A program made the position numbers and the translations under genes. From Pseudarthrobacter sp. AL07 (GTDB taxonomy: Bacteria; Actinomycetota; Actinomycetes; Actinomycetales; Micrococcaceae), in the NCBI RefSeq assembly GCF_029960665.1, contig NZ_JASBRB010000002.1:124001-188000 (forward strand): 64,000 bases of DNA, written 5' to 3'. The notes under the pieces were generated by a model. The model was not told the origin of the DNA, made no database searches, and saw only the letters and a list, made by a program, of their open reading frames with translations. The stretch's first letter is position 1. Each line of letters starts with the position of its first letter. Positions 1-64,000 of the stretch are shown piece by piece.

Positions 1-1
1 G

Positions 2-322
2 TTCCGGGAGGGCGAATCCGGCTCCGACGTCTACGACCGGATCTCATCCTTTATGGAGACGCTCTACCGCCATTGGTCCAAACCGGACTACGCCCCCAAC
101 ACCCTGCTGGTGACCCACGGGCTCACCATGCGCCTGTTCTGCATGCGCTGGTTCCACTGGTCGGTGGAGTATTTCGAATCGCTCAACAACCCGGACAATG
201 CCGCGGTGCGGACCCTCCTGCGCACCGACCTGGGCAAGTACGAACTCGACATTGCGTTCAGCCAATGGGTGGACCGCCGGGTGGACGAGACCGTCCTGGA
301 CGCGCCGCCGGTGATCTTTTAG
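2..322 (+). CDS. histidine phosphatase family protein, C-terminal part
   Basis: The 5' part lies outside the window; the reading frame is open from base 2 and ends with TAG at 320-322. The visible 106 residues contain LLVTHGLTMRLF, which matches the second conserved His segment of the histidine phosphatase (phosphoglycerate-mutase-like) superfamily, where this His helps bind the phosphate. The RHG nucleophile motif must lie upstream of the window. Members hydrolyse phosphate esters of sugars, proteins or small molecules and the substrate cannot be told from this fragment. The gene converges with the DeoR-type gene, with only 14 bases between the two stop codons, so there is no room for a separate terminator. 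Confidence 0.8.
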   Translation, partial: FREGESGSDVYDRISSFMETLYRHWSKPDYAPNTLLVTHGLTMRLFCMRWFHWSVEYFESLNNPDNAAVRTLLRTDLGKYELDIAFSQWVDRRVDETVLDAPPVIF

Positions 323-336
323 GGGATGCAGGTCCC

Positions 337-1125
337 TTAGTGCGGGGCCACGATCACTTCGGTGCCGTTGGCTTCGAATGCGGCCTTGTCCTCGTCGGAG
401 ATCCCGGAATCGGTGATCAGGCGGGTGAACGCGTAGCCGTCCATGGTGGCGAAGGCTCTGACGCCCACCTTGGAGGAGTCGGCTACCACGTAGGAGATCC
501 GGGCCCGGCTGGCCAGCAAGGCATTGACTGATGCTTCGCCCTCCCCCGTATTGGTGGGACCGACCTCAGGGTCGATGCCGTTCACGCCGATGAAGGCGAT
601 GTCCATGACCACCTTCTGCATAATGATGTCGGTGTACGGTCCCACCAGTTCATACGAGCGGGGGTTCAGGATGCCGCCGGTCACCATGACCTTGATGTTG
701 GGGCGGACAGCCAACTGCGCAGCGATGTTGATGGCGTTAGTGACCACCGTCAGGGTGGACTGGTGGCCGGGAGCGTTGAGGTCCTCGCGCGTGGCCAGGA
801 TCTGCGCCAAGGCCGTACTGGTGGTGCCGCCGCACAGCCCGATCACCGCGCCGGGAAAAATCAGGGCCGCGGCGGCCTGGGCGATCTGTTCCTTGGCTTC
901 GGCGTGGTCGTCACGGTTGTAACGGCCAGGAAGGTCGTAGGCCAGGGCGCCGGTGGTGGCTCCGCCCCGGGTGCGGGTCAGCAGCCGTCGCTTGGCCAGG
1001 CTGTCCAGATCACGCCGTGCCGTGGCAGGCGAGACCGCAAGCTGCGTGACAATCTCCTCCACCTCAACCTGGCCGGTCTTGGCGAGGATGTCCAGAATGG
1101 CCGTCAGGCGGTCAGTGCGGGTCAT
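337..1125 (-). CDS. DeoR/GlpR-family transcriptional regulator
   Basis: Protein of 262 residues. The N-terminal part is a DeoR-type winged helix-turn-helix (MTRTDRLTAILDILAKTG, then VSPATARRDLDSLAKRRLL), followed by a DeoR C-terminal sensor domain with the sugar-phosphate-binding pattern PGAVIGLCGGTTSTALA. Regulators of this family usually repress sugar or polyol catabolic genes and are released by a phosphorylated intermediate. I chose the ATG at 1125 because GAGAGG stands 5-6 bases before it; an upstream in-frame start at 1149 is possible but has no ribosome site. No sugar-catabolic gene lies nearby, so the target is unknown. It follows hutI on the same strand, with a 113-bp gap holding a possible operator at 1180-1195. 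Confidence 0.88.
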   Translation of the reverse strand: MTRTDRLTAILDILAKTGQVEVEEIVTQLAVSPATARRDLDSLAKRRLLTRTRGGATTGALAYDLPGRYNRDDHAEAKEQIAQAAAALIFPGAVIGLCGGTTSTALAQILATREDLNAPGHQSTLTVVTNAINIAAQLAVRPNIKVMVTGGILNPRSYELVGPYTDIIMQKVVMDIAFIGVNGIDPEVGPTNTGEGEASVNALLASRARISYVVADSSKVGVRAFATMDGYAFTRLITDSGISDEDKAAFEANGTEVIVAPH

Positions 1126-1179
1126 GGGGAGCCTCTCAGCGGCAAACAAATCGGCGTCAAACAGTCACCAGAATATGAC

Positions 1180-1195
1180 GTTATCTGATCATAAC
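1180..1195. promoter_or_regulatory. possible operator upstream of the DeoR-type gene
   Basis: The sequence GTTAT-CTGATC-ATAAC is an inverted repeat with 5-bp arms, in an AT-rich patch 55-70 bp before the regulator's start. DeoR-family proteins often repress their own gene through such sites. The arms are short, so chance is a real alternative. Confidence 0.3.
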
Positions 1196-1238
1196 AGGAC
1201 CAAATAATCACATCGCAATCACAAATACGTGACCCCAG

Positions 1239-2459
1239 TTAGCGTGCCCGCGCACCGGCCCGCCACACAGCGTACGTGAGCGGCATACCCGGGCGGTAGG
1301 CGAGGTGCGTGGCGGAAGGTGCATTGAGCATATGCAGGTCTGCCCGGTGCCCGACGGCGAGCGAACCCACCGCCCGGGCGCCGTCGGCGTCGTGCCCTGT
1401 CTCCCGGTGCAGCGCCAGCGCGCCTCCATAGGTTGCAGCACGCACCGCCTCGTGGACGCTGAGCCGCATCTGCAGCACCGCCGTCGCCACGTTGAACGCC
1501 ATGGAACTGGTGTACGAGGTACCCGGGTTGCAATTGGACGCCAGCGCCACCTGCACCCCTGCGTCCAACAGTTCACGCCCGGGGGCCAGTGGCTGACGGG
1601 TGGAAAGATCGCAGGCGGGTAGGCAGGTTGCCACGGTGCCCCGGTCACCCGTACCGCTGACCGGATTCCAGCCGGACCAGCTTTCCGCGAGCGCCGCCAC
1701 GTCACGGCCCGACAGATAGTTCACGTGGTCCACGCTGGCGGCCCCGAGTTCCACCGCCAGCTGCACGCCGGGACCTTCGCCAAGCTGGTTGCCGTGGACA
1801 CGGATCCCCAGTCCCGAGGCGCGGCACGCCTCCAGCACACGGCGGGACTGCTCGGCAGTGAAGGCGCCTTCCTCGCAGAACACGTCCGCCCACCGGACGT
1901 AGGGCCGGACGGCGGCGAGCATGGGCCCGCAGACGAGGTCGGTGTAGGCCTCGGAATCGGTGCCCGCGGGGACCAGGTGTGCGCCCAGGAAGGTGACTTC
2001 GTCTGCGACCGTGGAGGCGATCCGGGCGCTCCGGGCCTCATGCTCAATGTCCAGCCCGTACCCCGTCTTGGTTTCGAGGTAGGTGGTACCCTGCGACAAG
2101 GCCTCGGACACACGCGCCATGGCCAGCCGGGTGAGGTCGAAATCGGACGCGCGCCGGGTGGCGTCCATGGTGACGGCGATACCACCGGCCGAATACGACT
2201 CCCCTGCCATCCGTGCCTCGAACTCCGCGGTGCGGTCGCCAGCGAACACCAGGTGCGTGTGCGAATCCACCCAGCCCGGCAAAACGGCCCGGCCGCCGGC
2301 GTCCACGGCGTCATCGGCCGCCGGCGCATCCGCGGCGGAACCGAGCCAGGCGATCCGTTCGCCCTCGATCACCACGGCGGCCTTTTTAAGGACGCGGTGG
2401 TCCAGGTCCTGGGTCATCAGCTCGGCGATGTTGGTGATCAGGGTGCTCATGGGTTCCAT
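1239..2459 (-). CDS. hutI: imidazolonepropionase
   Basis: Protein of 406 residues, the usual length for HutI, the third enzyme of histidine breakdown, which hydrolyses 4-imidazolone-5-propanoate to N-formimidoyl-glutamate in the cytoplasm. It has the metal-binding amidohydrolase motif VDSHTHLVFAGDR near residue 65, the HGNQLGEGPG and DHVNYLS segments with further metal and substrate residues, and the C-terminal family signature LASNCNPGTSYTSS. The start lies 3 bases after the stop of the FAD oxidase gene, so the two are probably translated from one message; a second ATG at 2450 is also possible. No hutU, hutH or formimidoylglutamate hydrolase is present in the window, so the rest of the pathway must be elsewhere. 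Confidence 0.93.
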   Translation of the reverse strand: MEPMSTLITNIAELMTQDLDHRVLKKAAVVIEGERIAWLGSAADAPAADDAVDAGGRAVLPGWVDSHTHLVFAGDRTAEFEARMAGESYSAGGIAVTMDATRRASDFDLTRLAMARVSEALSQGTTYLETKTGYGLDIEHEARSARIASTVADEVTFLGAHLVPAGTDSEAYTDLVCGPMLAAVRPYVRWADVFCEEGAFTAEQSRRVLEACRASGLGIRVHGNQLGEGPGVQLAVELGAASVDHVNYLSGRDVAALAESWSGWNPVSGTGDRGTVATCLPACDLSTRQPLAPGRELLDAGVQVALASNCNPGTSYTSSMAFNVATAVLQMRLSVHEAVRAATYGGALALHRETGHDADGARAVGSLAVGHRADLHMLNAPSATHLAYRPGMPLTYAVWRAGARAR

Positions 2460-2462
2460 TTT

Positions 2463-3581
2463 TCAGCGCCGGATGGACCAGCGCGTGGCCGCCAGCGCCT
2501 CCGCTGTCCGGGATGCCGGATGATGGTCCGCAACGGTACTGTGACCGGTGCCCTGCCCGGCCAGGATCTGCGCGGCGGCGAGCTCGGCCATGGCCGATGA
2601 GGTCTGGAAGCCGTATCCGCCCTGACCGGCAAGCCAGTAAAACCCCGGGGCTTCGGCGTCGAACCCGGCTACCGGGACGCCGTCGGCCACCTCGGTCCGG
2701 AGCCCCGTCCAGGCCCTCCGGACTCCGCGGATTCCCAATGTGGTCAGCTGGTTGAGCTTCACGATCAGCCGCTCGACATCGCCGGGCCGCGGCCGGGCGT
2801 CTTCGGGTCCGCTGGGTACCGATTCCGACGGCGAGATCAGCACGTCGGTGCCCTCCCGGCGGAAATAGAACGTGTGGTCCGCTGCCGCCACCATGGGGCT
2901 GTGCCCGGGCACGGGATGTTCGACGTCGACAATCGCCGCAGTGCGCCGGTACGGCTGGAGCCCGAGTTTTTCCACGCCGCTGATCACGGCGAGTTCGTCG
3001 GCCCAGGCGCCGGCCGCGTTGACCAGCACACCGGCCTCAAAGGCTTCCTGCCCCGCCCCGATCTCCCAGCCAGAGCCCAGCCGTTGCGCAGAATGGACAC
3101 GGGCGCCGGTGATGATGTCGGCGCCGGCGGCCTCAGCCCGCTGCCGGTGGTCTTCCAGCAGCAGCGGGGCGTTGCAGGCGAAGGATCCGGTGTCCAGGCC
3201 TGCGGCGGAGAAAGTCCCGGGCACCAGTGCAGGGCACAGCTTCAGTGCCCGGTCATGCGTGATGGCATTCATGTGGCCGCTGCCCTCGGCGCGGACGGAT
3301 TCCTCTGTGCCGATGAGCATAAAGCTTCGCGGCGTCAGGACAGGTTCGGGCAGTTGGGCGTCCCGGGCCGCGATCAGTTCCAGGGTCCGGACCGTGAGCT
3401 CCCGGACCACGTCCGGGCCGTAACTCGGAATAAGCTGGCGGGCGGAGCGGGAGGACGTGTGGTACGCCAGCTCCTGCTCCGCTTCCACCAGCGCCACGCT
3501 GCAGCTGCCCGCAAGCGCGGAGGCCAAGGACAGGCCGGCGATGCCGCCGCCCACAATCAGGACGTCGTAGTGTGCTGCCAT
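2463..3581 (-). CDS. DAO-family FAD-dependent oxidoreductase
   Basis: Protein of 372 residues. It starts with an FAD-binding Rossmann motif (DVLIVGGGIAGLSLASALAG) and closes with GFYWLAGQGGYGFQTSSAMAELAA, the C-terminal FAD-contact segment typical of the D-amino-acid oxidase / glycine oxidase (DAO, PF01266) family. Such enzymes oxidise amines or amino acids to imines with release of ammonia. It is followed after 3 bases by hutI, so its substrate may be an amino acid linked to histidine turnover, but this is inference. There is no signal peptide or membrane segment. D-amino-acid dehydrogenase and L-2-hydroxyglutarate oxidase are relatives that I cannot exclude. Confidence 0.85.
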   Translation of the reverse strand: MAAHYDVLIVGGGIAGLSLASALAGSCSVALVEAEQELAYHTSSRSARQLIPSYGPDVVRELTVRTLELIAARDAQLPEPVLTPRSFMLIGTEESVRAEGSGHMNAITHDRALKLCPALVPGTFSAAGLDTGSFACNAPLLLEDHRQRAEAAGADIITGARVHSAQRLGSGWEIGAGQEAFEAGVLVNAAGAWADELAVISGVEKLGLQPYRRTAAIVDVEHPVPGHSPMVAAADHTFYFRREGTDVLISPSESVPSGPEDARPRPGDVERLIVKLNQLTTLGIRGVRRAWTGLRTEVADGVPVAGFDAEAPGFYWLAGQGGYGFQTSSAMAELAAAQILAGQGTGHSTVADHHPASRTAEALAATRWSIRR

Positions 3582-3649
3582 GGCTCCATCCTTGCAGAGT
3601 TGCCCTCCGGCCGCGCCGGTCCTGCTCTGTGAGGTTTAGCCCCGCTGGG

Positions 3650-4846
3650 TTAACCCGCTACCGCAGCACGGCTGGCGACGAACGCACGCACGCACGCTTC
3701 GACGTCGTCCGCTGAGTGCGATGCTGAAAGCTGCACGCGGATCCGGGCGGCGCCGCGCGGGACCACCGGGAAGCTGAAGGCGGTGACGAAGACGCCTTGC
3801 TGGAGCATCTGGTCCGCCACCTTGGCGGCCATTACGGCGTCCCCGAACATCACGGGGACAATCGCATGTTCGCCGTCGAGGAGTTCAAAACCTTCTTCGG
3901 TCATCCGGCGGCGGAACAGCCGGGCGTTCTCGAAGAGCCGGGTCCGCAGGTCACCGGAATTCTCCACCAGATCAAGGGCCTTGATGGTGGCGGCGACGAT
4001 CGCGGGGGCCAGGGAATTGGAGAACAGGTACGGGCGCGCTTTCTGGCGGAGCATGGCCACCACTTCAGTGCGGCCGGACACATAGCCGCCGGACGCGCCG
4101 CCCAGGGCCTTGCCAAACGTTCCGGTGTAGATGTCCACGCGGGAGGACACCCCGGCATGCTCCGGGGTTCCGGCCCCCGTGGCACCCATAAAGCCGACGG
4201 CATGGGAATCGTCCACCATCACTAGGGCATCGTGCTTCTCGGCGAGGTCGCAGATGGCCTCCAGTGGCGCCAGGTAGCCGTCCATGGAGAACACCCCGTC
4301 CGTGACGATGATCTTGCGCCGCGCAGCCTTCGCTTCAACGAGCTTGGCCTCGAGGTCCGCCATGTCCTGGTTGGCGTAGCGGAACCGTTGGGCCTTGCAG
4401 AGCCGGATGCCGTCGATGATGGAGGCGTGGTTGAGGGCATCGGAGATGATGGCGTCCTCCGGCCCGAAAAGGGATTCGAAGACGCCGCCGTTGGCATCAA
4501 AGCAGCTGGAGAAGAGGATGGTGTCCTCGGTGCCGAGGAACCTGGAGACCCTGGCTTCCAGTTCAAGGTGAAGGTCCTGGGTGCCGCAGATGAAGCGGAC
4601 GCTGGCCATGCCGAAGCCCCGTGAGTCCATGGCCTCTTTGGCTGCGGTGATGATGTCCGGGTGGTCCGCGAGGCCCAGGTAGTTGTTGGCGCAGAAGTTC
4701 AGGACGGTGGCGCCCGGCTGGCCGATCTGCCCGGCCGTGACATGGCTGGACTGCGGGGAGTTGATGCTGCGTTCGGACTTGAAGAGCCCGGCGGTGCGGA
4801 TGTCGTCCAGCTCAGTCTGCAGCTGGTCCTTGATGGAGGTGTACAT
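3650..4846 (-). CDS. kbl: glycine C-acetyltransferase (2-amino-3-ketobutyrate CoA ligase)
   Basis: Protein of 398 residues, the normal size for Kbl. It cleaves 2-amino-3-oxobutanoate with CoA to glycine and acetyl-CoA, the second step of threonine degradation. It is a PLP enzyme of the alpha-oxoamine synthase group: [13 protein letters not shown] near the N-terminus, [16 protein letters not shown] with the PLP-binding Asp and His, and [15 protein letters not shown] with the Schiff-base Lys. The start codon stands 8 bases after the tdh stop, so kbl is the second gene of a tdh-kbl operon. Confidence 0.96.
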
Positions 4847-4854
4847 GGTGCTCC

Positions 4855-5901
4855 TTAGAGTTCGGTCCAGTCGAGGACAACTTTTCCGCCGACGCCGGCG
4901 CGGGCGGTCTCGAAGCCTTTTTCCCAGTCTGCGGCGGGAAGCTTGTCCGTCACCACCGCTGAGATGCCGGCGTTCAGCACAGGGTTGGAAGAAAGCATGG
5001 CGCTCATGGCGTACCAGGTCTCATACATTTCCCGGCCGTAGATGCCCTTCAGGGTCAGCATGTGCGTGACCACTTTGCCCCAGTCGATGGTGATGTCCTG
5101 GCTGGGCAGGCCGAGCATGGCAATGCGGCCGCCGTGGTTCATGTTCTCGATCATCTCAGGCAGTGCCGTGGGGTGGCCGGACATTTCCATCCCGATGTCG
5201 AAGCCCTCCCGCATGCCGAGTTCACGCTGGGCGTCCTTGACGCGCGTAGTGGAGACGTCGATGGCCAGGTCCACGCCGAGCTGGCGTGCCAGTTCGAGCC
5301 GCGGCTCGGAGACGTCGGTGATGGCGATCTTGCGCGCACCGGCGTGGCGGGCCACCGCGATGGCCATAAGCCCGATGGGGCCTGCTCCGGTGATCAGCAC
5401 GTCCTCGCCCACCAGGGGAAAACTGAGGGCGGTGTGTACGGCGTTGCCGAACGGATCGAAGATGGCGCCGAGTTCCGGCGTGATGGAGGGATCGTGGTGG
5501 ACCCAGACGTTGGTCTCGGGGATGACCACGTACTCGGCGAAGGCGCCGTCCCGCTGCACGCCGACGCTGACGGTGTGGATGCACATCTGGCGGCGGCCTG
5601 CGCGGCAGTTCCGGCAGATCCCGCAGACCACGTGGCCCTCGCCGGATACCCGGTCCCCCACCTTGACGTCGCGGACGCCGTCGCCGATTTCCACCACTTC
5701 ACCGTAGAACTCGTGGCCGGCGATGAGTGGCGCCTCGATCATGCCCTGCGCCCAAGCGTCCCAGGACTGGATGTGCAGGTCCGTGCCGCAGATCCCGGTA
5801 GTCATGACCCGGATCTTGACGTCGTTGGGGCCGGCGTCGGGCTCGGGGCGGTCAACCAGCTCGAACCCGGCGTGTGCACCGGACTTGTAGAGTGCCTTCA
5901 T
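4855..5901 (-). CDS. tdh: L-threonine 3-dehydrogenase
   Basis: Protein of 348 residues. It oxidises L-threonine with NAD to 2-amino-3-oxobutanoate, which kbl then cleaves. It is a zinc-dependent medium-chain dehydrogenase: catalytic zinc ligands in [11 protein letters not shown] and [12 protein letters not shown], a structural-zinc Cys4 loop [15 protein letters not shown], and the NAD-binding motif [16 protein letters not shown] use the ATG at 5901 (MKALYKSG), which gives the usual length; an upstream in-frame start at 5964 would add 21 residues unlike the family. It is divergent from a LysR-type regulator, which is the natural candidate for its control. Confidence 0.95.
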
Positions 5902-5967
5902 TGGCTTCCTGACTGTTGGCAGCGACCCGCGGCCTGCGGTGTGGTCTCCCTTTATTAGAGCCACTTC

Positions 5968-6027
5968 GAAGCATTAGCACAAGCAGAATTCTCTCAATCG
6001 ACGATGAAGCATTCGCTTATGCATAGA
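5968..6027. promoter_or_regulatory. tdh / LysR divergent control region with repeated GAAGCATT
   Basis: The 134-bp gap between tdh and the LysR gene holds two direct copies of GAAGCATT (5968-5975 and 6006-6013), 38 bp apart. The second copy is part of GCAT-TCGCTT-ATGC, a short inverted repeat. LysR regulators usually bind such spaced sites between their own gene and the target. The assignment is tentative. Confidence 0.35.
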
Positions 6028-6035
6028 CTGGACGG

Positions 6036-6956
6036 ATGGAAATTCATCAGCTGGAAATCCTCCGCGAACTGGGCGCCCTGGGCAGCGTGAAGGCGGTGGC
6101 GGAGACGCTGATGGTCACGCCGTCCGCGGTGTCCCAGCAACTGGCACTGCTGCAGCGCAACATTGACGTCCCGCTGACCCGGAAAGAGGGCCGCAACCTG
6201 GTGCTGACCGAGGCCGGCCAGGTGCTCGCCGACGCAGGTGCCGCCGTCGTCAGTGCCATGGCGGACGCCCGGACCGCGATCGGCGCCTATCACGGCTCGC
6301 CCGTTGGCCCCGTGACCATCAGCGGTTTCCACAGCGCGGGCCAGGCGCTGTTCGCGCCGCTTGCGCGCATGCTGGACGCGCCCGGCCAGCCGCGGATCCA
6401 GCTTTCCGACGAGGACGTGGCGCAGCAGGATTTCCCGGCGCTGACGGCGCGGTACGACCTGGTGCTGGCGCACCGGATGGACCACAGCCCGCGCTGGCCC
6501 GAGGAGCGTGTGGCGGTGATCCCGCTGGCGCACGAACCGCTGGATGTTGCGTTGCCGGCCGGGCATCCCCTGGCGGATCGGGACACCGTCACGGCTGCCG
6601 ACGTCGTGGGCGAACCGTGGGTGACCAGCCACACCGGCTACTCCCCCGCGGACGTCCTCTCCGCCGTCGCGGCCGTCTCCAGCAGGGAATTGAACATCGT
6701 CCACCGGATCAACGACTACTCCACCGTGGCCGCGCTGGTCGCGGCGGGCGGGGTGGTGGGCCTGCTGCCGCGGCATACGGCCCGGCCGGTGCTCAACCCG
6801 GGCATTGTGCTGCGGCCGCTTGAGGGCATCAGCACCCGGAGGCAGATCGACATCCTGGCCCGCCCGGAGAACCTGAAGCGCCGCTCGGTGGTGATTGTGT
6901 GCGAGGCGCTGCAGGCGATCATGACCGGATTGGTGGCCCCCACCCCAACTAGGTAG
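6036..6956 (+). CDS. LysR-family transcriptional regulator, probable regulator of tdh-kbl
   Basis: Protein of 306 residues with the N-terminal LysR helix-turn-helix (LGSVKAVAETLMVTPSAVSQQLALLQ, about residues 13-38) and a C-terminal two-lobed effector-binding domain. The recognition helix with SAVSQQL is typical. Its position, divergent from the threonine degradation operon with a 134-bp shared control region, suggests that it senses threonine or a product and regulates tdh-kbl and itself; that is inference from layout. The stop codon TAG at 6954-6956 lies inside the left arm of the large hairpin at 6943-7011. Confidence 0.9.
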   Translation: MEIHQLEILRELGALGSVKAVAETLMVTPSAVSQQLALLQRNIDVPLTRKEGRNLVLTEAGQVLADAGAAVVSAMADARTAIGAYHGSPVGPVTISGFHSAGQALFAPLARMLDAPGQPRIQLSDEDVAQQDFPALTARYDLVLAHRMDHSPRWPEERVAVIPLAHEPLDVALPAGHPLADRDTVTAADVVGEPWVTSHTGYSPADVLSAVAAVSSRELNIVHRINDYSTVAALVAAGGVVGLLPRHTARPVLNPGIVLRPLEGISTRRQIDILARPENLKRRSVVIVCEALQAIMTGLVAPTPTR

Positions 6957-7011
6957 CAGTAGATGTCGTTATGAGGGCTCAAACCGACACCTGCTGCTAC
7001 CTACTTGGGGG
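6943..7011. terminator. long imperfect palindrome between convergent genes, bidirectional terminator
   Basis: Two arms of about 33 bp pair with only five mismatches around a centre near 6977. The left arm includes AGGTAGCAGTAGATGTCG and the right arm CGACACCTGCTGCTACCT. The element contains the stop codons of both flanking genes (TAG at 6954-6956 and, on the other strand, 7001-7003). It has no T-run. It is related in sequence to the hairpin at 7731-7790, sharing GCAGTAGATGTCGT-ATGAG. Confidence 0.8.
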
Positions 7012-7615
7012 AAAGCCGCTTGGCGTGGCCGAGGCCCTTGCCCAGCCCGTGACCGTGCCCCTTGCCTAGGCCTTTTCCGTGGCCCGGACCCGTTCCGGCG
7101 CCTTCCACGATGTGGCGCGCCTCGGCGTTGTTGCCGCTCTTCACTCCGGAGACCCGGACGGTGTCGCCCGTGGCGATGTCCGCGATGGTGACCTCTGACC
7201 GCTTCAGCCGCTTCCCGTCGTCGCCCGTTGCCGGCGAACCGTCCGCGGCCGGGGCCGGGAACTTGATGATCTTGGTATCCGCGTTGACGGCGTAGGTCTG
7301 GGTGAAGCCGTCTTCGCTCTTGACGGTGACCGAGGTTTCGCTGACGGCGTCCACCGTGCCTTGCTGGGTCAGCACGGTTTCGAAGGACCCGTCCGCCTTC
7401 TTCACCACACTTTCACTGTGCAGATGCTGCGGGCGCTGGGCCTTGTCCGACTTCCCCTGGCCAGGCGCCTTGTCCGACTGCCCCGGTGCGGAGGCCGACG
7501 GCGACGGCGTGTCTGTGGCGGACCAGGCGATGGCGACACCCGTGCCGGTCAGGGCCAGAGCAATGACGCCGGCCAGCAGGACTTTGCGGAATCTCAACGG
7601 TTCTTGGACCGACAT
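7001..7615 (-). CDS. secreted or membrane-anchored DUF5666-like protein with Gly/His/Lys-rich tail
   Basis: Protein of 204 residues. It has a hydrophobic segment near the N-terminus (VLLAGVIALALTGTGVAIAW) that is a signal peptide or anchor, a Pro/Ser/Gln/Lys-rich spacer, then about 100 residues of beta-strand-like sequence (GTVDAVSETSVTVKSEDG, DTVRVSGVKSG) resembling DUF5666 domains, and a tail of repeated GHGKGLGKGHG units that could bind metal or nucleic acid. I chose the ATG at 7615, 7 bases after GGAGG; earlier ATGs at 7621 and 7630 are too close to that site or before it. It sits between two related hairpins and has no operon partner. Function unknown. Confidence 0.7.
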   Translation of the reverse strand: MSVQEPLRFRKVLLAGVIALALTGTGVAIAWSATDTPSPSASAPGQSDKAPGQGKSDKAQRPQHLHSESVVKKADGSFETVLTQQGTVDAVSETSVTVKSEDGFTQTYAVNADTKIIKFPAPAADGSPATGDDGKRLKRSEVTIADIATGDTVRVSGVKSGNNAEARHIVEGAGTGPGHGKGLGKGHGHGLGKGLGHAKRLSPK

Positions 7616-7730
7616 GGCCATTCCTCCCACAGCACCGGCAGGGCTCCGGCGCCCTGGAACTTCAGTCTAGAACCGGCAAGCCCCGCTGAACACGCGTACT
7701 TTGCGGGCGGGAAGTGAGTACTTAAAGCCA

Positions 7731-7790
7731 AACTGGGTCGCAGTAGATGTCGTCATGAGCGCTCATGACAGCATTAACTGCGACCCAGTT
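7731..7790. terminator. 60-bp palindromic element downstream of gatB
   Basis: The two 30-base halves pair at 26 of 30 positions with no separate loop: the outer 14 bp (AACTGGGTCGCAGT) and the inner 9 bp (GTCATGAGC) pair perfectly. It lies 40 bp after the gatB stop, so it can end gatCAB transcription. The left half is clearly homologous to the left half of the element at 6943-7011. Confidence 0.8.
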
Positions 7791-7830
7791 GGGTTAAAAC
7801 AGGCTGCTTAGCCTGCGGCTCGGCCCTCGG

Positions 7831-9339
7831 CTAGCCTTCAACGCCGAGCTTCGCGAGGATCAGCTCCTTGACGCGGCCGGCGTCGGCCTGCCCGCGGGTG
7901 GCCTTCATAACGCCGCCGACGATCGCGCCGATCGCCTGGAGCTTGCCGGCGCGGATTTTGTCCGCGACGTCGGGCTGTGCGGCGAGGGCGGCGTCGATGG
8001 CTTCCAGGAGGGGGCCGTCGTCGGAAACGACGGCGAGGCCGCGCTTCTCCACGATCTCCGCCGGGGTGCCTTCGCCGGCAAGCACGCCGTCCAGGACCTC
8101 GGTGGCCATCTTGTTGTTGATCTTGCCGTCCTCGACCATCCGGTTCAGCTCCACGATGGTGGCGGGCTGGACGCCCAGCTGGCCGGGATCGACGTCGGCG
8201 TTCTTGGCCCGGCCCACAATCTCGCCCATCCACCATTTACGGGCGACAGAGGCAGAGGCCCCAGCGGCGATAGTCTCTTCGATCTCATCCATAACGCCGG
8301 CGTTGACGACGTCGCGGAATTCCAGGTCCGAGTAGCCCCAGTCGGCCTGCAGCCGCTTTCGGCGGGCCGCCGGCGGCTCGGGCAGAGTGGCGCGGAGCTC
8401 CTCCACCCATTCGCGGGACGCAACGATCGGAACCAGGTCCGGCTCCGGGAAGTAGCGGTAATCATCGGCGTCCGACTTGGGCCGGCCCGAGGTGGTGGTG
8501 CGGGTGTCCTCGTGCCAGTGGCGCGTTTCCTGGATGACCGGGTTGCCGGCATCCAGGACGGCTGCGTGCCGCTGGATCTCGTAGCGGACGGCGTGTTCGA
8601 CGGCGCGCAGCGAGTTGACGTTTTTCGTTTCGGAGCGGATGCCGAAGCGTTCGCGGCCGTGCGGGCGCAGCGAAACGTTCGCGTCGCAGCGCACGTTGCC
8701 GCGTTCCATCTTCGCGTCCGACACACCAAGGTTCTTGACGATCTCCCGGACGGCGGCCACGTAGGCCTTAGCCAGCTCCGGGGCGCGGGAACCGGCGCCC
8801 TCGATGGGCTTGGTGACAATCTCCACCAGCGGAACGCCGGAACGGTTGTAGTCCACCAGCGAGAAGTCGGCACCCTGGATGCGGCCGGCGGCCCCGCCCA
8901 TGTGGGTCAGCTTGCCGGCGTCCTCTTCCATATGGGCGCGCTCGATCTCCACGCGGAAGATAGTCCCGTCCGCGAGTTCGATGTCCAGGTAGCCGTCGTA
9001 CGCGATCGGGTCCTCGTACTGTGACGTCTGGAAGTTTTTGGGAGTGTCCGGGTAGAAGTACTGCTTCCGGGCAAACGTGCAGGATTCAGCGATCTTGCAG
9101 TTCAGGGCAAGGCCGATCTTGATCGAGGACTCGATCGCCACCCTGTTCACCACCGGCAACACGCCGGGCATGCCCAGGTCCACCTCGTTGACGTTGGTGT
9201 TCGGCTCATCGCCGAAGACGTTGGGCGCCGAGGAGAACATCTTGGTCCTGGTATTGAGTTCCACGTGGACCTCGAACCCCAGGACGGGATCATACTTCTC
9301 CATGGCCTCTTCGAAGCTCAGTGTTGCGTCCGTGCTCAT
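7831..9339 (-). CDS. gatB: Asp-tRNA(Asn)/Glu-tRNA(Gln) amidotransferase subunit B
   Basis: Protein of 502 residues, normal for GatB, the subunit that binds the mischarged tRNA and phosphorylates its Asp or Glu side chain before amidation. It shows GFEVHVELNTRTKMFSSAPN at the N-terminus, VNEVDLGMPGVLPVVN, the family signature DYNRSGVPLVEIVT, and a C-terminal GatB/YqeY helical domain (last 150 residues) that holds the tRNA. The start ATG overlaps the gatA stop by one base (TAATG), so the two are translationally coupled. It is the last gene of gatC-gatA-gatB and is followed by the hairpin at 7731-7790. Confidence 0.97.
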   Translation of the reverse strand: MSTDATLSFEEAMEKYDPVLGFEVHVELNTRTKMFSSAPNVFGDEPNTNVNEVDLGMPGVLPVVNRVAIESSIKIGLALNCKIAESCTFARKQYFYPDTPKNFQTSQYEDPIAYDGYLDIELADGTIFRVEIERAHMEEDAGKLTHMGGAAGRIQGADFSLVDYNRSGVPLVEIVTKPIEGAGSRAPELAKAYVAAVREIVKNLGVSDAKMERGNVRCDANVSLRPHGRERFGIRSETKNVNSLRAVEHAVRYEIQRHAAVLDAGNPVIQETRHWHEDTRTTTSGRPKSDADDYRYFPEPDLVPIVASREWVEELRATLPEPPAARRKRLQADWGYSDLEFRDVVNAGVMDEIEETIAAGASASVARKWWMGEIVGRAKNADVDPGQLGVQPATIVELNRMVEDGKINNKMATEVLDGVLAGEGTPAEIVEKRGLAVVSDDGPLLEAIDAALAAQPDVADKIRAGKLQAIGAIVGGVMKATRGQADAGRVKELILAKLGVEG

Positions 9340-10898
9340 TATTTTGCCTCCTTGGCGTCAACAAGGGTCTCAACCAACGGCGGCGCCTGGTCCAGGAGCG
9401 GGCCGCCCCACTGTGCCTCAAGCAGGGATTCCAGGACAGCACCCACCCGGTAGAGCCGGGCATCCTCGCGGGCAGGAGCCAGCAGCTGGATGCCGACGGG
9501 AAGGCCGTCCTCGTCCGCCAGGCCGCCGGGCAGGGTCAGCCCGGGCACGCCGGCGAGGTTGGCGGGGATGGTGGCGACGTCGTTGAGGTACATCGCCAGC
9601 GGGTCGTTCAGTTTCTCGCCGAGCTTGAACGCCGTGGTGGGCGCCGTGGGAGAGATCAGGACGTCGGCCTGCGCGAACGCGGCCTCGAAGTCGCGCTGCA
9701 CCAGGGTACGGACCTTTTGGGCCGACCCGTAATACGCGTCGTAGTAGCCGGCGCTCAGCGCGTAGGTACCCAGGATGATGCGGCGCTTGACTTCGTCGCC
9801 GAATCCTGCGGCGCGGGTGGCACCCATAACGCGTTCGATCGTCATGGGTCCGTCCTCGGGCAGGACGCGCAGGCCGTACCGGACGCCGTCGAACTTTGCC
9901 AGGTTGGAGGAAGCCTCCGACGGCATGATCAGGTAGTAGGCACCGAGGGCGTACTGGAAGTTTGGGCAGGACACCTCAACGATGTCCGCACCGGCCTGCT
10001 TGAGCAGTTCCAGGGATTCGTTGAAGCGGTTCTCGACGCCGGCCTGGTAGCCCTCGCCGTGGAGTTCCTTGATGATGCCGATCCGCATGCCTTCGACGTT
10101 GCCCACGCGGGCTGCGGCGACGAGGTCTGCCAGGGGGTCGGGCAGGGATGTGGAGTCAAAGGGATCATGCCCGCCGATGACCTGGTGCAGCAGCGCCGAG
10201 TCCAGGACGGTGCGGGAAACCGGGCCGATCTGGTCCAGCGAGGAAGCCATGGCGATGGCACCGTAGCGGGAGACGCCGCCGTAGGTGGGCTTGACTCCCA
10301 CGGTGCCGGTGACGGCGCCGGGCTGGCGGATGGATCCGCCGGTGTCCGTACCGAGGGCCAGCGGGGCCTCGAAGGCAGCAACGGCCGCAGCCGAGCCGCC
10401 GCCGGAACCGCCGGGGATCCGGTCCAGGTCCCACGGGTTGCGGGTGGGGCCGTACGCGGAGTGCTCGGTGGAGGAACCCATGGCGAATTCGTCCAGGTTG
10501 GTTTTGCCCAGGATGGGCATTTTGGCGGCACGGAGGCGCTTGACTACCGTGGCGTCGTAGGGGCTGTGCCAGCCCTCGAGGATCCTGGAGCCCGCTGTGG
10601 TGGGCTGGCCGATGGTGACGATGAGGTCCTTGACCGCGATCGGTACGCCGGCGAGTTCGTGGAGTTCCTCGGCCGCGGCACCTCCTGCGGCACGGATGGC
10701 GTCCACCTCTGCGGCGACGGCGAGCGCTTCCTCGGTGTTGACGTGCAGGAACGCGTTCACGCCGCGTTCGCCGCCGTCCACGGCAGCAATGCGGTCAAGG
10801 TACGCCTGGGTGACCTCGACGGAGGTGACCTCGCGGGCGGCCAGCTTGGCGGCCAACTGCGCGGCGGAGAGGCGGATGAGTTCGTTGGTGTCAGTCAT
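9339..10898 (-). CDS. gatA: Asp-tRNA(Asn)/Glu-tRNA(Gln) amidotransferase subunit A
   Basis: Protein of 519 residues, an amidase-signature enzyme that releases ammonia from glutamine for the GatB reaction. The Ser-cisSer-Lys triad region is seen: IAVKDLIVT carries the Lys, and [32 protein letters not shown] carries both serines. Start ATG at 10898, two bases after the gatC stop. Most actinobacteria use this complex to make Gln-tRNA, and many also Asn-tRNA. Confidence 0.97.
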
Positions 10899-10900
10899 GG

Positions 10901-11197
10901 TTATGCCTCATCCAGGATTGCCGGGACCTTGAAACGGTTCTCATCGGAATCCGGAGCTCCCGAGAGTGCCTGCTCCGCGGTGAAGGTGTGGCCCACAACG
11001 TCCTCGCGGAACACGTTGGTCAGCGGGATCGGGTGGGAGGTTGCCGGGACGTCATCACCGGCGGCTTCACTCACGGACTTCACTGAATCAACGATGACGG
11101 CGAGTTCGCCGGCCATCCTGTCCAGCTCTTCAGCACTCATCTCGATGTGAGCGAGCCGCGCGAGGTGCGCAACATCGTCACGGTTGATCGCAGCCAT
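10901..11197 (-). CDS. gatC: Asp-tRNA(Asn)/Glu-tRNA(Gln) amidotransferase subunit C
   Basis: Protein of 98 residues. GatC is a small scaffold wrapped round the GatA-GatB interface. The family pattern is clear: [32 protein letters not shown] at residues 7-38, and the C-terminal [11 protein letters not shown] segment. It is the first gene of the operon; AGGGGAGATCC precedes the ATG as ribosome site. Its promoter should lie in 11198-11250. Confidence 0.95.
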
Positions 11198-11253
11198 GGA
11201 TCTCCCCTGCAGGTTCGGATTGTTTTCCGAACCAGTCTAGTGGGGAAACGTCA

Positions 11254-11293
11254 GTGCCCGTCTGACGACCCCCAGCGGGCGTCAGACGGGCAC
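11254..11293. terminator. hairpin between the citrate transporter remnant and gatC
   Basis: A perfect 14-bp stem, GTGCCCGTCTGACG with CGTCAGACGGGCAC, and a 12-base loop. It lies 50 bp after the stop of the transporter remnant on the minus strand and was probably its terminator. There is no T-run. Confidence 0.7.
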
Positions 11294-11342
11294 ATCGGTG
11301 CCGTGGTCCCGGCCACAAAGGCCAGCCACAGGCAGCTACAGA

Positions 11343-11730
11343 CTAACCGATCCCGATGGCTCCAGTCAGCATCCCCACGCCCAGCATGACGAGGGAAACC
11401 ACTGCGGTGCGCCACAGGACCTTTTTGTGGTGGTCGCGGAGGTCCACCTTGGCCAGCGAGACGAGCAGGAGGATGGCCGGAACCAGCGGGCTCTGCAGGT
11501 GGACCGGCTGCTCGGTGATGGAGGCACGCGCCATGTCCGCGGCGCTGATTCCGTAGTGCGCGGCGGTCTCGCTGAGCACGGGCAGGACGCCGAAGTAGAA
11601 GGCGTCGTTGCTCATGAAGAACGTCATGGGGATGCTGAGGACGCCGGTGATGACGGCCATGAACGGGCCTATGCTCGTCGGGATGATCTGGACAAGCCAC
11701 GCGGACATGGCCTCGACCACGCCGTGGGCC
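11343..11730 (-). pseudogene. CitMHS-family citrate transporter, C-terminal remnant
   Basis: Only the last ~128 residues of a citrate-metal:proton symporter (CitMHS, normally about 430-470 residues) remain. The retained part begins HGVVEAMSAWLVQIIPTS, runs through the highly conserved PMTFFMSNDAFYFGVLPVL and EQPVHLQSPLVPAILLLVSL, and ends with two hydrophobic helices and TAG at 11343-11345. Homology stops at about 11725-11730, exactly where kinase homology on the opposite strand begins. It therefore lost its promoter, start and most membrane helices. A long open frame continues upstream on this strand but reads antisense to the kinase remnant and is not protein-like. Confidence 0.85.
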
Positions 11731-11745
11731 GACGCTCCGGTGCCC
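11724..11745. other. deletion junction between two divergent truncated genes
   Basis: On the left the CitMHS protein homology (minus strand) ends at about 11726; on the right the kinase homology (plus strand) begins at about 11737-11758. Divergent citrate transporter and CitAB genes normally share an intergenic promoter region. A single deletion that removed this region and the 5' ends of both genes explains the arrangement. Confidence 0.7.
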
Positions 11746-12540
11746 GGGCAGCTCAAGGCGCTGACCCGGCCTGACGCGTCGGAGGCCGATGCCATTGAGC
11801 TGGTGGCCGGCGGCAGTGTCCTGGTGGCCAACGCGCGCAAGGCCTTGCATCGAAGCAAGAACCTGGGCTTGGTGGTGATGCTCCGGGACCGCACCGAACT
11901 CCAGCAGCTCACCCGGCAGCTCGATGCCGTGGGCACCATGTCCACGGCCGTGCGCGCCCAGCGCCACGAATTCGCCAACCAGCTGCACACCATCGCCGGC
12001 CCCATGAGCATCGGGCAGCACCAGCAAGCCCGCGAGTACCTGGCCGTCTTGGCCGCCACGGGGCCGCTGAAGTTTCCGGTGGACCAGGCGGAACTGTTGC
12101 AGGACCCGTACTTGCAGGCCTTTGCGGGTGCCAAGGGGGTGGAGGCTGATGAGCGCGGTGTTACGCTGCGGATCGGGCCCGAAACACTGGTCCGGGGCCA
12201 GGTCACGGAGCCGCAGGACGTAACCACTGTGCTGGGCAACCTGGTAGATAACGCGGTGAACGCCGCCGTCGCCGGTTCGTCCCCGGACCGCTGGGTGGAG
12301 CTGGAGGTGCTGGATGAACCGCACGACGACGGCGGGACGCTGCACATCGTCGTTGCCGATTCCGGCGACGGGCTGGCCGCCGGGACCCGTGGCGGGCAGG
12401 GGCTGGGCCTGGCCCTCGCCCGGAAACTGGCGCGCCGCCGCCGGGACGTCCGCTTGCTGGAGCCGGGGACGACGGCCCGGACAGGGGCCGGGACACCTTC
12501 GGGGACCACGGATTTGGCTCGAGAGGACAATGATGCCTGA
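11737..12540 (+). pseudogene. CitA/DcuS-like sensor histidine kinase, C-terminal remnant
   Basis: The frame codes for the end of a PAS domain (GSVLVANARKALHRSKNLGLVVMLRDRT), a Spo0B-type phosphoacceptor helix (RAQRHEFANQLHTIAG, with the phospho-His in QRHEF), and an ATP-binding domain with an N box (LGNLVDNAVNAA), G1 (VADSGDGLAAG) and G2 (GGQGLGLALARKLA). The periplasmic citrate sensor, both membrane helices and most of the PAS domain are missing, and no ribosome site or credible start is seen at the truncation point. It ends with TGA at 12538-12540, overlapping the start of the response-regulator remnant. It abuts the divergent transporter remnant. Confidence 0.85.
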
Positions 12541-12921
12541 GGATTTCAGGGTGCTGATTGTGGATGACGATTTCCACGTGGCCAAGCTGCATGCCGCGTA
12601 TGTGGATTCGGTGGCGGGATTCCTTGCTGGCGCCGGTGGGGTCGGCGTCCTTGGCCCTGCAGGCGATCCACAGTCTCCGCCCGGATCTGGTGCTGCTGGA
12701 TGTTTACCTGCCGGACGCCTCAGGGCTCGACCTGCTGCAGCAGCTCGACGTGGACACCATGATCCTCAGAGCCGCGTCGGACACCGGGTCGCTGCGGAAA
12801 GCGTTCCGCCACGGCGCAACGGTACCTGTCCTCGCTGGCCGACGACGGCGCCGTCGACATCCAACTGCGCTACGGGACCACCGGACGCCCGGAACACCGC
12901 TACAGCCTCCCGGGCCAGTAG
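12533..12921 (+). pseudogene. CitB-like response regulator with frameshift and internal deletion
   Basis: A GAGAGGAC ribosome site and the ATG at 12533 open a receiver domain, MPEDFRVLIVDDDFHVAKLH, with the acidic pocket. After VDSVAGF (about 12625) the homology moves to another frame: SLALQAIHSLRPDLVLLDVYLPDASGLDLL, which carries the phospho-Asp. After RKAFRHGA (about 12810) it jumps again, to a third frame holding only the last 35 residues of a CitB protein (QRYLSSLADDGAVDIQLRYG to the TAG at 12919-12921). The receiver end, the linker and most of the DNA-binding domain are missing. A working regulator cannot be made. Confidence 0.8.
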
Positions 12922-12934
12922 CGGCGCCCTTCGA

Positions 12935-12989
12935 ACGCGAAAGGACACTTGGGGCCCCGGAATCCAGGGCCCCAAGTGTCCGTTCGCGC
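12935..12989. terminator. long hairpin between the response-regulator remnant and ridA-like gene
   Basis: Arms of 23 bases (12935-12957 and 12967-12989) pair at 22 positions, with a 9-base loop. The core is GGACACTTGGGGCCC with GGGCCCCAAGTGTCC. It lies between two convergent genes and can serve both. Confidence 0.78.
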
Positions 12990-13011
12990 CGGGGGTGCAG
13001 ATTGGAGCGTG

Positions 13012-13395
13012 CTAGTTGGCGCTCTTCTGCGCCACGAGCTCGATCTCGACGAGCATCTTCGGGTCAAGGAACGGCAAGACGTGCACCAGGGCAAGCGTGG
13101 GGCGGATCTCGCCGAAGACTTCGCCGTGGGCGCGGCCGGCCTCTTCCCATTTGCTGATGTCCGTCAGGTACAGCTTGGACTGAACCACGTCGTCGAAGCT
13201 GAAACCGGCGTCGGCCAGGACCACGCCGAGCTTCTGCAGGATGTACTGGGTCTGCGTGTAGAAGTCATCGCCCACAATGCCATCCTCGCCGCTGGCAGCC
13301 GTGGCGGAGATGTACAGCGTAGTGTCCACCTGGACGGCGCGGGAGTAGCCGAGGGTCTGCTCCCAGACGGAGCCGGTGCCGAATGTTTTGCGCAT
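13012..13395 (-). CDS. RidA family protein
   Basis: Protein of 127 residues, the normal RidA (YjgF/YER057c/UK114) size. RidA proteins hydrolyse reactive enamine/imine intermediates made by PLP enzymes and protect other PLP enzymes from damage. The C-terminal family block RPTLALVHVLPFLDPKMLVEIELVA includes the Arg that binds the carboxylate of the imine, and LYISATAASGEDG is the substrate-pocket strand. The protein is trimeric in the family. It does not share an operon with the threonine or amine oxidase genes. The start ATG at 13395 gives the full domain. Confidence 0.9.
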   Translation of the reverse strand: MRKTFGTGSVWEQTLGYSRAVQVDTTLYISATAASGEDGIVGDDFYTQTQYILQKLGVVLADAGFSFDDVVQSKLYLTDISKWEEAGRAHGEVFGEIRPTLALVHVLPFLDPKMLVEIELVAQKSAN

Positions 13396-13433
13396 GGTGG
13401 GCCTTTCTGTGCCGAAAATGAGTCGGCACCACT

Positions 13434-13946
13434 TTAGGGTGACTGGACGTCAAGCCGGTAAACCAGCAGCTTTATGTCGGTGCCCGGAATCAACCAGTCG
13501 CGCTCGGGGACACGTTTGAAGCCTGTCTTCCGGTAGAGGCCGTGGGCGCTCTCCCAGGTCCCGCCGGTAGTGAGGGCAACGCCGGCGATCCCCTCCAGCG
13601 ATTTGGCATGCTTAATGATGGCTTCCACCATGGCCTTGCCTGCGCCACTGCGCTGGACCGCGGGATCCACAACCAGCATCCGGAATTCCAGCTCATCCGG
13701 CCGGGCGATGTCGGCGAACGGTTCACCTGCCAGCGCGAGAGTCACGGATCCCACCACCTGCCGGCCACGCTCCGCAACCCAGATGGTGGACTTCGCTGCA
13801 CGGGCGGCAACATCCTGGATCTGCTGCATATAGGGATGGTCCGCGCTGTCGAAATACCCTGCTGCCAGGTATGAGTCCACGGTGATCCTGGCGATGGCCT
13901 GGAAGTCTTCCTCTACGGCCGGTCGGATGGTTATTTGCGATAGCAC
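13434..13946 (-). CDS. GNAT-family N-acetyltransferase
   Basis: Protein of 170 residues with the acetyl-CoA-binding motif A of the GNAT fold (FRMLVVDPAVQRSGAGKAMVEAII, about residues 87-110) and the later GVALTTGGTWESAHGLYRKTGFKRV motif B. It would transfer an acetyl group from acetyl-CoA to an amine; the substrate is not predictable. The start is a GTG at 13946 with a weak ribosome site; no better start is seen because the domain needs the first residues. It lies 38 bases before the RidA gene on the same strand and may be co-transcribed with it. Confidence 0.87.
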   Translation of the reverse strand: MLSQITIRPAVEEDFQAIARITVDSYLAAGYFDSADHPYMQQIQDVAARAAKSTIWVAERGRQVVGSVTLALAGEPFADIARPDELEFRMLVVDPAVQRSGAGKAMVEAIIKHAKSLEGIAGVALTTGGTWESAHGLYRKTGFKRVPERDWLIPGTDIKLLVYRLDVQSP

Positions 13947-13972
13947 CTGACAATGCTAGTGGCGCAACGGCG

Positions 13973-17115
<3,143 letters not shown>

Positions 17116-17186
17116 TTAGTTGCCGTGGGGCCCGGACACTGTGCTGCCCCCCTCGTCAGAGCTTCTGCGGTTAGCGTTAAGCCTGG

Positions 17187-17753
17187 TCAGTGTGAGGCGA
17201 GTCGGTTCCGGCTCCACCAGGCGAACGCGAGGCCGGCGACTCCGACCAGGAGCACGCCCGCCATGATGGCCAGCAGGCTGGGGCCGCCGAAGAGGCCGGA
17301 GCCGTCGTTCCGGGAAACGGCGGCGGCCTGTGTGGGCTTGGCCGATTTGGTGACTGGCTTGTTCCAGTTCGATTCCGTGGACGGGGTTGCGGACGACGAC
17401 GGCGGGCTGGCGATGGTGGTGCTGGGCGCGGCCGATCTCGATTCCTCCGGCGGCGAAACGCTCGGTTCCGGGGCGAGGGTGGGAACCGGTACCGCTGCTG
17501 GCGCTACGGGCGCGGGCGGCGGTGCCGGGGGATCGATCACCGGGGCTGGCGGTGACGGCGTCGGCGTTGGTTTGCCCGGACTGGGCGGCGTCGGGTCGTC
17601 GGCCGGGCCACACAGCACCACACAGGGCATTTTGCCATTTTCACCGTCGTCGGCCTGCGCCGGGGCCGCCCCAGAAAGGCCAACCAGGAGCGCCAGCACC
17701 GCAGCGGCCGCAGCCGCGGACACGTCGCGGAGCACGGATGAAGATCGGATCAT
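17187..17753 (-). CDS. secreted Pro-rich protein with C-terminal membrane anchor
   Basis: Protein of 188 residues. It has a signal peptide (VSAAAAAAVLALLVGLSGAAPAQA), a short segment with a close Cys pair (MPCVVLCGPADD), a long Pro/Ser/Thr/Ala-rich stalk of about 100 residues, and near the C-terminus a hydrophobic helix (LLAIMAGVLLVGVAGLAFAWW) followed by Arg residues. This is a typical layout for a wall-spanning or surface-exposed protein held by a C-terminal anchor; there is no LPxTG sequence. The start ATG at 17753 has AAGG six bases before it. It lies after the terminator that ends the large operon. Function unknown. Confidence 0.7.
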   Translation of the reverse strand: MIRSSSVLRDVSAAAAAAVLALLVGLSGAAPAQADDGENGKMPCVVLCGPADDPTPPSPGKPTPTPSPPAPVIDPPAPPPAPVAPAAVPVPTLAPEPSVSPPEESRSAAPSTTIASPPSSSATPSTESNWNKPVTKSAKPTQAAAVSRNDGSGLFGGPSLLAIMAGVLLVGVAGLAFAWWSRNRLASH

Positions 17754-17829
17754 GGTTACCTTTTCGACAGCGCCCGGCACCCCCTTGCCGCAGCGAACAG
17801 TGTTTCCGGTAGTCTCCTACAACGCCCAC

Positions 17830-17860
17830 GGGCCGGCAAATCCGGCGGATTTGCCGGCCC
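17830..17860. terminator. terminator of the large ten-gene operon
   Basis: A perfect 14-bp stem (GGGCCGGCAAATCC with GGATTTGCCGGCCC) with a 3-base loop, 16 bp after the stop of the FtsK-like gene on the minus strand. There is no clear T-run. Confidence 0.8.
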
Positions 17861-17875
17861 GCATAAAGCAACGGC

Positions 17876-20800
17876 TCAGCCCCTGTTTTCCGGCGGCAGG
17901 GCGATCTGCAGTTTCCGCGCCTTGCCGCGTCCAACGATGTAGCCACGGCCAGGTATGAATTCCGGGCTGACGCGCCCCAGCGACGTGTTGAGCAGACTGT
18001 CCCCTTCGATGTCGCCCGGGTTGATGAGCAGGCCCCGGCGTCCGGATTTGAAAGGCTGGGCCAGGGACCAGGCCGAGGACCAGGTTGACGTTTCCGATTC
18101 CCCAATGACCCACTGATCGGCCTTGATGGACGCCGACACGAGCTGCGAAACGCCCGATTCAGCCACGGTATCCGTGAACTCGGTCAGGCCCTCGATGAAG
18201 ATCGCCAGCTTCCCCGGGTTCCCCGAAGAGTGCTCTGTGAGGTCCTCGATGATCTCAGCCAGGTCCTCGGCACCCACCACCGAACGGTTCCAGAGCGGCA
18301 GCGACGCCACCGCGGACCGGCGCGAGCCGATGTACACCAGCTCCGTGTCCGGATTGGAGCGGCGCAGCGCGTACGCCAGGGTCACCAGCGCCACCGTCCT
18401 GCCGGCCCCTGGCGGACCGGCCAGCAGCAGCGGTCCCTGTGCCATGATCTCGGCTGGCTGCAGGGTTTCGTCGTCGACACCGATGACGGGCAGCTCCGGG
18501 CTGCCGGCAGGCAGGACATCCAAGTCCACCAGTTCGGGAAGCCGCTGGATTTTGGGTGCCGACTCCAGCCCCTGGCGCAGCATCGCCTGGCTCAGCTTGT
18601 GGACTTCACGGGCCTGCAGCGCCAGGTTGGAGTTACCGCCCAGGACGGCCAGCTGGACCTCGTAGCCGCCCAGCATGCCGCGCCCGGGCGGTGAGGAGCT
18701 GGTGAGGACGTCCTTGGCGACGTCCATGGACATGTAGTCGTCCTCGGACGTCAGCCTCAGCACCAGCCGGCGCTGGATGGAGGCCAACAATGTCGCCGGT
18801 ACCGCGTTGGGCCGGTCACCGGTGACCACGAGGTGGATCCCCAGGGGACGGCCATCGGTGGCCAGCTGCAGGAAAATATCCCAGAGCGCGGACAGGCGGC
18901 TGAATTCGTACGTCTCGCGGAACGCCGAGATGCCGTCCAGCAGCACGAAGATCCGCTTCTCGTCCGGGCGGTTGGCCAGGGTCCGGTATTCCACGATGGT
19001 GGAGGCCCTGACCTCGGCGAACCGGGCTGACCTCTCGTCGGCGATGTCCCGGAGCAGGCGGAGCAACCGGCCAACGCGTTCGACGTCATCACCGTTGATG
19101 ATCTCGCCGACGTGCGGCAGTTCTTCGAGCATCTTCAGTCCGGAGGAACCGCAATCTATCCCGTAGATATGCACGGGCCCGCCCCGGGGCGTGACGGCCG
19201 CGGCGATCGCGATGCCGCGCAGGGCAGCGGACTTTCCCGAACCGCCCGTGCCGTAGATGGCCATGTTGCCGTCCTGGTCCGGCTCGTAGAACACCGTGGG
19301 CTGTTCCTGGCGGGCAGGATCATCCGCCACACCCAGCAGCAGCCGTTCGTCCGTCCGGGGGTTCGGGAGCTTGGAGAAGTCGTACGTCTTGGCCAGCTCG
19401 TCCAGCCACGGTTTGCGCGGGGGCCGGATGGCCAACGATTCCGCTGCCCGGACGATGTTGGTGGTCATCCTGGCGATGTCGTTGGGTCCGGCCGGGGCTT
19501 CCTTGACGGGTTTTTCCGGGGCCGGCGCCTCCCAGCTGGGTCCTGACCCGAAGGCCATTTCCACAATGTCGATCTGCGGACGCTGGGGCTTCTCCGTAGT
19601 CCAGCCGCCGGCATAGCCGGTCTGGAAACCCTGGATGCGGCCGGGCCCGGTCTTGGCGGCGCCGCGGCCCGGGATGGACGGGTCGAAGTAGGCCGCATCA
19701 GGCACGCCGAGGATGTCGGTAGCGTCATCCTCATCCGCCATGCGCAGGGCAACCCGGAGGTTGGTGTTGGCGCGCAGGCTGTCCTTGATGACGCCGGCGG
19801 GACGCTGCGTGGCCAGGATCAGGTGCAGGCCCAGGGACCGGCCACGGGCAGCGACATCGACCACGCCGTCCACAAATTCGGGGACTTCGGTGGCCAGCGC
19901 CGCGAATTCGTCCACAACGATGATGAGGTACGGCGGTGCTTCCGGGTCGGCTTCGCGCTGGAGCCCGAGCAGGTCTTTGGCTTTCTTACGGTTCAGCAGG
20001 TGCTCGCGGTAGTGCAGCTCTGCACGGAGGGAGGTCAGGGCGCGGCGGACCAGGTGCTGGGAGAGGTCGGTCACCAGGCCCACGGTGTGGGGCAGGCTGA
20101 GGCAATCGGCGAACGCCGCCCCGCCCTTGTAGTCCACAAACAGGAAGCTCACGCGGTCCGGGCTGTACGCGGCAGCCATGCCCATGACCCAGGACTGCAG
20201 GAACTCTGATTTGCCGGCGCCGGTGGTGCCGCCGACCAGCGCGTGCGGGCCCTCGTTCTTCAGGTCCAGGTAGAGCGGCTCGATGCCCTTGGAACCCACC
20301 AGCGCCCGGAGGGTGCCGTTGTCCTTCCTGTTGGGAACCGCGGAGGCATGCACTGAATTGTTCTCGACCCACCGCTCCGCCACGGCCTGCGGGTTGTCCA
20401 GGAAGTCTTTGCCGATCAGGGTGGCGTAGGACACCGCGCGGGGCAGGTCGGAGTCGTCGCTGACAGGCTTGCCAACGTCCACCACGGGCGCCAGCATCCG
20501 GGCCAGCTGGGCGGCCAGTTCGGCGTCGAGGCTTTCGCAGCTTACGGGGTAGGTGTGCCGTCCCAGCCGCACCTGCCCGGTGGTGGTGCCGTTTTCGCCG
20601 TCCACCACCATAAAGTCCCGGCAGGCGGCAGGGAGTGCCTGGATGTCGGTGGCCACCCACATCACGTGGACGCCGGAATCCGGCCCTCGCTCGGCAAGGC
20701 GGGTCAGCCTGCCCCGGTCCACCGGAGCGTCGTCGTCGACGATGACCAGGACCGCCGGCAGCACCGGCGCCGGGACTTCGTCCCTGGCCGGGTCCACGGA

Positions 20801-22321
20801 TCCCCGGTGTTCGGGAGTGGAGCGTTTGGCCATAGCTTCCCGCGCGTCGAGCAGGTCCTCGAGCCTGGCCACCAGGGAGGAGCCACTGGCTGAACCGGCG
20901 GCGAGGTGGTCGCCGCTGAGGGGACTGTGGCCGGAGCCCACGTGGGGCAGCCACTGCAGCCAGTCCCAGCGCTGCCGGGACTGCGCCGACGTAATGGCTG
21001 TCACCACGGCCTCCGCGGGCGAATGCAGCCCCACAAACTGCAGGACCATGCCGCGGGCAACGTCGTCCACCAGGCCCCGGGCCCCGGCCACGCCGAAGGA
21101 CCCTGCGGTGCGCAGCTGGGAGACCACCGGGACACCCTCGATGTCCCTGAACTGCTTCAGGCAGTCCTGGATCTCGCGCATGAATTCAGCTTCGGTGTCA
21201 TTGCTGTTGGGTTCCTCGAACAGGATGCGTGACGTTCCGGTGCCGAGCCCGAAGCGCAGGCCCAGGAAACCGGTGTGCTCAGGACGGTGGGTCCACAGCA
21301 GCGGACCGAGTTTGTAGATGGAATCCACGGTGTCACTGACCGACGGCGCTTCCTGCAGGCGGACCGCGCGTTCCACGTGCTGCAGTTCGGTGATGTCCTG
21401 CCGGAACGCGGCCATGGACTCCCGGAACTGTTTGAGCTGTTCCTTCTGCTGGCGCCTGGTCTGCATCTTGTGGTCCACATAGTGACCCACAATGAACAGC
21501 GGCATCATCATCATGAACACCACCGACAGGATGTTCCGGGTGACCGCGAACATGATGCCGCCCATCAGCAGCGGCGCCATCAGCATGATGTACGGGAACG
21601 GCTGGTGGTCCGGACGTTTGGGTCCGGCCGGCGGCACGCGCTTGGGCGCCTCGAAGCGGGGAACCACCCGTGGGGAGCGGTTGAAATCGACAAGGGGCGA
21701 CGTCGGTGCTGCCGCCTGGTTGCGGCCCAGCGGCACCACGGTGACGGTGGTCTCCCCCAGTGTCACCGTGTCGGAGGAGTTCAGGGTGGCCCGGGTGACC
21801 GGCAGGCCGTCCATCAGGAGGCCGTTGGCGGAGTTGGTGTCCACGATCTCCACGCTCTCGCCCACGGTGATGCGGGCGTGGCGCTTGGAGGTCAGGGGGT
21901 CCGTGAGCCGGATGTCAACGTCCCGGTCCCGGCCGATGTAGCTGGTGCCGGAAGGCAGCGAAAACTCCTGGCCGACGTCGGGCCCGGAAAGGATCCGCAA
22001 GGTGGCTGCGGCGGGTCCTCGATTGGCGCCGGGGGCGTTGAAAAGTTCGCTGACTTCGGTCAGGGACACCACGGAGCCCGGGCGCAGGCCCGACTCCAGG
22101 AGGTTGTCCGTGCGGGTCAGGACGCTGCCGCGCATGCCGCCGCCCACAAATGCCTCGTCGATGCGGAGCGAAAGGTTTTCCGGTGCCGGCGATCCCTTGC
22201 GGTCGGGGTCCGCGACCCAAAGCTGGGTGGCGATGTCCGCCACCGTGGCCAGGCCGTCGACGGTCACGGCCAGGTCCTTGGTTTCCGCCGGGTCCCGGCG
22301 GAGTGTCAGCCGGATCCTCAT
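17876..22321 (-). CDS. EssC/EccC-like FtsK/SpoIIIE ATPase with FHA domain
   Basis: Protein of 1481 residues, almost the same length as Firmicute EssC/YukB. In order: an N-terminal beta-rich domain (1-110), an FHA domain (about 124-180: GRDRDVD, SKRHARI, NSANGLLMDG), two membrane helices (about 240-285), a coiled region (QKEQLKQFRESMAAF), and three FtsK-type ATPase modules. Module 1 (near 700) is intact: GGTTGAGKSEF and IIVVDEFAAL. Module 2 (near 1027) has GTGGSGKS but a Walker B with DG instead of DE. Module 3 (near 1305) has GPPGAGRT, with Arg for the key Lys, and no Walker B acid pair. One canonical and two degenerate modules is the pattern of type VII secretion motors. No WXG100 substrate is seen nearby. 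It is the last gene of the operon, with a 4-base overlap to the gene before. Confidence 0.85.
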   Translation of the reverse strand: MRIRLTLRRDPAETKDLAVTVDGLATVADIATQLWVADPDRKGSPAPENLSLRIDEAFVGGGMRGSVLTRTDNLLESGLRPGSVVSLTEVSELFNAPGANRGPAAATLRILSGPDVGQEFSLPSGTSYIGRDRDVDIRLTDPLTSKRHARITVGESVEIVDTNSANGLLMDGLPVTRATLNSSDTVTLGETTVTVVPLGRNQAAAPTSPLVDFNRSPRVVPRFEAPKRVPPAGPKRPDHQPFPYIMLMAPLLMGGIMFAVTRNILSVVFMMMMPLFIVGHYVDHKMQTRRQQKEQLKQFRESMAAFRQDITELQHVERAVRLQEAPSVSDTVDSIYKLGPLLWTHRPEHTGFLGLRFGLGTGTSRILFEEPNSNDTEAEFMREIQDCLKQFRDIEGVPVVSQLRTAGSFGVAGARGLVDDVARGMVLQFVGLHSPAEAVVTAITSAQSRQRWDWLQWLPHVGSGHSPLSGDHLAAGSASGSSLVARLEDLLDAREAMAKRSTPEHRGSVDPARDEVPAPVLPAVLVIVDDDAPVDRGRLTRLAERGPDSGVHVMWVATDIQALPAACRDFMVVDGENGTTTGQVRLGRHTYPVSCESLDAELAAQLARMLAPVVDVGKPVSDDSDLPRAVSYATLIGKDFLDNPQAVAERWVENNSVHASAVPNRKDNGTLRALVGSKGIEPLYLDLKNEGPHALVGGTTGAGKSEFLQSWVMGMAAAYSPDRVSFLFVDYKGGAAFADCLSLPHTVGLVTDLSQHLVRRALTSLRAELHYREHLLNRKKAKDLLGLQREADPEAPPYLIIVVDEFAALATEVPEFVDGVVDVAARGRSLGLHLILATQRPAGVIKDSLRANTNLRVALRMADEDDATDILGVPDAAYFDPSIPGRGAAKTGPGRIQGFQTGYAGGWTTEKPQRPQIDIVEMAFGSGPSWEAPAPEKPVKEAPAGPNDIARMTTNIVRAAESLAIRPPRKPWLDELAKTYDFSKLPNPRTDERLLLGVADDPARQEQPTVFYEPDQDGNMAIYGTGGSGKSAALRGIAIAAAVTPRGGPVHIYGIDCGSSGLKMLEELPHVGEIINGDDVERVGRLLRLLRDIADERSARFAEVRASTIVEYRTLANRPDEKRIFVLLDGISAFRETYEFSRLSALWDIFLQLATDGRPLGIHLVVTGDRPNAVPATLLASIQRRLVLRLTSEDDYMSMDVAKDVLTSSSPPGRGMLGGYEVQLAVLGGNSNLALQAREVHKLSQAMLRQGLESAPKIQRLPELVDLDVLPAGSPELPVIGVDDETLQPAEIMAQGPLLLAGPPGAGRTVALVTLAYALRRSNPDTELVYIGSRRSAVASLPLWNRSVVGAEDLAEIIEDLTEHSSGNPGKLAIFIEGLTEFTDTVAESGVSQLVSASIKADQWVIGESETSTWSSAWSLAQPFKSGRRGLLINPGDIEGDSLLNTSLGRVSPEFIPGRGYIVGRGKARKLQIALPPENRG

Positions 22322-23022
22322 CCTTCGTCCACGCCCCTCATCTTTTCCAGTAAGTACAAATCGTCGGGCGTGACCAGGTGGGACGTGACGGCGTGCTCGA
22401 CGAGCCTCGCGCGCCGGTTGGTGGCCAGTTTCCCGCCGCCGCCGCGCAGGCCCACCACGCCCACGCGGTCAAGTTTGTCGCAGACGTTATCCAGCTTCCG
22501 GTTGAACCGGGTGAGTGCCCAGCCCAGGGTCTTGGCCGCTGCTGCCGAGGACGGGATGGCGCTGAACCCGGTCCCTTCGCGCCGGAGCATGGGTTCGGCG
22601 AGAGCTACGATGAGGGCCCGTTGGGAGTCGGTGAAGACCACGGGGCCGATGGTGGTGTCGCCGTTACTGTCGTCCTCCCGTGATTCCTGGCGGAACGACG
22701 GCGTCTTGAGGTGGACGGCGAACTCATATGTGGTGGGCCCGGCGGTGAAAATGACGTTTGTGTGGCTGAACACCAGCGGGATGCGCGCACCCGGCGACAG
22801 CCAGGCCTGCATCCCGCCGGAACCGTCCGCAACCGTGGCGGAGAGCATCCCGCCCACGTTGCTTAGCCACCAGATCCCGTCGTAGCGGGCCACTTGCAGG
22901 AACTGGCGGTGAAGGTACGGGTTGTCGTCCACTTCCAGGTCGCCTTCTCGGCCGATGTTGAAGATTTCCTCATCGGACGGTTCGTACCACTCACCACAGA
23001 AATCTATTGCTAGATCCCCCAT
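22318..23022 (-). CDS. FHA-like and helix-turn-helix protein of the operon
   Basis: Protein of 234 residues. The first 110 residues resemble a divergent FHA domain: FNIGREGDLEVDDNPYLHRQFLQV keeps the G-R and the R/H of the phospho-Thr loop region, and WWLSNVGG stands at the place of the N-G motif. The second half, from FTDSQRALIVALAEPML on, is helical with KTLGWALTRFNRKLDNVCDKLDRVGVVGL, which looks like a winged helix-turn-helix found in regulators. It could read the phosphorylation state set by the kinase and the phosphatase of the same operon and act on DNA or on the FtsK-like protein; this is inference. The stop overlaps the start of the FtsK-like gene (ATGA). A 61-bp gap separates it from the kinase gene. 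Confidence 0.7.
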   Translation of the reverse strand: MGDLAIDFCGEWYEPSDEEIFNIGREGDLEVDDNPYLHRQFLQVARYDGIWWLSNVGGMLSATVADGSGGMQAWLSPGARIPLVFSHTNVIFTAGPTTYEFAVHLKTPSFRQESREDDSNGDTTIGPVVFTDSQRALIVALAEPMLRREGTGFSAIPSSAAAAKTLGWALTRFNRKLDNVCDKLDRVGVVGLRGGGGKLATNRRARLVEHAVTSHLVTPDDLYLLEKMRGVDEG

Positions 23023-23083
23023 TTTCCGTGCCTCCTCGTCGGGCAGTGCCCGCGTTCACTACCGGTTCCGGTCTGCTTTGCCG

Positions 23084-24925
23084 TCACTTGCGGGTGCAGG
23101 CGATCGAGTCTTCTTCCAACGGTGAGAACGCGCCGTCGCTCCTGACGATCATCACCTGGATACAGGTGGATTCCGTCGGATTCAGCGCAACCTGGGCGGT
23201 TGGCTCGGCAGTGGACTGGTACCCGCCGTTGTTGCCTAATGCGTAGACCCGCCACTTATAGGCGTCGCCCGACTTCGGCTGCGGATTAGTCCACGTGAAC
23301 GTCGCCTTGCCGGTAGCGTCCACAGTTCCCGCCAGGTTGGCGACGTCGGGAACTGTCCCGTTGTCGAGGGCATCCGCAGGAGGTTTGCTGACTCGGGCGG
23401 TCTCTTTGACCTTCGGTGCCTGAACTGAGGACGCCAGCACAATTCCGACAATGATGGCGAGGACCAGCAGCGTTCCGCCCGCAGCGGCAAGCCACACGTT
23501 GCGCTTGCCGTGGTCGGGTGCCGCCTTGGGGGCGGGTTCGGCGACCGGGGCGGGACGGCTGATCGTCGCGTCAATCTCGGGCCCGCCCCCCGCCGCCCGG
23601 TGGCCGGGGGCGCCCGGCTGGCCGGCCTGCTGTCTTGGCTGGTGGCCGGTTTGTTGGCCAGACTGTGCAGGAAGGAGCCGTGGGCGCTGGACAGTTGCGT
23701 CCGGCACGGACCCGTACCCGGCCGCCGGTTCTTTGCCGCGGAGCATCGTGGCATGCTCCCACTCCCCCGCGGGGCTGCTGCCGTCCTGACTGCCGCCCAC
23801 CCGCGGGCTGTCCTGTTGGCCGGCAAAGAGCTTGCCCGGAACCTGGGGCCCAGGTCCTGCCGGGGCCCCAGGTTCCGGGGGGAACCCGTCACGTGGAATG
23901 CCCGACGGCGGCGCACCGGTTCCGGGGCCTTGCGGCCGGGTGCGTGCCGGGAAAGTAGGGGCACTGCCGGTCTGCTCCGGATCGATGGCCGCGATGCTCC
24001 GGACGCGGGTTTCCTCGAAGCCGTCATCGGGGTGGTTTTCTTCGACTTGCTGCTCTTCGAGTACCTCGAACGGCGTGACCGAGAGGTTCAGTTCGGCCTG
24101 GATCCGCTGCAGGGCGAGGGCAAACGCGTGGGCTGAGGAGTACCGGGACGCCGCGGACTTGGCCATTGCCGTGGACAGTGCCCGCTCCAGTGACTCCGGA
24201 ACGTCGGCCCGGCCCAGGCGCGGCAATGCCGCGCTGGTGATCCGCGAGATCAGTTCCCGCTGGGAGTTATCGGTACCGGGCATCACGAACGGAGACCTGC
24301 CGGCCAGCAGTGTGTACAGCGTTGCGCCCAGTGCCCAGACATCCACCATCACGCCGTCCACGGGGCCGTCCGCGAACTGTTCCGGCGGCGACCACGGAAT
24401 GGACATCCCGGCGTCCTCGTCGGCGTCGCCGCCCAGCGTGCCCGAGATCCCGAAGTCCGTCAGGGCCGGCCGGTTGTAGTCGGTCACGAGGATGTTTGCG
24501 GGCTTGATGTCCCGGTGGGCGATGCCGGCCCGGTGCGCGGTCTCGACGGCGGAGGCCACCTGGATGCCGACGGCCAGGACCTCATCAACGCTGAAGCGCT
24601 GACGGCGGTACCGGACGTCCAGGCTGGGCCTGGAGCAGTACTCCATGGCCAGGTAGGAGTGGCCGGCCTCGGTCACCTCGGCCTCGAAGATGGTCACGAT
24701 GTAAGGGTGGGAGGAGAGCTGGGCCATCAGGTTGGCCTCGGACTCGAACCTGCGCCGGGCACCCTCGGTCTTCAGGTCCGACAGAAGGACCTTGACCGCC
24801 ACCTTCCGGCGCGGCCGGTCCTGTTCGTAGAGGTAGACGTCGGAGAACCCGCCGGAGCCGAGCAGGCTGATGTACGTAAACCCCGGGATGGGGGGCGGCG
24901 GCGCAACAGGCCGTTTGGAACTCAA
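23084..24925 (-). CDS. transmembrane Ser/Thr protein kinase with fibronectin-like ectodomain
   Basis: Protein of 613 residues. The kinase domain has the Gly loop GSGGFSDVY (residues 23-31), ATP Lys45 in VAVKVLL, HRDIKPAN with catalytic Asp139, and DFG at 157-159; all key residues are present. A long Pro/Gly/Gln-rich linker (about 300-470) leads to one membrane helix (about 476-502) and an extracellular domain of ~110 residues with Fn3-like strands (ATFTWTNPQPKSGDAYKWRVYALG) and two Cys near its end that may pair. PknB-type kinases normally carry PASTA repeats there; these are absent. The start is TTG at 24925, overlapping the FHA gene stop (TTGA) with GGAG upstream. A strong DNA hairpin lies in the linker region (23835-23879). 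Confidence 0.93.
   Translation of the reverse strand: MSSKRPVAPPPPIPGFTYISLLGSGGFSDVYLYEQDRPRRKVAVKVLLSDLKTEGARRRFESEANLMAQLSSHPYIVTIFEAEVTEAGHSYLAMEYCSRPSLDVRYRRQRFSVDEVLAVGIQVASAVETAHRAGIAHRDIKPANILVTDYNRPALTDFGISGTLGGDADEDAGMSIPWSPPEQFADGPVDGVMVDVWALGATLYTLLAGRSPFVMPGTDNSQRELISRITSAALPRLGRADVPESLERALSTAMAKSAASRYSSAHAFALALQRIQAELNLSVTPFEVLEEQQVEENHPDDGFEETRVRSIAAIDPEQTGSAPTFPARTRPQGPGTGAPPSGIPRDGFPPEPGAPAGPGPQVPGKLFAGQQDSPRVGGSQDGSSPAGEWEHATMLRGKEPAAGYGSVPDATVQRPRLLPAQSGQQTGHQPRQQAGQPGAPGHRAAGGGPEIDATISRPAPVAEPAPKAAPDHGKRNVWLAAAGGTLLVLAIIVGIVLASSVQAPKVKETARVSKPPADALDNGTVPDVANLAGTVDATGKATFTWTNPQPKSGDAYKWRVYALGNNGGYQSTAEPTAQVALNPTESTCIQVMIVRSDGAFSPLEEDSIACTRK
23835..23879. repeat. perfect 17-bp inverted repeat inside the kinase linker
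   Basis: CCCGGAACCTGGGGCCC at 23835-23851 pairs without mismatch with 23863-23879 across an 11-base loop. It lies in coding sequence for the Pro/Gly-rich linker. Its GGGGCCC core resembles the intergenic hairpin at 12935-12989. Confidence 0.75.
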
Positions 24926-26778
24926 AGAATCTCCTCAAAACGCAATGAGATATCGTCACCCAATTCGGCGATGTCGCCGTCGAGCAGGATGGCCATCTCG
25001 TTCTGGGCCAGGCGGCGGGGCGGCTGGCCCTCGCGGACCAGGACCGTGCCGTTGGTGGCCTTCAGATCGCAGAGCATCACGTGCCAGCCTTCCAACCGCA
25101 CTTCCACGTGGGAGCGCGAGATGTCGCCGCTGGGGCTGGGCACCTGGACCAACCTCGGCATAACACCTCCGTGGACCCGGGAAACAGAAGGCTGCCGCCC
25201 AATGACCAGAGACTGGTCCAGGTCAACCAGCGCACCCGTCGAGATCCGCATCCGGCCCAGCCGTGGCCGGGACACCTGGACGGCGTCGGCGGGCAGCGGC
25301 GAGCCACAGGCAGCGCACTGCGAATGGGTGGGCGGATTCGCGTGTCCCCGATCGCAAACCCGGGCCAGTACCAGGGGGCCGGCGGCGGCCTCCGGCTCCG
25401 GAACCGGGGCGGGATGTGCGGCCATTCCGGCAAGGTCGCCCTTCATGATCGTGTGGCCATCGTGGTCAGCGTCGAAGGCGTCCGGGTCCACAGCCGACTC
25501 CCCCGCGCGGACTTCTGCCTGCACCTCCGACGGCGGCAGATTCAACGACGGCGGATTGAACGACGGCGGATTGAACGACGGCGGCAGATTCAACGACGGC
25601 GCACTGGACGACGCCGCAGCCTGGGCAGCGGGCGCACTCCCGCTTGTCCGCCACGGGACCGAGTCGATGAGTCCGCCCATCATCCTGGCGGCCGCTGCGG
25701 CGGCAGGCGGGGTGGGAGGTGGGCCTGCCAGTTCGTGGGAAGGCGGGGCGGGGGCGAGGCTGGCGGCTGCGTCCGACTGCCCTGCGGCGTCCCCCTCTGC
25801 CGCATCCACCGGTGCCGGAGCCGCGTCGACCGGTGCCGCAGCAGCGCTGTGATCGTCGTCTTCGGGGTCGTCGCGGACGGCTGCGTCCTCGATGCGGCGG
25901 ACAACAGTCCTCTCCCAGAGGTGGTCGTAGCTGCCGGTCATTTCGTGGGCCGGGACCTGATCCGGATGGGCGGTGGGCTCCGGTTCCGGCTCGGGTTCAA
26001 GGTCCGTATGGGTCTCCGGCGCTTCAGCCGCAAAATTGGAGTCCTCGTCCATAAGCCCCATCACCGTCTCGGCCGAGACCTCCCGGTCGTGTTCCGGCTC
26101 CGCCGCCGATTCGGGTTCAGACGCCAGTTCATGTTCCGAAGCCGGTTCGGGTTCCGGCTGCGCTTCCAGTTCAGTTACCGGCACTGATTCGGATGAAGGC
26201 TCCGCGTCAGTTTCAGGGACCAGTTCAGTTTCAGGGGCCGGGCCGGCGTCCGCCACGAGGACGACGGCGCCGATAAGGGTGGGTGCCCCAGCTTCAGCGG
26301 GGGTGGCCGAAAGGGAAACCACCTCGTCCGCCGGGGCTCCGGCGAGAGACACCGTCAGCGACTCCAGCAGGACCACGCCTTCGCTGAGCGGCAACACGGG
26401 TCCGGGATGGCTGTCCCCGGCTACAGTGAGGCGGTACCACTCGGGTGTGTCCAAGCGGCGCTCCGTCCAGGTGGTGACGTCCCGCCCGTTCAGGTCCACG
26501 GGGCCGCCGGGCAGCTGCACGGTCAGGTCCAGGTCGCCGCGGAGGAAGATCCTGAGCGCGTCACCGGAATCGACTATCCCGAAGGACGGTATCTGCGCCA
26601 GGGAAACGCCGAAGCTGCTGGTGACCGCGTGGAGCACCTCGTGGACTTCCGGAGCGCCCTCCAGCAGTTCCCACAGGGACTGGACCAAGGCCGGCGGGGT
26701 CCCGGGCCCCAGGAGGACCACAGTGTTGGCCCGGACAACGCCGAGCCAGGTGCCCGCGGTGTACGTTGCGGTTGGCAT
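24922..26778 (-). CDS. zinc-ribbon and FHA-domain protein
   Basis: Protein of 618 residues. It begins with about 180 residues of beta-rich sequence (TATYTAGTWLGVVRANTVVLL, PGGPVDLNGRDV), then a long low-complexity acidic and Pro/Ala-rich middle (repeated EPEPEP, ASEPES), a Cys4 zinc ribbon (CDRGHANPPTHSQCAAC), and a C-terminal FHA domain (LVIGRQPSV, GDISRSHVEV, DLKATNGTVL). FHA domains bind phospho-threonine, so this is a likely substrate or reader of the kinase encoded next, with which it overlaps by 4 bases. The ATG at 26778 follows GGAGGGG and lies 1 base after the phosphatase stop; a longer frame upstream has no ribosome site. Confidence 0.88.
   Translation of the reverse strand: MPTATYTAGTWLGVVRANTVVLLGPGTPPALVQSLWELLEGAPEVHEVLHAVTSSFGVSLAQIPSFGIVDSGDALRIFLRGDLDLTVQLPGGPVDLNGRDVTTWTERRLDTPEWYRLTVAGDSHPGPVLPLSEGVVLLESLTVSLAGAPADEVVSLSATPAEAGAPTLIGAVVLVADAGPAPETELVPETDAEPSSESVPVTELEAQPEPEPASEHELASEPESAAEPEHDREVSAETVMGLMDEDSNFAAEAPETHTDLEPEPEPEPTAHPDQVPAHEMTGSYDHLWERTVVRRIEDAAVRDDPEDDDHSAAAAPVDAAPAPVDAAEGDAAGQSDAAASLAPAPPSHELAGPPPTPPAAAAAARMMGGLIDSVPWRTSGSAPAAQAAASSSAPSLNLPPSFNPPSFNPPSLNLPPSEVQAEVRAGESAVDPDAFDADHDGHTIMKGDLAGMAAHPAPVPEPEAAAGPLVLARVCDRGHANPPTHSQCAACGSPLPADAVQVSRPRLGRMRISTGALVDLDQSLVIGRQPSVSRVHGGVMPRLVQVPSPSGDISRSHVEVRLEGWHVMLCDLKATNGTVLVREGQPPRRLAQNEMAILLDGDIAELGDDISLRFEEIL
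25529..25609. repeat. short tandem repeats in the FHA-protein linker
   Basis: Five units of 18, 15, 15, 18 and 15 bp, each beginning GACGGCG and mostly ending in AAC, run in tandem. In the minus-strand protein they give SLNLPPSFNPPSFNPP-type units. All units are multiples of three, so copy-number change keeps the frame. Confidence 0.85.
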
Positions 26779-26779
26779 G

Positions 26780-27682
26780 TCAGCGTTCCCCTCCTTCGTC
26801 GTCCTGGCCGGCCGGCCGGCTGGCGTCAACAATCCGTGCCCGGGGCAGGGTGTCCTCCTCTGCCGCATCAGCGGCGCGGCGGGGGGCTGTGGTGGCCAGG
26901 CCGCCGTCGTTCATCACGTTCCTGGCGTCCACCACAATGACGGTGACGTTGTCCCTTCCGCCATTGCGGAGCGCGGCCTGGATCAGGGCATCCACGGCGT
27001 CCTGCGGGTGGCCCACGGTGCTCAGGATCCGGAAAATGTGCTCATCCGTCAGCTCTCCATTGAGCCCGTCCGAACAGACCATGATCCGGTCGCCTTCTTC
27101 AACAGGCAGGAGCCAGTAATCGGCTTCGGTCTCGTCCCCGGTTCCCAGCGCCCTCGTAACCACGTGGCGGCGGGGATGAACGGTGGCCTGCTCAGGCGTG
27201 ATTTCACCGGCATCCACGAGTTCCTGGACCTCCGAGTGGTCCACACTGACCTGCTCGAAGTGCCCTTGGCTCAGCCGGTACGTGCGGGAATCCCCGATGT
27301 TCATGACCAGCCAGTACGGCATGCCCATCTGTTCCACCACAACGGCCCCGGTGAGCGTGGTCCCGGCGCGGGCACCGGTCACCTCCCGGATGGAACTGTC
27401 GGCGCGGAGCAAGTATTGCTGGAGCACCGCCGCCGTGACGCTGCGCTCCCCGGTGGCGAGCTGTGGCATGGCAGCGAGGGCGCGGACGCACATGCCGCTG
27501 GCAATCTCGCCTGCTTCATGTCCGCCCATGCCGTCCGCCACGGCGAAGACGGGGTCGGAGGCGATGAAGGAATCCTCGTTCAATTCCCGGCGCAGCCCGC
27601 GGTCCGTGCCGTAGCCGTAACTCAGGCTGAGGCCGGTTCCGTGGTCTGCGTCAGCTGAGTCACTGGCGGGCTGGGAGTTCAT
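26780..27682 (-). CDS. PP2C-family protein Ser/Thr phosphatase
   Basis: Protein of 300 residues. The PP2C metal-binding motifs are complete: GLRRELNEDSFI (Asp37), FAVADGMGGHEAGE (Asp50 and Gly51), VCSDGLNGELTDEH and GRDNVTVIVVD near the end. It removes phosphate from Ser/Thr residues of proteins and is the natural counterpart of the kinase two genes downstream. There is no membrane segment, so it acts in the cytoplasm. Its ATG overlaps the stop of the RDD/FHA gene by 4 bases and its stop is 1 base before the next start. Confidence 0.95.
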   Translation of the reverse strand: MNSQPASDSADADHGTGLSLSYGYGTDRGLRRELNEDSFIASDPVFAVADGMGGHEAGEIASGMCVRALAAMPQLATGERSVTAAVLQQYLLRADSSIREVTGARAGTTLTGAVVVEQMGMPYWLVMNIGDSRTYRLSQGHFEQVSVDHSEVQELVDAGEITPEQATVHPRRHVVTRALGTGDETEADYWLLPVEEGDRIMVCSDGLNGELTDEHIFRILSTVGHPQDAVDALIQAALRNGGRDNVTVIVVDARNVMNDGGLATTAPRRAADAAEEDTLPRARIVDASRPAGQDDEGGER

Positions 27683-29157
27683 GCCTGTCCTAGGTGGAAG
27701 GAACGGTCACCAAAGTGGACAGTGGCTCCCGGGCTGACAAAGATGGGTACACCCGGCTGCAGCGGCGTGCGCCGGCCGTCCGGCGTGGTGACGGCGCTGC
27801 CGTTGGTGGAATTTCGGTCCGTCACCCAGATGCCGGCGCCGTCGGTCAGCAGGTGGAGGTGTGTCTTGGAGATCGAGCGGCCGGGATCGTTGACTGCCAG
27901 CAACTGGGCCTGCTGCTCCCCCGCCTGGCCCAGGGGGTTCCGGCCCAACAGGACGTTGCGGTCGAGCTGGAAGTCCCGGCCGTCGTCGAGCTTTATCCGC
28001 AGCACGGCGACGGGCGCCGCATACGTTGCGCCGCCGCGCATCTGCGTACGGTCGAGGTCGTCATCGGGATGGGTCCGGGTGGCCGGCGCGGGAACCGCCG
28101 GGGCTGCAGTCTGCGCCTGCGGCGCCTGAAAAGGAGCGGACGACGGCGGCGCGTACGGCTGGGGTGCGAAGGACGGCTGTGCGGACCGCTGCACGGGTTG
28201 TTGGGCCGGCGGCTGCCATGCCTGCACCGATGGCTGGGCCACGGCCGCCTGGGCGTTCACGACCTGGGGCGGCTTTGCGGCCCCAGCGACTGGCGAGGCG
28301 ACCTGCTGGACAGGAGGGAGGTCCAGGGGCGCGAAACTGTACGGTCCCTGGATGCCGCCGGAGGTAATGGGGTTGCGGCCGTCCTTGACGTCGAACACCA
28401 GTGTTTTGGCGGCGGTGTCATGCCAGCCACGGAGCCTGCCGTCGCGGTCCCAGGTGTTGGAAACCACCACAAGTACGGCCCACACGGCGCCGATCAACAG
28501 CAGCGGGCCGAGGATGAAGACGGCCACATCGAACCATTTGAAGATGACGACGGCCACGGCGGCCAGGAGCGTCAGGATGATGCCTGCGCCGGTGATGAGG
28601 CCGCGCAGGAACACTCCCCCTGCGCCGGGGGCGTAACCATCCTTGTCAGCGCTGCGGATGCCCATGACGTGGTTGCCGAGGGTCTTCCCGGAGCGGCCTT
28701 CCATGCCCACCAGGACCGCCAGATAGACCAGTGTCAGCCCCAGGCCGATGCTGCCGAACAGGACCAGCGATCGGGTGTCGTAGATGATGAAGCCGCCGCT
28801 TTGGGTGCGGGTGATTCCCGCGAACCCGATGGCGAAAGTCACCACCAGGACCGCGACGGGGGCCAGCCAGTCGAGCACCGCTGCGCCGAGCCTTTTCCCT
28901 GCTGTCGCCGGAACAAGCTCAAGATTGGCTGCCATTCCCGTTCCTCCCCCTGGAGCCGTTTGTACTACCGGGATAGTACCGGGATTCTGGCTGGCGTGCG
29001 CCGCCGCACGCTCCATCATGGCCCGCTGTGCATGGTCCACGTTGCGTCCGCTGCGTGCCGCCCTGTTGGGAAGCGGAGCACCGCACGCCGGACAGAATGT
29101 GGCGCCGCGCCGGATCAGTTGCTGGCACCGCTGGCAGCGCTGGGCCTCGTTCATCAT
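27679..29157 (-). CDS. RDD-family membrane protein with zinc ribbon and FHA domain
   Basis: Protein of 492 residues. Order: N-terminal Cys4 zinc ribbon (CQRCQQLIRRGATFCPAC), an RDD membrane domain with about four helices (GKRLGAAVLDWLAPVAVLVVTFAIG, and GKTLGNHVMGIRS), a long Pro/Gln/Ala-rich linker, and a C-terminal FHA domain (LLGRNPLG, RSISKTHLHL, DRNSTNGSAV). This would place a phospho-Thr reader on the inner face of the membrane. The RDD part is of unknown transport or scaffold role. The first ATG overlaps the stop of the transglutaminase-like gene. Confidence 0.9.
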   Translation of the reverse strand: MMNEAQRCQRCQQLIRRGATFCPACGAPLPNRAARSGRNVDHAQRAMMERAAAHASQNPGTIPVVQTAPGGGTGMAANLELVPATAGKRLGAAVLDWLAPVAVLVVTFAIGFAGITRTQSGGFIIYDTRSLVLFGSIGLGLTLVYLAVLVGMEGRSGKTLGNHVMGIRSADKDGYAPGAGGVFLRGLITGAGIILTLLAAVAVVIFKWFDVAVFILGPLLLIGAVWAVLVVVSNTWDRDGRLRGWHDTAAKTLVFDVKDGRNPITSGGIQGPYSFAPLDLPPVQQVASPVAGAAKPPQVVNAQAAVAQPSVQAWQPPAQQPVQRSAQPSFAPQPYAPPSSAPFQAPQAQTAAPAVPAPATRTHPDDDLDRTQMRGGATYAAPVAVLRIKLDDGRDFQLDRNVLLGRNPLGQAGEQQAQLLAVNDPGRSISKTHLHLLTDGAGIWVTDRNSTNGSAVTTPDGRRTPLQPGVPIFVSPGATVHFGDRSFHLGQA

Positions 29158-31757
29158 GATTCAGTGGAGTTCTTCCTGCCAGGGTTCCGCATAACGGTGG
29201 ACTCATCAGGCTCGGAAGCCGCCGCCGTCCCGGGTCCGCTGTCCTGAACTGCCGGATTCGGGGTTCCGGCACCGTCCGGGCCGGTCCCCACCCTACCGGT
29301 GGCGGACCGCCATCCGGGGGAACCCTGGCCGGACGGACGCACCAGCGGGCCCAGCCCGAGCCTGGCGCCACGCAGCTTAAGGGCATTGCGGCCATCAGCC
29401 AGCAGTGACCGGGGCGAGAAGCGGGCCTGCTGGCGCCGCCAGAACCCTACAGTTCCGGTCATCTCCTTCAGCGAGCCGTCCACGATGGTCCAGTACTCCC
29501 GGACCTCCTCTTCGCTGGGCTGGCCGGCGCCGAAGATGGAGGCATCCGCGCGGTGCGCGAGCATGGTGGTGGTCTGACCGGTTGCGGGGAACGAGTCAGC
29601 GAGCACCACTGCGCTTTCGCGACGGGTTGCACGCGTGTCAATGCCGGCACCCATGTCCGTAGCGAGGCTCACCACTTCATTCCAGCCGCCTCCTACACGC
29701 TGTGCGGGGTGCCCCTCCGTGAGGCGGGCCTTCCGGCGTCGTGATTTCAGGAGCGCGATCAGCAGCAGCGGCAGCGCCAGGATGGACAGCGGGATCAGGG
29801 CAATGCCCAGGGCCCCCAGCAGGGCACCCCAGAAGAGCCACGGATTATTCTGCTTCTCGTCGGCGTCCAAGGCGTCCGGCGAGGAATCCGGCGGCAGATC
29901 GGCCGGTTCCTGCGGCGGCGGTGGCGGTTGCAGCACCTGCGGCTTGGGTTTGGACTTGTTCTCAGGGTCCGGCGGGATGGGGACATTGTCCTTCGGCGGC
30001 GTGGGGTCGAAGCTGACCCAGCCCACCCGGTCGAACGCCACCTCAACCCACGCGTGGACGTCCTTGCCCGTGATCTTTACCTCACCGGCTCCGTTCTCCG
30101 GGCTGGTCGGATCAGGGTAGAAGCCCATGACCACCCGTGACGGGATCCCCAGGTGGCGGAGCATCAGCGACATGGACACGGCATACTGCTCGTCATCGCC
30201 CAGCATCTGCTTGGCGGTCAGGAGGTTCCTGATCCGCGACGAGCTGTGGCCGGACACACTCGGCAACTGGCCGTCAGCGACCAGGCCGTTGCTGAAGGCA
30301 CCCGTCTTTTGGAAATGTGCCTCAATCTGGCGGACCCGGTCAATGGCGGTCGGCGCATCGGCTGAGAGATCGTTGGCCTGTGACCCCACCACCGGCGGGA
30401 CTTCGACGGCGTCCGGCAGCGTGATCTTCGCGAAGTCGTACTGGGTCAGCTGGCCGTGTTCGAGCTTCACGGGATCGGACACCTGGACGCTGTAGGAATC
30501 GCCCTTGGACAGCCCCTGTGTGGTCACGGCGGTATCGGTGCCCGCATTGAAGTACAGGCCCGACGCCGCGGCAGAGGCGCTCTGGTCAAAGCTCAGGCCG
30601 GTGGTCTTCCGGCCGCCCGGGACAAAGTAGCCCTGGTAGTCCTGGATGGTGACGTCGATGGAGTAGTCATTGGAGGGGACGATGCCCGAGGTGTCGGCCA
30701 GGGTGTTGATGGATTCGGTGTCCCCTACTTTGCTGAAGCTGCCGGAGCCGTTGGGGTCCATGTTGTAGTTGGTGCCGTTGAAGGCATCCAGGGCCCCCAG
30801 CCGGACACGGCCGTCCCGGGGCAGTCCTTTGACCACGAACAGAGTGTCGTCCTTTTTGTCCTTCACGAAGGTCCGGAAGCTTGCGAGGGGGGTGATGTAG
30901 TCCTTGGGATCGAACGGCGGGACCACCACGTTGCGCAGGACCTTGCGGTCACCGCCGGCGGTGACCAGGGGCGCCGCCACCGCCGTAATGGCGACGCTGG
31001 CGGCGATCACGGCGGCTGCGGTGCCCAGCCGGCGGAGCTTGGCCCGCTGGGCTGTGGCGGCATCGGTCTGCGGACGGTTGACTGACACTTTGCGGGTGTC
31101 GCTGCGCCGCAGTGCGTCGCGGCGGAAGGTGGCCCAGGTGATCGCTATGACGGTGAGCCCGATGCCGCGCTCCACCGTGAGGAAGGCGGCGTTGGTGCTG
31201 AAGGCGATGCCCGTGACGAACAGCACCAGCACGGGAAGCAGCGGCCAGTACGGGGTTTTCAGCCGCCAGGTGAGGATGCCGGCCACCAAGGCGGTGAGCA
31301 GCGAACTCAGGAACGGGACGATCAGGACGCCGCCGGCAGATCCCACCGGAACGCCCACCGTGAGCATGTCTTTCCAGGCGAACACCACGCCCAGGAGCAG
31401 GGTCCGCAAGGAGTCGAGGCTGGGAACGAAACCGGCAATCGCCGCGTCCGGGACTGCGAGGAGCGTGCCGAGCACGAGGTAGGCCCCCAGTGCGAGGGCC
31501 GTGGTAATCAGTAACCCCAGGCGCAGGTGCGCGTTGACGGCGGCGATGCCGAGGCCCAGGAGGATGCCGCCGAAGCCCGAGACCAGGTAGAAGGGGTCAC
31601 CGCCGAAGCTGAGGCTGAAGCCCAACAGGCCCAACCCCAGCAGGACGGTGAGGACGCCGGCGTCGAGCACAAAATGCCACACCGGCTGGCCGTCGGCGAA
31701 CGATGATTCGTACTGCCGCTGCTGCGGGCGCGGCCGGAAATCCGGTGCGGAGCTCAT
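29154..31757 (-). CDS. TgpA-like transglutaminase-fold membrane protein, catalytic Cys replaced by Asp
   Basis: Protein of 867 residues. The first ~265 residues hold about seven membrane helices, then a large extracellular part with a transglutaminase-core fold, another helix near 640-670, and a C-terminal cytoplasmic domain of about 190 residues. In the core, the usual G-x-C-E-Q-(F/Y)-A active-site sequence reads GDDEQYAVSMSLMLRHLGIP, so the nucleophile Cys is Asp522 (codon 30192-30194). The His (DVHAWVEV, His568) and Asp (FDPTPP, Asp584) of the triad are kept. It is therefore probably not a cross-linking enzyme but a binding protein. Related proteins in MoxR-DUF58 loci are usual partners of those genes. 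Overlaps both neighbours by 4 bases. Confidence 0.88.
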   Translation of the reverse strand: MSSAPDFRPRPQQRQYESSFADGQPVWHFVLDAGVLTVLLGLGLLGFSLSFGGDPFYLVSGFGGILLGLGIAAVNAHLRLGLLITTALALGAYLVLGTLLAVPDAAIAGFVPSLDSLRTLLLGVVFAWKDMLTVGVPVGSAGGVLIVPFLSSLLTALVAGILTWRLKTPYWPLLPVLVLFVTGIAFSTNAAFLTVERGIGLTVIAITWATFRRDALRRSDTRKVSVNRPQTDAATAQRAKLRRLGTAAAVIAASVAITAVAAPLVTAGGDRKVLRNVVVPPFDPKDYITPLASFRTFVKDKKDDTLFVVKGLPRDGRVRLGALDAFNGTNYNMDPNGSGSFSKVGDTESINTLADTSGIVPSNDYSIDVTIQDYQGYFVPGGRKTTGLSFDQSASAAASGLYFNAGTDTAVTTQGLSKGDSYSVQVSDPVKLEHGQLTQYDFAKITLPDAVEVPPVVGSQANDLSADAPTAIDRVRQIEAHFQKTGAFSNGLVADGQLPSVSGHSSSRIRNLLTAKQMLGDDEQYAVSMSLMLRHLGIPSRVVMGFYPDPTSPENGAGEVKITGKDVHAWVEVAFDRVGWVSFDPTPPKDNVPIPPDPENKSKPKPQVLQPPPPPQEPADLPPDSSPDALDADEKQNNPWLFWGALLGALGIALIPLSILALPLLLIALLKSRRRKARLTEGHPAQRVGGGWNEVVSLATDMGAGIDTRATRRESAVVLADSFPATGQTTTMLAHRADASIFGAGQPSEEEVREYWTIVDGSLKEMTGTVGFWRRQQARFSPRSLLADGRNALKLRGARLGLGPLVRPSGQGSPGWRSATGRVGTGPDGAGTPNPAVQDSGPGTAAASEPDESTVMRNPGRKNSTES

Positions 31758-33085
31758 GCGGCCGCCTTCCTGAGGACGATGGCGAGGTCAGCGAGGTCGC
31801 CGAGCGTCAGCACTGTCAGGTCCGCGATGTTCGCGCGGCCCGGAGCGGCACCGACGTGGAGGCGCACAGCCAGACTCCTGACGCCGAGCGGCACGGAGGC
31901 CGCGGCCGAACGGAGCTGGGCGGGTGTCACATTGCTGCCGACCACAAAAAAGACCAGGGACGCGTTGGGGACCGTGTCGGCCAGGCTCCGGGCGAGGTCG
32001 ACGGCGGTCCGGCGCATGGGTGCCCCGGCGATCCGCGTCATGTCGTCCAGCATGTTCCGCCCGGTTTCGCAGCGCAGCGGCCCCTTTTGGGTCAGGACGT
32101 CCAGTTCGCGCTGTTCCCGGATGGCCTGCCTGCCGATCGAGGCAGCCGCGGAGATGGCCATTTCGAATTCCTGCTCTGACGCGTACTCGTCCGTGTTGAT
32201 GGACAGTGAGATGGCCAGGTGGGCGCGCCGGGTCTCCTCGAACTGGCGCACCATCAGCTTGTTGGTCCGGGCGGTGGTCTTCCAGTGGATGTGCCGCCGG
32301 TCATCGCCCGGTACGTAGTCACGCAGGGCATGGAAGGACACGTCCGCGCTGGACAGGTCAGTGGTGGGCATGCCCTCTAGGTCGCGGATGAATCCGGCGG
32401 CCGAACCGGCCAGGGCCACCGTCTTCGGGTGTACAAACAGGTCCTCCGGTTCCGTCCACAGCACCTGGCGGCGGAGGAGGTGCAGGGGGTCGGCCCGGAC
32501 GGAGCGAACAGGGCCCACCACGATGACGGCGCGGCGGGCGGTTGGAATGGTAAAGAGGTCCTCGTGCACCTGCGCGGGCTTCATCCTGGGCAGGTGGAAG
32601 ACCGCGGTGGCGTTGCCCACCGGCAGTTCCAGGGCGGCCGGCAGCAGAGGCCTGGCCGAGGTGTTGGAGACGGCGATGCTTCCTACCGCACTGTCCCCGA
32701 CGGCCACACGGGTCCGGGCAAGGTCCAGGATCACGCTGTAAGAGGACCGGCCAAGGATGAACCCGATGGCAATCAGGAAAAGGACACACGCCGCGATGGC
32801 CGCAGCTTTGGCCTCTTGCCAACCGAAAGCCTGGCCGGCGGTCCACAGCAGGATGGAGGCAGCCAGAACCGACCAGCCCAGGACACTGACCACCGACAGG
32901 ACCGGCCACACGTAGCGCAGCCACAGGCCACGGACCTTCTCCCACACCGGGGTGAGGGCAAGGGCGGCGGTGCCGGTGGCTTCGGCCCAAACGGATGAGG
33001 GATGCAATCTGGTGGATCTGCCGTTCCGCTGGAAAGATTGACGGAGACGTTCAGCAAGCCGGGTCAACGGAGTGCTGCTGGACAT
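31754..33085 (-). CDS. DUF58 domain-containing membrane protein
   Basis: Protein of 443 residues with two membrane helices near residues 58-105 and a DUF58 domain whose signature is clear (FHALRDYVPGDDRRHIHWKTTAR). The region after it is von-Willebrand-A-like in this family. DUF58 proteins nearly always stand next to a MoxR ATPase and a transglutaminase-like membrane protein, as here, and are thought to be part of an assembly or maturation complex. The stop overlaps the start of the transglutaminase-like gene by 4 bases. Its start is 53 bases after the MoxR gene. Confidence 0.92.
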   Translation of the reverse strand: MSSSTPLTRLAERLRQSFQRNGRSTRLHPSSVWAEATGTAALALTPVWEKVRGLWLRYVWPVLSVVSVLGWSVLAASILLWTAGQAFGWQEAKAAAIAACVLFLIAIGFILGRSSYSVILDLARTRVAVGDSAVGSIAVSNTSARPLLPAALELPVGNATAVFHLPRMKPAQVHEDLFTIPTARRAVIVVGPVRSVRADPLHLLRRQVLWTEPEDLFVHPKTVALAGSAAGFIRDLEGMPTTDLSSADVSFHALRDYVPGDDRRHIHWKTTARTNKLMVRQFEETRRAHLAISLSINTDEYASEQEFEMAISAAASIGRQAIREQRELDVLTQKGPLRCETGRNMLDDMTRIAGAPMRRTAVDLARSLADTVPNASLVFFVVGSNVTPAQLRSAAASVPLGVRSLAVRLHVGAAPGRANIADLTVLTLGDLADLAIVLRKAAA

Positions 33086-33138
33086 AAATGTGCCTTTGTT
33101 CGCGCTGGTCAGTGGTGGTCTGGAACTCCGTCGGAGCG

Positions 33139-34110
33139 TCAGACGGCGGCGCGCTGCTGCGGTGCCGCGATGTCGGACAGGACCCGGGCCAATACAGCCT
33201 CGGGGGTGGCGCCGGAGAACTCAGCCTCCGGATCCATCACAAACCGGTGCGTCCATACAACGGCTGCCAGTTCCTTGATGTCGTCCGGCAGGACGAAGTT
33301 CCGTCCCTGCCCCGCGGCCCAGACCTTGGCGGCGCGGACCATGGCGATGGCGCCACGCACGGAAACGCCCAGCCTGGTTTCAGGCGCGCTGCGGGTCTCT
33401 TCGCAGAGCCGGGAAATGTATTCGAGGACCGCCGTGTCCACGTGCACGGTGGCAGCGAGGTCGGCCATGTCCGCCACGGCCTGGGTGGTGATCACCGCGG
33501 AGATCTCTTTCGAGCGGTCCTTCAGGTTCGAGCCGCCGAGCAGCTGGACCGTGGACGCGTGATCCGGATAGCCGATTGAGGTCTTGATCAGGAAGCGGTC
33601 CAGCTGCGCCTCCGGCAGACGGTACGTACCGGCCTGCTCGATCGGGTTCTGGGTGGCCATCACCATAAACGGCCGGCCCGCCTCGTAAGTGACGCCATCC
33701 ACGGTGACCCGGGATTCCTCCATGACCTCCAGCAGCGCCGACTGGGTCTTCGGCGACGCACGGTTGATCTCATCGGCCAGGACGATGTTGTTGAAGATGG
33801 GTCCCTTGTGGAACTCAAACTTCTGCGTTTTCTGGTCGTAGATGGTCACGCCCGTGACGTCCGAGGGCAGGAGGTCGGGGGTGAACTGGATGCGGTTATT
33901 GGACCCCTGGACAGTGGCGGCCATGGCCCTGGCCAGCATGGTCTTGCCGGTGCCGGGAGCGTCCTCGAACAGCACGTGCCCCTCCGCCAGCATCGCGGTG
34001 AAGGTCAGCCGGATGACATGGTCCTTGCCGAGGACCGCCTGTCCCACGTTGGCGACGAGCTTGTCGAAAGTGCCTGCAAACCATTCGGCCTGCTCGGTGG
34101 TCATGGTCAT
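33139..34110 (-). CDS. MoxR-family AAA ATPase
   Basis: Protein of 323 residues. Walker A FEDAPGTGKTMLARA, Walker B IVLADEINRASPKTQSALLEVMEE, and sensor MVMATQNPIEQAGTYRLPEAQLDRF are all intact and match the MoxR subfamily, ring-forming chaperone-like ATPases that act with VWA or DUF58 proteins. I chose the ATG at 34110 (MTMTTEQ), with AAAGGA eight bases before it; the longer open frame to 34224 overlaps the preceding gene and lacks a ribosome site. It is the second gene of the operon, 80 bases after the large surface-protein gene. Confidence 0.94.
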   Translation of the reverse strand: MTMTTEQAEWFAGTFDKLVANVGQAVLGKDHVIRLTFTAMLAEGHVLFEDAPGTGKTMLARAMAATVQGSNNRIQFTPDLLPSDVTGVTIYDQKTQKFEFHKGPIFNNIVLADEINRASPKTQSALLEVMEESRVTVDGVTYEAGRPFMVMATQNPIEQAGTYRLPEAQLDRFLIKTSIGYPDHASTVQLLGGSNLKDRSKEISAVITTQAVADMADLAATVHVDTAVLEYISRLCEETRSAPETRLGVSVRGAIAMVRAAKVWAAGQGRNFVLPDDIKELAAVVWTHRFVMDPEAEFSGATPEAVLARVLSDIAAPQQRAAV

Positions 34111-34190
34111 GAAGGAAGTCCTTTTCAATATTTGGTGCTGGTTGGTAGGGCCGGGAGCCCCTGCGCTGTGTTGGTGCGGGCGGTATTGCG

Positions 34191-37100
34191 CTAACGGTTG
34201 GGCATTCCGTTCGGCGGGTTGCAACCCAGGTTGGACGTGTCGCAGCGGAGCCAGTTGCCAGCGGCCATGCCGCTGGTCAGGTGGTACCAGATGCCCGTCG
34301 GGTTGTTCGACGTCTTGTACCAGACCTGGTAGCGGTCCGATTGTGAGGCGGCGCCGGCGTCAAGCCACTTGCCTTCACCGTTGCACTGTGACGGGTTACC
34401 GGCGACGAAGCTGTCGGTACCCTTGCGCGGTTCGGTGCAACTTCGTACGGGTGACGCCGTGATGGACCACGACGTGGGCGGCGGTGGTGTGGGGTCCGCT
34501 CCGGAACGCGAGTTCGCCTGGCCGGCAGGACCCACTGCAGCAGTGACGGCACGGACTTTGAGGGTTCGGACCTGGTCCCAGCCACCGGCCGGACGGTCGT
34601 AGCGGTTTGCCAGGCCAACACTGGTCCAGGCGCCGCCTTCGTAGCTGATCTCGAAGTGATCCAAAGGGCGCCCATTGACGGCCGGGTTGTTCCAGGTCCA
34701 GTGAACGTCACCGTCACCCTTAGCCGAGGTCTTTCCGTCAACGTTGGGTGCGTTCGGCGGTCCGTATGGATTGCCCGTCCCGATGGACTTGGCGTCGCCG
34801 GCGACGTTGTTCTTGGTGGACGTGGCGATAATCGTGACCGTAATGTCCCGGCCATTGGTAAGTCCTCCGATGGTCCCACCGCCGGCGGCGATACTTCCCG
34901 ACTTGCCGTCCGCGTTGTAACTGTACTGGATCTCCGTCTCCGTTGATCCGTTCCGCTGAGCCTGCGTCAGCGACGTAAACGTCACCCGGAGCTGGCCGCT
35001 GGTACCGGTGTCAGCCACTGTCCCGCTGCTCACCTGGCCGGGTTTTCCCGCGGCCCGGATGGCTGCGGATGGGGCACTGGTCCCGCTGGTTCCGGCCTTG
35101 TTGGTGGCGGAGACGGTGAAGGTGTAGTTGGTCTCGGAGTTGTCCACGGTGACGTTCTGCGTGGTGCCTGAAGGTACCGGTTGGGTGGCAACCACTGCGC
35201 CGCCCTGCAGGGTGGTGAGGGTGTACGAGGAGATCGCGTCGCCGTTGTTGTTCGGCGCGGTCCAGCTGACCTTGAGCTGGCTTTGCGCGCCCACAGCCCC
35301 AGCCTGCGACGCAGTTGGCGCGGACGGGGTGGCCGGAACACCAGCAGGAACTTCCGCTGCCGAGTACGCGCTCCATTCGGACGGTTCCTCGGCATCATTC
35401 CTGGCCTGGACGCGTACTTTATAGGACACGCCGTTTTGCAGTCCCTTCCAGACGTAGCTGACAGCGGTCAGGTTCTGGATCTGGGCGTTTTGTCCCGCGG
35501 GCGGTGGCGAAATCTCCAGGTCGTAGGACTTGACCGGCGATCCCTTGCTCGCCGGAGCCGCCCAGTTCACCGCAAGCTGCTTGTCGCCAAACTTAAGGGT
35601 CGGCGCCAGGGGTGTATCCGGTTTGACGTCGGGCCTGACCTCCGCCGAGGCAGGCGAACGGTCAGACTCGCCGAACTCGTTGGTGGCCGTCACCTCGAAG
35701 GCGTACTTGGTGTTATTGACCAGCCCGGTGAGGGTGCAGGTATTGGCGGGGCAGTCCTGCCGGAAACCCGCGCCGTATACCGTGTATTTGGTGATGGGTG
35801 AGCCTCGGTCCGCAGGCGCGGTCCAGTTCAAAAGTGCTGTCCGGTCTCCAACGCTCTGGGCCTGCGGGGTGGCCGGTGCCAGCGGCTTGTCCTTGACGGT
35901 GAGCCGGATGCGGGCTGTCGCCTGCCGCGAAGATTCCTCCGTCTTGTCAGCCACTGTGTAGGACACCACCATCGTCCCGGTGAAACCGGGCGCGGGCGTC
36001 ACTACAACTGAATCGCCGGAAACATCCACGTTGCCGCTTCCGGTTTCGGTGCCTGCAGCTATGATCTTCAAGGCAGTTTCGGGGAACGGATTCGAATCGT
36101 TGGCCAGGACCTTTACAGTGACGGGCTTCCCGGCGGCCGCACTGGGTTCAATGTCGTCGTTGGCAATGGGCTTGGGCCGGTTGGAGGCCGTGACGGCCAG
36201 CTGGAAGGTTGCCGTTGCCTCCAGCCCGCGGGAGTCCTTGGCCTTCACCTGGACCGCACCGGTAGTGCCGGTAGCAGTGGCGCCGTCCACGGACGTCTTG
36301 AGCACCTTGCCATCGATCCTGGCGTTGAAGCTGGCCGGGCTGCCGCCGACCAGCTCATACTTCATGTTCTCCAGATCGTCCCTGTCCGGGTCAGAGGTCA
36401 GTTTGCCCAGGTCCAGGTCCGCAGACTCGCCCTTCGGCACGTCAACGTTCGCGCCCAGGAGTTCCGGCGGGTTGTTCCGGTTGGGGTCAGGCAGCACCTT
36501 CGTGCGGATGCTCAGAGTAGATTTCAGCCCGGCAGGATCGTCAACGGCGGTGCCGTCGGTAACCTCAAAGCTCAGCGAGCCCGGGCCCACGTAGTCAACG
36601 CCGGCCGTGTACTTCAGTGCCGTTCCGTCACCGGAAACCGGGTTGCTGCCATTCGAACCGATGAGTTTGATCCGGTCCGTCTGGGTCAACCGCGGCGTGC
36701 GGCCTTCCCGGACCTTAACCCATTCCTTGAGATCAACATTCACGGATTGGCCGGCAATGACCTCAATAACCTCGTCCTTGGCAAGGGTGGGAACCTGCTG
36801 CCCCAGCCCCGGCGCCCAGATGATGGCGGTGGACTTCTGGCCGTCCACGTCCTCGACGGTGTACGGGATCAGCTGCGGCTGTTCGGTCAGGTCCACGAGC
36901 ATGGTCCCGTCGGGTCCCGGGCGTGCGGTGAGTGACTCGGTACTGAGTTTGAGGTTCTCGCCGACACCGTCGGGGTCTTCATCGTTCTTGAGGACCGGCA
37001 CGTCCACGGCAGTTTTTCCCATCGCCTGGGCCGAGGTCACGCGGTCGTCGCGGGCAATGGGTGCCTTGAGCGGAATCTCATTGTCCACCACCACGCGGAT

Positions 37101-40100
37101 GGTTGCTTGGGCGGTGGCATCGCGGTCGTCGGCGATGGTGTAGCGGATGTTGACCGTCCCGGCAGCGCCGGGGGCGGTCAGGATGACGCGGCCGCTGGTC
37201 TTGCTGACGGTGGCCTGGAGGGCGTCATCAGCCTCGATACCGTCTGTGAAGATGCGGATGATGTCGCCGTCAGGATCGGTGTCGTTGCCGGTGGCGTCGA
37301 CGGCAATCTGCCGTCCCGGCCGGACCTTGACCTCGTCATCAACCGGAGTGGGCTTTTGGTTCGTTTCGCCACGCGGGGCGATGCCGACGGTCACGGTTCC
37401 GGTGTTGACGGCACCTTGGCGGTCCACCACCTTGTAGCGGAAGGTGTCGGTTCCGGCGCCGTCGCCGGCTGCGGTGAAGTCGATGAAGTTGCTGCCCACG
37501 GTAGCGGTTCCCATGGCAGGAGTGCTGTCGATCCCGGTCAGCTGCACGGAGTCACCGTCGGGATCGATGCCGTCCAGCGGGACGGGAATGCGCACCGTTC
37601 CCGCGGCAACCACACGGGTGGTCAGATTCTGTGGCTGGGACCGCGAGTTCTCCGCGCCTTCCAAGGGAAGGATGTGGATGGTGACGGCGGCGGCGCTCTT
37701 CTGGCCCTGCGGGTCCACGGCGTTGTAGATGGCGCGCACTGTCTTGGGCTGCGGGCCGGCGATAAAGCGCAGGGTGTTTTCCGAGACGAAGCTCTTGCCG
37801 TCCAGTTCATCCACTGCCTGCGGCAGCACGGGGTCCACACTCAGCTCCAGGCCCTGCGGGTGCGTGTCGTTGTTTAGCACCGGGATGGTGACGACGTCGT
37901 TGACCCGGACGTTCACTTCGTCGGGTTTGGGCTGGGGCGCCTCGACGACGGCGGGAGCCGGGACCGGGACCACTGAGACACTGCCGGTGGCTGACTTCTT
38001 GCCGTTGGACATGGTGTATTCAAAAAGGAACGGATCCTTGGTGCCCAGCACATCGGTGATGCGCAGGACGCTGTGGTCTATCACGCTCACCGAAGCCGTG
38101 GTGTTGTCCGGGAGATTTACGGACTGCAGCACCAGCACGCCGCCGGAAGGATCCGAGTCGTTGGCCAGCGGATCCAGCAGCACGCTGCCTCCGGTGGGCA
38201 TAAGCGCAACGTCATGGACGGCCACGGGGTCACCGGCGTCCTTGCCGGACTCCACGTCAACGCGGATAAGGCCCTGGCTGCTTTGCGGGCCGTTGCTGGC
38301 GATGTAGGTCAGATAGACGGGACCGGGAGTGGTGCTGCGGAACGTGAACGTACCGCCGTCGGTGACTGGGCCCAGTTCGGCGGGACCGTTGGCCTCCACC
38401 TGTGCCAGGCGGAGGGCTCCGCCGTTGGGATCGACGTCGTTTTTCAGGGGCGCGATCACCAGGTCCTGGCCCACTACGGCAGTGACGTGATCGGCGTTGA
38501 CCACCGGTGCCAGGGCACCCGGCGGCTGGACGTTCACCACAACTTTGCCGGTGACCGTTGCCCGGCCGTCCCAGATGGTGACTTCTACGTTTTTCTTGCC
38601 GGCGGTGGCCCCGGAGTCCTGGAACGTGAGCAACCCGTCCCGTCGGACTTTGACCTGGTCCTGGTCGTTGTCTGCCTTGGCGTCCAGCAGGACGAGGTCG
38701 TCGCCGTCGGGATCCACCCAGTCGGTGAGGATGTTCTGGCTGACGGTTTTTCCCTGTTCCACCAGCATGGTGGTGGAGTCTCCCCCGCGTTTGAAGACAG
38801 GCGCCTTATTTTCATCCGGTCCCACCACGTTGAGCGTGACCTGTCCGCCTGCTGAAAGTCCCCGGCCGTCCGCGGCGTTGTAGCTGAACGTCTCGGCGCC
38901 GGGCCGAGCGTCCGCGGGAACGGAGATCTGGAACGCGGTGCCGCCGTAGATGCTCTCCAGCGTTCCGGCTTTGGGCCCTGAATCGCCGACAGCGGCGGTC
39001 AGGACGTCGCCGTCAGGATCCGAATCGTTGTCCAGGACGCTGAGGATGGTGGTCCGCCCCGGACGAACGCCCAGGGTGTCCGGTTTGGTTTCCGGCGGCC
39101 GGTTCGGTTTGGTGCGGTCCGGCAGGACGTTGACGGTGTTGTTGTCCGCCGATTCCTGGTCCTGCTCATCGGATTCGTTCTTCGGGGGAACAACGTCGTC
39201 CCAGTTGTTCACGAGCTGCATGTTCTGGTTCACCAGCCACACATTCCCGGAATTCACATCGTTCAGGACCACCAGATCCCGATTCACCCGGAAAACATAC
39301 GACGGCGACGCACTCGCCTTAGGCACATCAACGTTCTTATCATCAGCATCATTAACACAGTCCCGGACATACCTATTCGCCCCGGACCACGCCGCATGCA
39401 CACACCCGGCCAACTGCACCGGAGCCGCCGGCACACCCTCGCCATCAAAGGCCACCGTCTTCGCCGTCGAACCATCCAACGGCTGCTTCAACAACGCCTT
39501 CTGCGTCGAAACCGCCACAAAATCACTCGCCGGACCACCCTGCTGCAGCTTCGCATCCCGTGCATTATCCAACTGCAACCGCTTACCGCCCGGCAGGAAC
39601 AACTTCCCCGCAGCAGCATCCAACACCACCGGCTTATCCCCCACCACCGTGATCTGCAGGTCCCCTGCACCCTTCAACTCACCCCACGTACTCGAATCAG
39701 CGGACACCACTTCACCATTCACGTCCACCACCGTGACAGTCACCGCACCAGATTTGGGATCGGCACTATAGATCCGGTCATCAGCCCCAACCGCAGAAAC
39801 CAAACCCTCCGAACCCACCATCACAGGCTCAGATGCTTCCTGGTCAAAACCATTAACGGTGGACGGCGACACGGCCCAAACCTTGCCTGATGCCGGGTCC
39901 GTCACGGAGATCACGCTCGCACCGAAGCTCACCTCCGCCGAACCCGGCAGCTGCTTGTCCCCGCCCAGACGCATGTTCGCAGGAGAAACCTGGTTCAACG
40001 TCGAACCCGTCTCATCATCCACAAACACATCCCCGGCATTCTGGAGAATATCGAAAGTGGTACTCGCCGGCGTCACCGCACCATCCAACACACGCGAGGG

Positions 40101-40301
40101 ATAATTCAGACGACCCACGGCATTCTTGGACTTGGAGACTACCCACACGCCGCCGTCGTTCAACTCCACCTCAGTGGTCTTAAACCCCGGATAAATGATC
40201 GCGCCGGCAACCAGCACAGCGCCTGCCGCGGCAAAGGCCGAACCCGTAACGATCTTGTTGTGGCGCTTCTTGAGACCGAACTTCCCCAGCAGTGATGTCA
40301 C
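34191..40301 (-). CDS. giant membrane-anchored protein with cadherin-like and fibronectin III repeats
   Basis: Protein of 2036 residues, first gene of the operon. A short basic N-terminus (KFGLKKRHNK) and one hydrophobic helix (about 19-40) anchor it with the bulk outside. Residues ~45-380 are beta-rich and propeller-like. About ten cadherin/Ig-like repeats follow (about 395-1460), marked by variants of VLDNDSDPDGD, then about four fibronectin III domains (about 1470-1900, with PLAPTLKFGDKQLAVNWAAP, for example). The last ~100 residues contain four Cys. No sorting signal is seen. The start is GTG at 40301 with GAGGGAA upstream. The DNA of the first third (39200-40200) uses more T-ending codons than the rest. 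Role in adhesion or as a substrate of the downstream machine is inference. Confidence 0.88.
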   Translation of the reverse strand: MTSLLGKFGLKKRHNKIVTGSAFAAAGAVLVAGAIIYPGFKTTEVELNDGGVWVVSKSKNAVGRLNYPSRVLDGAVTPASTTFDILQNAGDVFVDDETGSTLNQVSPANMRLGGDKQLPGSAEVSFGASVISVTDPASGKVWAVSPSTVNGFDQEASEPVMVGSEGLVSAVGADDRIYSADPKSGAVTVTVVDVNGEVVSADSSTWGELKGAGDLQITVVGDKPVVLDAAAGKLFLPGGKRLQLDNARDAKLQQGGPASDFVAVSTQKALLKQPLDGSTAKTVAFDGEGVPAAPVQLAGCVHAAWSGANRYVRDCVNDADDKNVDVPKASASPSYVFRVNRDLVVLNDVNSGNVWLVNQNMQLVNNWDDVVPPKNESDEQDQESADNNTVNVLPDRTKPNRPPETKPDTLGVRPGRTTILSVLDNDSDPDGDVLTAAVGDSGPKAGTLESIYGGTAFQISVPADARPGAETFSYNAADGRGLSAGGQVTLNVVGPDENKAPVFKRGGDSTTMLVEQGKTVSQNILTDWVDPDGDDLVLLDAKADNDQDQVKVRRDGLLTFQDSGATAGKKNVEVTIWDGRATVTGKVVVNVQPPGALAPVVNADHVTAVVGQDLVIAPLKNDVDPNGGALRLAQVEANGPAELGPVTDGGTFTFRSTTPGPVYLTYIASNGPQSSQGLIRVDVESGKDAGDPVAVHDVALMPTGGSVLLDPLANDSDPSGGVLVLQSVNLPDNTTASVSVIDHSVLRITDVLGTKDPFLFEYTMSNGKKSATGSVSVVPVPAPAVVEAPQPKPDEVNVRVNDVVTIPVLNNDTHPQGLELSVDPVLPQAVDELDGKSFVSENTLRFIAGPQPKTVRAIYNAVDPQGQKSAAAVTIHILPLEGAENSRSQPQNLTTRVVAAGTVRIPVPLDGIDPDGDSVQLTGIDSTPAMGTATVGSNFIDFTAAGDGAGTDTFRYKVVDRQGAVNTGTVTVGIAPRGETNQKPTPVDDEVKVRPGRQIAVDATGNDTDPDGDIIRIFTDGIEADDALQATVSKTSGRVILTAPGAAGTVNIRYTIADDRDATAQATIRVVVDNEIPLKAPIARDDRVTSAQAMGKTAVDVPVLKNDEDPDGVGENLKLSTESLTARPGPDGTMLVDLTEQPQLIPYTVEDVDGQKSTAIIWAPGLGQQVPTLAKDEVIEVIAGQSVNVDLKEWVKVREGRTPRLTQTDRIKLIGSNGSNPVSGDGTALKYTAGVDYVGPGSLSFEVTDGTAVDDPAGLKSTLSIRTKVLPDPNRNNPPELLGANVDVPKGESADLDLGKLTSDPDRDDLENMKYELVGGSPASFNARIDGKVLKTSVDGATATGTTGAVQVKAKDSRGLEATATFQLAVTASNRPKPIANDDIEPSAAAGKPVTVKVLANDSNPFPETALKIIAAGTETGSGNVDVSGDSVVVTPAPGFTGTMVVSYTVADKTEESSRQATARIRLTVKDKPLAPATPQAQSVGDRTALLNWTAPADRGSPITKYTVYGAGFRQDCPANTCTLTGLVNNTKYAFEVTATNEFGESDRSPASAEVRPDVKPDTPLAPTLKFGDKQLAVNWAAPASKGSPVKSYDLEISPPPAGQNAQIQNLTAVSYVWKGLQNGVSYKVRVQARNDAEEPSEWSAYSAAEVPAGVPATPSAPTASQAGAVGAQSQLKVSWTAPNNNGDAISSYTLTTLQGGAVVATQPVPSGTTQNVTVDNSETNYTFTVSATNKAGTSGTSAPSAAIRAAGKPGQVSSGTVADTGTSGQLRVTFTSLTQAQRNGSTETEIQYSYNADGKSGSIAAGGGTIGGLTNGRDITVTIIATSTKNNVAGDAKSIGTGNPYGPPNAPNVDGKTSAKGDGDVHWTWNNPAVNGRPLDHFEISYEGGAWTSVGLANRYDRPAGGWDQVRTLKVRAVTAAVGPAGQANSRSGADPTPPPPTSWSITASPVRSCTEPRKGTDSFVAGNPSQCNGEGKWLDAGAASQSDRYQVWYKTSNNPTGIWYHLTSGMAAGNWLRCDTSNLGCNPPNGMPNR

Positions 40302-40415
40302 AGCGTTACTTTTCCCTCAATTGTGTGGCTGCCCCCGTGGCGACCCCTCCAAAGACCCGATACCGGGCTCTCTGTTCCCCGCGTCAGCCTACCGAAGCAT
40401 GGCTGCTGCCGCGAT

Positions 40416-40429
40416 GGGGAGCGCTCCCC
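40416..40429. promoter_or_regulatory. perfect 14-bp palindrome in the leader of the ten-gene operon
   Basis: GGGGAGCGCTCCCC lies 115 bp before the GTG of the first gene of the operon, in a 272-bp gap. A weak minus-strand promoter match (TATAGT at 40463-40468, with TATCCA 18 bp before) stands just upstream of it. The palindrome could be an operator. The remainder of the gap shows only the terminator at 40502-40525. Confidence 0.3.
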
Positions 40430-40501
40430 TAATCCTGCGGGACGGGGAGCCCGCCACGGTCGACTATAGCGCGATACGCCAACAACTGGATAAACCTGCA
40501 G

Positions 40502-40525
40502 GTCAGGGACAAACACGTCCCTGAC
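40502..40525. terminator. terminator of the birA-PH-cyclase operon
   Basis: A perfect 9-bp stem, GTCAGGGAC with GTCCCTGAC, and a 6-base loop AAACAC. It lies about 50 bp after the cyclase stop on the minus strand. Confidence 0.7.
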
Positions 40526-40573
40526 GCTAAGCAATGGGGTATTCCATGGCTCCCGGGGCTGTCCCAGTTCCGG

Positions 40574-41698
40574 CTAGTCGAGGACCAGGCCTTTTCCTTG
40601 ACCGCGTGCCAAGAGCACGGGATGGATTTCGCCGAACCCGCGGACATTTTCAGCAGGCTGCGGAACGAGAATGAAGCGCTTGTCCTGGTCCAGCGCGGAT
40701 GCAGTCATGGAGTCGATCAGGACCGTTCCCGGATCCGCCAACGTAGTGAGACGGGCGGCGAGGTTGACCGTGGGTCCGTAGATGTCCCCCAGCCGGGACA
40801 GGATCCTGCCCCAGACCATCGCCACCCGCGCTTCCGGCAGGATCTCGTCTTCGGTGAACGCCTGTGCCAGGGCCAGCGAGATCTCGGCTCCGGCAGCCGG
40901 AGTTTCCGCGATATACAGGACTTCGTCGCCTACCGTCTTGACCAGCCGCCCGCCGCCAACGGAAATGATCTCGGCGCATTTGTTCTCAAAGCGCTGGACC
41001 AGCCGGGCGAGGGTCTTTTCATTCATCCGGCGGGAGAGACTCGTATACGAAACGAGGTCAGCAAAGCCGACGGCGCGGGCCAGCGGCAGCGGGGCGTCGT
41101 CTTCGTCCCCGTCGCGGCCTTCTTCGCTGGCCTGCAGGCCGGCTTCGGCGCGCACGGCCAGGCGTTGCACACCGGCATTGAGTTGCCGCCGCCACGAATA
41201 GACCAACATCTCCTCTAGTGCGTCCAGTAGGGAGGGAAGTTCCTTCACCAGGCGCTTGCGGGCCACAGCGTCCGTGACGCCCTGCTCGTGGACCATGTCC
41301 TCCACCAGGGCCTCGATCTGCCAGACCACCATGCGGTCTGTCATCTGTCCGATGGACCGGGTCACGGAGATGGCGGCTTCCTCGGTCAGCACTCCGGTGC
41401 GGACCAGGTCAACCACCGTGGACAGCGCAGCCTGATCCCGTTCGGTGAAGGCGACGTCTTCGTCGCCGAAGTTCGGGAAGCCGAGGGCACGCCACAGCTT
41501 CCGGGCCGAAAGGAGGGACAGCCCTGCGCCGGCGGCCACCTCACGTCGCCGCAGCTTCCGTTCGCCGCCCAACAGCCGGGCCTCGAGAGCCTTGGCAGCC
41601 ACTCGTTCCGGAGAGAGGGTGCCTGTTGCCGGGTGGGCGGTTTCGGGCACGGCGGGAGCCGGCAGGTCCGCTTCGTCCCGCTGGTCCTCATCGTTCAT
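40574..41698 (-). CDS. class III adenylate cyclase with N-terminal regulatory domain
   Basis: Protein of 374 residues. The last ~180 residues are a class III cyclase homology domain: VGFADLVSYTSLSRRM (first metal Asp), VKTVGDEVLYIAE (adenine-selecting Lys and second metal Asp), and GDIYGPTVNLAARL (adenine Asp, transition-state Asn and Arg). All catalytic residues are kept, so it should make cAMP from ATP. The first ~190 residues are helical and resemble the pH-responsive regulatory domain of M. tuberculosis Rv1264. I use the ATG at 41698 with AGAAGG eight bases before it; it overlaps the end of the PH-domain gene by 11 bases. No membrane segment is present. Confidence 0.9.
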   Translation of the reverse strand: MNDEDQRDEADLPAPAVPETAHPATGTLSPERVAAKALEARLLGGERKLRRREVAAGAGLSLLSARKLWRALGFPNFGDEDVAFTERDQAALSTVVDLVRTGVLTEEAAISVTRSIGQMTDRMVVWQIEALVEDMVHEQGVTDAVARKRLVKELPSLLDALEEMLVYSWRRQLNAGVQRLAVRAEAGLQASEEGRDGDEDDAPLPLARAVGFADLVSYTSLSRRMNEKTLARLVQRFENKCAEIISVGGGRLVKTVGDEVLYIAETPAAGAEISLALAQAFTEDEILPEARVAMVWGRILSRLGDIYGPTVNLAARLTTLADPGTVLIDSMTASALDQDKRFILVPQPAENVRGFGEIHPVLLARGQGKGLVLD

Positions 41699-42287
41699 CG
41701 TCTCCACCTTCTCTCAACTCCCACGGCAACGCTTCGTCTGTGTAATCCGATATGTCATCAGTACTCGGGTCCCCGCCCGCGGGCAGTTCGTCGATTGCAT
41801 CCAGCACGAAGTCCCGGAACCGTACTGCTTCCGGGACGTCCTGGATGCCCACCACACCTTGGTACCCGGTTTCCAAGGATATATTCCCGGAGCGCAATAT
41901 GCGCTGCAGCACCGACTGATGGACCGTGACGTGGCGGATCGACGCGAGGTTGACCTGCTCGTCCCGGCGCCGCACCATGCCATAGCGGGCAACAATCCGG
42001 CGGCTCGTGAGGATGTACCGGGTTGCCTGCCACTGCAGGAGCCGAGGCAGGCAATATGCCAACCATATCCACGCTGCGGCCATGACGCATGCCAGGACGA
42101 TCCACGGCGTCCAGTCAGCGGAGGCCACAGGCACTAATCGGGTCGCCTCGCCGCGCACGGTCCAGGCACTGGCAAAGGCTGCCGCGGCCGGCGCCGCAAT
42201 GAAGGCTGCGGCAGGGCCAGCCAGCTTCCTCGGCTGCGGTCGGGTGATCGTAATGACCTGCTCGCCCGGCACGAGGCCTTTACGCAT
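41688..42287 (-). CDS. PH domain-containing membrane protein
   Basis: Protein of 199 residues. It has two membrane helices (about 24-45 and 60-85, including WIVLACVMAAAWIWLAYCL) and a bacterial PH-like (bPH2) domain with YILTSRRIVARYGMVRRRDEQVNLASIRHVTVHQSVLQR, followed by an acidic C-terminal tail. In mycobacteria a protein of this kind (Rv3278c) also stands next to birA, so the pairing is an old actinobacterial one. The start overlaps the end of birA by 8 bases. Biochemical role unknown. Confidence 0.85.
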   Translation of the reverse strand: MRKGLVPGEQVITITRPQPRKLAGPAAAFIAAPAAAAFASAWTVRGEATRLVPVASADWTPWIVLACVMAAAWIWLAYCLPRLLQWQATRYILTSRRIVARYGMVRRRDEQVNLASIRHVTVHQSVLQRILRSGNISLETGYQGVVGIQDVPEAVRFRDFVLDAIDELPAGGDPSTDDISDYTDEALPWELREGGDDER

Positions 42288-43188
42288 AGCCGCTTTCGGC
42301 GCCCTGGCCGGGCGGGACCCACGGGCGCAGGTGGACTACATCGCCGGCGGTGACCACATGTTCCCGGCGATCCTTGTCCACCACCAGGAGTGAGCCGTAC
42401 TCGTCCAGCCTCGAAGCGTGCCCGATGATCTCGTGGTCACCGGGCAGCTGCGCACGCACTTGCTTGCCCAGCGTCACCATGACGGACTCCACCCGCTTGT
42501 GGAGGGACGCGCCGCCGGCTATCCCGGCGGTGGGGTCGCCGTCGGCATTGCAGAAGCTGCGGTAAAGCACTGTGAAATGGGCGAGGTAGCTCTTGAGTAG
42601 CAGGGTCCGATCAACGGTCAGCGGCCCTTCCAGGGCAACCGACGTCGCTGTGGGCACCGGGAGCTCTGATGCGGTCAAAGTCACGTTCAGGCCGGTCCCC
42701 AAAATGACCGGCGGAACGGAACCGTCCCCCATTGGCCCCAGCTGGGCCAGGATTCCGGCGATCTTTCGGCCACGGACCAGTACGTCATTGGGCCACTTGA
42801 GCTCGGCCGGAATGCCCGCGGCCTCGGTCAGCGTCTCCCGCAGCGCGAGTGCGCCCAGCAGGGACAGCCACGAATACTTGTGGGTGGGCAGCGGCCTGCC
42901 CTCTGCGTTGGCGGGCCGCAGGACGAGTGACACCGACACCGAGCTCATCGGAGGCGCCTCCCAACGCCGGTCCAGGCGTCCCCGGGCGGCGGTCTGGTAC
43001 TCGGCTGTCAGCACTGACAGGTCCGGCCATTCTTTGGGTTCAACGGTCACCGAGCGCAGGAGGTCGGCGTTGGTGGAGCCGGTGGCGTCCACCACCACCA
43101 GCTTGGCGATGCCCGTGGCCGCAAGGAAATCCTGGTCCGCCAAGGCTCCGCGATTCAACGGATTTCCTGGGGTGTGTGCGTCATCCAT
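42280..43188 (-). CDS. birA: biotin--[acetyl-CoA-carboxylase] ligase
   Basis: Protein of 302 residues that links biotin to the carrier Lys of biotin-dependent carboxylases through biotinyl-AMP. Family motifs: DATGSTNADLL, AEYQTAARGRLDRRWEAPP (the biotinyl-AMP loop), KWPNDVLVRGRKIAGILAQ (with the catalytic Lys), and a C-terminal domain ending GSLLVVDKDRREHVVTAGDV. There is no N-terminal helix-turn-helix, so it is a monofunctional ligase that cannot act as a repressor. Its targets are close by: accA at 54477-56297 carries the biotin site. First gene of a birA - PH protein - cyclase operon. Confidence 0.95.
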   Translation of the reverse strand: MDDAHTPGNPLNRGALADQDFLAATGIAKLVVVDATGSTNADLLRSVTVEPKEWPDLSVLTAEYQTAARGRLDRRWEAPPMSSVSVSLVLRPANAEGRPLPTHKYSWLSLLGALALRETLTEAAGIPAELKWPNDVLVRGRKIAGILAQLGPMGDGSVPPVILGTGLNVTLTASELPVPTATSVALEGPLTVDRTLLLKSYLAHFTVLYRSFCNADGDPTAGIAGGASLHKRVESVMVTLGKQVRAQLPGDHEIIGHASRLDEYGSLLVVDKDRREHVVTAGDVVHLRPWVPPGQGAESGYA

Positions 43189-43256
43189 GGTTGAATCCTA
43201 TCGACTCAAGCGCCGCCGCTGGCTGTTCCCGCAGCCACATGGCTGGAACCCGCGGC

Positions 43257-44174
43257 TCAGAGAAATATGTCCGGAACCAGCCGATCCTCCGCTGCCCCGA
43301 GGCTGTACGGACGGAAGTCGGTGACACCTGCCGCGCGGAGCACCTGTTCGTCCGTGTAGAAGTTGCCGCTGGGCGCACCCGCGCTGCCCCCGTGGTTGCC
43401 GGCCCCGCGCGTCCCGGCCAGGTTGCTGCCGGTCAGGACGGCATGGGCTGCGTCGGCCATGACCCGCGGTCCGCGGGCAGCGTGGACGATTTCCTGGCCG
43501 CCGGGCATGTTCCGGATGGCCGCTGTGTCGATGAGGGTGCACGGCCAGAGTGAGTTGACGTTGACGCCGTCGGCCTTCAGTTCTTCGGCAAGGCCCAGCG
43601 TCGTGAGGCTCATCCCGTATTTCGCCATCGTGTACGCCAGGTGCCTGCCTGCCCAGTAGGGGTCAAGATTCAAGGGCGGCGAGAGCGTCAGGATGTGCGC
43701 GTGGGCCGATTTACGCAGCGCCGGCAGCGACAGCTTGGACAGCAGGAATGTCCCGCGGACGTTGATGTCCTGCATCAGGTCGTAGCGCTTCATGTCCACG
43801 TCGTCGGTGGAGGAGAGATCAATCGCGGACGCGTTGTTGAGGACGATGTCGATCCCGCCGAAACGTTCGACGGCGGCCGCCACGGCTCCGGCGACGTCGT
43901 CGTCACTGCGCACGTCACCCACGATGGCCAGAGCCTGGCCCCCGGCGGCTTCCACCTGCTCGGCGGCGCTGAAGACAGTGCCTGCCAGCTTGGCATGGGG
44001 CTGGCCGGTCTTGGCAATCATGACAATGTTGGCACCGTCCTGCGCGGCCCGGGTGGCAATGGCCAGCCCGATGCCGCGGCTGCCGCCGGACATCAGAATG
44101 GTGCGGCCCCGAAGGGACCCGGCGGCCTGGTACGGCGTTGCGGCAGTGGACCTTGCGTCGTTGCTGGAAGTCAT
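43257..44174 (-). CDS. HSDL2-like short-chain dehydrogenase/reductase
   Basis: Protein of 305 residues. The NAD(P)-binding motif MSGGSRGIGLAIA, the NNAS motif (VLNNASAI), and the catalytic YTMAK are present. The pattern LTLSPPLNLDPYW and LWPCTLIDTAA is typical of the HSDL2 / citronellol-type SDR subgroup, linked in other organisms to fatty-acid or terpenoid metabolism. It is divergent from accD and shares a 236-bp control region with it, which fits a lipid-related role. I chose the ATG at 44174 (MTSSNDARS), just after GTGGAG; longer in-frame starts run through the operator at 44194-44215. Confidence 0.88.
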   Translation of the reverse strand: MTSSNDARSTAATPYQAAGSLRGRTILMSGGSRGIGLAIATRAAQDGANIVMIAKTGQPHAKLAGTVFSAAEQVEAAGGQALAIVGDVRSDDDVAGAVAAAVERFGGIDIVLNNASAIDLSSTDDVDMKRYDLMQDINVRGTFLLSKLSLPALRKSAHAHILTLSPPLNLDPYWAGRHLAYTMAKYGMSLTTLGLAEELKADGVNVNSLWPCTLIDTAAIRNMPGGQEIVHAARGPRVMADAAHAVLTGSNLAGTRGAGNHGGSAGAPSGNFYTDEQVLRAAGVTDFRPYSLGAAEDRLVPDIFL

Positions 44175-44193
44175 GGCTCCACTGTAGCCGAGG

Positions 44194-44215
44194 TATGTTA
44201 CTGGTGAGTAACATA
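44194..44215. promoter_or_regulatory. 22-bp palindromic operator upstream of the SDR gene
   Basis: TATGTTACT-GGTG-AGTAACATA is an inverted repeat with perfect 9-bp arms and a 4-bp spacer, ending 20 bp before the SDR start. Such symmetry is typical of a TetR- or MarR-type operator. The regulator is not identifiable here. Confidence 0.6.
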
Positions 44216-44243
44216 TGGGCTGGCCGCTGGAAAGTGCGGAAAA

Positions 44244-44260
44244 TTGTAGGTTTTCTACAG
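44244..44260. promoter_or_regulatory. palindrome upstream of accD, shared with accA
   Basis: TTGTAGGTTTTCTACAG has TGTAG/CTACA arms. It is nearly identical to TTGTAGGTTCCCTACAA at 54369-54385, upstream of accA. It lies 151 bp before the accD start and 70 bp before the SDR start. Confidence 0.6.
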
Positions 44261-44410
44261 TCGTCCCACGCAGATGCGTCATTAGACTAGCCAGCAGGGT
44301 TCGTCCTTTGTGTGGAATCTACTTAAATCCCACACCTGACCTACCAGGTACCACCGCACGCAGCACCACATTGTTACAGCACCAATCTGCTACAGAGCCG
44401 GAGACAATTG

Positions 44411-45994
44411 ATGAGCCACGATCTGACAACGACAGCGGGAAAGATCGCCGATTTCCGCGACCGCCAGGCCCGTGCAGAACAACCCTCCGGCCCCGAAGCC
44501 ATCGAAAAGCAGCACGCCCGCGGCAAGAACACCGCCCGCGAGCGCGTGGACCTCCTGCTGGACGAAGGCTCGTTTGTGGAGCTTGACGCGCTGGCCGTGC
44601 ACCGCTCCACTGCGTTCGGCATGGAAAAGAAGAAGCCGCTCGGCGACGGGCTGGTCTCCGGCTACGGCACAGTGGACGGGCGTCCCGTTGCCGTCTACAG
44701 CCAGGACTTCTCGGTCTACGGCGGATCGTTGAGCCAGGTCAACGGCGAGAAGATCGTCAAGGTCCAGGAATTCGCCCTGCGCAACGGCTGCCCGGTAGTG
44801 GGCATCCTCGACGGCGGCGGTGCCCGCATCCAGGAAGGCGTGGCCTCCCTGGCCATGTTTGCCGACATCTTCCGCAATAACGTCCACGCGTCCGGTGTGG
44901 TGCCGCAGATTTCGCTCATCATGGGCCCGTCCGCCGGCGGCGCGGCATACTCCCCCGCCCTCACGGACTACGTGGTGATGGTGGACAAGACCTCGCACAT
45001 GTTCATCACGGGACCGGACGTCATCAAGACCGTCACCGGCGAAGACGTGGACATGGAAACCCTCGGCGGCGCCCGCCAGCATAATGCCAACACGGGCACG
45101 TCCACGTACCTGGCCTCCGACGAAGCCGATGCCATCGAGTTCGTCCGCGAACTGCTGGACTTCCTGCCGTCCAACAACCTTGCCGAGGCTCCGGTGCTGG
45201 AGCACCATCAAGAGTTGGAGATCAACGACGACGACCTCGCCCTGGACACGCTCGTCCCGGACTCTGCCAACCAGCCGTACGACATGCGCACCGTCATCGA
45301 ACAGATCGTTGACGACGCCCATTTCCTGGAGATGCAGTCCCTCTATGCCCCCAACGTCATCATCGGCTACGGCCGGGTTGAGGGACACACCGTGGGCATC
45401 GTGGCCAACCAGCCGCTGCAGTTCGCCGGCACGCTGGACATTGCAGCCTCGGAAAAGGCCGCCCGCTTCGTCCGGAACTGCGATGCCTTCAACGTCCCCA
45501 TCATCACCCTGGTGGATGTTCCCGGCTTCCTGCCCGGCAAGGACCAGGAGTTCCAGGGCATCATCCGCCGCGGCGCGAAGCTGCTGTACGCCTACGCCGA
45601 AGCCACCGTCCCCAAGCTGACGGTGATCACCCGCAAGGCCTACGGCGGAGCGTACATCGTGATGGGCTCCAAGAAGCTCGGCGCGGACCTGAACCTGGCG
45701 TGGCCCACGGCGCAGATCGGCGTGATGGGTGCCCAGGGAGCCGTCAACATCCTGTACCGCCGTGACCTGGCCGCCGTTGCCGAAGCCGGCGGGGACGTCG
45801 AAGCCCGACGGGCCGAGGTCATCAAACAGTACGAAGAAGAACTGCTGAACCCCTACCAGGCCGCCCAGCTTGGGTACGTGGACGCGGTCATCGCACCGTC
45901 CGACACCCGGGGCCAGATCATCAAGGGCCTCCGCGCCCTCCGCGACAAGCGGGCGAGCCTGCCCACCAAGAAGCACGGGAACATCCCGCTGTGA
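44411..45994 (+). CDS. accD: acyl-CoA carboxylase beta (carboxyltransferase) subunit
   Basis: Protein of 527 residues, like AccD5/PccB of actinobacteria. It transfers CO2 from carboxybiotin to acetyl- or propionyl-CoA to give malonyl- or methylmalonyl-CoA for fatty-acid synthesis. Seen are the N-terminal [23 protein letters not shown], the oxyanion-hole and CoA segments [16 protein letters not shown] and GGARQHN, and the C-terminal [26 protein letters not shown]. It partners with accA (54477) and with accE, whose ATG overlaps this stop (TGATG). The start is the ATG at 44411. A residue in the CoA pocket separates acetyl from propionyl preference, which I did not try to assign. Confidence 0.94.
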
Positions 45995-46254
45995 TGGCGC
46001 AGGATCCGGCGGTCGAAGCCGCGTTGGTTGAGCCGGGGAGCGAAACCCTTGAGCCCGCACTCCCAGTACTCTCTGTGGTCAAAGGGCAACCGTCGGCCGA
46101 GGAGCTCGCGGCGCTGACCGCCGTCGTGCTTTCCCTGGGCAGCGGCGACGCCGTGGCCGCCGGGAAGCCTACTGCCCGCGACTGGGTGCGCCGCCAGCAG
46201 CTGCGGCTCGCCCCGACGCCGGGACCCGGCGCGTGGAGGCGGAGCCGGGGTTAG
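45994..46254 (+). CDS. accE: acyl-CoA carboxylase epsilon subunit
   Basis: Protein of 86 residues. AccE subunits are small actinobacterial proteins that join the alpha and beta subunits of acyl-CoA carboxylase. The C-terminal half has the family pattern LSVVKGQPSAEELAALTAVVLSL, then a Gly/Ala stretch and RDWVRRQQLR. The N-terminal part is a variable acidic tail. It overlaps accD by one base, so the two are made in fixed ratio. Confidence 0.88.
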   Translation: MAQDPAVEAALVEPGSETLEPALPVLSVVKGQPSAEELAALTAVVLSLGSGDAVAAGKPTARDWVRRQQLRLAPTPGPGAWRRSRG

Positions 46255-46263
46255 GCTCGTGGG

Positions 46264-47949
46264 GTGACTACCGAAGCCGCCCCCGCCGCCCGTCCGCACT
46301 CCGCCATCGATGCCGTGGCGGATGACTATACCGACACGCTCATCCGGCTGAACCCGTCGCTTGCCACCACGCTGGGGCTGCCGGGGCACGAGACCGAGTA
46401 CCCGGATTACTCCCCCGCCGGCATCGCGGGTTTTGCAGCAGAGGCCCGCAAGGCCCTTGCCGCCCTGGAGTGCCTGGCGCCCCAGGACGATGTTGATGCC
46501 GTCACCCTGGACGCCATGCGGGAACGGCTGGGCCTCCAGCTGGAAATCCACGAATCGGGCTGGGATGTGGCCGAGCTGAACAACATCGCCTCCCCCGCAC
46601 AGGACATCCGGGCCGTTTTCGACCTGATGCCCACCGAAACCGCTGAACATTGGGAGCACATCGCCGGCCGCGCCCTGAACGTCCCCGGCGCTCTCCGCAG
46701 CTACATCGAATCCCTGCGCCACGCCCGGGACGCGGGCAAAGTCGCGGCCGAACGCCAGGTCTCCATCGTCATCGAGCAGACCACCAAATACGCCGCCGAA
46801 GACGGCTTCTTCGCCAAGCTCGCCGCCGGAGCCCGGACTGTCGACGGTCCCCTGCCGGGCGAAACGCAGGAAAGGCTCGACGCCGGCGCTGCCGCTGCCC
46901 GGAGTGCCTACAGGGACCTCGCGGAATTCCTCCGCACGGAACTGCTGCCTGCCGCCCCGCAGCAGGACGCCGTCGGCCGGGAACGCTACGCACTGGCCTC
47001 GCGCTCGTTCCTGGGCGCCGCCGTCGACCTCGAAGAGACCTATGCCTGGGGCGTCCAGGAACTGGACCGGCTCATCGCCGAGCAGGAAAAAGTCGCGTCC
47101 GGCATCAAGCCAGGGGCCAGCATCGCGGAGGCCAAGGACCTCCTCAACAACGATCCGGCCCGCCAGCTCAAGGGAACGGAGGCCCTCAAAGCGTGGATGC
47201 AGGAACTCTCGGACAAGGCAGTTGCCGAGCTTGCCGGCGTGCACTTCGAGATCCCGGACGTGATGAAGAAGCTCGAATGCCTCATTGCCCCGACCGACGA
47301 GGGCGGCATTTACTACACCGGCCCTTCTGATGACTTCTCGCGCCCGGGCCGGATGTGGTGGTCGGTTCCGGCCGGCGAAGACACCTTCACCACCTGGGCC
47401 GAAACCACCACGGTCTTCCATGAAGGCGTCCCGGGCCATCACCTGCAGGTGGCCACCGCCACGTACCGGCGGGAACTGCTCAACAAGTGGCGGCGCAACA
47501 TCTGCTGGACGTCCGGCCACGGCGAGGGCTGGGCCCTGTACGCGGAAAAGCTGATGCAGGAACTCGGCTACCTGGCCGATCCCGGCGACCACATGGGCAT
47601 GCTGGATATGCAGCGGATGCGGGCGGCCCGCGTGGTGTTCGACATCGGCGTCCACCTGGAACTGGAGATCCCCGAACGCTGGGGCAGCGGAACATGGACC
47701 CCTGAGGCGGGCTACGACTTCCTCAAGGAGAACCTGCCCATCAGCGAAGGCCAGCTCAAATTCGAATTCACCCGCTACCTCGGCTGGCCAGGCCAGGCCC
47801 CCTCCTACAAAGTGGGACAGCGCCTCTGGGAACAGATTCGCGCCGACCTCGAAACCCGGCCCGGTTTTGATCTCAAGGCTTTCCACACGCGGGCGCTGAA
47901 CATCGGCTCCGTAGGCCTCGATACCCTCCGCCGGGCGCTGCTGGATTAG
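46264..47949 (+). CDS. DUF885 family protein, putative metallopeptidase
   Basis: Protein of 561 residues, typical for DUF885. It has the metal-site motif TTTVFHEGVPGHHLQVATA (HExxxGHH) near residue 385 and GHGEGWALYAEKLMQELGYL with a further Glu, as in zinc carboxypeptidase-like members. There is no signal peptide. It starts with GTG at 46264, nine bases after accE, so it may be co-transcribed with accDE, though a role in carboxylase function is not expected. The substrate is unknown. Confidence 0.87.
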   Translation: MTTEAAPAARPHSAIDAVADDYTDTLIRLNPSLATTLGLPGHETEYPDYSPAGIAGFAAEARKALAALECLAPQDDVDAVTLDAMRERLGLQLEIHESGWDVAELNNIASPAQDIRAVFDLMPTETAEHWEHIAGRALNVPGALRSYIESLRHARDAGKVAAERQVSIVIEQTTKYAAEDGFFAKLAAGARTVDGPLPGETQERLDAGAAAARSAYRDLAEFLRTELLPAAPQQDAVGRERYALASRSFLGAAVDLEETYAWGVQELDRLIAEQEKVASGIKPGASIAEAKDLLNNDPARQLKGTEALKAWMQELSDKAVAELAGVHFEIPDVMKKLECLIAPTDEGGIYYTGPSDDFSRPGRMWWSVPAGEDTFTTWAETTTVFHEGVPGHHLQVATATYRRELLNKWRRNICWTSGHGEGWALYAEKLMQELGYLADPGDHMGMLDMQRMRAARVVFDIGVHLELEIPERWGSGTWTPEAGYDFLKENLPISEGQLKFEFTRYLGWPGQAPSYKVGQRLWEQIRADLETRPGFDLKAFHTRALNIGSVGLDTLRRALLD

Positions 47950-48115
47950 CCAGGTCCGGGGTGACGTTTGGCACAATGACGGCGGGAATAACTTCACAAT
48001 TGCCTTGTTTGACGCCGGATTCGCGGGGATTCCTGGGCCTCGATGGCAACGTGGCGGCGTAACATTTCTCAACATCTGTTCGCCGTGGTAGGAAACCCGG
48101 GCCTAGCGTGTTCTG

Positions 48116-49579
48116 GTGAGCACTCAAACCCGCACCCCCGAATCCGCAGGAAAGACCGGCTTCCAGCTGCCCAAGTGGGCTGGCTCGTTCGGTTTCCAGA
48201 TCATCGCCGCCCTCATTGTCGGGCTGGGCCTCGGCCTGCTGGCCAAGTACACGGGCAGCACCAAGGAAACCCCCAACGGCCTCGGCGCCACGCTTCAGAC
48301 CATCGGCTCCAGCTACGTTTCGCTGCTGCAGACCGCGGTGGTTCCGCTGATCTTCACCGCCGTGGTGAGCTCGATCTCGAACCTGCGCCAGGTCTCCAAC
48401 GCCGCCAAGCTGGCCTGGAACACCCTGCTCTGGTTCGCCATCACCTCCCTGATCGCCGTGGTGATCGGAATCGGTCTCGGCGTGCTCCTGCAGCCCGGCG
48501 CCAACACCGGCATCACCCAGGAAGCCAAGTACGCCGGCAAGTCCGGTGACTGGTGGTCCTTCCTGATCGGGCTGTTCCCCAAGAACTTCCTGGGCCTCGG
48601 CGCGAGCTCCACCGTGACTGAAAGCGCCACCGCAGCCACCACGGTCGCCACCTCTGTCAGCTTCAACGTGCTCCAGATCCTGGTCATTGCCATCGCCGTC
48701 GGCGTCGCCGCCCTCAAGGTGGGCAAAGCTGCCGAGCCGTTCCTGACCCTCAACGCTTCGGCCCTGGCCGTCATCCAGAAGGTCCTGTGGTGGATCATCC
48801 GCATCGCCCCGCTCGGCACAGTTGGCCTGATCGGCAACGCCGCGGCCGTCTACGGCTGGGACACCATCGGCGCGCTCGGCAAGTTCACTTTCGCCATTTA
48901 CGTGGGCCTTGCCCTGGTGCTCTTTGTGGTTTACCCGGCCCTCATCCGTTCCCATGGCCTGTCCGTGAAGCAGTACTTCTCCGGCGTCTGGCCTGCCGTG
49001 CAGCTGGCGTTTGTGTCCCGCTCCTCGATCGGAACCCTGCCGCTGACCCAGCGCGTCACGGAGCGCAGCCTGGGTGTTCCCCGCGCCTACGCTTCCTTCG
49101 CCGTGCCCCTGGGTGCCACCACCAAGATGGACGGCTGCGCCGCGATCTACCCAGCGATCTCAGCAATCTTTGTGGCCCAGTTCTTCGGCGTCCAGCTGGA
49201 CGCCAGCCATTACCTGCTCATCGCCCTCGTCTCGGTCCTCGGTTCGGCCGCAACCGCCGGCACTACCGGCGCCGTCGTAATGCTCACCCTGACGCTCTCC
49301 ACGCTGGGCCTGCCCCTGGCCGGCGTCGGGCTCCTGCTGGCGATCGATCCCATCCTGGACATGGGCCGCACCGCGGTCAACGTTGCAGGCCAGGCCCTGG
49401 TGCCCACCATTGTGGCCAAGCGCCAGGGCATCCTTGACGAGGCGCTCTACAACGCGCCCCTGAACGGCACTCCGTTTGTGGACGACGACGCCGACTCCTC
49501 CGCCGCAGATCCCTCCGCCATCACCGGCGCTACCGATTCTCCGGAAGCCGGACGCGAGCTGGCCGACGCCAAGGCCTGA
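48116..49579 (+). CDS. dicarboxylate/amino acid:cation symporter (DAACS family)
   Basis: Protein of 487 residues with about eight membrane helices and two hairpin loops. Conserved segments are SSIGTLPLTQRVTERSLGVPRAYASFAVPLGATTKMDGCA (HP1 and TM7 with the sodium/substrate residues) and TTGAVVMLTLTLSTLGLPLAGVGLLLAIDPILDMGRTAVNVAGQ (HP2 and TM8, with the Asp and Asn that bind substrate). It takes up glutamate, aspartate or C4-dicarboxylates with Na+ or H+. The usual NMDGTA is KMDGCA here. The start is GTG at 48116. The 166-bp gap before it shows no clear regulatory pattern. Confidence 0.9.
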   Translation: MSTQTRTPESAGKTGFQLPKWAGSFGFQIIAALIVGLGLGLLAKYTGSTKETPNGLGATLQTIGSSYVSLLQTAVVPLIFTAVVSSISNLRQVSNAAKLAWNTLLWFAITSLIAVVIGIGLGVLLQPGANTGITQEAKYAGKSGDWWSFLIGLFPKNFLGLGASSTVTESATAATTVATSVSFNVLQILVIAIAVGVAALKVGKAAEPFLTLNASALAVIQKVLWWIIRIAPLGTVGLIGNAAAVYGWDTIGALGKFTFAIYVGLALVLFVVYPALIRSHGLSVKQYFSGVWPAVQLAFVSRSSIGTLPLTQRVTERSLGVPRAYASFAVPLGATTKMDGCAAIYPAISAIFVAQFFGVQLDASHYLLIALVSVLGSAATAGTTGAVVMLTLTLSTLGLPLAGVGLLLAIDPILDMGRTAVNVAGQALVPTIVAKRQGILDEALYNAPLNGTPFVDDDADSSAADPSAITGATDSPEAGRELADAKA

Positions 49580-49604
49580 CGCACCGCCGCAGCCACACCC
49601 CGCA

Positions 49605-49696
49605 ACACCCCACCCCCGAGTTTTTGTCCAGATAATGCGCCCAGGAAACGCTTAAAGGGGCATTATCTGGACAAAAACTCTTCGGGGGCGGGGTGT
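49605..49696. terminator. very long hairpin between convergent genes, bidirectional terminator
   Basis: A perfect 21-bp inner stem (49618-49638 with 49660-49680; core TTTTTGTCCAGATAATGC) is extended by GC-rich outer arms ACACCCCACCCCC / GGGGGCGGGGTGT with a small bulge, around a 21-base loop. It separates the symporter (plus) and the secreted protein gene (minus). Confidence 0.82.
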
Positions 49697-49703
49697 CCTT
49701 TTG

Positions 49704-50273
49704 CTAGCGGCCGCCACCTCCGATGACTCCGTTCTGGACAGCCTTGGCAACGGCGTCCGCCTCGGCCTGGGTCAGCTTGCCGTCAGTGACTGCTGCGTCC
49801 AGGCGCGTCTTCAGAGCCGCGGCGCGATCCGCCTGTTCGGCAGTCCGCAGCTCTTCAAGCGCCGCTGTGACCTTTGCCTCGTCGATGCCCAGCGTCGCGG
49901 CGAGGGACTTCGCGAGTTCAGCCTGCTTCACCGCCGGGTCAGGCCGGGTTCCTTCGGCCGGCGGAGTGGCGGGCTTACTGGCGTCACGGTAGGCCTTCAG
50001 GGCCTCCGTCACCTTGGCCTCATCCACACCCAGCTTGGTGGCCAGTTCCGCCGCGTCAACGCCGCGGAAGCCGCCGTGGCCGTGACCGCCCCGCATGCCC
50101 TTGCCGTCGGCGGGCGCGGTGCTGGTGCTGGTGCTGCCGTCCGCGGTGGCGCTCGAGCTGGTGCTGGGTGTGGGCGTCGTGGTTGCGGACGCCATGCCGG
50201 CGACGCCGATCCCGGCGCCAAGGGCCAACGCGGTGGCCGTGAGGCCAAGGGCAATTCTCTTTGTGCGTACCAT
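49704..50273 (-). CDS. secreted protein with two related helical repeats
   Basis: Protein of 189 residues. A signal peptide (KRIALGLTATALALGAGIGVAGMASA) is followed by a Ser/Thr/Pro-rich spacer, a Gly/His-rich patch (GKGMRGGHGHGGFRG), and two related helical units: AAELATKLGVDEAKVTEALKAYR and KSLAATLGIDEAKVTAALEELR. The C-terminal half ends with LTQAEADAVAKAVQNG, a pattern seen in small exported helical proteins of actinobacteria. Function unknown. The His-rich patch may bind metal. Confidence 0.78.
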   Translation of the reverse strand: MVRTKRIALGLTATALALGAGIGVAGMASATTTPTPSTSSSATADGSTSTSTAPADGKGMRGGHGHGGFRGVDAAELATKLGVDEAKVTEALKAYRDASKPATPPAEGTRPDPAVKQAELAKSLAATLGIDEAKVTAALEELRTAEQADRAAALKTRLDAAVTDGKLTQAEADAVAKAVQNGVIGGGGR

Positions 50274-50405
50274 TCTTGTCTCCTGGATCTGCCGTCCGGT
50301 GACGGCTGGTCAAGATGCCCCAGACGGGACTCTTTCAGTCTCCGGCGGCAGCCTCAGGCTTAGCTGTCGGGAACCTTTCATCTTCCTGTGAATCAACTTG
50401 CGCGG

Positions 50406-50421
50406 CGTGCAAACTTGCACG
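50406..50421. promoter_or_regulatory. palindromic operator upstream of the TetR gene
   Basis: CGTGCAA-AC-TTGCACG has perfect 7-bp arms with a 2-bp spacer and lies 13 bp before the ATG of the TetR-family gene. TetR proteins usually bind such a site to repress themselves and the linked transporter. Confidence 0.65.
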
Positions 50422-50434
50422 TAGGGTAATTTTC

Positions 50435-51124
50435 ATGCCCGACCTTCTCTCGCGCCGTGAACTCAACAAAGCCGCCACCCGCCAGGCCATCACCGACGCC
50501 GCTTTGACTCTGCTGCGTGCGAAGGGCCCAGGGAATTTCACGGTGGAGGATATCGCCGCATCCGCCGGGATATCGCGCCGCACCTTCTTTAATTACTTCA
50601 GCAGCATCGAAGCCGCCCTGGCTTCGGTGACGCACGGGTTCTTGGACAGCGCCCTTCAGCAGTTCCGGCTACGCCCCGCGAACGAGCCCGTTCTCGAGTC
50701 CGCCCGCGCGGCACTGATGCAACTCGCTGACCCAATGACCGTGGCACCGCTGGCAGAGCTCTTCACACTCACCCAGGAAAACGCGGTCCTGTCCCGGTCC
50801 GAACTTGAGGCGTGGGACCACTGCACCGAAGAGATCATCAGCGCGGCCCGGGAGCGCTTCGCCGGAACCCCGGGCGCCGTCGTCGACGAACTGTACCTGC
50901 GCGCCCTCGCAGGCTCCGTCATCTCCTGCGGGAAGGCGGCCATGGACGTGTGGTTCGCCCAGTGCGGCGCCGATCTCTCCCCCGCTTCCCTCGTTGTCCT
51001 GCGGCAACTGCTTATTGACGCCATGGGCCACCTCGGCTCCGGCTTCGGCAGCCCCGTTCCGGCGGCCAGCCCCTCCGCGACGTCCACAACCGCCACTACC
51101 CACCTCAACAAAGAACGGCTCTGA
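50435..51124 (+). CDS. TetR-family regulator of the adjacent MMPL transporter
   Basis: Protein of 229 residues. The N-terminal TetR helix-turn-helix is clear: ATRQAITDAALTLLRAKGPGNFTVEDIAASAGISRRTFFNYFSSIEAAL (about residues 14-63). The C-terminal ligand-binding domain is helical and not recognisable by substrate. Its stop is one base before the ATG of the MMPL transporter, so it almost surely regulates a two-gene operon through the palindrome at 50406-50421. The ATG at 50435 is used because it gives the usual spacing to the helix-turn-helix. Confidence 0.92.
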   Translation: MPDLLSRRELNKAATRQAITDAALTLLRAKGPGNFTVEDIAASAGISRRTFFNYFSSIEAALASVTHGFLDSALQQFRLRPANEPVLESARAALMQLADPMTVAPLAELFTLTQENAVLSRSELEAWDHCTEEIISAARERFAGTPGAVVDELYLRALAGSVISCGKAAMDVWFAQCGADLSPASLVVLRQLLIDAMGHLGSGFGSPVPAASPSATSTTATTHLNKERL

Positions 51125-51125
51125 C

Positions 51126-53651
51126 ATGGCCCTGCTGCTCTACCGCCTCGGCAAGTTCTCCTACCGCCACCGCTGGCTGGTCATTTCGCTCTGGCTCGTG
51201 GCGCTGGTGGCCGTGGCCGGCTCCGCAGCCGCGTTCCATGGCACGCTGTCCAACAATTTCCAGATTCCGGGCACCGAGACACAGCAGATCGCGGACAAGC
51301 TGAAGCAGGAACTGCCGGCAGCGTCGGGCGGCTCTGCCACGATCGTCTTTGAAGCCCCGGAAGGCGGCTTTACCGACCGGAGCCGCGCCGCCGTCACAGA
51401 CGCGCTGACCAAGCTTGGCGACCTGCCGGACGTCAAGGCCACGGTGGATCCCTTCGCCACGCAGGCCAAGCTGGACCAGGCCGGGCAGGCCATCGCCGAC
51501 GGCGAGCAGCAGCTTGCCGCGGGCAAGGCCCGCCTGGATGCCTCACGCGACGAACTCGACGCCGGCACCGCGCAGCTGAGCGCCGCGGAGCAGCAGTTCG
51601 CCGCCAGCGGCGCCACCCCAGCCATGATCGAAGCCCGGCTTGGAGCACAGAAGGCCGCCCTCGCACAGGGCAAGGCGCAGCTCGAAGCCGGCACTCAGGA
51701 ATGGCAGGCCGCCAAAGCCAAGCTGGACCTGGGCAAGCGGCAGGCTGAAGCTTCCGCCGGGATCCGCTTTGTCTCAACGGACGGTCAGGCAGCTGTGGCA
51801 CAGGTGCAGTTCAACACCTCCATCAATGCCCTGACACCGGCGGTGCGCCAGCAGGTGCAGGACATCGCGCATGAGACGTCCTCCGCTGGGGTGACGGCAC
51901 TGGCCAGCAAGGAAATCACCGAAGACATTTCAGAACTCTTCGGCACCGCAGAAATCATCGGCATCGGGGTCGCGGCCCTGGTCCTGATCCTGATGCTCGG
52001 CACGCTCATCGCCGCGGGCCTGCCACTGCTGATGGCCGTCATCGGCGTTGGAGTCGGGGTGGGCATCACGTTCGCCCTCTCCGGCGCCTTCGAGATGAGT
52101 TCCATCTCGCCCATGCTCGCACTGATGCTGGGCCTCGCGGTGGGCATCGACTACTCGCTGTTCATCGTCAACCGGCACCGGACCCAGCTGCAGGCGGGTA
52201 TGGATCCCGAAGAATCCGTGGCGCGCGCCACGGGAACCTCGGGCAACGCGGTGCTTTTTGCCGGCCTGACCGTCATCATCGCCCTGGCTGCCCTGGTGGT
52301 GCCCGGCCTGCCGTTCCTGAGCGTGATGGGACTGGCCGCGGCCGGCACCGTCGCGGTGGCCGTCCTGGTGGCGCTCACCCTGACCCCGGCCCTGCTGTCC
52401 CTGATCGGCCGGCGCATCATTTCCCGGCGGGCCTGGGCCAAGGCCGATGCCCACAACGCCGAGGCCGGCCACGAGGTTGCGGACCAGGCCAAGGATGAGG
52501 AAAAGAGCACCCAGGGCTGGGGCGGCATGGTCACCAGGCACCCCGTCGTGGCGCTCGTCGCCGGCGTGCTCCTGCTGGGAACGCTGGCCCTGCCCGCCGC
52601 GCAGCTCCAGTTGGCACTGCCCGACGGCGGCTCCGAACCGGTGGACTCCGAGGCCTACCAGGCCTATGACGTCACCGCGCGCAGCTTCGGCGAAGGCGTT
52701 ACCGGACCCATTGTGGTGGTGGGTGAATTCCCGGCGGGCCTGGACGAAACCCGGGCCCAGGAACTGCAGTATGACGTCGCGGACCTGATCCGGGGCGTGG
52801 ACAACGTGGTGGCAACAGTGCCGGTGGCACTGAGTGAAGACCGCCGCACCGCCGTATTCCAGGTCATCCCGGAAGAGGGGCCCGCCAAGGCCGGTACGGT
52901 GCAGGTGGTGAGCGAACTCCGCGAACGCGGCACCCAGATCCAGGCCGAAACGGGGGTCACCATCGGCCTGACCGGACAGACCGCCGGCAACATCGACGTC
53001 TCCACAAAACTCGGTGACGCCCTGCCGCCGTACCTGGCGATCGTCGTCGGCCTCTCCCTCATCCTGCTGCTGCTGGTGTTCCGCTCCATCGTGGTTCCCC
53101 TCCTGGCAACCGGCGGTTTCCTGCTGTCCCTGGCCGCAGCGTTCGGCCTGGTGGTGGCCGTCTACCAGTGGGGCTGGCTGGGCGGCGTGTTCGACGTCGC
53201 CAATCCCGGCGCGGTCCTGAGCTTCCTCCCGATCATCCTGATCGGTGTGCTGTTCGGCCTGGCCATGGACTACCAGGTGTTCATCGCCTCCGGCATGCGC
53301 GAGGCCTACATGCATGGCGCCCCGGCCAAAAAGGCAGTTCGCATCGGCTTCAGCCACGCGGGCACCGTGGTGACCGCCGCTGCGATCATCATGGTCAGCG
53401 TGTTCGCCGGTTTCATCTTCAGCCACCTGACCATGGTCCGGCCGTTGGGCTTCGCCATGGCCTTCGGTGTGCTGCTGGATGCTTTTGTGGTCCGCATGAC
53501 CATCGTCCCGGCCGTAATGTACCTCCTCGGCGAAAAGACCTGGTGGCTGCCGAAGTGGCTGGACCGGATCCTGCCGGATGTGGACGTGGAGGGCGCCCGG
53601 CTGGAACGCCGCGAAATCGAGCCGCAGAAGCATAGCGAGCCAGTCCACTAG
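51126..53651 (+). CDS. MMPL-family RND transporter
   Basis: Protein of 841 residues with the two-fold MMPL/RND layout: one membrane helix (WLVISLWLVALVAVAGSAAA), a large outer domain, five helices, then the same pattern again. Helix-4-type motifs IDYSLFIVNRHR and MDYQVFIASGMRE carry the Asp-Tyr pair used in proton transfer. The first outer domain holds a long coiled coil (about residues 115-205, AIADGEQQLAAGKARLDASR) rich in Ala, Gln and Lys. It should export lipids or drugs with proton uptake. It is under the TetR gene before it. The C-terminal tail is short and charged. Confidence 0.93.
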   Translation: MALLLYRLGKFSYRHRWLVISLWLVALVAVAGSAAAFHGTLSNNFQIPGTETQQIADKLKQELPAASGGSATIVFEAPEGGFTDRSRAAVTDALTKLGDLPDVKATVDPFATQAKLDQAGQAIADGEQQLAAGKARLDASRDELDAGTAQLSAAEQQFAASGATPAMIEARLGAQKAALAQGKAQLEAGTQEWQAAKAKLDLGKRQAEASAGIRFVSTDGQAAVAQVQFNTSINALTPAVRQQVQDIAHETSSAGVTALASKEITEDISELFGTAEIIGIGVAALVLILMLGTLIAAGLPLLMAVIGVGVGVGITFALSGAFEMSSISPMLALMLGLAVGIDYSLFIVNRHRTQLQAGMDPEESVARATGTSGNAVLFAGLTVIIALAALVVPGLPFLSVMGLAAAGTVAVAVLVALTLTPALLSLIGRRIISRRAWAKADAHNAEAGHEVADQAKDEEKSTQGWGGMVTRHPVVALVAGVLLLGTLALPAAQLQLALPDGGSEPVDSEAYQAYDVTARSFGEGVTGPIVVVGEFPAGLDETRAQELQYDVADLIRGVDNVVATVPVALSEDRRTAVFQVIPEEGPAKAGTVQVVSELRERGTQIQAETGVTIGLTGQTAGNIDVSTKLGDALPPYLAIVVGLSLILLLLVFRSIVVPLLATGGFLLSLAAAFGLVVAVYQWGWLGGVFDVANPGAVLSFLPIILIGVLFGLAMDYQVFIASGMREAYMHGAPAKKAVRIGFSHAGTVVTAAAIIMVSVFAGFIFSHLTMVRPLGFAMAFGVLLDAFVVRMTIVPAVMYLLGEKTWWLPKWLDRILPDVDVEGARLERREIEPQKHSEPVH

Positions 53652-53660
53652 GCTGAAACC

Positions 53661-54347
53661 GTGACCCGCCTGATCCTCGCCTCCCAGTCCCCCGCCCGCA
53701 CCAAGCTCCTGGCCGACGCCGGCATCCGGCACTCCGTGCTGGTCTCCGACGTGGACGAGGACGCGGTCCAGGCCCGCTACGGCGTCACGGACCCGCACGA
53801 TACCGCGCTGCTGCTGGCACGCGCCAAGGCCGAAGCCGTGGCCGCGTTGCCGGAAGCAGAGGGCGCGCTGGTCATCGGCTGCGACTCCGTCTTCGAGTTC
53901 GACGGCGAGGCGCACGGCAAACCCTACACGGCCGCCGTCGCACGCGAACGGATGCTGCGGATGAGCGGCAACAGCGGGGTCCTGCACACCGGCCACTGGC
54001 TGGTGGACTGCCGCGCGACGGCAGCCGATGACGAGCCCGGCGAGGACACCGGGGATGGGGCGGCCGACGACGGCGCCACAGCACCGGGATCCGGCGCCAC
54101 ACTTGGGGCGGTCGCCTCCGCCGAGGTCCACTTCACGGACATGGATCCGGAAGAGATCGACGCGTACATCGCCACGGGCGAACCGCTTCACTGCGCCGGC
54201 TCCTTCACCATCGACGGCCTGGGCGGCGCGTTCATCCTGAAGGTGGACGGGGACCCGCACGCCGTCGTGGGGCTGTCCGTTTCCACCCTGCGCAGCCTCC
54301 TCGCGCACGCAAACGTACGCATCACGGAGCTGTGGTCCGCCGAATAA
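53661..54347 (+). CDS. maf: Maf-family nucleotide pyrophosphatase
   Basis: Protein of 228 residues. Maf proteins hydrolyse noncanonical or methylated nucleoside triphosphates. Family motifs: LILASQSPARTKLLADAG with the SxSxxR phosphate loop, GCDSVFEFDGEAHGKP (catalytic Asp), and GGAFILKVDGDPHAVVGLS near the end. A 30-residue acidic, Gly/Asp/Ala-rich insertion (about residues 118-148) is unusual for the family. The start is GTG at 53661, nine bases after the MMPL stop. In many actinobacteria maf lies between accE and accA; here 7.4 kb separates it from accE. Confidence 0.92.
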   Translation: MTRLILASQSPARTKLLADAGIRHSVLVSDVDEDAVQARYGVTDPHDTALLLARAKAEAVAALPEAEGALVIGCDSVFEFDGEAHGKPYTAAVARERMLRMSGNSGVLHTGHWLVDCRATAADDEPGEDTGDGAADDGATAPGSGATLGAVASAEVHFTDMDPEEIDAYIATGEPLHCAGSFTIDGLGGAFILKVDGDPHAVVGLSVSTLRSLLAHANVRITELWSAE

Positions 54348-54368
54348 TTGCGGCGATTTTCCGGCCAG

Positions 54369-54385
54369 TTGTAGGTTCCCTACAA
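54369..54385. promoter_or_regulatory. palindromic operator upstream of accA, shared with accD
   Basis: TTGTAGG-TTC-CCTACAA is a perfect inverted repeat with 7-bp arms, 92 bp before the accA start. The accD copy at 44244-44260 matches at 14 of 17 positions. The same regulator probably binds both. Confidence 0.65.
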
Positions 54386-54476
54386 AGCCGCGCCCGTTTA
54401 CACGCGGAAACCGCAAGTAATATCGGCGGAACCCACAAAATCGCGCTAGGCTCCCTGAAGGAAAGAAGGAGACGCC

Positions 54477-56297
54477 TTGTCAGCAAATTTGGAGCAGTCC
54501 GCTAGTCCCGTGCAGTCGAACCTCACCAAGGTGCTGATCGCAAACCGGGGCGAAATCGCAGTGCGCATCATCCGCGCGGCACGCGACGAAGGCATTGCCT
54601 CCGTGGCGGTCTACGCCGATCCGGACCGCGACGCGCTCCATGTCAGGCTTGCCGACGAAGCTTATTCCCTGGGTGGCAACACCGCCGCGGAGTCCTACTT
54701 GGTGATGGACAAGATCATTGACGTGGCCCGCCAGTGCGGTGCCGACGGCATCCATCCCGGTTACGGCTTCCTCGCCGAAAACGCCGACTTCGCCGCCAAG
54801 GTCATCGACGCCGGCATCACCTGGATCGGCCCTTCCCCTGCCGCGATTTCCGCTTTGGGCGACAAGGTGCAGGCCCGGCACATCGCCGAAAGGGTCGGCG
54901 CGCCCCAGGTTCCCGGCACCGCCGATCCTGTGGAGTCCGCCGAGGAAATCCTCGAGTTCGTCGACAAGTTCGGCCTGCCCGTGGCCATCAAGGCAGCCTT
55001 CGGCGGCGGCGGACGCGGTATCAAGGTGGCCCGTAACCGCGAAGAAATCCCGGAGCTCTTCGAGTCCGCCGTGCGTGAGGCCGTGGCGGCCTTTGGCCGC
55101 GGCGAGTGCTTCATCGAACGCTTCCTGGACGCCCCGCGCCACGTCGAAACGCAGTGCCTCGCGGACGCCCATGGCAACGTTGTGGTCATCTCCACGCGTG
55201 ACTGCTCGCTGCAGCGCCGCAACCAGAAGCTCGTTGAAGAAGCGCCTGCCCCGTTCCTCACGGAAGAGCAGAACCGCCGCCTCTACGAATCGTCCAAGGC
55301 GATCCTGAAGGAAGCCGGCTACCAGGGCGCCGGAACCTGCGAGTTCCTGGTGGGCCAGGACGGCACCATCTCATTCCTCGAGGTCAACACCCGCCTGCAG
55401 GTGGAGCACTGCGTCTCTGAGGAAGTCACAGGCATCGACCTCGTCCGCGAACAGTTCCGGCTGGCGCGCGGCGAGGAGCTCGGCTACGGCGACCCCGAGG
55501 TCCGCGGCCACTCCTTCGAATTCCGCATCACCGGCGAGGATCCCGGCCGCAACTTCATGCCTGCCCCCGGCACCATCACCACCCTGAAGAACCCCACCGG
55601 CCCCGGCATCCGGATCGATTCCGGCGTGGAGGAGGGCGATGTCATCAGCGGCAATTTCGACTCGATGCTCTCCAAGCTGATCGTCACAGGCGCCACCCGC
55701 GCCCAGGCCCTGCAGCGTTCGCGACGCGCTTTGGAGGAAATGGTGGTGGCAGGAATCCCCACCGTTATCCCCTTCGACCTCGCCGTGGTATCGGACCCCG
55801 CTTTTGCGCCCGAGGAAGGGCCCTTCAGCATCCACACCCGCTGGATTGAAACCGAATTCGTCAACAACATTCCTGCCTGGACGCCGGACGGAACCGCTGA
55901 CACCGGCGGCCACGCCGGTGAACGCCAGCGCGTGGTGGTTGAAGTAGGCGGCAAGCGCCTAGAGGTTGTCCTGCCCGCCTCCCTGGGTTCGATCGGGGCG
56001 GGTTCCACCGCCGGTTCCGGAGCCAAATCCGGCAAGTCCAAGAAGCGCCTCCGTTCAGGCGGTGCGGCCTCGGCCGCCGCCGGAGACGCACTGACCTCCC
56101 CGATGCAGGGCACCATCGTTAAGGTTGCCGTGGCCAACGGCGACGTTGTGGCCGAGGGTGACCTGGTGGTGGTTCTTGAAGCGATGAAGATGGAACAGCC
56201 CCTGACCGCGCACCGTTCCGGCACCATCACCGGACTCAGCGCAGCGGCCGGTGAGACGGTGTCGGCCGGCGCCGTCATCGCCACGATCGAAGACTAG
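54477..56297 (+). CDS. accA: acyl-CoA carboxylase alpha subunit (biotin carboxylase + carrier)
   Basis: Protein of 606 residues, matching actinobacterial AccA3. It carboxylates biotin with ATP and bicarbonate, and carries it to the beta subunit. Domains: biotin carboxylase N-terminal ([22 protein letters not shown]), ATP-grasp ([30 protein letters not shown]), C-terminal domain, a Gly/Ser/Lys-rich linker (about 500-535), and a biotinyl domain with the biotin Lys571 in EAMKMEQPL. The start is TTG at 54477 preceded by AAGAAGGAG at a good distance. It partners with accD/accE 8 kb upstream and depends on birA. The palindrome at 54369 probably regulates it. Confidence 0.95.
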
Positions 56298-56316
56298 ACC
56301 CTGCCGGAGGCACCCT

Positions 56317-56757
56317 ATGCTTGCACCCAGTTTTGAAGAAGAAGTAGACCGCTACCACCTGGCGGTTCCGGAAATCACCCGTGGGAATCCCGGTGCCGTC
56401 AAGGACCTGTATTCCAGGCTCGACGACGTCACGCTGGCCAACCCGTTCGGCGGCATCGCGCGCGGTTGGGCCCAAGTGGAGGCCCGGCTGGACCAGGCGT
56501 CCCGCCAGTTCCAGGACGGCGAGATGCTCGGATTCGACACCATCACGTCCTACACCGCACGTGATACGGCCTTCCTGGTGGAAACGGAACACTTCCGTGC
56601 CCGCCTGGGGAGCGCCGCAGCGCCAGAGGAATTCGCGCTCCGTGTGACCAGCATCTTCCGGCGCGAAGAAGGCTACTGGAAGCTGGTCCACCGCCATGCA
56701 GACCCGGCCGCGCAGCCGCAGTCCCGGCGATCGTTCGTGCAGCCTGCCAGCCACTGA
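56317..56757 (+). CDS. NTF2-like (SnoaL-like) protein
   Basis: Protein of 146 residues. The layout of YHLAVPEITRGNPGAVKDLYSRLDDVTLANPFGG and the C-terminal ALRVTSIFRREEGYWKLVHRHADP is that of the SnoaL-like/ketosteroid-isomerase-like NTF2 fold, where the last strands close the pocket. Many members are of unknown function and others are small isomerases. It starts 19 bases after the accA stop with CGGAGG upstream, so it is probably co-transcribed with accA. Confidence 0.82.
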   Translation: MLAPSFEEEVDRYHLAVPEITRGNPGAVKDLYSRLDDVTLANPFGGIARGWAQVEARLDQASRQFQDGEMLGFDTITSYTARDTAFLVETEHFRARLGSAAAPEEFALRVTSIFRREEGYWKLVHRHADPAAQPQSRRSFVQPASH

Positions 56758-56813
56758 CATCCCCCCGGCGCCGGGTCTGTGCTCCGGCCCAATTGGCACG
56801 CCGGCACCGCACA

Positions 56814-56847
56814 GTGCTCTGGCGCCGGGGGTGCTCTGGCGCCGGGC
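56814..56847. repeat. tandem 17-bp repeat before the amidotransferase gene
   Basis: GTGCTCTGGCGCCGGGG is followed directly by GTGCTCTGGCGCCGGGC. The whole gap 56758-56871 is GC-rich with other GGCGCCGGG copies; no clear promoter is visible. Confidence 0.7.
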
Positions 56848-56871
56848 CGGGGCCAAAGGCACACTTAGCGT

Positions 56872-57603
56872 GTGAAGCCTTTCCTGCTCCTGGCCTCCCG
56901 GGCCGAAGACGCCGCCGCTGACGACGAGTATGCCGCGTACCTGAGGTATTGCGGCCTGGCGCCGGAGCAGCTCCGGCGCGTCCGGCTTGAGGCCGCGCCC
57001 CTGCCGCACCTGGACCTGGCCGAATACTCCGGCGTGATTGTGGGCGGAAGTCCCTTCACCTCCAGCGACCCCGCCGAGAAGAAAAGCGACACCCAGCACC
57101 GGGTGGAGCGTGAGCTTGCCGGGCTGCTGGACCACATCGTGGAACAGGACTTTCCCTTCCTGGGCGCCTGCTACGGCGTGGGGACGCTGGGCAGGCACCA
57201 GGGCGCCGTGATTGACAGGACGTTTGGCGAACAGTTGGGCGGGGTGGAAATCGAGCTGACGGAGGCCGGGCTCGCGGATCCGCTCCTGCACGGGATGCCG
57301 CGCCGTTTCACCGCCTTCACCGGGCACAAGGAGGCCTGTTCATCGCTGCCCTCCCACGCCGTGCTGCTGGCATCCTCCCAGGCCTGCCCCGTCCACATGT
57401 TCCGGATCAAGCAGAACCTGTACGCCACGCAGTTCCACCCTGAGCTGGACGCGGAGGGCCTGGTCACCAGGATCGACATCTACCGGCATGCCGGCTACTT
57501 CCCGCCGGAATCCGCCGAGGAACTGATGACAGCCGCCCGTACCTTCACCGTCACCGAACCCATGACCATTCTGAAGAACTTCGTGGCCCGCTACGCCGGC
57601 TGA
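56872..57603 (+). CDS. class I glutamine amidotransferase-like protein
   Basis: Protein of 243 residues with the class I amidotransferase triad: the Cys nucleophile in FPFLGACYGVGTLG, and His-Glu in ATQFHPELDAEG. It resembles the GuaA-type amidotransferase domain without the synthetase part (gamma-glutamyl hydrolase-like or GMP-synthase-like). Such free proteins transfer or release glutamine ammonia, and some hydrolyse gamma-glutamyl conjugates. The start is GTG at 56872. No partner synthetase lies nearby. Confidence 0.87.
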   Translation: MKPFLLLASRAEDAAADDEYAAYLRYCGLAPEQLRRVRLEAAPLPHLDLAEYSGVIVGGSPFTSSDPAEKKSDTQHRVERELAGLLDHIVEQDFPFLGACYGVGTLGRHQGAVIDRTFGEQLGGVEIELTEAGLADPLLHGMPRRFTAFTGHKEACSSLPSHAVLLASSQACPVHMFRIKQNLYATQFHPELDAEGLVTRIDIYRHAGYFPPESAEELMTAARTFTVTEPMTILKNFVARYAG

Positions 57604-57672
57604 GCTCCGCGCTGGTAGGCGGGTGCCGCCGTCGTGCGTTCCTCCCCCGTTGGTCCCGTCCGGACACAGCAA

Positions 57673-57714
57673 TGCCCGGCATGTTCCCCGCAATAACGGG
57701 GAACATGCCGGGCA
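57673..57714. terminator. perfect hairpin between convergent genes
   Basis: An 18-bp stem without mismatch (TGCCCGGCATGTTCCCCG) and a CAATAA loop. It lies between the amidotransferase gene and the MHS transporter gene and can serve both. There is no T-run. Confidence 0.82.
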
Positions 57715-57755
57715 GTTCCGTCAGCAACCGGGCTGGAACGCCCGACGGCGGCCCG

Positions 57756-59168
57756 TCAGGCTACGTTGTTCTCGTAGTCCAGGTCGCGGGTTTCCTTGGA
57801 CACGAACAGCGCGATCAGCGTCAGTACCGACATCGCGGTCAGATAGACACCGACCAGGACTGGGCTGCCGTCAGCCAGCTCCCACAGCGCGACGGCGATG
57901 AACGGAGCCACCGCAGCACCCAGGATGCTGGACACGTTGTAACTGACGGCGGAGCCCGTGTAGCGCACGTTGGTGGGGAACAGTTCGGGCAGCAGCGCAC
58001 CCATGGGGCCGAACGTGAGGCCCATCAGCGAGAAGCCGATGATCAGCAGGGCCATGGTGCCCACAAAGCCGCCGCTGAACAGCGGAACGAACAGCAGGCC
58101 GAAGATAAAAATGCCACCTGTGACGGTCAGCAGCATCTTGCGGCGACCATACTTCTCCGCCAGCGGCCCTGAAACCAGGGTGAAGATGCCGAAGAAGACG
58201 ACGCCGGCAATCAGCATCCAGAGGAAGTCGTTGCGGTTGAAGCCCAGGCCGGGAACAAACGCTGCCGCGGCGGCCTCGGACATTGGTTTGCCGGCCTTCT
58301 CTGCAGCAGCCTTGGCGGCACCCAGGTTGGAGGCGCGGGTTCCGTAAGTCAGCGTGAACGTGGTCATCAGGTAGAAGAGCACGTACGTGGCGAGCATGAT
58401 GAACGTGCCCAGGATGAGCGGACGGCCACTGGACTTGAAGACCCGGGCCAGCGGCAACTTGGCCACCTCATTGGATTCGAGCACCTTGGTGAAGGCAGGG
58501 GTTTCGATCAGCTTGAGACGGACGTACAGGCCGATGATCACCATGACGGCGCTGAGCAGGAACGGCACGCGCCAGCCCCAGGCCAGGAAGTCGGCCGGCG
58601 TCAGCGTGTAGCTGGCCACCAGGAAGATCACGTTCGCGATGATGAAGCCGATGGGTGCGCCGAGCTGCGGGAACGTACCGTAGATGGCGCGCTTGTTGGC
58701 CGGGGCGTTTTCGGTGGCCAGCAGGGCAGCGCCGCTCCATTCGCCGCCGAGGGCGAGGCCCTGGGCGAAGCGCATAACAACGAGCAGCGCCGGAGCCCAG
58801 AATTGCCAGCCCGGGACCAGCGCGGTGGGCAGACAGCCGATCAGGAAGGTGGCAATGCCCATGGTCAGCAGCGAGGCCACCAGGGTGCCCTTGCGGCCGA
58901 ACTTGTCGCCGAAGTGGCCAAAGACGATGGATCCCAGCGGGCGGGCAACGAAGGCCACACCGAAGACAGCGAAGGAGCTGAGCAGCTGGGTGGTCTCGTT
59001 CTGGTTGGGGAAGAACAGCGACGGGAAGACCAGCACGGCGGCGGTCGCGTAGACGTAGAAATCGTAGAACTCAACGGTGGTGCCGATCAGGCTGGCCACA
59101 ATCACGCGGCCGCGCGAGTTCACCGCCTTGGGGGATCCTGGCTCCGCGGTGGTTTGGGTAGATGACAT
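57756..59168 (-). CDS. MFS transporter, metabolite:H+ symporter (MHS) type
   Basis: Protein of 470 residues with about twelve membrane helices. Family motifs are strong: VASLIGTTVEFYDFYVYATAA at helix 1, GSIVFGHFGDKFGRKGTLVASLLTMG with the MFS motif A, RFAQGLALGGEWSGAALLATENAP, and PIGFIIANVIFLVASY. This fits the MHS family (citrate, proline/betaine, shikimate or ketoglutarate uptake). The start ATG at 59168 is favoured over a longer frame because the latter begins inside the operator cluster at 59247-59281. The substrate is not known. Confidence 0.92.
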   Translation of the reverse strand: MSSTQTTAEPGSPKAVNSRGRVIVASLIGTTVEFYDFYVYATAAVLVFPSLFFPNQNETTQLLSSFAVFGVAFVARPLGSIVFGHFGDKFGRKGTLVASLLTMGIATFLIGCLPTALVPGWQFWAPALLVVMRFAQGLALGGEWSGAALLATENAPANKRAIYGTFPQLGAPIGFIIANVIFLVASYTLTPADFLAWGWRVPFLLSAVMVIIGLYVRLKLIETPAFTKVLESNEVAKLPLARVFKSSGRPLILGTFIMLATYVLFYLMTTFTLTYGTRASNLGAAKAAAEKAGKPMSEAAAAAFVPGLGFNRNDFLWMLIAGVVFFGIFTLVSGPLAEKYGRRKMLLTVTGGIFIFGLLFVPLFSGGFVGTMALLIIGFSLMGLTFGPMGALLPELFPTNVRYTGSAVSYNVSSILGAAVAPFIAVALWELADGSPVLVGVYLTAMSVLTLIALFVSKETRDLDYENNVA

Positions 59169-59246
59169 ATGAACACTTTCCTGAGAACCGGCCGGGCCCG
59201 GTAAGGTCCGGCGTGCAGTAGTTAGAGTCCGATAGTAGTTCCAGCC

Positions 59247-59281
59247 GTCCATTCAATGGACAAAACGTCCATCATGTGGAC
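59247..59281. promoter_or_regulatory. cluster of GTCCAT / ATGGAC operator half-sites
   Basis: Three perfect half-sites stand in alternating orientation: GTCCAT (59247-59252), ATGGAC (59256-59261) and GTCCAT (59267-59272), followed by a partial copy GTGGAC (59276-59281). This makes two overlapping inverted repeats with spacers of 3 and 5 bp. It lies 79 bp before the transporter start and 158 bp before narK. Confidence 0.6.
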
Positions 59282-59308
59282 CCGAGGACCCTGTCTCATC
59301 CTTCGGCC

Positions 59309-59367
59309 GTTAACGCTCCTCACGCCGCCGGATGGCTGCCGATAGGCAAATGTCACAGCGCGTTAAC
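59309..59367. promoter_or_regulatory. possible nitrogen-control sites upstream of narK
   Basis: Two GTTAAC sequences (59309-59314 and 59362-59367) lie upstream of narK; the second follows GTCAC after five bases, a spacing similar to GlnR-type boxes of actinobacteria. The match is only partial. A nitrogen regulator would be expected here on functional grounds. Confidence 0.25.
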
Positions 59368-59438
59368 AAACCGCGACCGTCCACGAAACGCGCCTTCCTT
59401 ACCTTGGAAGAACAACATCCCCCATGAGGAGGTCCACC

Positions 59439-60914
59439 GTGACTGTTGACCGCAGCGCAAATGCCGGCCCCGGCAATTCCGTAGATATAGACACCGACCC
59501 CCAGCACGGAGGCGTGTCCTCATCCGCCGGCACGCAGCCCTCCACGGGTACACCCGACGCCCCCGCCCTTGAATTCCGTCCCGGCCGCTGGATCGCCAAC
59601 TGGAACGCCGAGAACAAAGAGCAGTGGGAGTCCGGCGGCCGGGCCATCGCCCGCCGCAACCTGAACTGGTCCATCTTCGCCGAGTTCCTAGGATTTGTGG
59701 TCTGGCAGCTCTGGTCCATCGTGGTGGTCCAGCTTCCGGCAGCCGGCTTCACGTTCACCACCTCGGAAATCTTCTGGCTGATCTCGATGCCCAGCCTGGT
59801 AGGCGCCACGCTCCGGATTCCCTACACCTTTATGGTTCCCCGCTTCGGCGGCCGGAACTGGACCATCGTGTCCGTGCTCCTCCTCCTGATTCCCTCAATC
59901 GGCCTGGGACTCTGCGTCTCCAACCCGGAAACCCCGTTCGGCGTCATGCTCTTCGTGGCAGCTCTGGCAGGCTTCGGCGGCGGCAACTTCGCCAGCTCCA
60001 TGGCCAACATCACGTTCTTCTACCCGGCACGCGAGAAGGGCTGGGCCCTGGGCCTGAACGCCGCCGGCGGCAACATGGGTGCAGCCGTTGCACAGCTCGC
60101 CGTCCCGATTATGATCACCCTGCTCGCCATCGGCGGCGTCAACAACCTGCCGATGGCCGGCTGGATGTGGATCCCCTTCATCCTGATCGCCGCCTTCGGT
60201 GCCTGGAAGTACATGGACAACCTCACCAGCGCCAAGGGTGACGTGGCCGGCTCGGTCGCAGCACTGAAGGAACCGCACCTGTGGATCATGGCGCTGCTGT
60301 ACATCGGCACCTTCGGGTCGTTCATCGGCTTCGCCGGCGTGTTCCCCAAGCTCATCAAGGACTACTTCCCGGCGTTCTCCTCCATCGGAGTCGGCACCAT
60401 GGCACTCTCGCTGGCCTTCCTCGGCCCGCTGGTCGGTTCACTCGCCCGCCCCTACGGTGGACGTATGGCTGACCGCATGGGCGGGGCGCGGATGACCGTT
60501 GCAGCGTTCGCCAGCATGGCCGTCATCACCCTGACCATGATCTGGACCCTGCCTCTGAAGAACTTCTGGCTCTTCCTGGTCCTATTCCTGATGCTCTTCA
60601 CCGCCAGCGGCTTCGGCAACGGCGCAACCTACCGGATGATCCCCATCATCTTCGCCACGTCCAGCCGCGCAGCAATGTCCGGTGCCAGCACGGTCCAAAC
60701 CCAGCGGCTCGCGTCCTCGGCCCTCGGCCTCATCTCGGCCATCGGCGCCTACGGCGGCTTCGTTATTCCGCAGGTGCTGAACGCCTCCAACACGGCCAGC
60801 GGCTCCTACACCCCGGCCTTCTATGGTTTCGTCGGAGCCTACGTCGTCATGCTGGCGGTCTGCTGGTTCTTCTACATCCGCAACGCCAACCGAAACGCGA
60901 TGGGACACGTCTAA
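59439..60914 (+). CDS. narK: nitrate/nitrite transporter of the NarK family
   Basis: Protein of 491 residues with about twelve membrane helices in an MFS fold. The nitrate-signature segments are FAALAGFGGGNFASSMANITFFYP (helix 5) and LFTASGFGNGATYRMIPIIF (helix 11), with LGLNAAGGNMGAAVAQ between. It brings nitrate into the cell for the reductase that follows. The GTG at 59439 is preceded by AGGAGG six bases away; an in-frame ATG at 59424 lies on this ribosome site itself. The stop is one base before the ATG of nasA. Confidence 0.95.
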   Translation: MTVDRSANAGPGNSVDIDTDPQHGGVSSSAGTQPSTGTPDAPALEFRPGRWIANWNAENKEQWESGGRAIARRNLNWSIFAEFLGFVVWQLWSIVVVQLPAAGFTFTTSEIFWLISMPSLVGATLRIPYTFMVPRFGGRNWTIVSVLLLLIPSIGLGLCVSNPETPFGVMLFVAALAGFGGGNFASSMANITFFYPAREKGWALGLNAAGGNMGAAVAQLAVPIMITLLAIGGVNNLPMAGWMWIPFILIAAFGAWKYMDNLTSAKGDVAGSVAALKEPHLWIMALLYIGTFGSFIGFAGVFPKLIKDYFPAFSSIGVGTMALSLAFLGPLVGSLARPYGGRMADRMGGARMTVAAFASMAVITLTMIWTLPLKNFWLFLVLFLMLFTASGFGNGATYRMIPIIFATSSRAAMSGASTVQTQRLASSALGLISAIGAYGGFVIPQVLNASNTASGSYTPAFYGFVGAYVVMLAVCWFFYIRNANRNAMGHV

Positions 60915-60915
60915 C

Positions 60916-63159
60916 ATGACCAAAAGCGCCGACACGCACTGCCCTTACTGCGCCCTGCAGTGCGCCATGACGCTCACATCCCCTGCGGAACTGACCCCGG
61001 CTTCCGAGCCGGGGTCAGTCCCCGTGCCGGCTGAATCCGCAGCGCGGGCCGCTGCCCTCCTGGAAGCCCCCCTCCCCGAAGTGCTCCTCGAGGTCAGTGG
61101 ACGCGATTTCCCCACCAACCGCGGCGGCCTCTGCCGCAAAGGCTGGACCTCAGCCACGCTCCTGAACCACCCCGGACGGGTCACCGAACCGCTCCTCAAG
61201 GGCGCCGACGGCGTCCATCGCCCCATCGGCTGGAACCAGGCCCTGGCGCTGGTCACCACCGCAGTGAAGGACACGCAGGCACGCTACGGTAAGGACGCCG
61301 TCGGGGTCTTCGGCGGCGGTGGCCTCACCAACGAAAAGGCCTACATGCTGGGCAAGTTCGCCCGCCTGGCCCTGGGCACCTCACGCATCGATTACAACGG
61401 CCGCTTCTGCATGTCCTCCGCCGCGGCCGCCGGGATGCGCGCCTTCGGCCTGGACCGCGGCCTCCCGTTCCCGCTTGCGGACCTGGACACGGCCAGCACC
61501 ATCTTGATGCTCGGCTCCAACGTGGCCGAAACCATGCCGCCGTTCGTACAGCACCTCCAGGGCGCGCGCGACGCCGGCGGGCTGATCGTGGTGGATCCCC
61601 GCCGTTCAGCCACGGCAAAGTTCACGGCCGACGGCGGCGGCCTTCACCTCCAGCCCCTGCCGGGCACCGACCTCACCCTCCTGCTGGGCCTCTCGCACGT
61701 GATCATCCACGAGGGCCTGGCAGACGAAGACTTCATCGCGGCACGCACCACCGGCTATGAGGCCTTGGTCCGCAGCGTCAACTCGTTCTGGCCTGAACGC
61801 GTCCAGTCCCTCACTGGCGTCCCGGCCGAGCTCATCCGGGACACGGCCCGCAGGCTTGCCGACGGCGCGGCCAAGGGCGGCAGCTACATCCTCACCGGCC
61901 GCGGCGTGGAACAGCACGTGGACGGCACGGACACCGCCACCGCAGCAATCAACCTCAGCCTCCTTCTTGGACTCCCCGGTTCACGCCGCAGCGGCTACGG
62001 CACCCTTACCGGCCAGGGCAACGGCCAGGGCGGCCGCGAGCACGGCCAGAAGGCCGACCAGCTCCCCGGCTACCGCAAGATCACCGACCCCGCCGCCCGC
62101 GCCCATATGGCCGGCGTCTGGGGCGTCCCGGAGGGAACCATTCCCGGGCCCGGACTGCCCGCCGTCCAGTTGCTGAAGTCGCTGGGACAGCCCGACGGCG
62201 TCCGGTGCCTTTTTGTGCACGCCTCCAACATCGCGGTGGCCTCCCCCGATGCCAACGCCGTCATCGCCGGGCTCCGCAGCCTGGACTTCCTGGTGGTCTG
62301 CGACTTCTTTATGTCCGAAACGGCCGCTGAAGCGGACCTCGTCCTCCCGGTCCTGCAGTGGGCCGAGGAGGAAGGCACGCTCACCAACCTCGAGGGCCGC
62401 GTCCTCCGCCGCCGCCGGGCCCTGCAGCCGCCGGCCGGCGCACGCAGCGAACTGTGGATCATGGCCAGGCTCGCCGAAGCGCTCGAGGCACCCTCCACCT
62501 ACAGCGAAGATCCGGAAACAGTCTTCGAGGAACTGCGGTTGGCCTCGGCCGGCGGGCACGCCGACTACTCCGGCATCGACTACGCCATGCTGGACCGCGG
62601 CGAAGCCGCCTACTGGCCCTACCCTGTGGGCAGCACCGGCACACCCCGGCTCTTCCTGGACACGTTTGCCCACGCCGGCGGCAAGGCGGTCATGACCCCG
62701 GTGACGCCCCGCCGTCGTCGTACGCCCGAGGCCAATCCGGATCCGGCGGCAAAAACCATGACCCTCATCACCGGCCGCCTCCTGGAGCACTACCAGTCCG
62801 GCGCTCAGACCCGGCGAGTGTCCGAGTTGCTGGCCAGCCAGCCGGAGGCGAAATTACAGATCCATCCGGCCGCCGCGACGTCCATGGGCATCGCCGAGGG
62901 TTCCTTCGTCTCGGTGGCCAACGAACGCGGACAGGTGGTCTGCCGGGCCGAGCTCAGCACGGCAATCCGCCCGGACACGGTGTTCCTGCCGTTCCACTTC
63001 CCCGAACTCGAAAGCGCCAACCGGCTGACGGAGGCCGCCACCGACCCCATCTCAGGGATGCCCGAATTCAAGTTCAACAAGGTCTGGGTCCGGCTGGCCG
63101 CCGACCAGGCCCCGAACCAGCCCCAGACCAGTGTTCTTCAGACATCGGAGGCATCATGA
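60916..63159 (+). CDS. nasA: assimilatory nitrate reductase catalytic subunit
   Basis: Protein of 747 residues, a Mo-bisMGD oxidoreductase that reduces nitrate to nitrite. A [4Fe-4S] site is shown by [12 protein letters not shown] near the N-terminus and [10 protein letters not shown]. Between these lies a longer Pro/Ala-rich loop than in E. coli NapA. Further on are [22 protein letters not shown] with the region that approaches molybdenum, [14 protein letters not shown], and the dinucleotide-binding C-terminal domain ([20 protein letters not shown]). There is no signal peptide, so it is cytoplasmic and assimilatory. The stop overlaps the next ATG by 4 bases. Confidence 0.92.
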
Positions 63160-64000
63160 GTGAGCAGATTGTCATTGTTGGTTTCGGCCCGGTGGCTGCC
63201 CGCCTGATCGATGAACTGCTGCCCGCAGTCCGCGACGGGCACGTCAGCCTGACCGTGGTGGGCCAAGAGGCCGAGGCCGCTTACAACCGGGTGCTCGTGG
63301 CCGACCTCGGCGTCGGACGCACCACTGCCGAGGCCCTGGCCCTCTCCGACGCCGCAGCCCTGACCACCGACGGCGTGGACGTCCGGCTTGGTGTGCGCGT
63401 CCGCCGCGTGGACCGCGCCCGCCAGCAGGTGATCCTCACCGACGGCACCTCGGCCCACTATGAGCGGCTGGTCATCGCCACCGGTTCCCGGCCCGTCATC
63501 CCCAATCTGACCGGGATCAACCCCGATCCCTCCTCCCCCGTCCTTCCGGTCGGCGTCACAGCGCTCCGGGACCTCCGCGACGCTTCGGTTCTGCGCGCGG
63601 CGGTCGACGGCGGCAAACGTGTAGTGGTGCTGGGCGGCGGCGTCCTTGGCCTCGAAACAGCCCTCGCCGCTGCCGAGGAAGGTGCCACCGTCACGGTGGT
63701 GCACAACGGGCCGCACCCGCTGGGACGCAACATCGACCGCGGCGGCGGGGCGGTCCTGGCGGCCAGCCTGCGCCGGTGCGGCGTCCGGATGGCCAGCAAC
63801 GCCCGGTCCACCGGGGTGGAGCACAACGCGCCCGACGGCGGGTTCTCGGCGCTGCTGCTCAATGACGGTTCGGCGATCGACGGCGATCTCCTGGTCCTCT
63901 CCTGCGGCGTCCGCCCCAGGACCGAGCTCGCCGAAGGCTGCGGTCTGTCGGTTGGCGCTGGCATTCTGGTGGACCACCGGCTGCGGGCCCACCACGAGCC
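63156..64000 (+). CDS. FAD-dependent reductase, NirB/NasB-like, N-terminal part
   Basis: The gene runs off the window; 281 residues are visible. It has two dinucleotide motifs: VIVGFGPVAARLIDEL for FAD at the N-terminus and VVVLGGGVLGLETALAAAEEGATVTVV for NAD(P)H near 155-180, and the GSRPVIP segment between. This is the pattern of the N-terminal half of nitrite reductase large subunit NirB and of the NasB electron-transfer subunit. Directly after nasA, with ATGA overlap, it must be part of the nitrate assimilation operon. Whether siroheme and BFD domains follow cannot be seen. Confidence 0.85.
   Translation, partial: MSEQIVIVGFGPVAARLIDELLPAVRDGHVSLTVVGQEAEAAYNRVLVADLGVGRTTAEALALSDAAALTTDGVDVRLGVRVRRVDRARQQVILTDGTSAHYERLVIATGSRPVIPNLTGINPDPSSPVLPVGVTALRDLRDASVLRAAVDGGKRVVVLGGGVLGLETALAAAEEGATVTVVHNGPHPLGRNIDRGGGAVLAASLRRCGVRMASNARSTGVEHNAPDGGFSALLLNDGSAIDGDLLVLSCGVRPRTELAEGCGLSVGAGILVDHRLRAHHE

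Follow-up and report, generated by a model that had tools for sequence, protein, structure and literature searches.

Does a transglutaminase homologue that has no catalytic cysteine still work as an enzyme, or has it become a non-catalytic part of its operon? The question is raised by a gene in the window, the whole 64,000-nucleotide stretch of Pseudarthrobacter sp. AL07 DNA that was analysed. MoxR and DUF58 genes adjoin actinobacterial TgpA-type genes, and the same arrangement was found at this locus. Judging from the residues at and around the active site, the family to which the encoded protein belongs is very probably a catalytically dead TgpA-type transglutaminase, i.e., a pseudoenzyme.

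Replacement of the active-site cysteine

Transglut_core (PF01841) was the sole Pfam domain detected in the 867-aa protein (residues 461-585, E = 1.1e-19); the score of 71.1 bits against a cut-off of 23 placed the protein within the superfamily. The topology predicted from the model and the sequence consisted of N-terminal membrane helices, an extracytoplasmic transglutaminase-fold domain, a Pro-rich linker, a membrane helix and a helical C-terminal domain. On the minus strand, positions 30200-30180 read GGC GAT GAC GAG CAG TAT GCC, which translates to G-D-D-E-Q-Y-A, showing that Asp522 is the codon at 30192-30194. When the protein was aligned by hhalign with six canonical TgpA-type proteins, D522 was paired with their Cys (probability 100). 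The DNA and the profile alignment thus confirmed the sequence-only reading, which had placed Asp522 where the Cys nucleophile was expected. In active transglutaminases and papain-like cysteine enzymes the core helix begins with the nucleophilic Cys, and Asp522 occupied that place here. Among the 45 close orthologues, codon 522 was GAC in 39 and GAT in 6, a silent change only. None of the 867 residues was Cys, indicating that an alternative Cys nucleophile is impossible; the candidate of another Cys elsewhere in the domain, by which the earlier claim might have fallen, was therefore ruled out.

Survey of the active-site residues in relatives

The named loci were the best 80 of at least 533 confirmed matches and came from Arthrobacter, Pseudarthrobacter, Paenarthrobacter, Sinomonas, Citricoccus, Micrococcus, Kocuria, Zhihengliuella, Tersicoccus, Agreia and one Renibacterium bin. 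The core rows comprised 126 non-redundant full-length-type relatives; in addition to the named loci they represented 15 coded families, with members sampled across the order and the phylum from match lists. The 27 canonical TgpA-type rows were drawn from the same non-redundant set. The full-type protein was present in 80 of 101 genus genomes, as counted from the best E-values; only weaker matches were obtained in the remaining 21.

Position 522 was Asp in every one of the 80 named loci (best 80 of at least 533). In the 126 core rows it was D in 79, A in 14, E in 13, S in 10, G in 8 and Q in 2, and C was found in none. Homologues had been proposed as a check on whether the Cys is regularly replaced; it was, in 80/80 named loci (best of at least 533) and 126/126 core rows, and none of the locus-type homologues examined had Cys. 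At the three triad positions, the named loci (again the best 80 of at least 533) had D in 80, H in 80 and D in 63, respectively, with D-H-D or D-H-N in most of them. In the core rows, the second position was H in 51 of 126 and otherwise T, S, Q, R, A or others, and the third was D in 69, E in 3 and otherwise N, F, Y, T or others. The claim that His568 and Asp584 are kept was therefore correct for the window protein and, as regards His, for all 80 named loci (best 80 of at least 533), but these residues were not constants of the wider family. By comparison, Cys and His were present in 27/27 canonical rows, where the third residue was Glu (18) or Asp (9).

Other residues were almost invariant across the Cys-less family, namely G503, H504, R508, E523, Q524 and W570. 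H504 was found in 65/66 family rows vs 10/26 canonical rows, R508 in 65/66 vs 3/27, and E523 in 66/66 vs 13/27. The invariants common to the Cys-less and canonical rows included G520, R541, W570, E572 and W580.

Gene organization of the locus

The gene row (Table 1) ran in the order Ig/fn3 protein, MoxR, DUF58, transglutaminase homologue, RDD/FHA protein, PP2C, FHA protein, kinase, 234-aa protein and EssC-like ATPase. The short overlaps of the transglutaminase gene with both of its neighbours resembled those of a translationally coupled operon, and the locus is an extended PFNA/T7SSd-like operon.

Table 1. Positions of the genes of the row and of the residues and linker discussed in the text (window coordinates)
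Feature	Position	Strand	Basis or remark
Large surface protein, 2036 aa, bacterial Ig and fn3 domains (TsdI/FN3-like)	34191..40301	-	
MoxR-type AAA+ ATPase	33139..34224 (listed ORF start)	-	Pfam
DUF58 protein	31754..33085	-	Overlaps the transglutaminase homologue by 4 bases
Cys-less TgpA-type transglutaminase homologue, 867 aa	29154..31757	-	ORF, Pfam, profile alignment and model
Codon GAC of Asp522, which replaces the catalytic Cys	30192..30194	-	DNA reading and profile alignment
His568 codon	30054..30056	-	Present in the window protein; 51/126 core rows
Asp584 codon	30006..30008	-	Present in the window protein; D in 69/126 core rows
Pro-rich linker, residues 591-639	29841..29987	-	Lowest dN/dS of the protein, 0.036
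Zinc-ribbon, RDD, FHA protein	27679..29157	-	Overlaps the transglutaminase homologue by 4 bases
PP2C-type phosphatase	26780..27682	-	Pfam
FHA protein	24922..26868	-	Pfam
Serine/threonine protein kinase	23084..24925	-	Pfam
234-aa protein	22318..23022	-	Conserved member of the row; unmatched in Pfam and NCBIfam
EssC/EccC-like FtsK ATPase with FHA domain	17876..22321	-	540 bits to TIGR03928, under its cut-off of 778

Among the 80 named loci (best of at least 533), DUF58 was detected in 79, MoxR in 78, the RDD/FHA protein, PP2C, FHA protein and kinase in 77 each, the Ig gene in 76, the 234-aa protein in 75 and EssC in 67, where some of the misses were at contig ends or concerned genes possibly past the flank. 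The gene order was kept in most of these loci (best 80 of at least 533). No Ig gene was detected upstream of the Cys-less protein in three Sinomonas loci. At the locus of Pseudarthrobacter sp. MDT3-9 (L140) the protein was partial, and genes for Ig, MoxR, DUF58, the kinase and the 234-aa protein all went undetected; this locus was broken or misassembled. Elsewhere in the genome of the window, outside the window itself (contig C52:201923-203023), a phosphoketolase match contained one in-frame TAG.

Gene neighbourhood and loss of the cysteine

The Ig gene (>60 bits) was found in 26 of 30 core-family context loci; of the four loci that lacked it, L256, L258 and L282 were at contig edges and L259 was a shortened copy. 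No Ig gene was present in the canonical Cys loci looked at (0/7), and an Ig gene lay near one of four odd Cys-less loci outside the core, on the other strand. On contig C30, near 229,300-234,450, the genome of the window also held a canonical MoxR-DUF58-TgpA locus, the TgpA product of which had TgpA_N and PF01841 domains and the triad C-H-E. Cys-bearing MoxR-DUF58-TgpA loci thus exist, one of them in the same genome, indicating that Cys loss does not track MoxR-DUF58 itself. The suggestion that the Cys is regularly replaced in the MoxR-DUF58 setting held in that the loss was regular, but the loss accompanied the Ig/fn3 gene and not MoxR-DUF58 as such. Nor was it strictly tied to the Ig gene, since four non-core Cys-less relatives were encoded in MoxR-DUF58 loci where no Ig gene lay on the same strand.

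Several loci differed in make-up. At L267 and L268 (genomes G404 and G324), which were MoxR-DUF58 loci without a same-strand Ig gene, the Cys-less transglutaminase had S-A-D and A-A-D, respectively. At L273 and L274 (genomes G234 and G178), also MoxR-DUF58 loci, Ala took the place of Cys while His and Glu were kept, as if these were intermediate; no Ig gene above 60 bits was found at either. Second copies, approximately 49% identical, were present in some genus genomes (L255 and L257, also L256 and L258 at contig edges). The module at L255 and L257 consisted of Ig/fn3, DUF58, the Cys-less transglutaminase and a kinase, and no MoxR, PP2C or EssC gene was detected. In the f4 family, an EssC-like gene was found in 3 of 10 genomes searched (G181, G223 and G237) and short FtsK-domain matches only in the other 7; an obligatory tie to the type VII ATPase was therefore unsupported there. 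The scarcity of EssC in f4, together with the make-up of L255 and L257, indicates that the protein accompanies the Ig/fn3-DUF58 core more than the type VII ATPase.

Phylogeny of the Cys-less family

A tree of 97 rows (70 Cys-less and 27 Cys) was calculated with the three triad columns left out. One branch parted the Cys-less from the Cys rows (bootstrap/SH-aLRT 100/91) and was present in 99% of 200 bootstrap trees; the tree was unrooted, its rows were chosen by similarity to the window protein, and two rows had long branches and eleven an odd letter make-up. Cys is the ancestral state in the transglutaminase superfamily. If this applies here, the single separating branch suggests that the nucleophile was lost once and that the position then drifted. 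In a quick tree of all rows, at least 16 letter changes were counted at the former Cys position, and four rows outside the core fell on the Cys-less side (L071 with S-A-D, L085 with A-A-D, and L228 and L234 with A-H-E).

Conservation of the fold and selection

When the family alignment (A1) was compared by hhalign with that of six canonical actinobacterial TgpA-type proteins (A2), 709 columns were aligned (probability 100, E = 1.7e-55). The alignment covered the whole TgpA-type architecture in one protein, with an N-terminal membrane domain followed by the transglutaminase domain, a further membrane helix and a C-terminal domain, and the two groups were homologous nearly end to end, from the membrane part to the tail. 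The TgpA_N and DUF4129 Pfam models matched the canonical paralogue and were sub-threshold in the window protein. An AlphaFold model, built with 20 sequences, had a mean pLDDT of 75.9 and approximately 90 in most of the core. The extracytoplasmic-domain fold was common to the window protein and TgpA of Pseudomonas aeruginosa (PA2873; PDB 6g49, 6g4h): the model aligned to the TgpA periplasmic domain over 242 residues with a Z of 22.5 and an rmsd of 3.2. The match to protein 4.2 (7uzs) was middling (Z 6.7, rmsd 4.1, 133 residues aligned). Foldseek matches past the transglutaminase folds were efflux pumps and receptors, and these were disregarded for their low probability.

The median dN/dS of the core (451-590) was 0.067 in the 45 close orthologues (Nei-Gojobori). 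It was 0.165 in the N-terminal membrane part, 0.162 in residues 285-450, 0.163 in the tail and 0.138 over the whole protein. The low value in the core indicates that the protein is not decaying. The sequence-only reading had also held that the fold is kept under selection, and this was borne out by the core dN/dS and by the match in fold between the predicted structure and TgpA. The low-complexity Pro-rich linker that follows the transglutaminase domain was the most constrained part of the protein (Table 1). Within it, VLQPP was found in 48/126 core rows vs 0/27 canonical rows. The constrained core and the family-specific near-invariant residues give the picture of an apparently dead active site on a domain that has been kept and partly re-marked.

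Comparison with known systems

TgpA has a conserved triad and was tested in a transglutaminase assay, according to the sections available of its report (PMC3507681). The window family differs from it in having no Cys, and the locus adds Ig/fn3, FHA, PP2C and kinase genes. In the available parts of two reports (PMC8430577, PMC6803598), the bifidobacterial PFNA operon contains kinase, fn3, MoxR, DUF58 and tgm genes plus phosphatase and FHA genes and is proposed to be a sensor of host immune signals; Tgm is a polytopic membrane transglutaminase-like protein, called a transglutaminase or a presumed cysteine protease. The five PFNA genes co-evolve, with MirrorTree correlations of 0.800-0.978 (PMC6803598, in part), which fits a physical complex and does not prove one. 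A mycobacterial review, as far as its text was available, draws a parallel between the moxR operon and PFNA, and it again labels the fifth gene 'transglutaminase' (PMC12067865). No mention of the missing Cys of the PFNA-type homologue was found in the accessible text of the literature searched.

All five PFNA core types (kinase, fn3, MoxR, DUF58 and tgm) were present in the window row. However, the gene order of Bifidobacterium was absent: the kinase gene was downstream and not first, and an EssC-like gene was present. The f4 loci followed the published PFNA order, with the kinase gene before the Ig gene in 5/6 (the sixth ended near the Ig gene), followed by MoxR, DUF58 and the Cys-less protein, and then by PP2C in several loci. 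They encoded Ser at the Cys position, and their gene order suggests that f4 is bifidobacterial; phosphoketolase was no help in assigning f4 to the Bifidobacteriaceae, since all 12 of the 12 genomes searched gave a match. The comparison with PFNA covered operon make-up. The locus also had in common with T7SSd, as presented in the accessible part of PMC11217815, an EssC-like ATPase with an FHA domain, a kinase and a large Ig-like TsdI; in that paper the words 'transglutaminase' and 'MoxR' had 0 occurrences each. No WXG100 (TsdA) gene was found at the window locus; the two in the genome were on contigs C15 and C85, and the window was on C30.

Protein 4.2 (EPB42) has a role in the red-cell membrane skeleton. 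It is an example of the catalytically inactive PF01841 proteins that exist in animals (PMC10318531, in its available sections). As an animal protein of the large TG2-like type it is unlike the window family, and its Cys loss was probably a separate one.

Alternative explanations

A lone mutant or a sequencing error as the source of Asp522 was ruled out: all 80 named loci (best of at least 533) had Asp, the 45 orthologues agreed, and the probability of this explanation is negligible. The protein could instead be a changed enzyme, not a dead one, with new chemistry or metal binding through D522, H568 and D584. All three residues are present in the window protein, D-H-D or D-H-N prevails among the best 80 of at least 533 matches, and in the core rows His was found only where position 522 was Asp (51 D/H, 28 D/non-H, 47 non-D/non-H and 0 non-D/H). 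This distribution is suggestive, but there were too few independent events to accept Asp and His as a coupled functional pair (4 starred pairs, sign-test median p 0.5). Further, all three positions drift across the core (A, E, S, G or Q at the first, T, S, Q or R at the second, F, Y or N at the third) while the fold stays, and we regard a changed enzyme as improbable.

That the window's genome carries a canonical MoxR-DUF58-TgpA locus as well as the Cys-less one would suit a decoy or regulator of an active Cys-bearing TgpA paralogue in the same cell. However, in a search that covered PF01841 among the papain-like families, the Cys-less protein was the only match in 8/11 f4 genomes, which speaks against an active paralogue as its target. 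Of the 101 genus genomes, the 21 in which the full-type protein was missing nevertheless had matches in the range of the canonical protein. Such a role is quite unlikely. A decaying relic under relaxed selection is more unlikely still: although the triad has drifted, the gene is split over frames in a few genomes (e.g., G009, G053 and G096) and one genus copy is shortened (L259), the core dN/dS over the 45 orthologues, the near-invariant family-specific residues and the gene order shared by most of the 80 named loci (best of at least 533) all argue against decay.

Proposed role and significance

The loss of catalysis, as the most credible of these readings, points to a structural or substrate-binding role, as the sequence-only reading had supposed, and it is likely, in general terms, that the protein acts as a scaffold or binds without catalysis. 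Anchored in the membrane, it would serve the module as a non-catalytic scaffold or receptor. The domain outside the cytoplasm may bind a partner in the envelope, for which the large Ig/fn3 protein encoded in the operon is the most plausible candidate, and the cytoplasmic tail may couple the partner-bound state to MoxR and DUF58, with this coupling being controlled by the kinase, phosphatase and FHA proteins of the operon. The Ig/fn3 protein is put forward as the partner from the gene neighbourhood alone and is a tentative choice, with the odds slightly against it. It is a bolder and rather doubtful proposal that the old catalytic cleft has been rebuilt as a ligand site, marked by G503-H504-x3-R508 and G-[DN]-x-E-Q, which would bind the Ig/fn3 protein or, in the manner of a latch, the Pro-rich linker of the protein itself, in an actinobacteria-wide PFNA/T7SSd-like envelope receptor.

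The operon type was known, and so was its published annotation, which assumes an enzyme; what is new is a probable family-wide bacterial pseudo-transglutaminase. If the whole family is dead, PFNA models built on its cross-linking or proteolysis would be wrong, and binding assays, not enzyme assays, would fit. Because of the single-branch split, and because a paralogue that retains the Cys is available within one genome as a natural control, the family would be a clear example of the conversion of an enzyme into a structural or binding component of a MoxR-DUF58 system.
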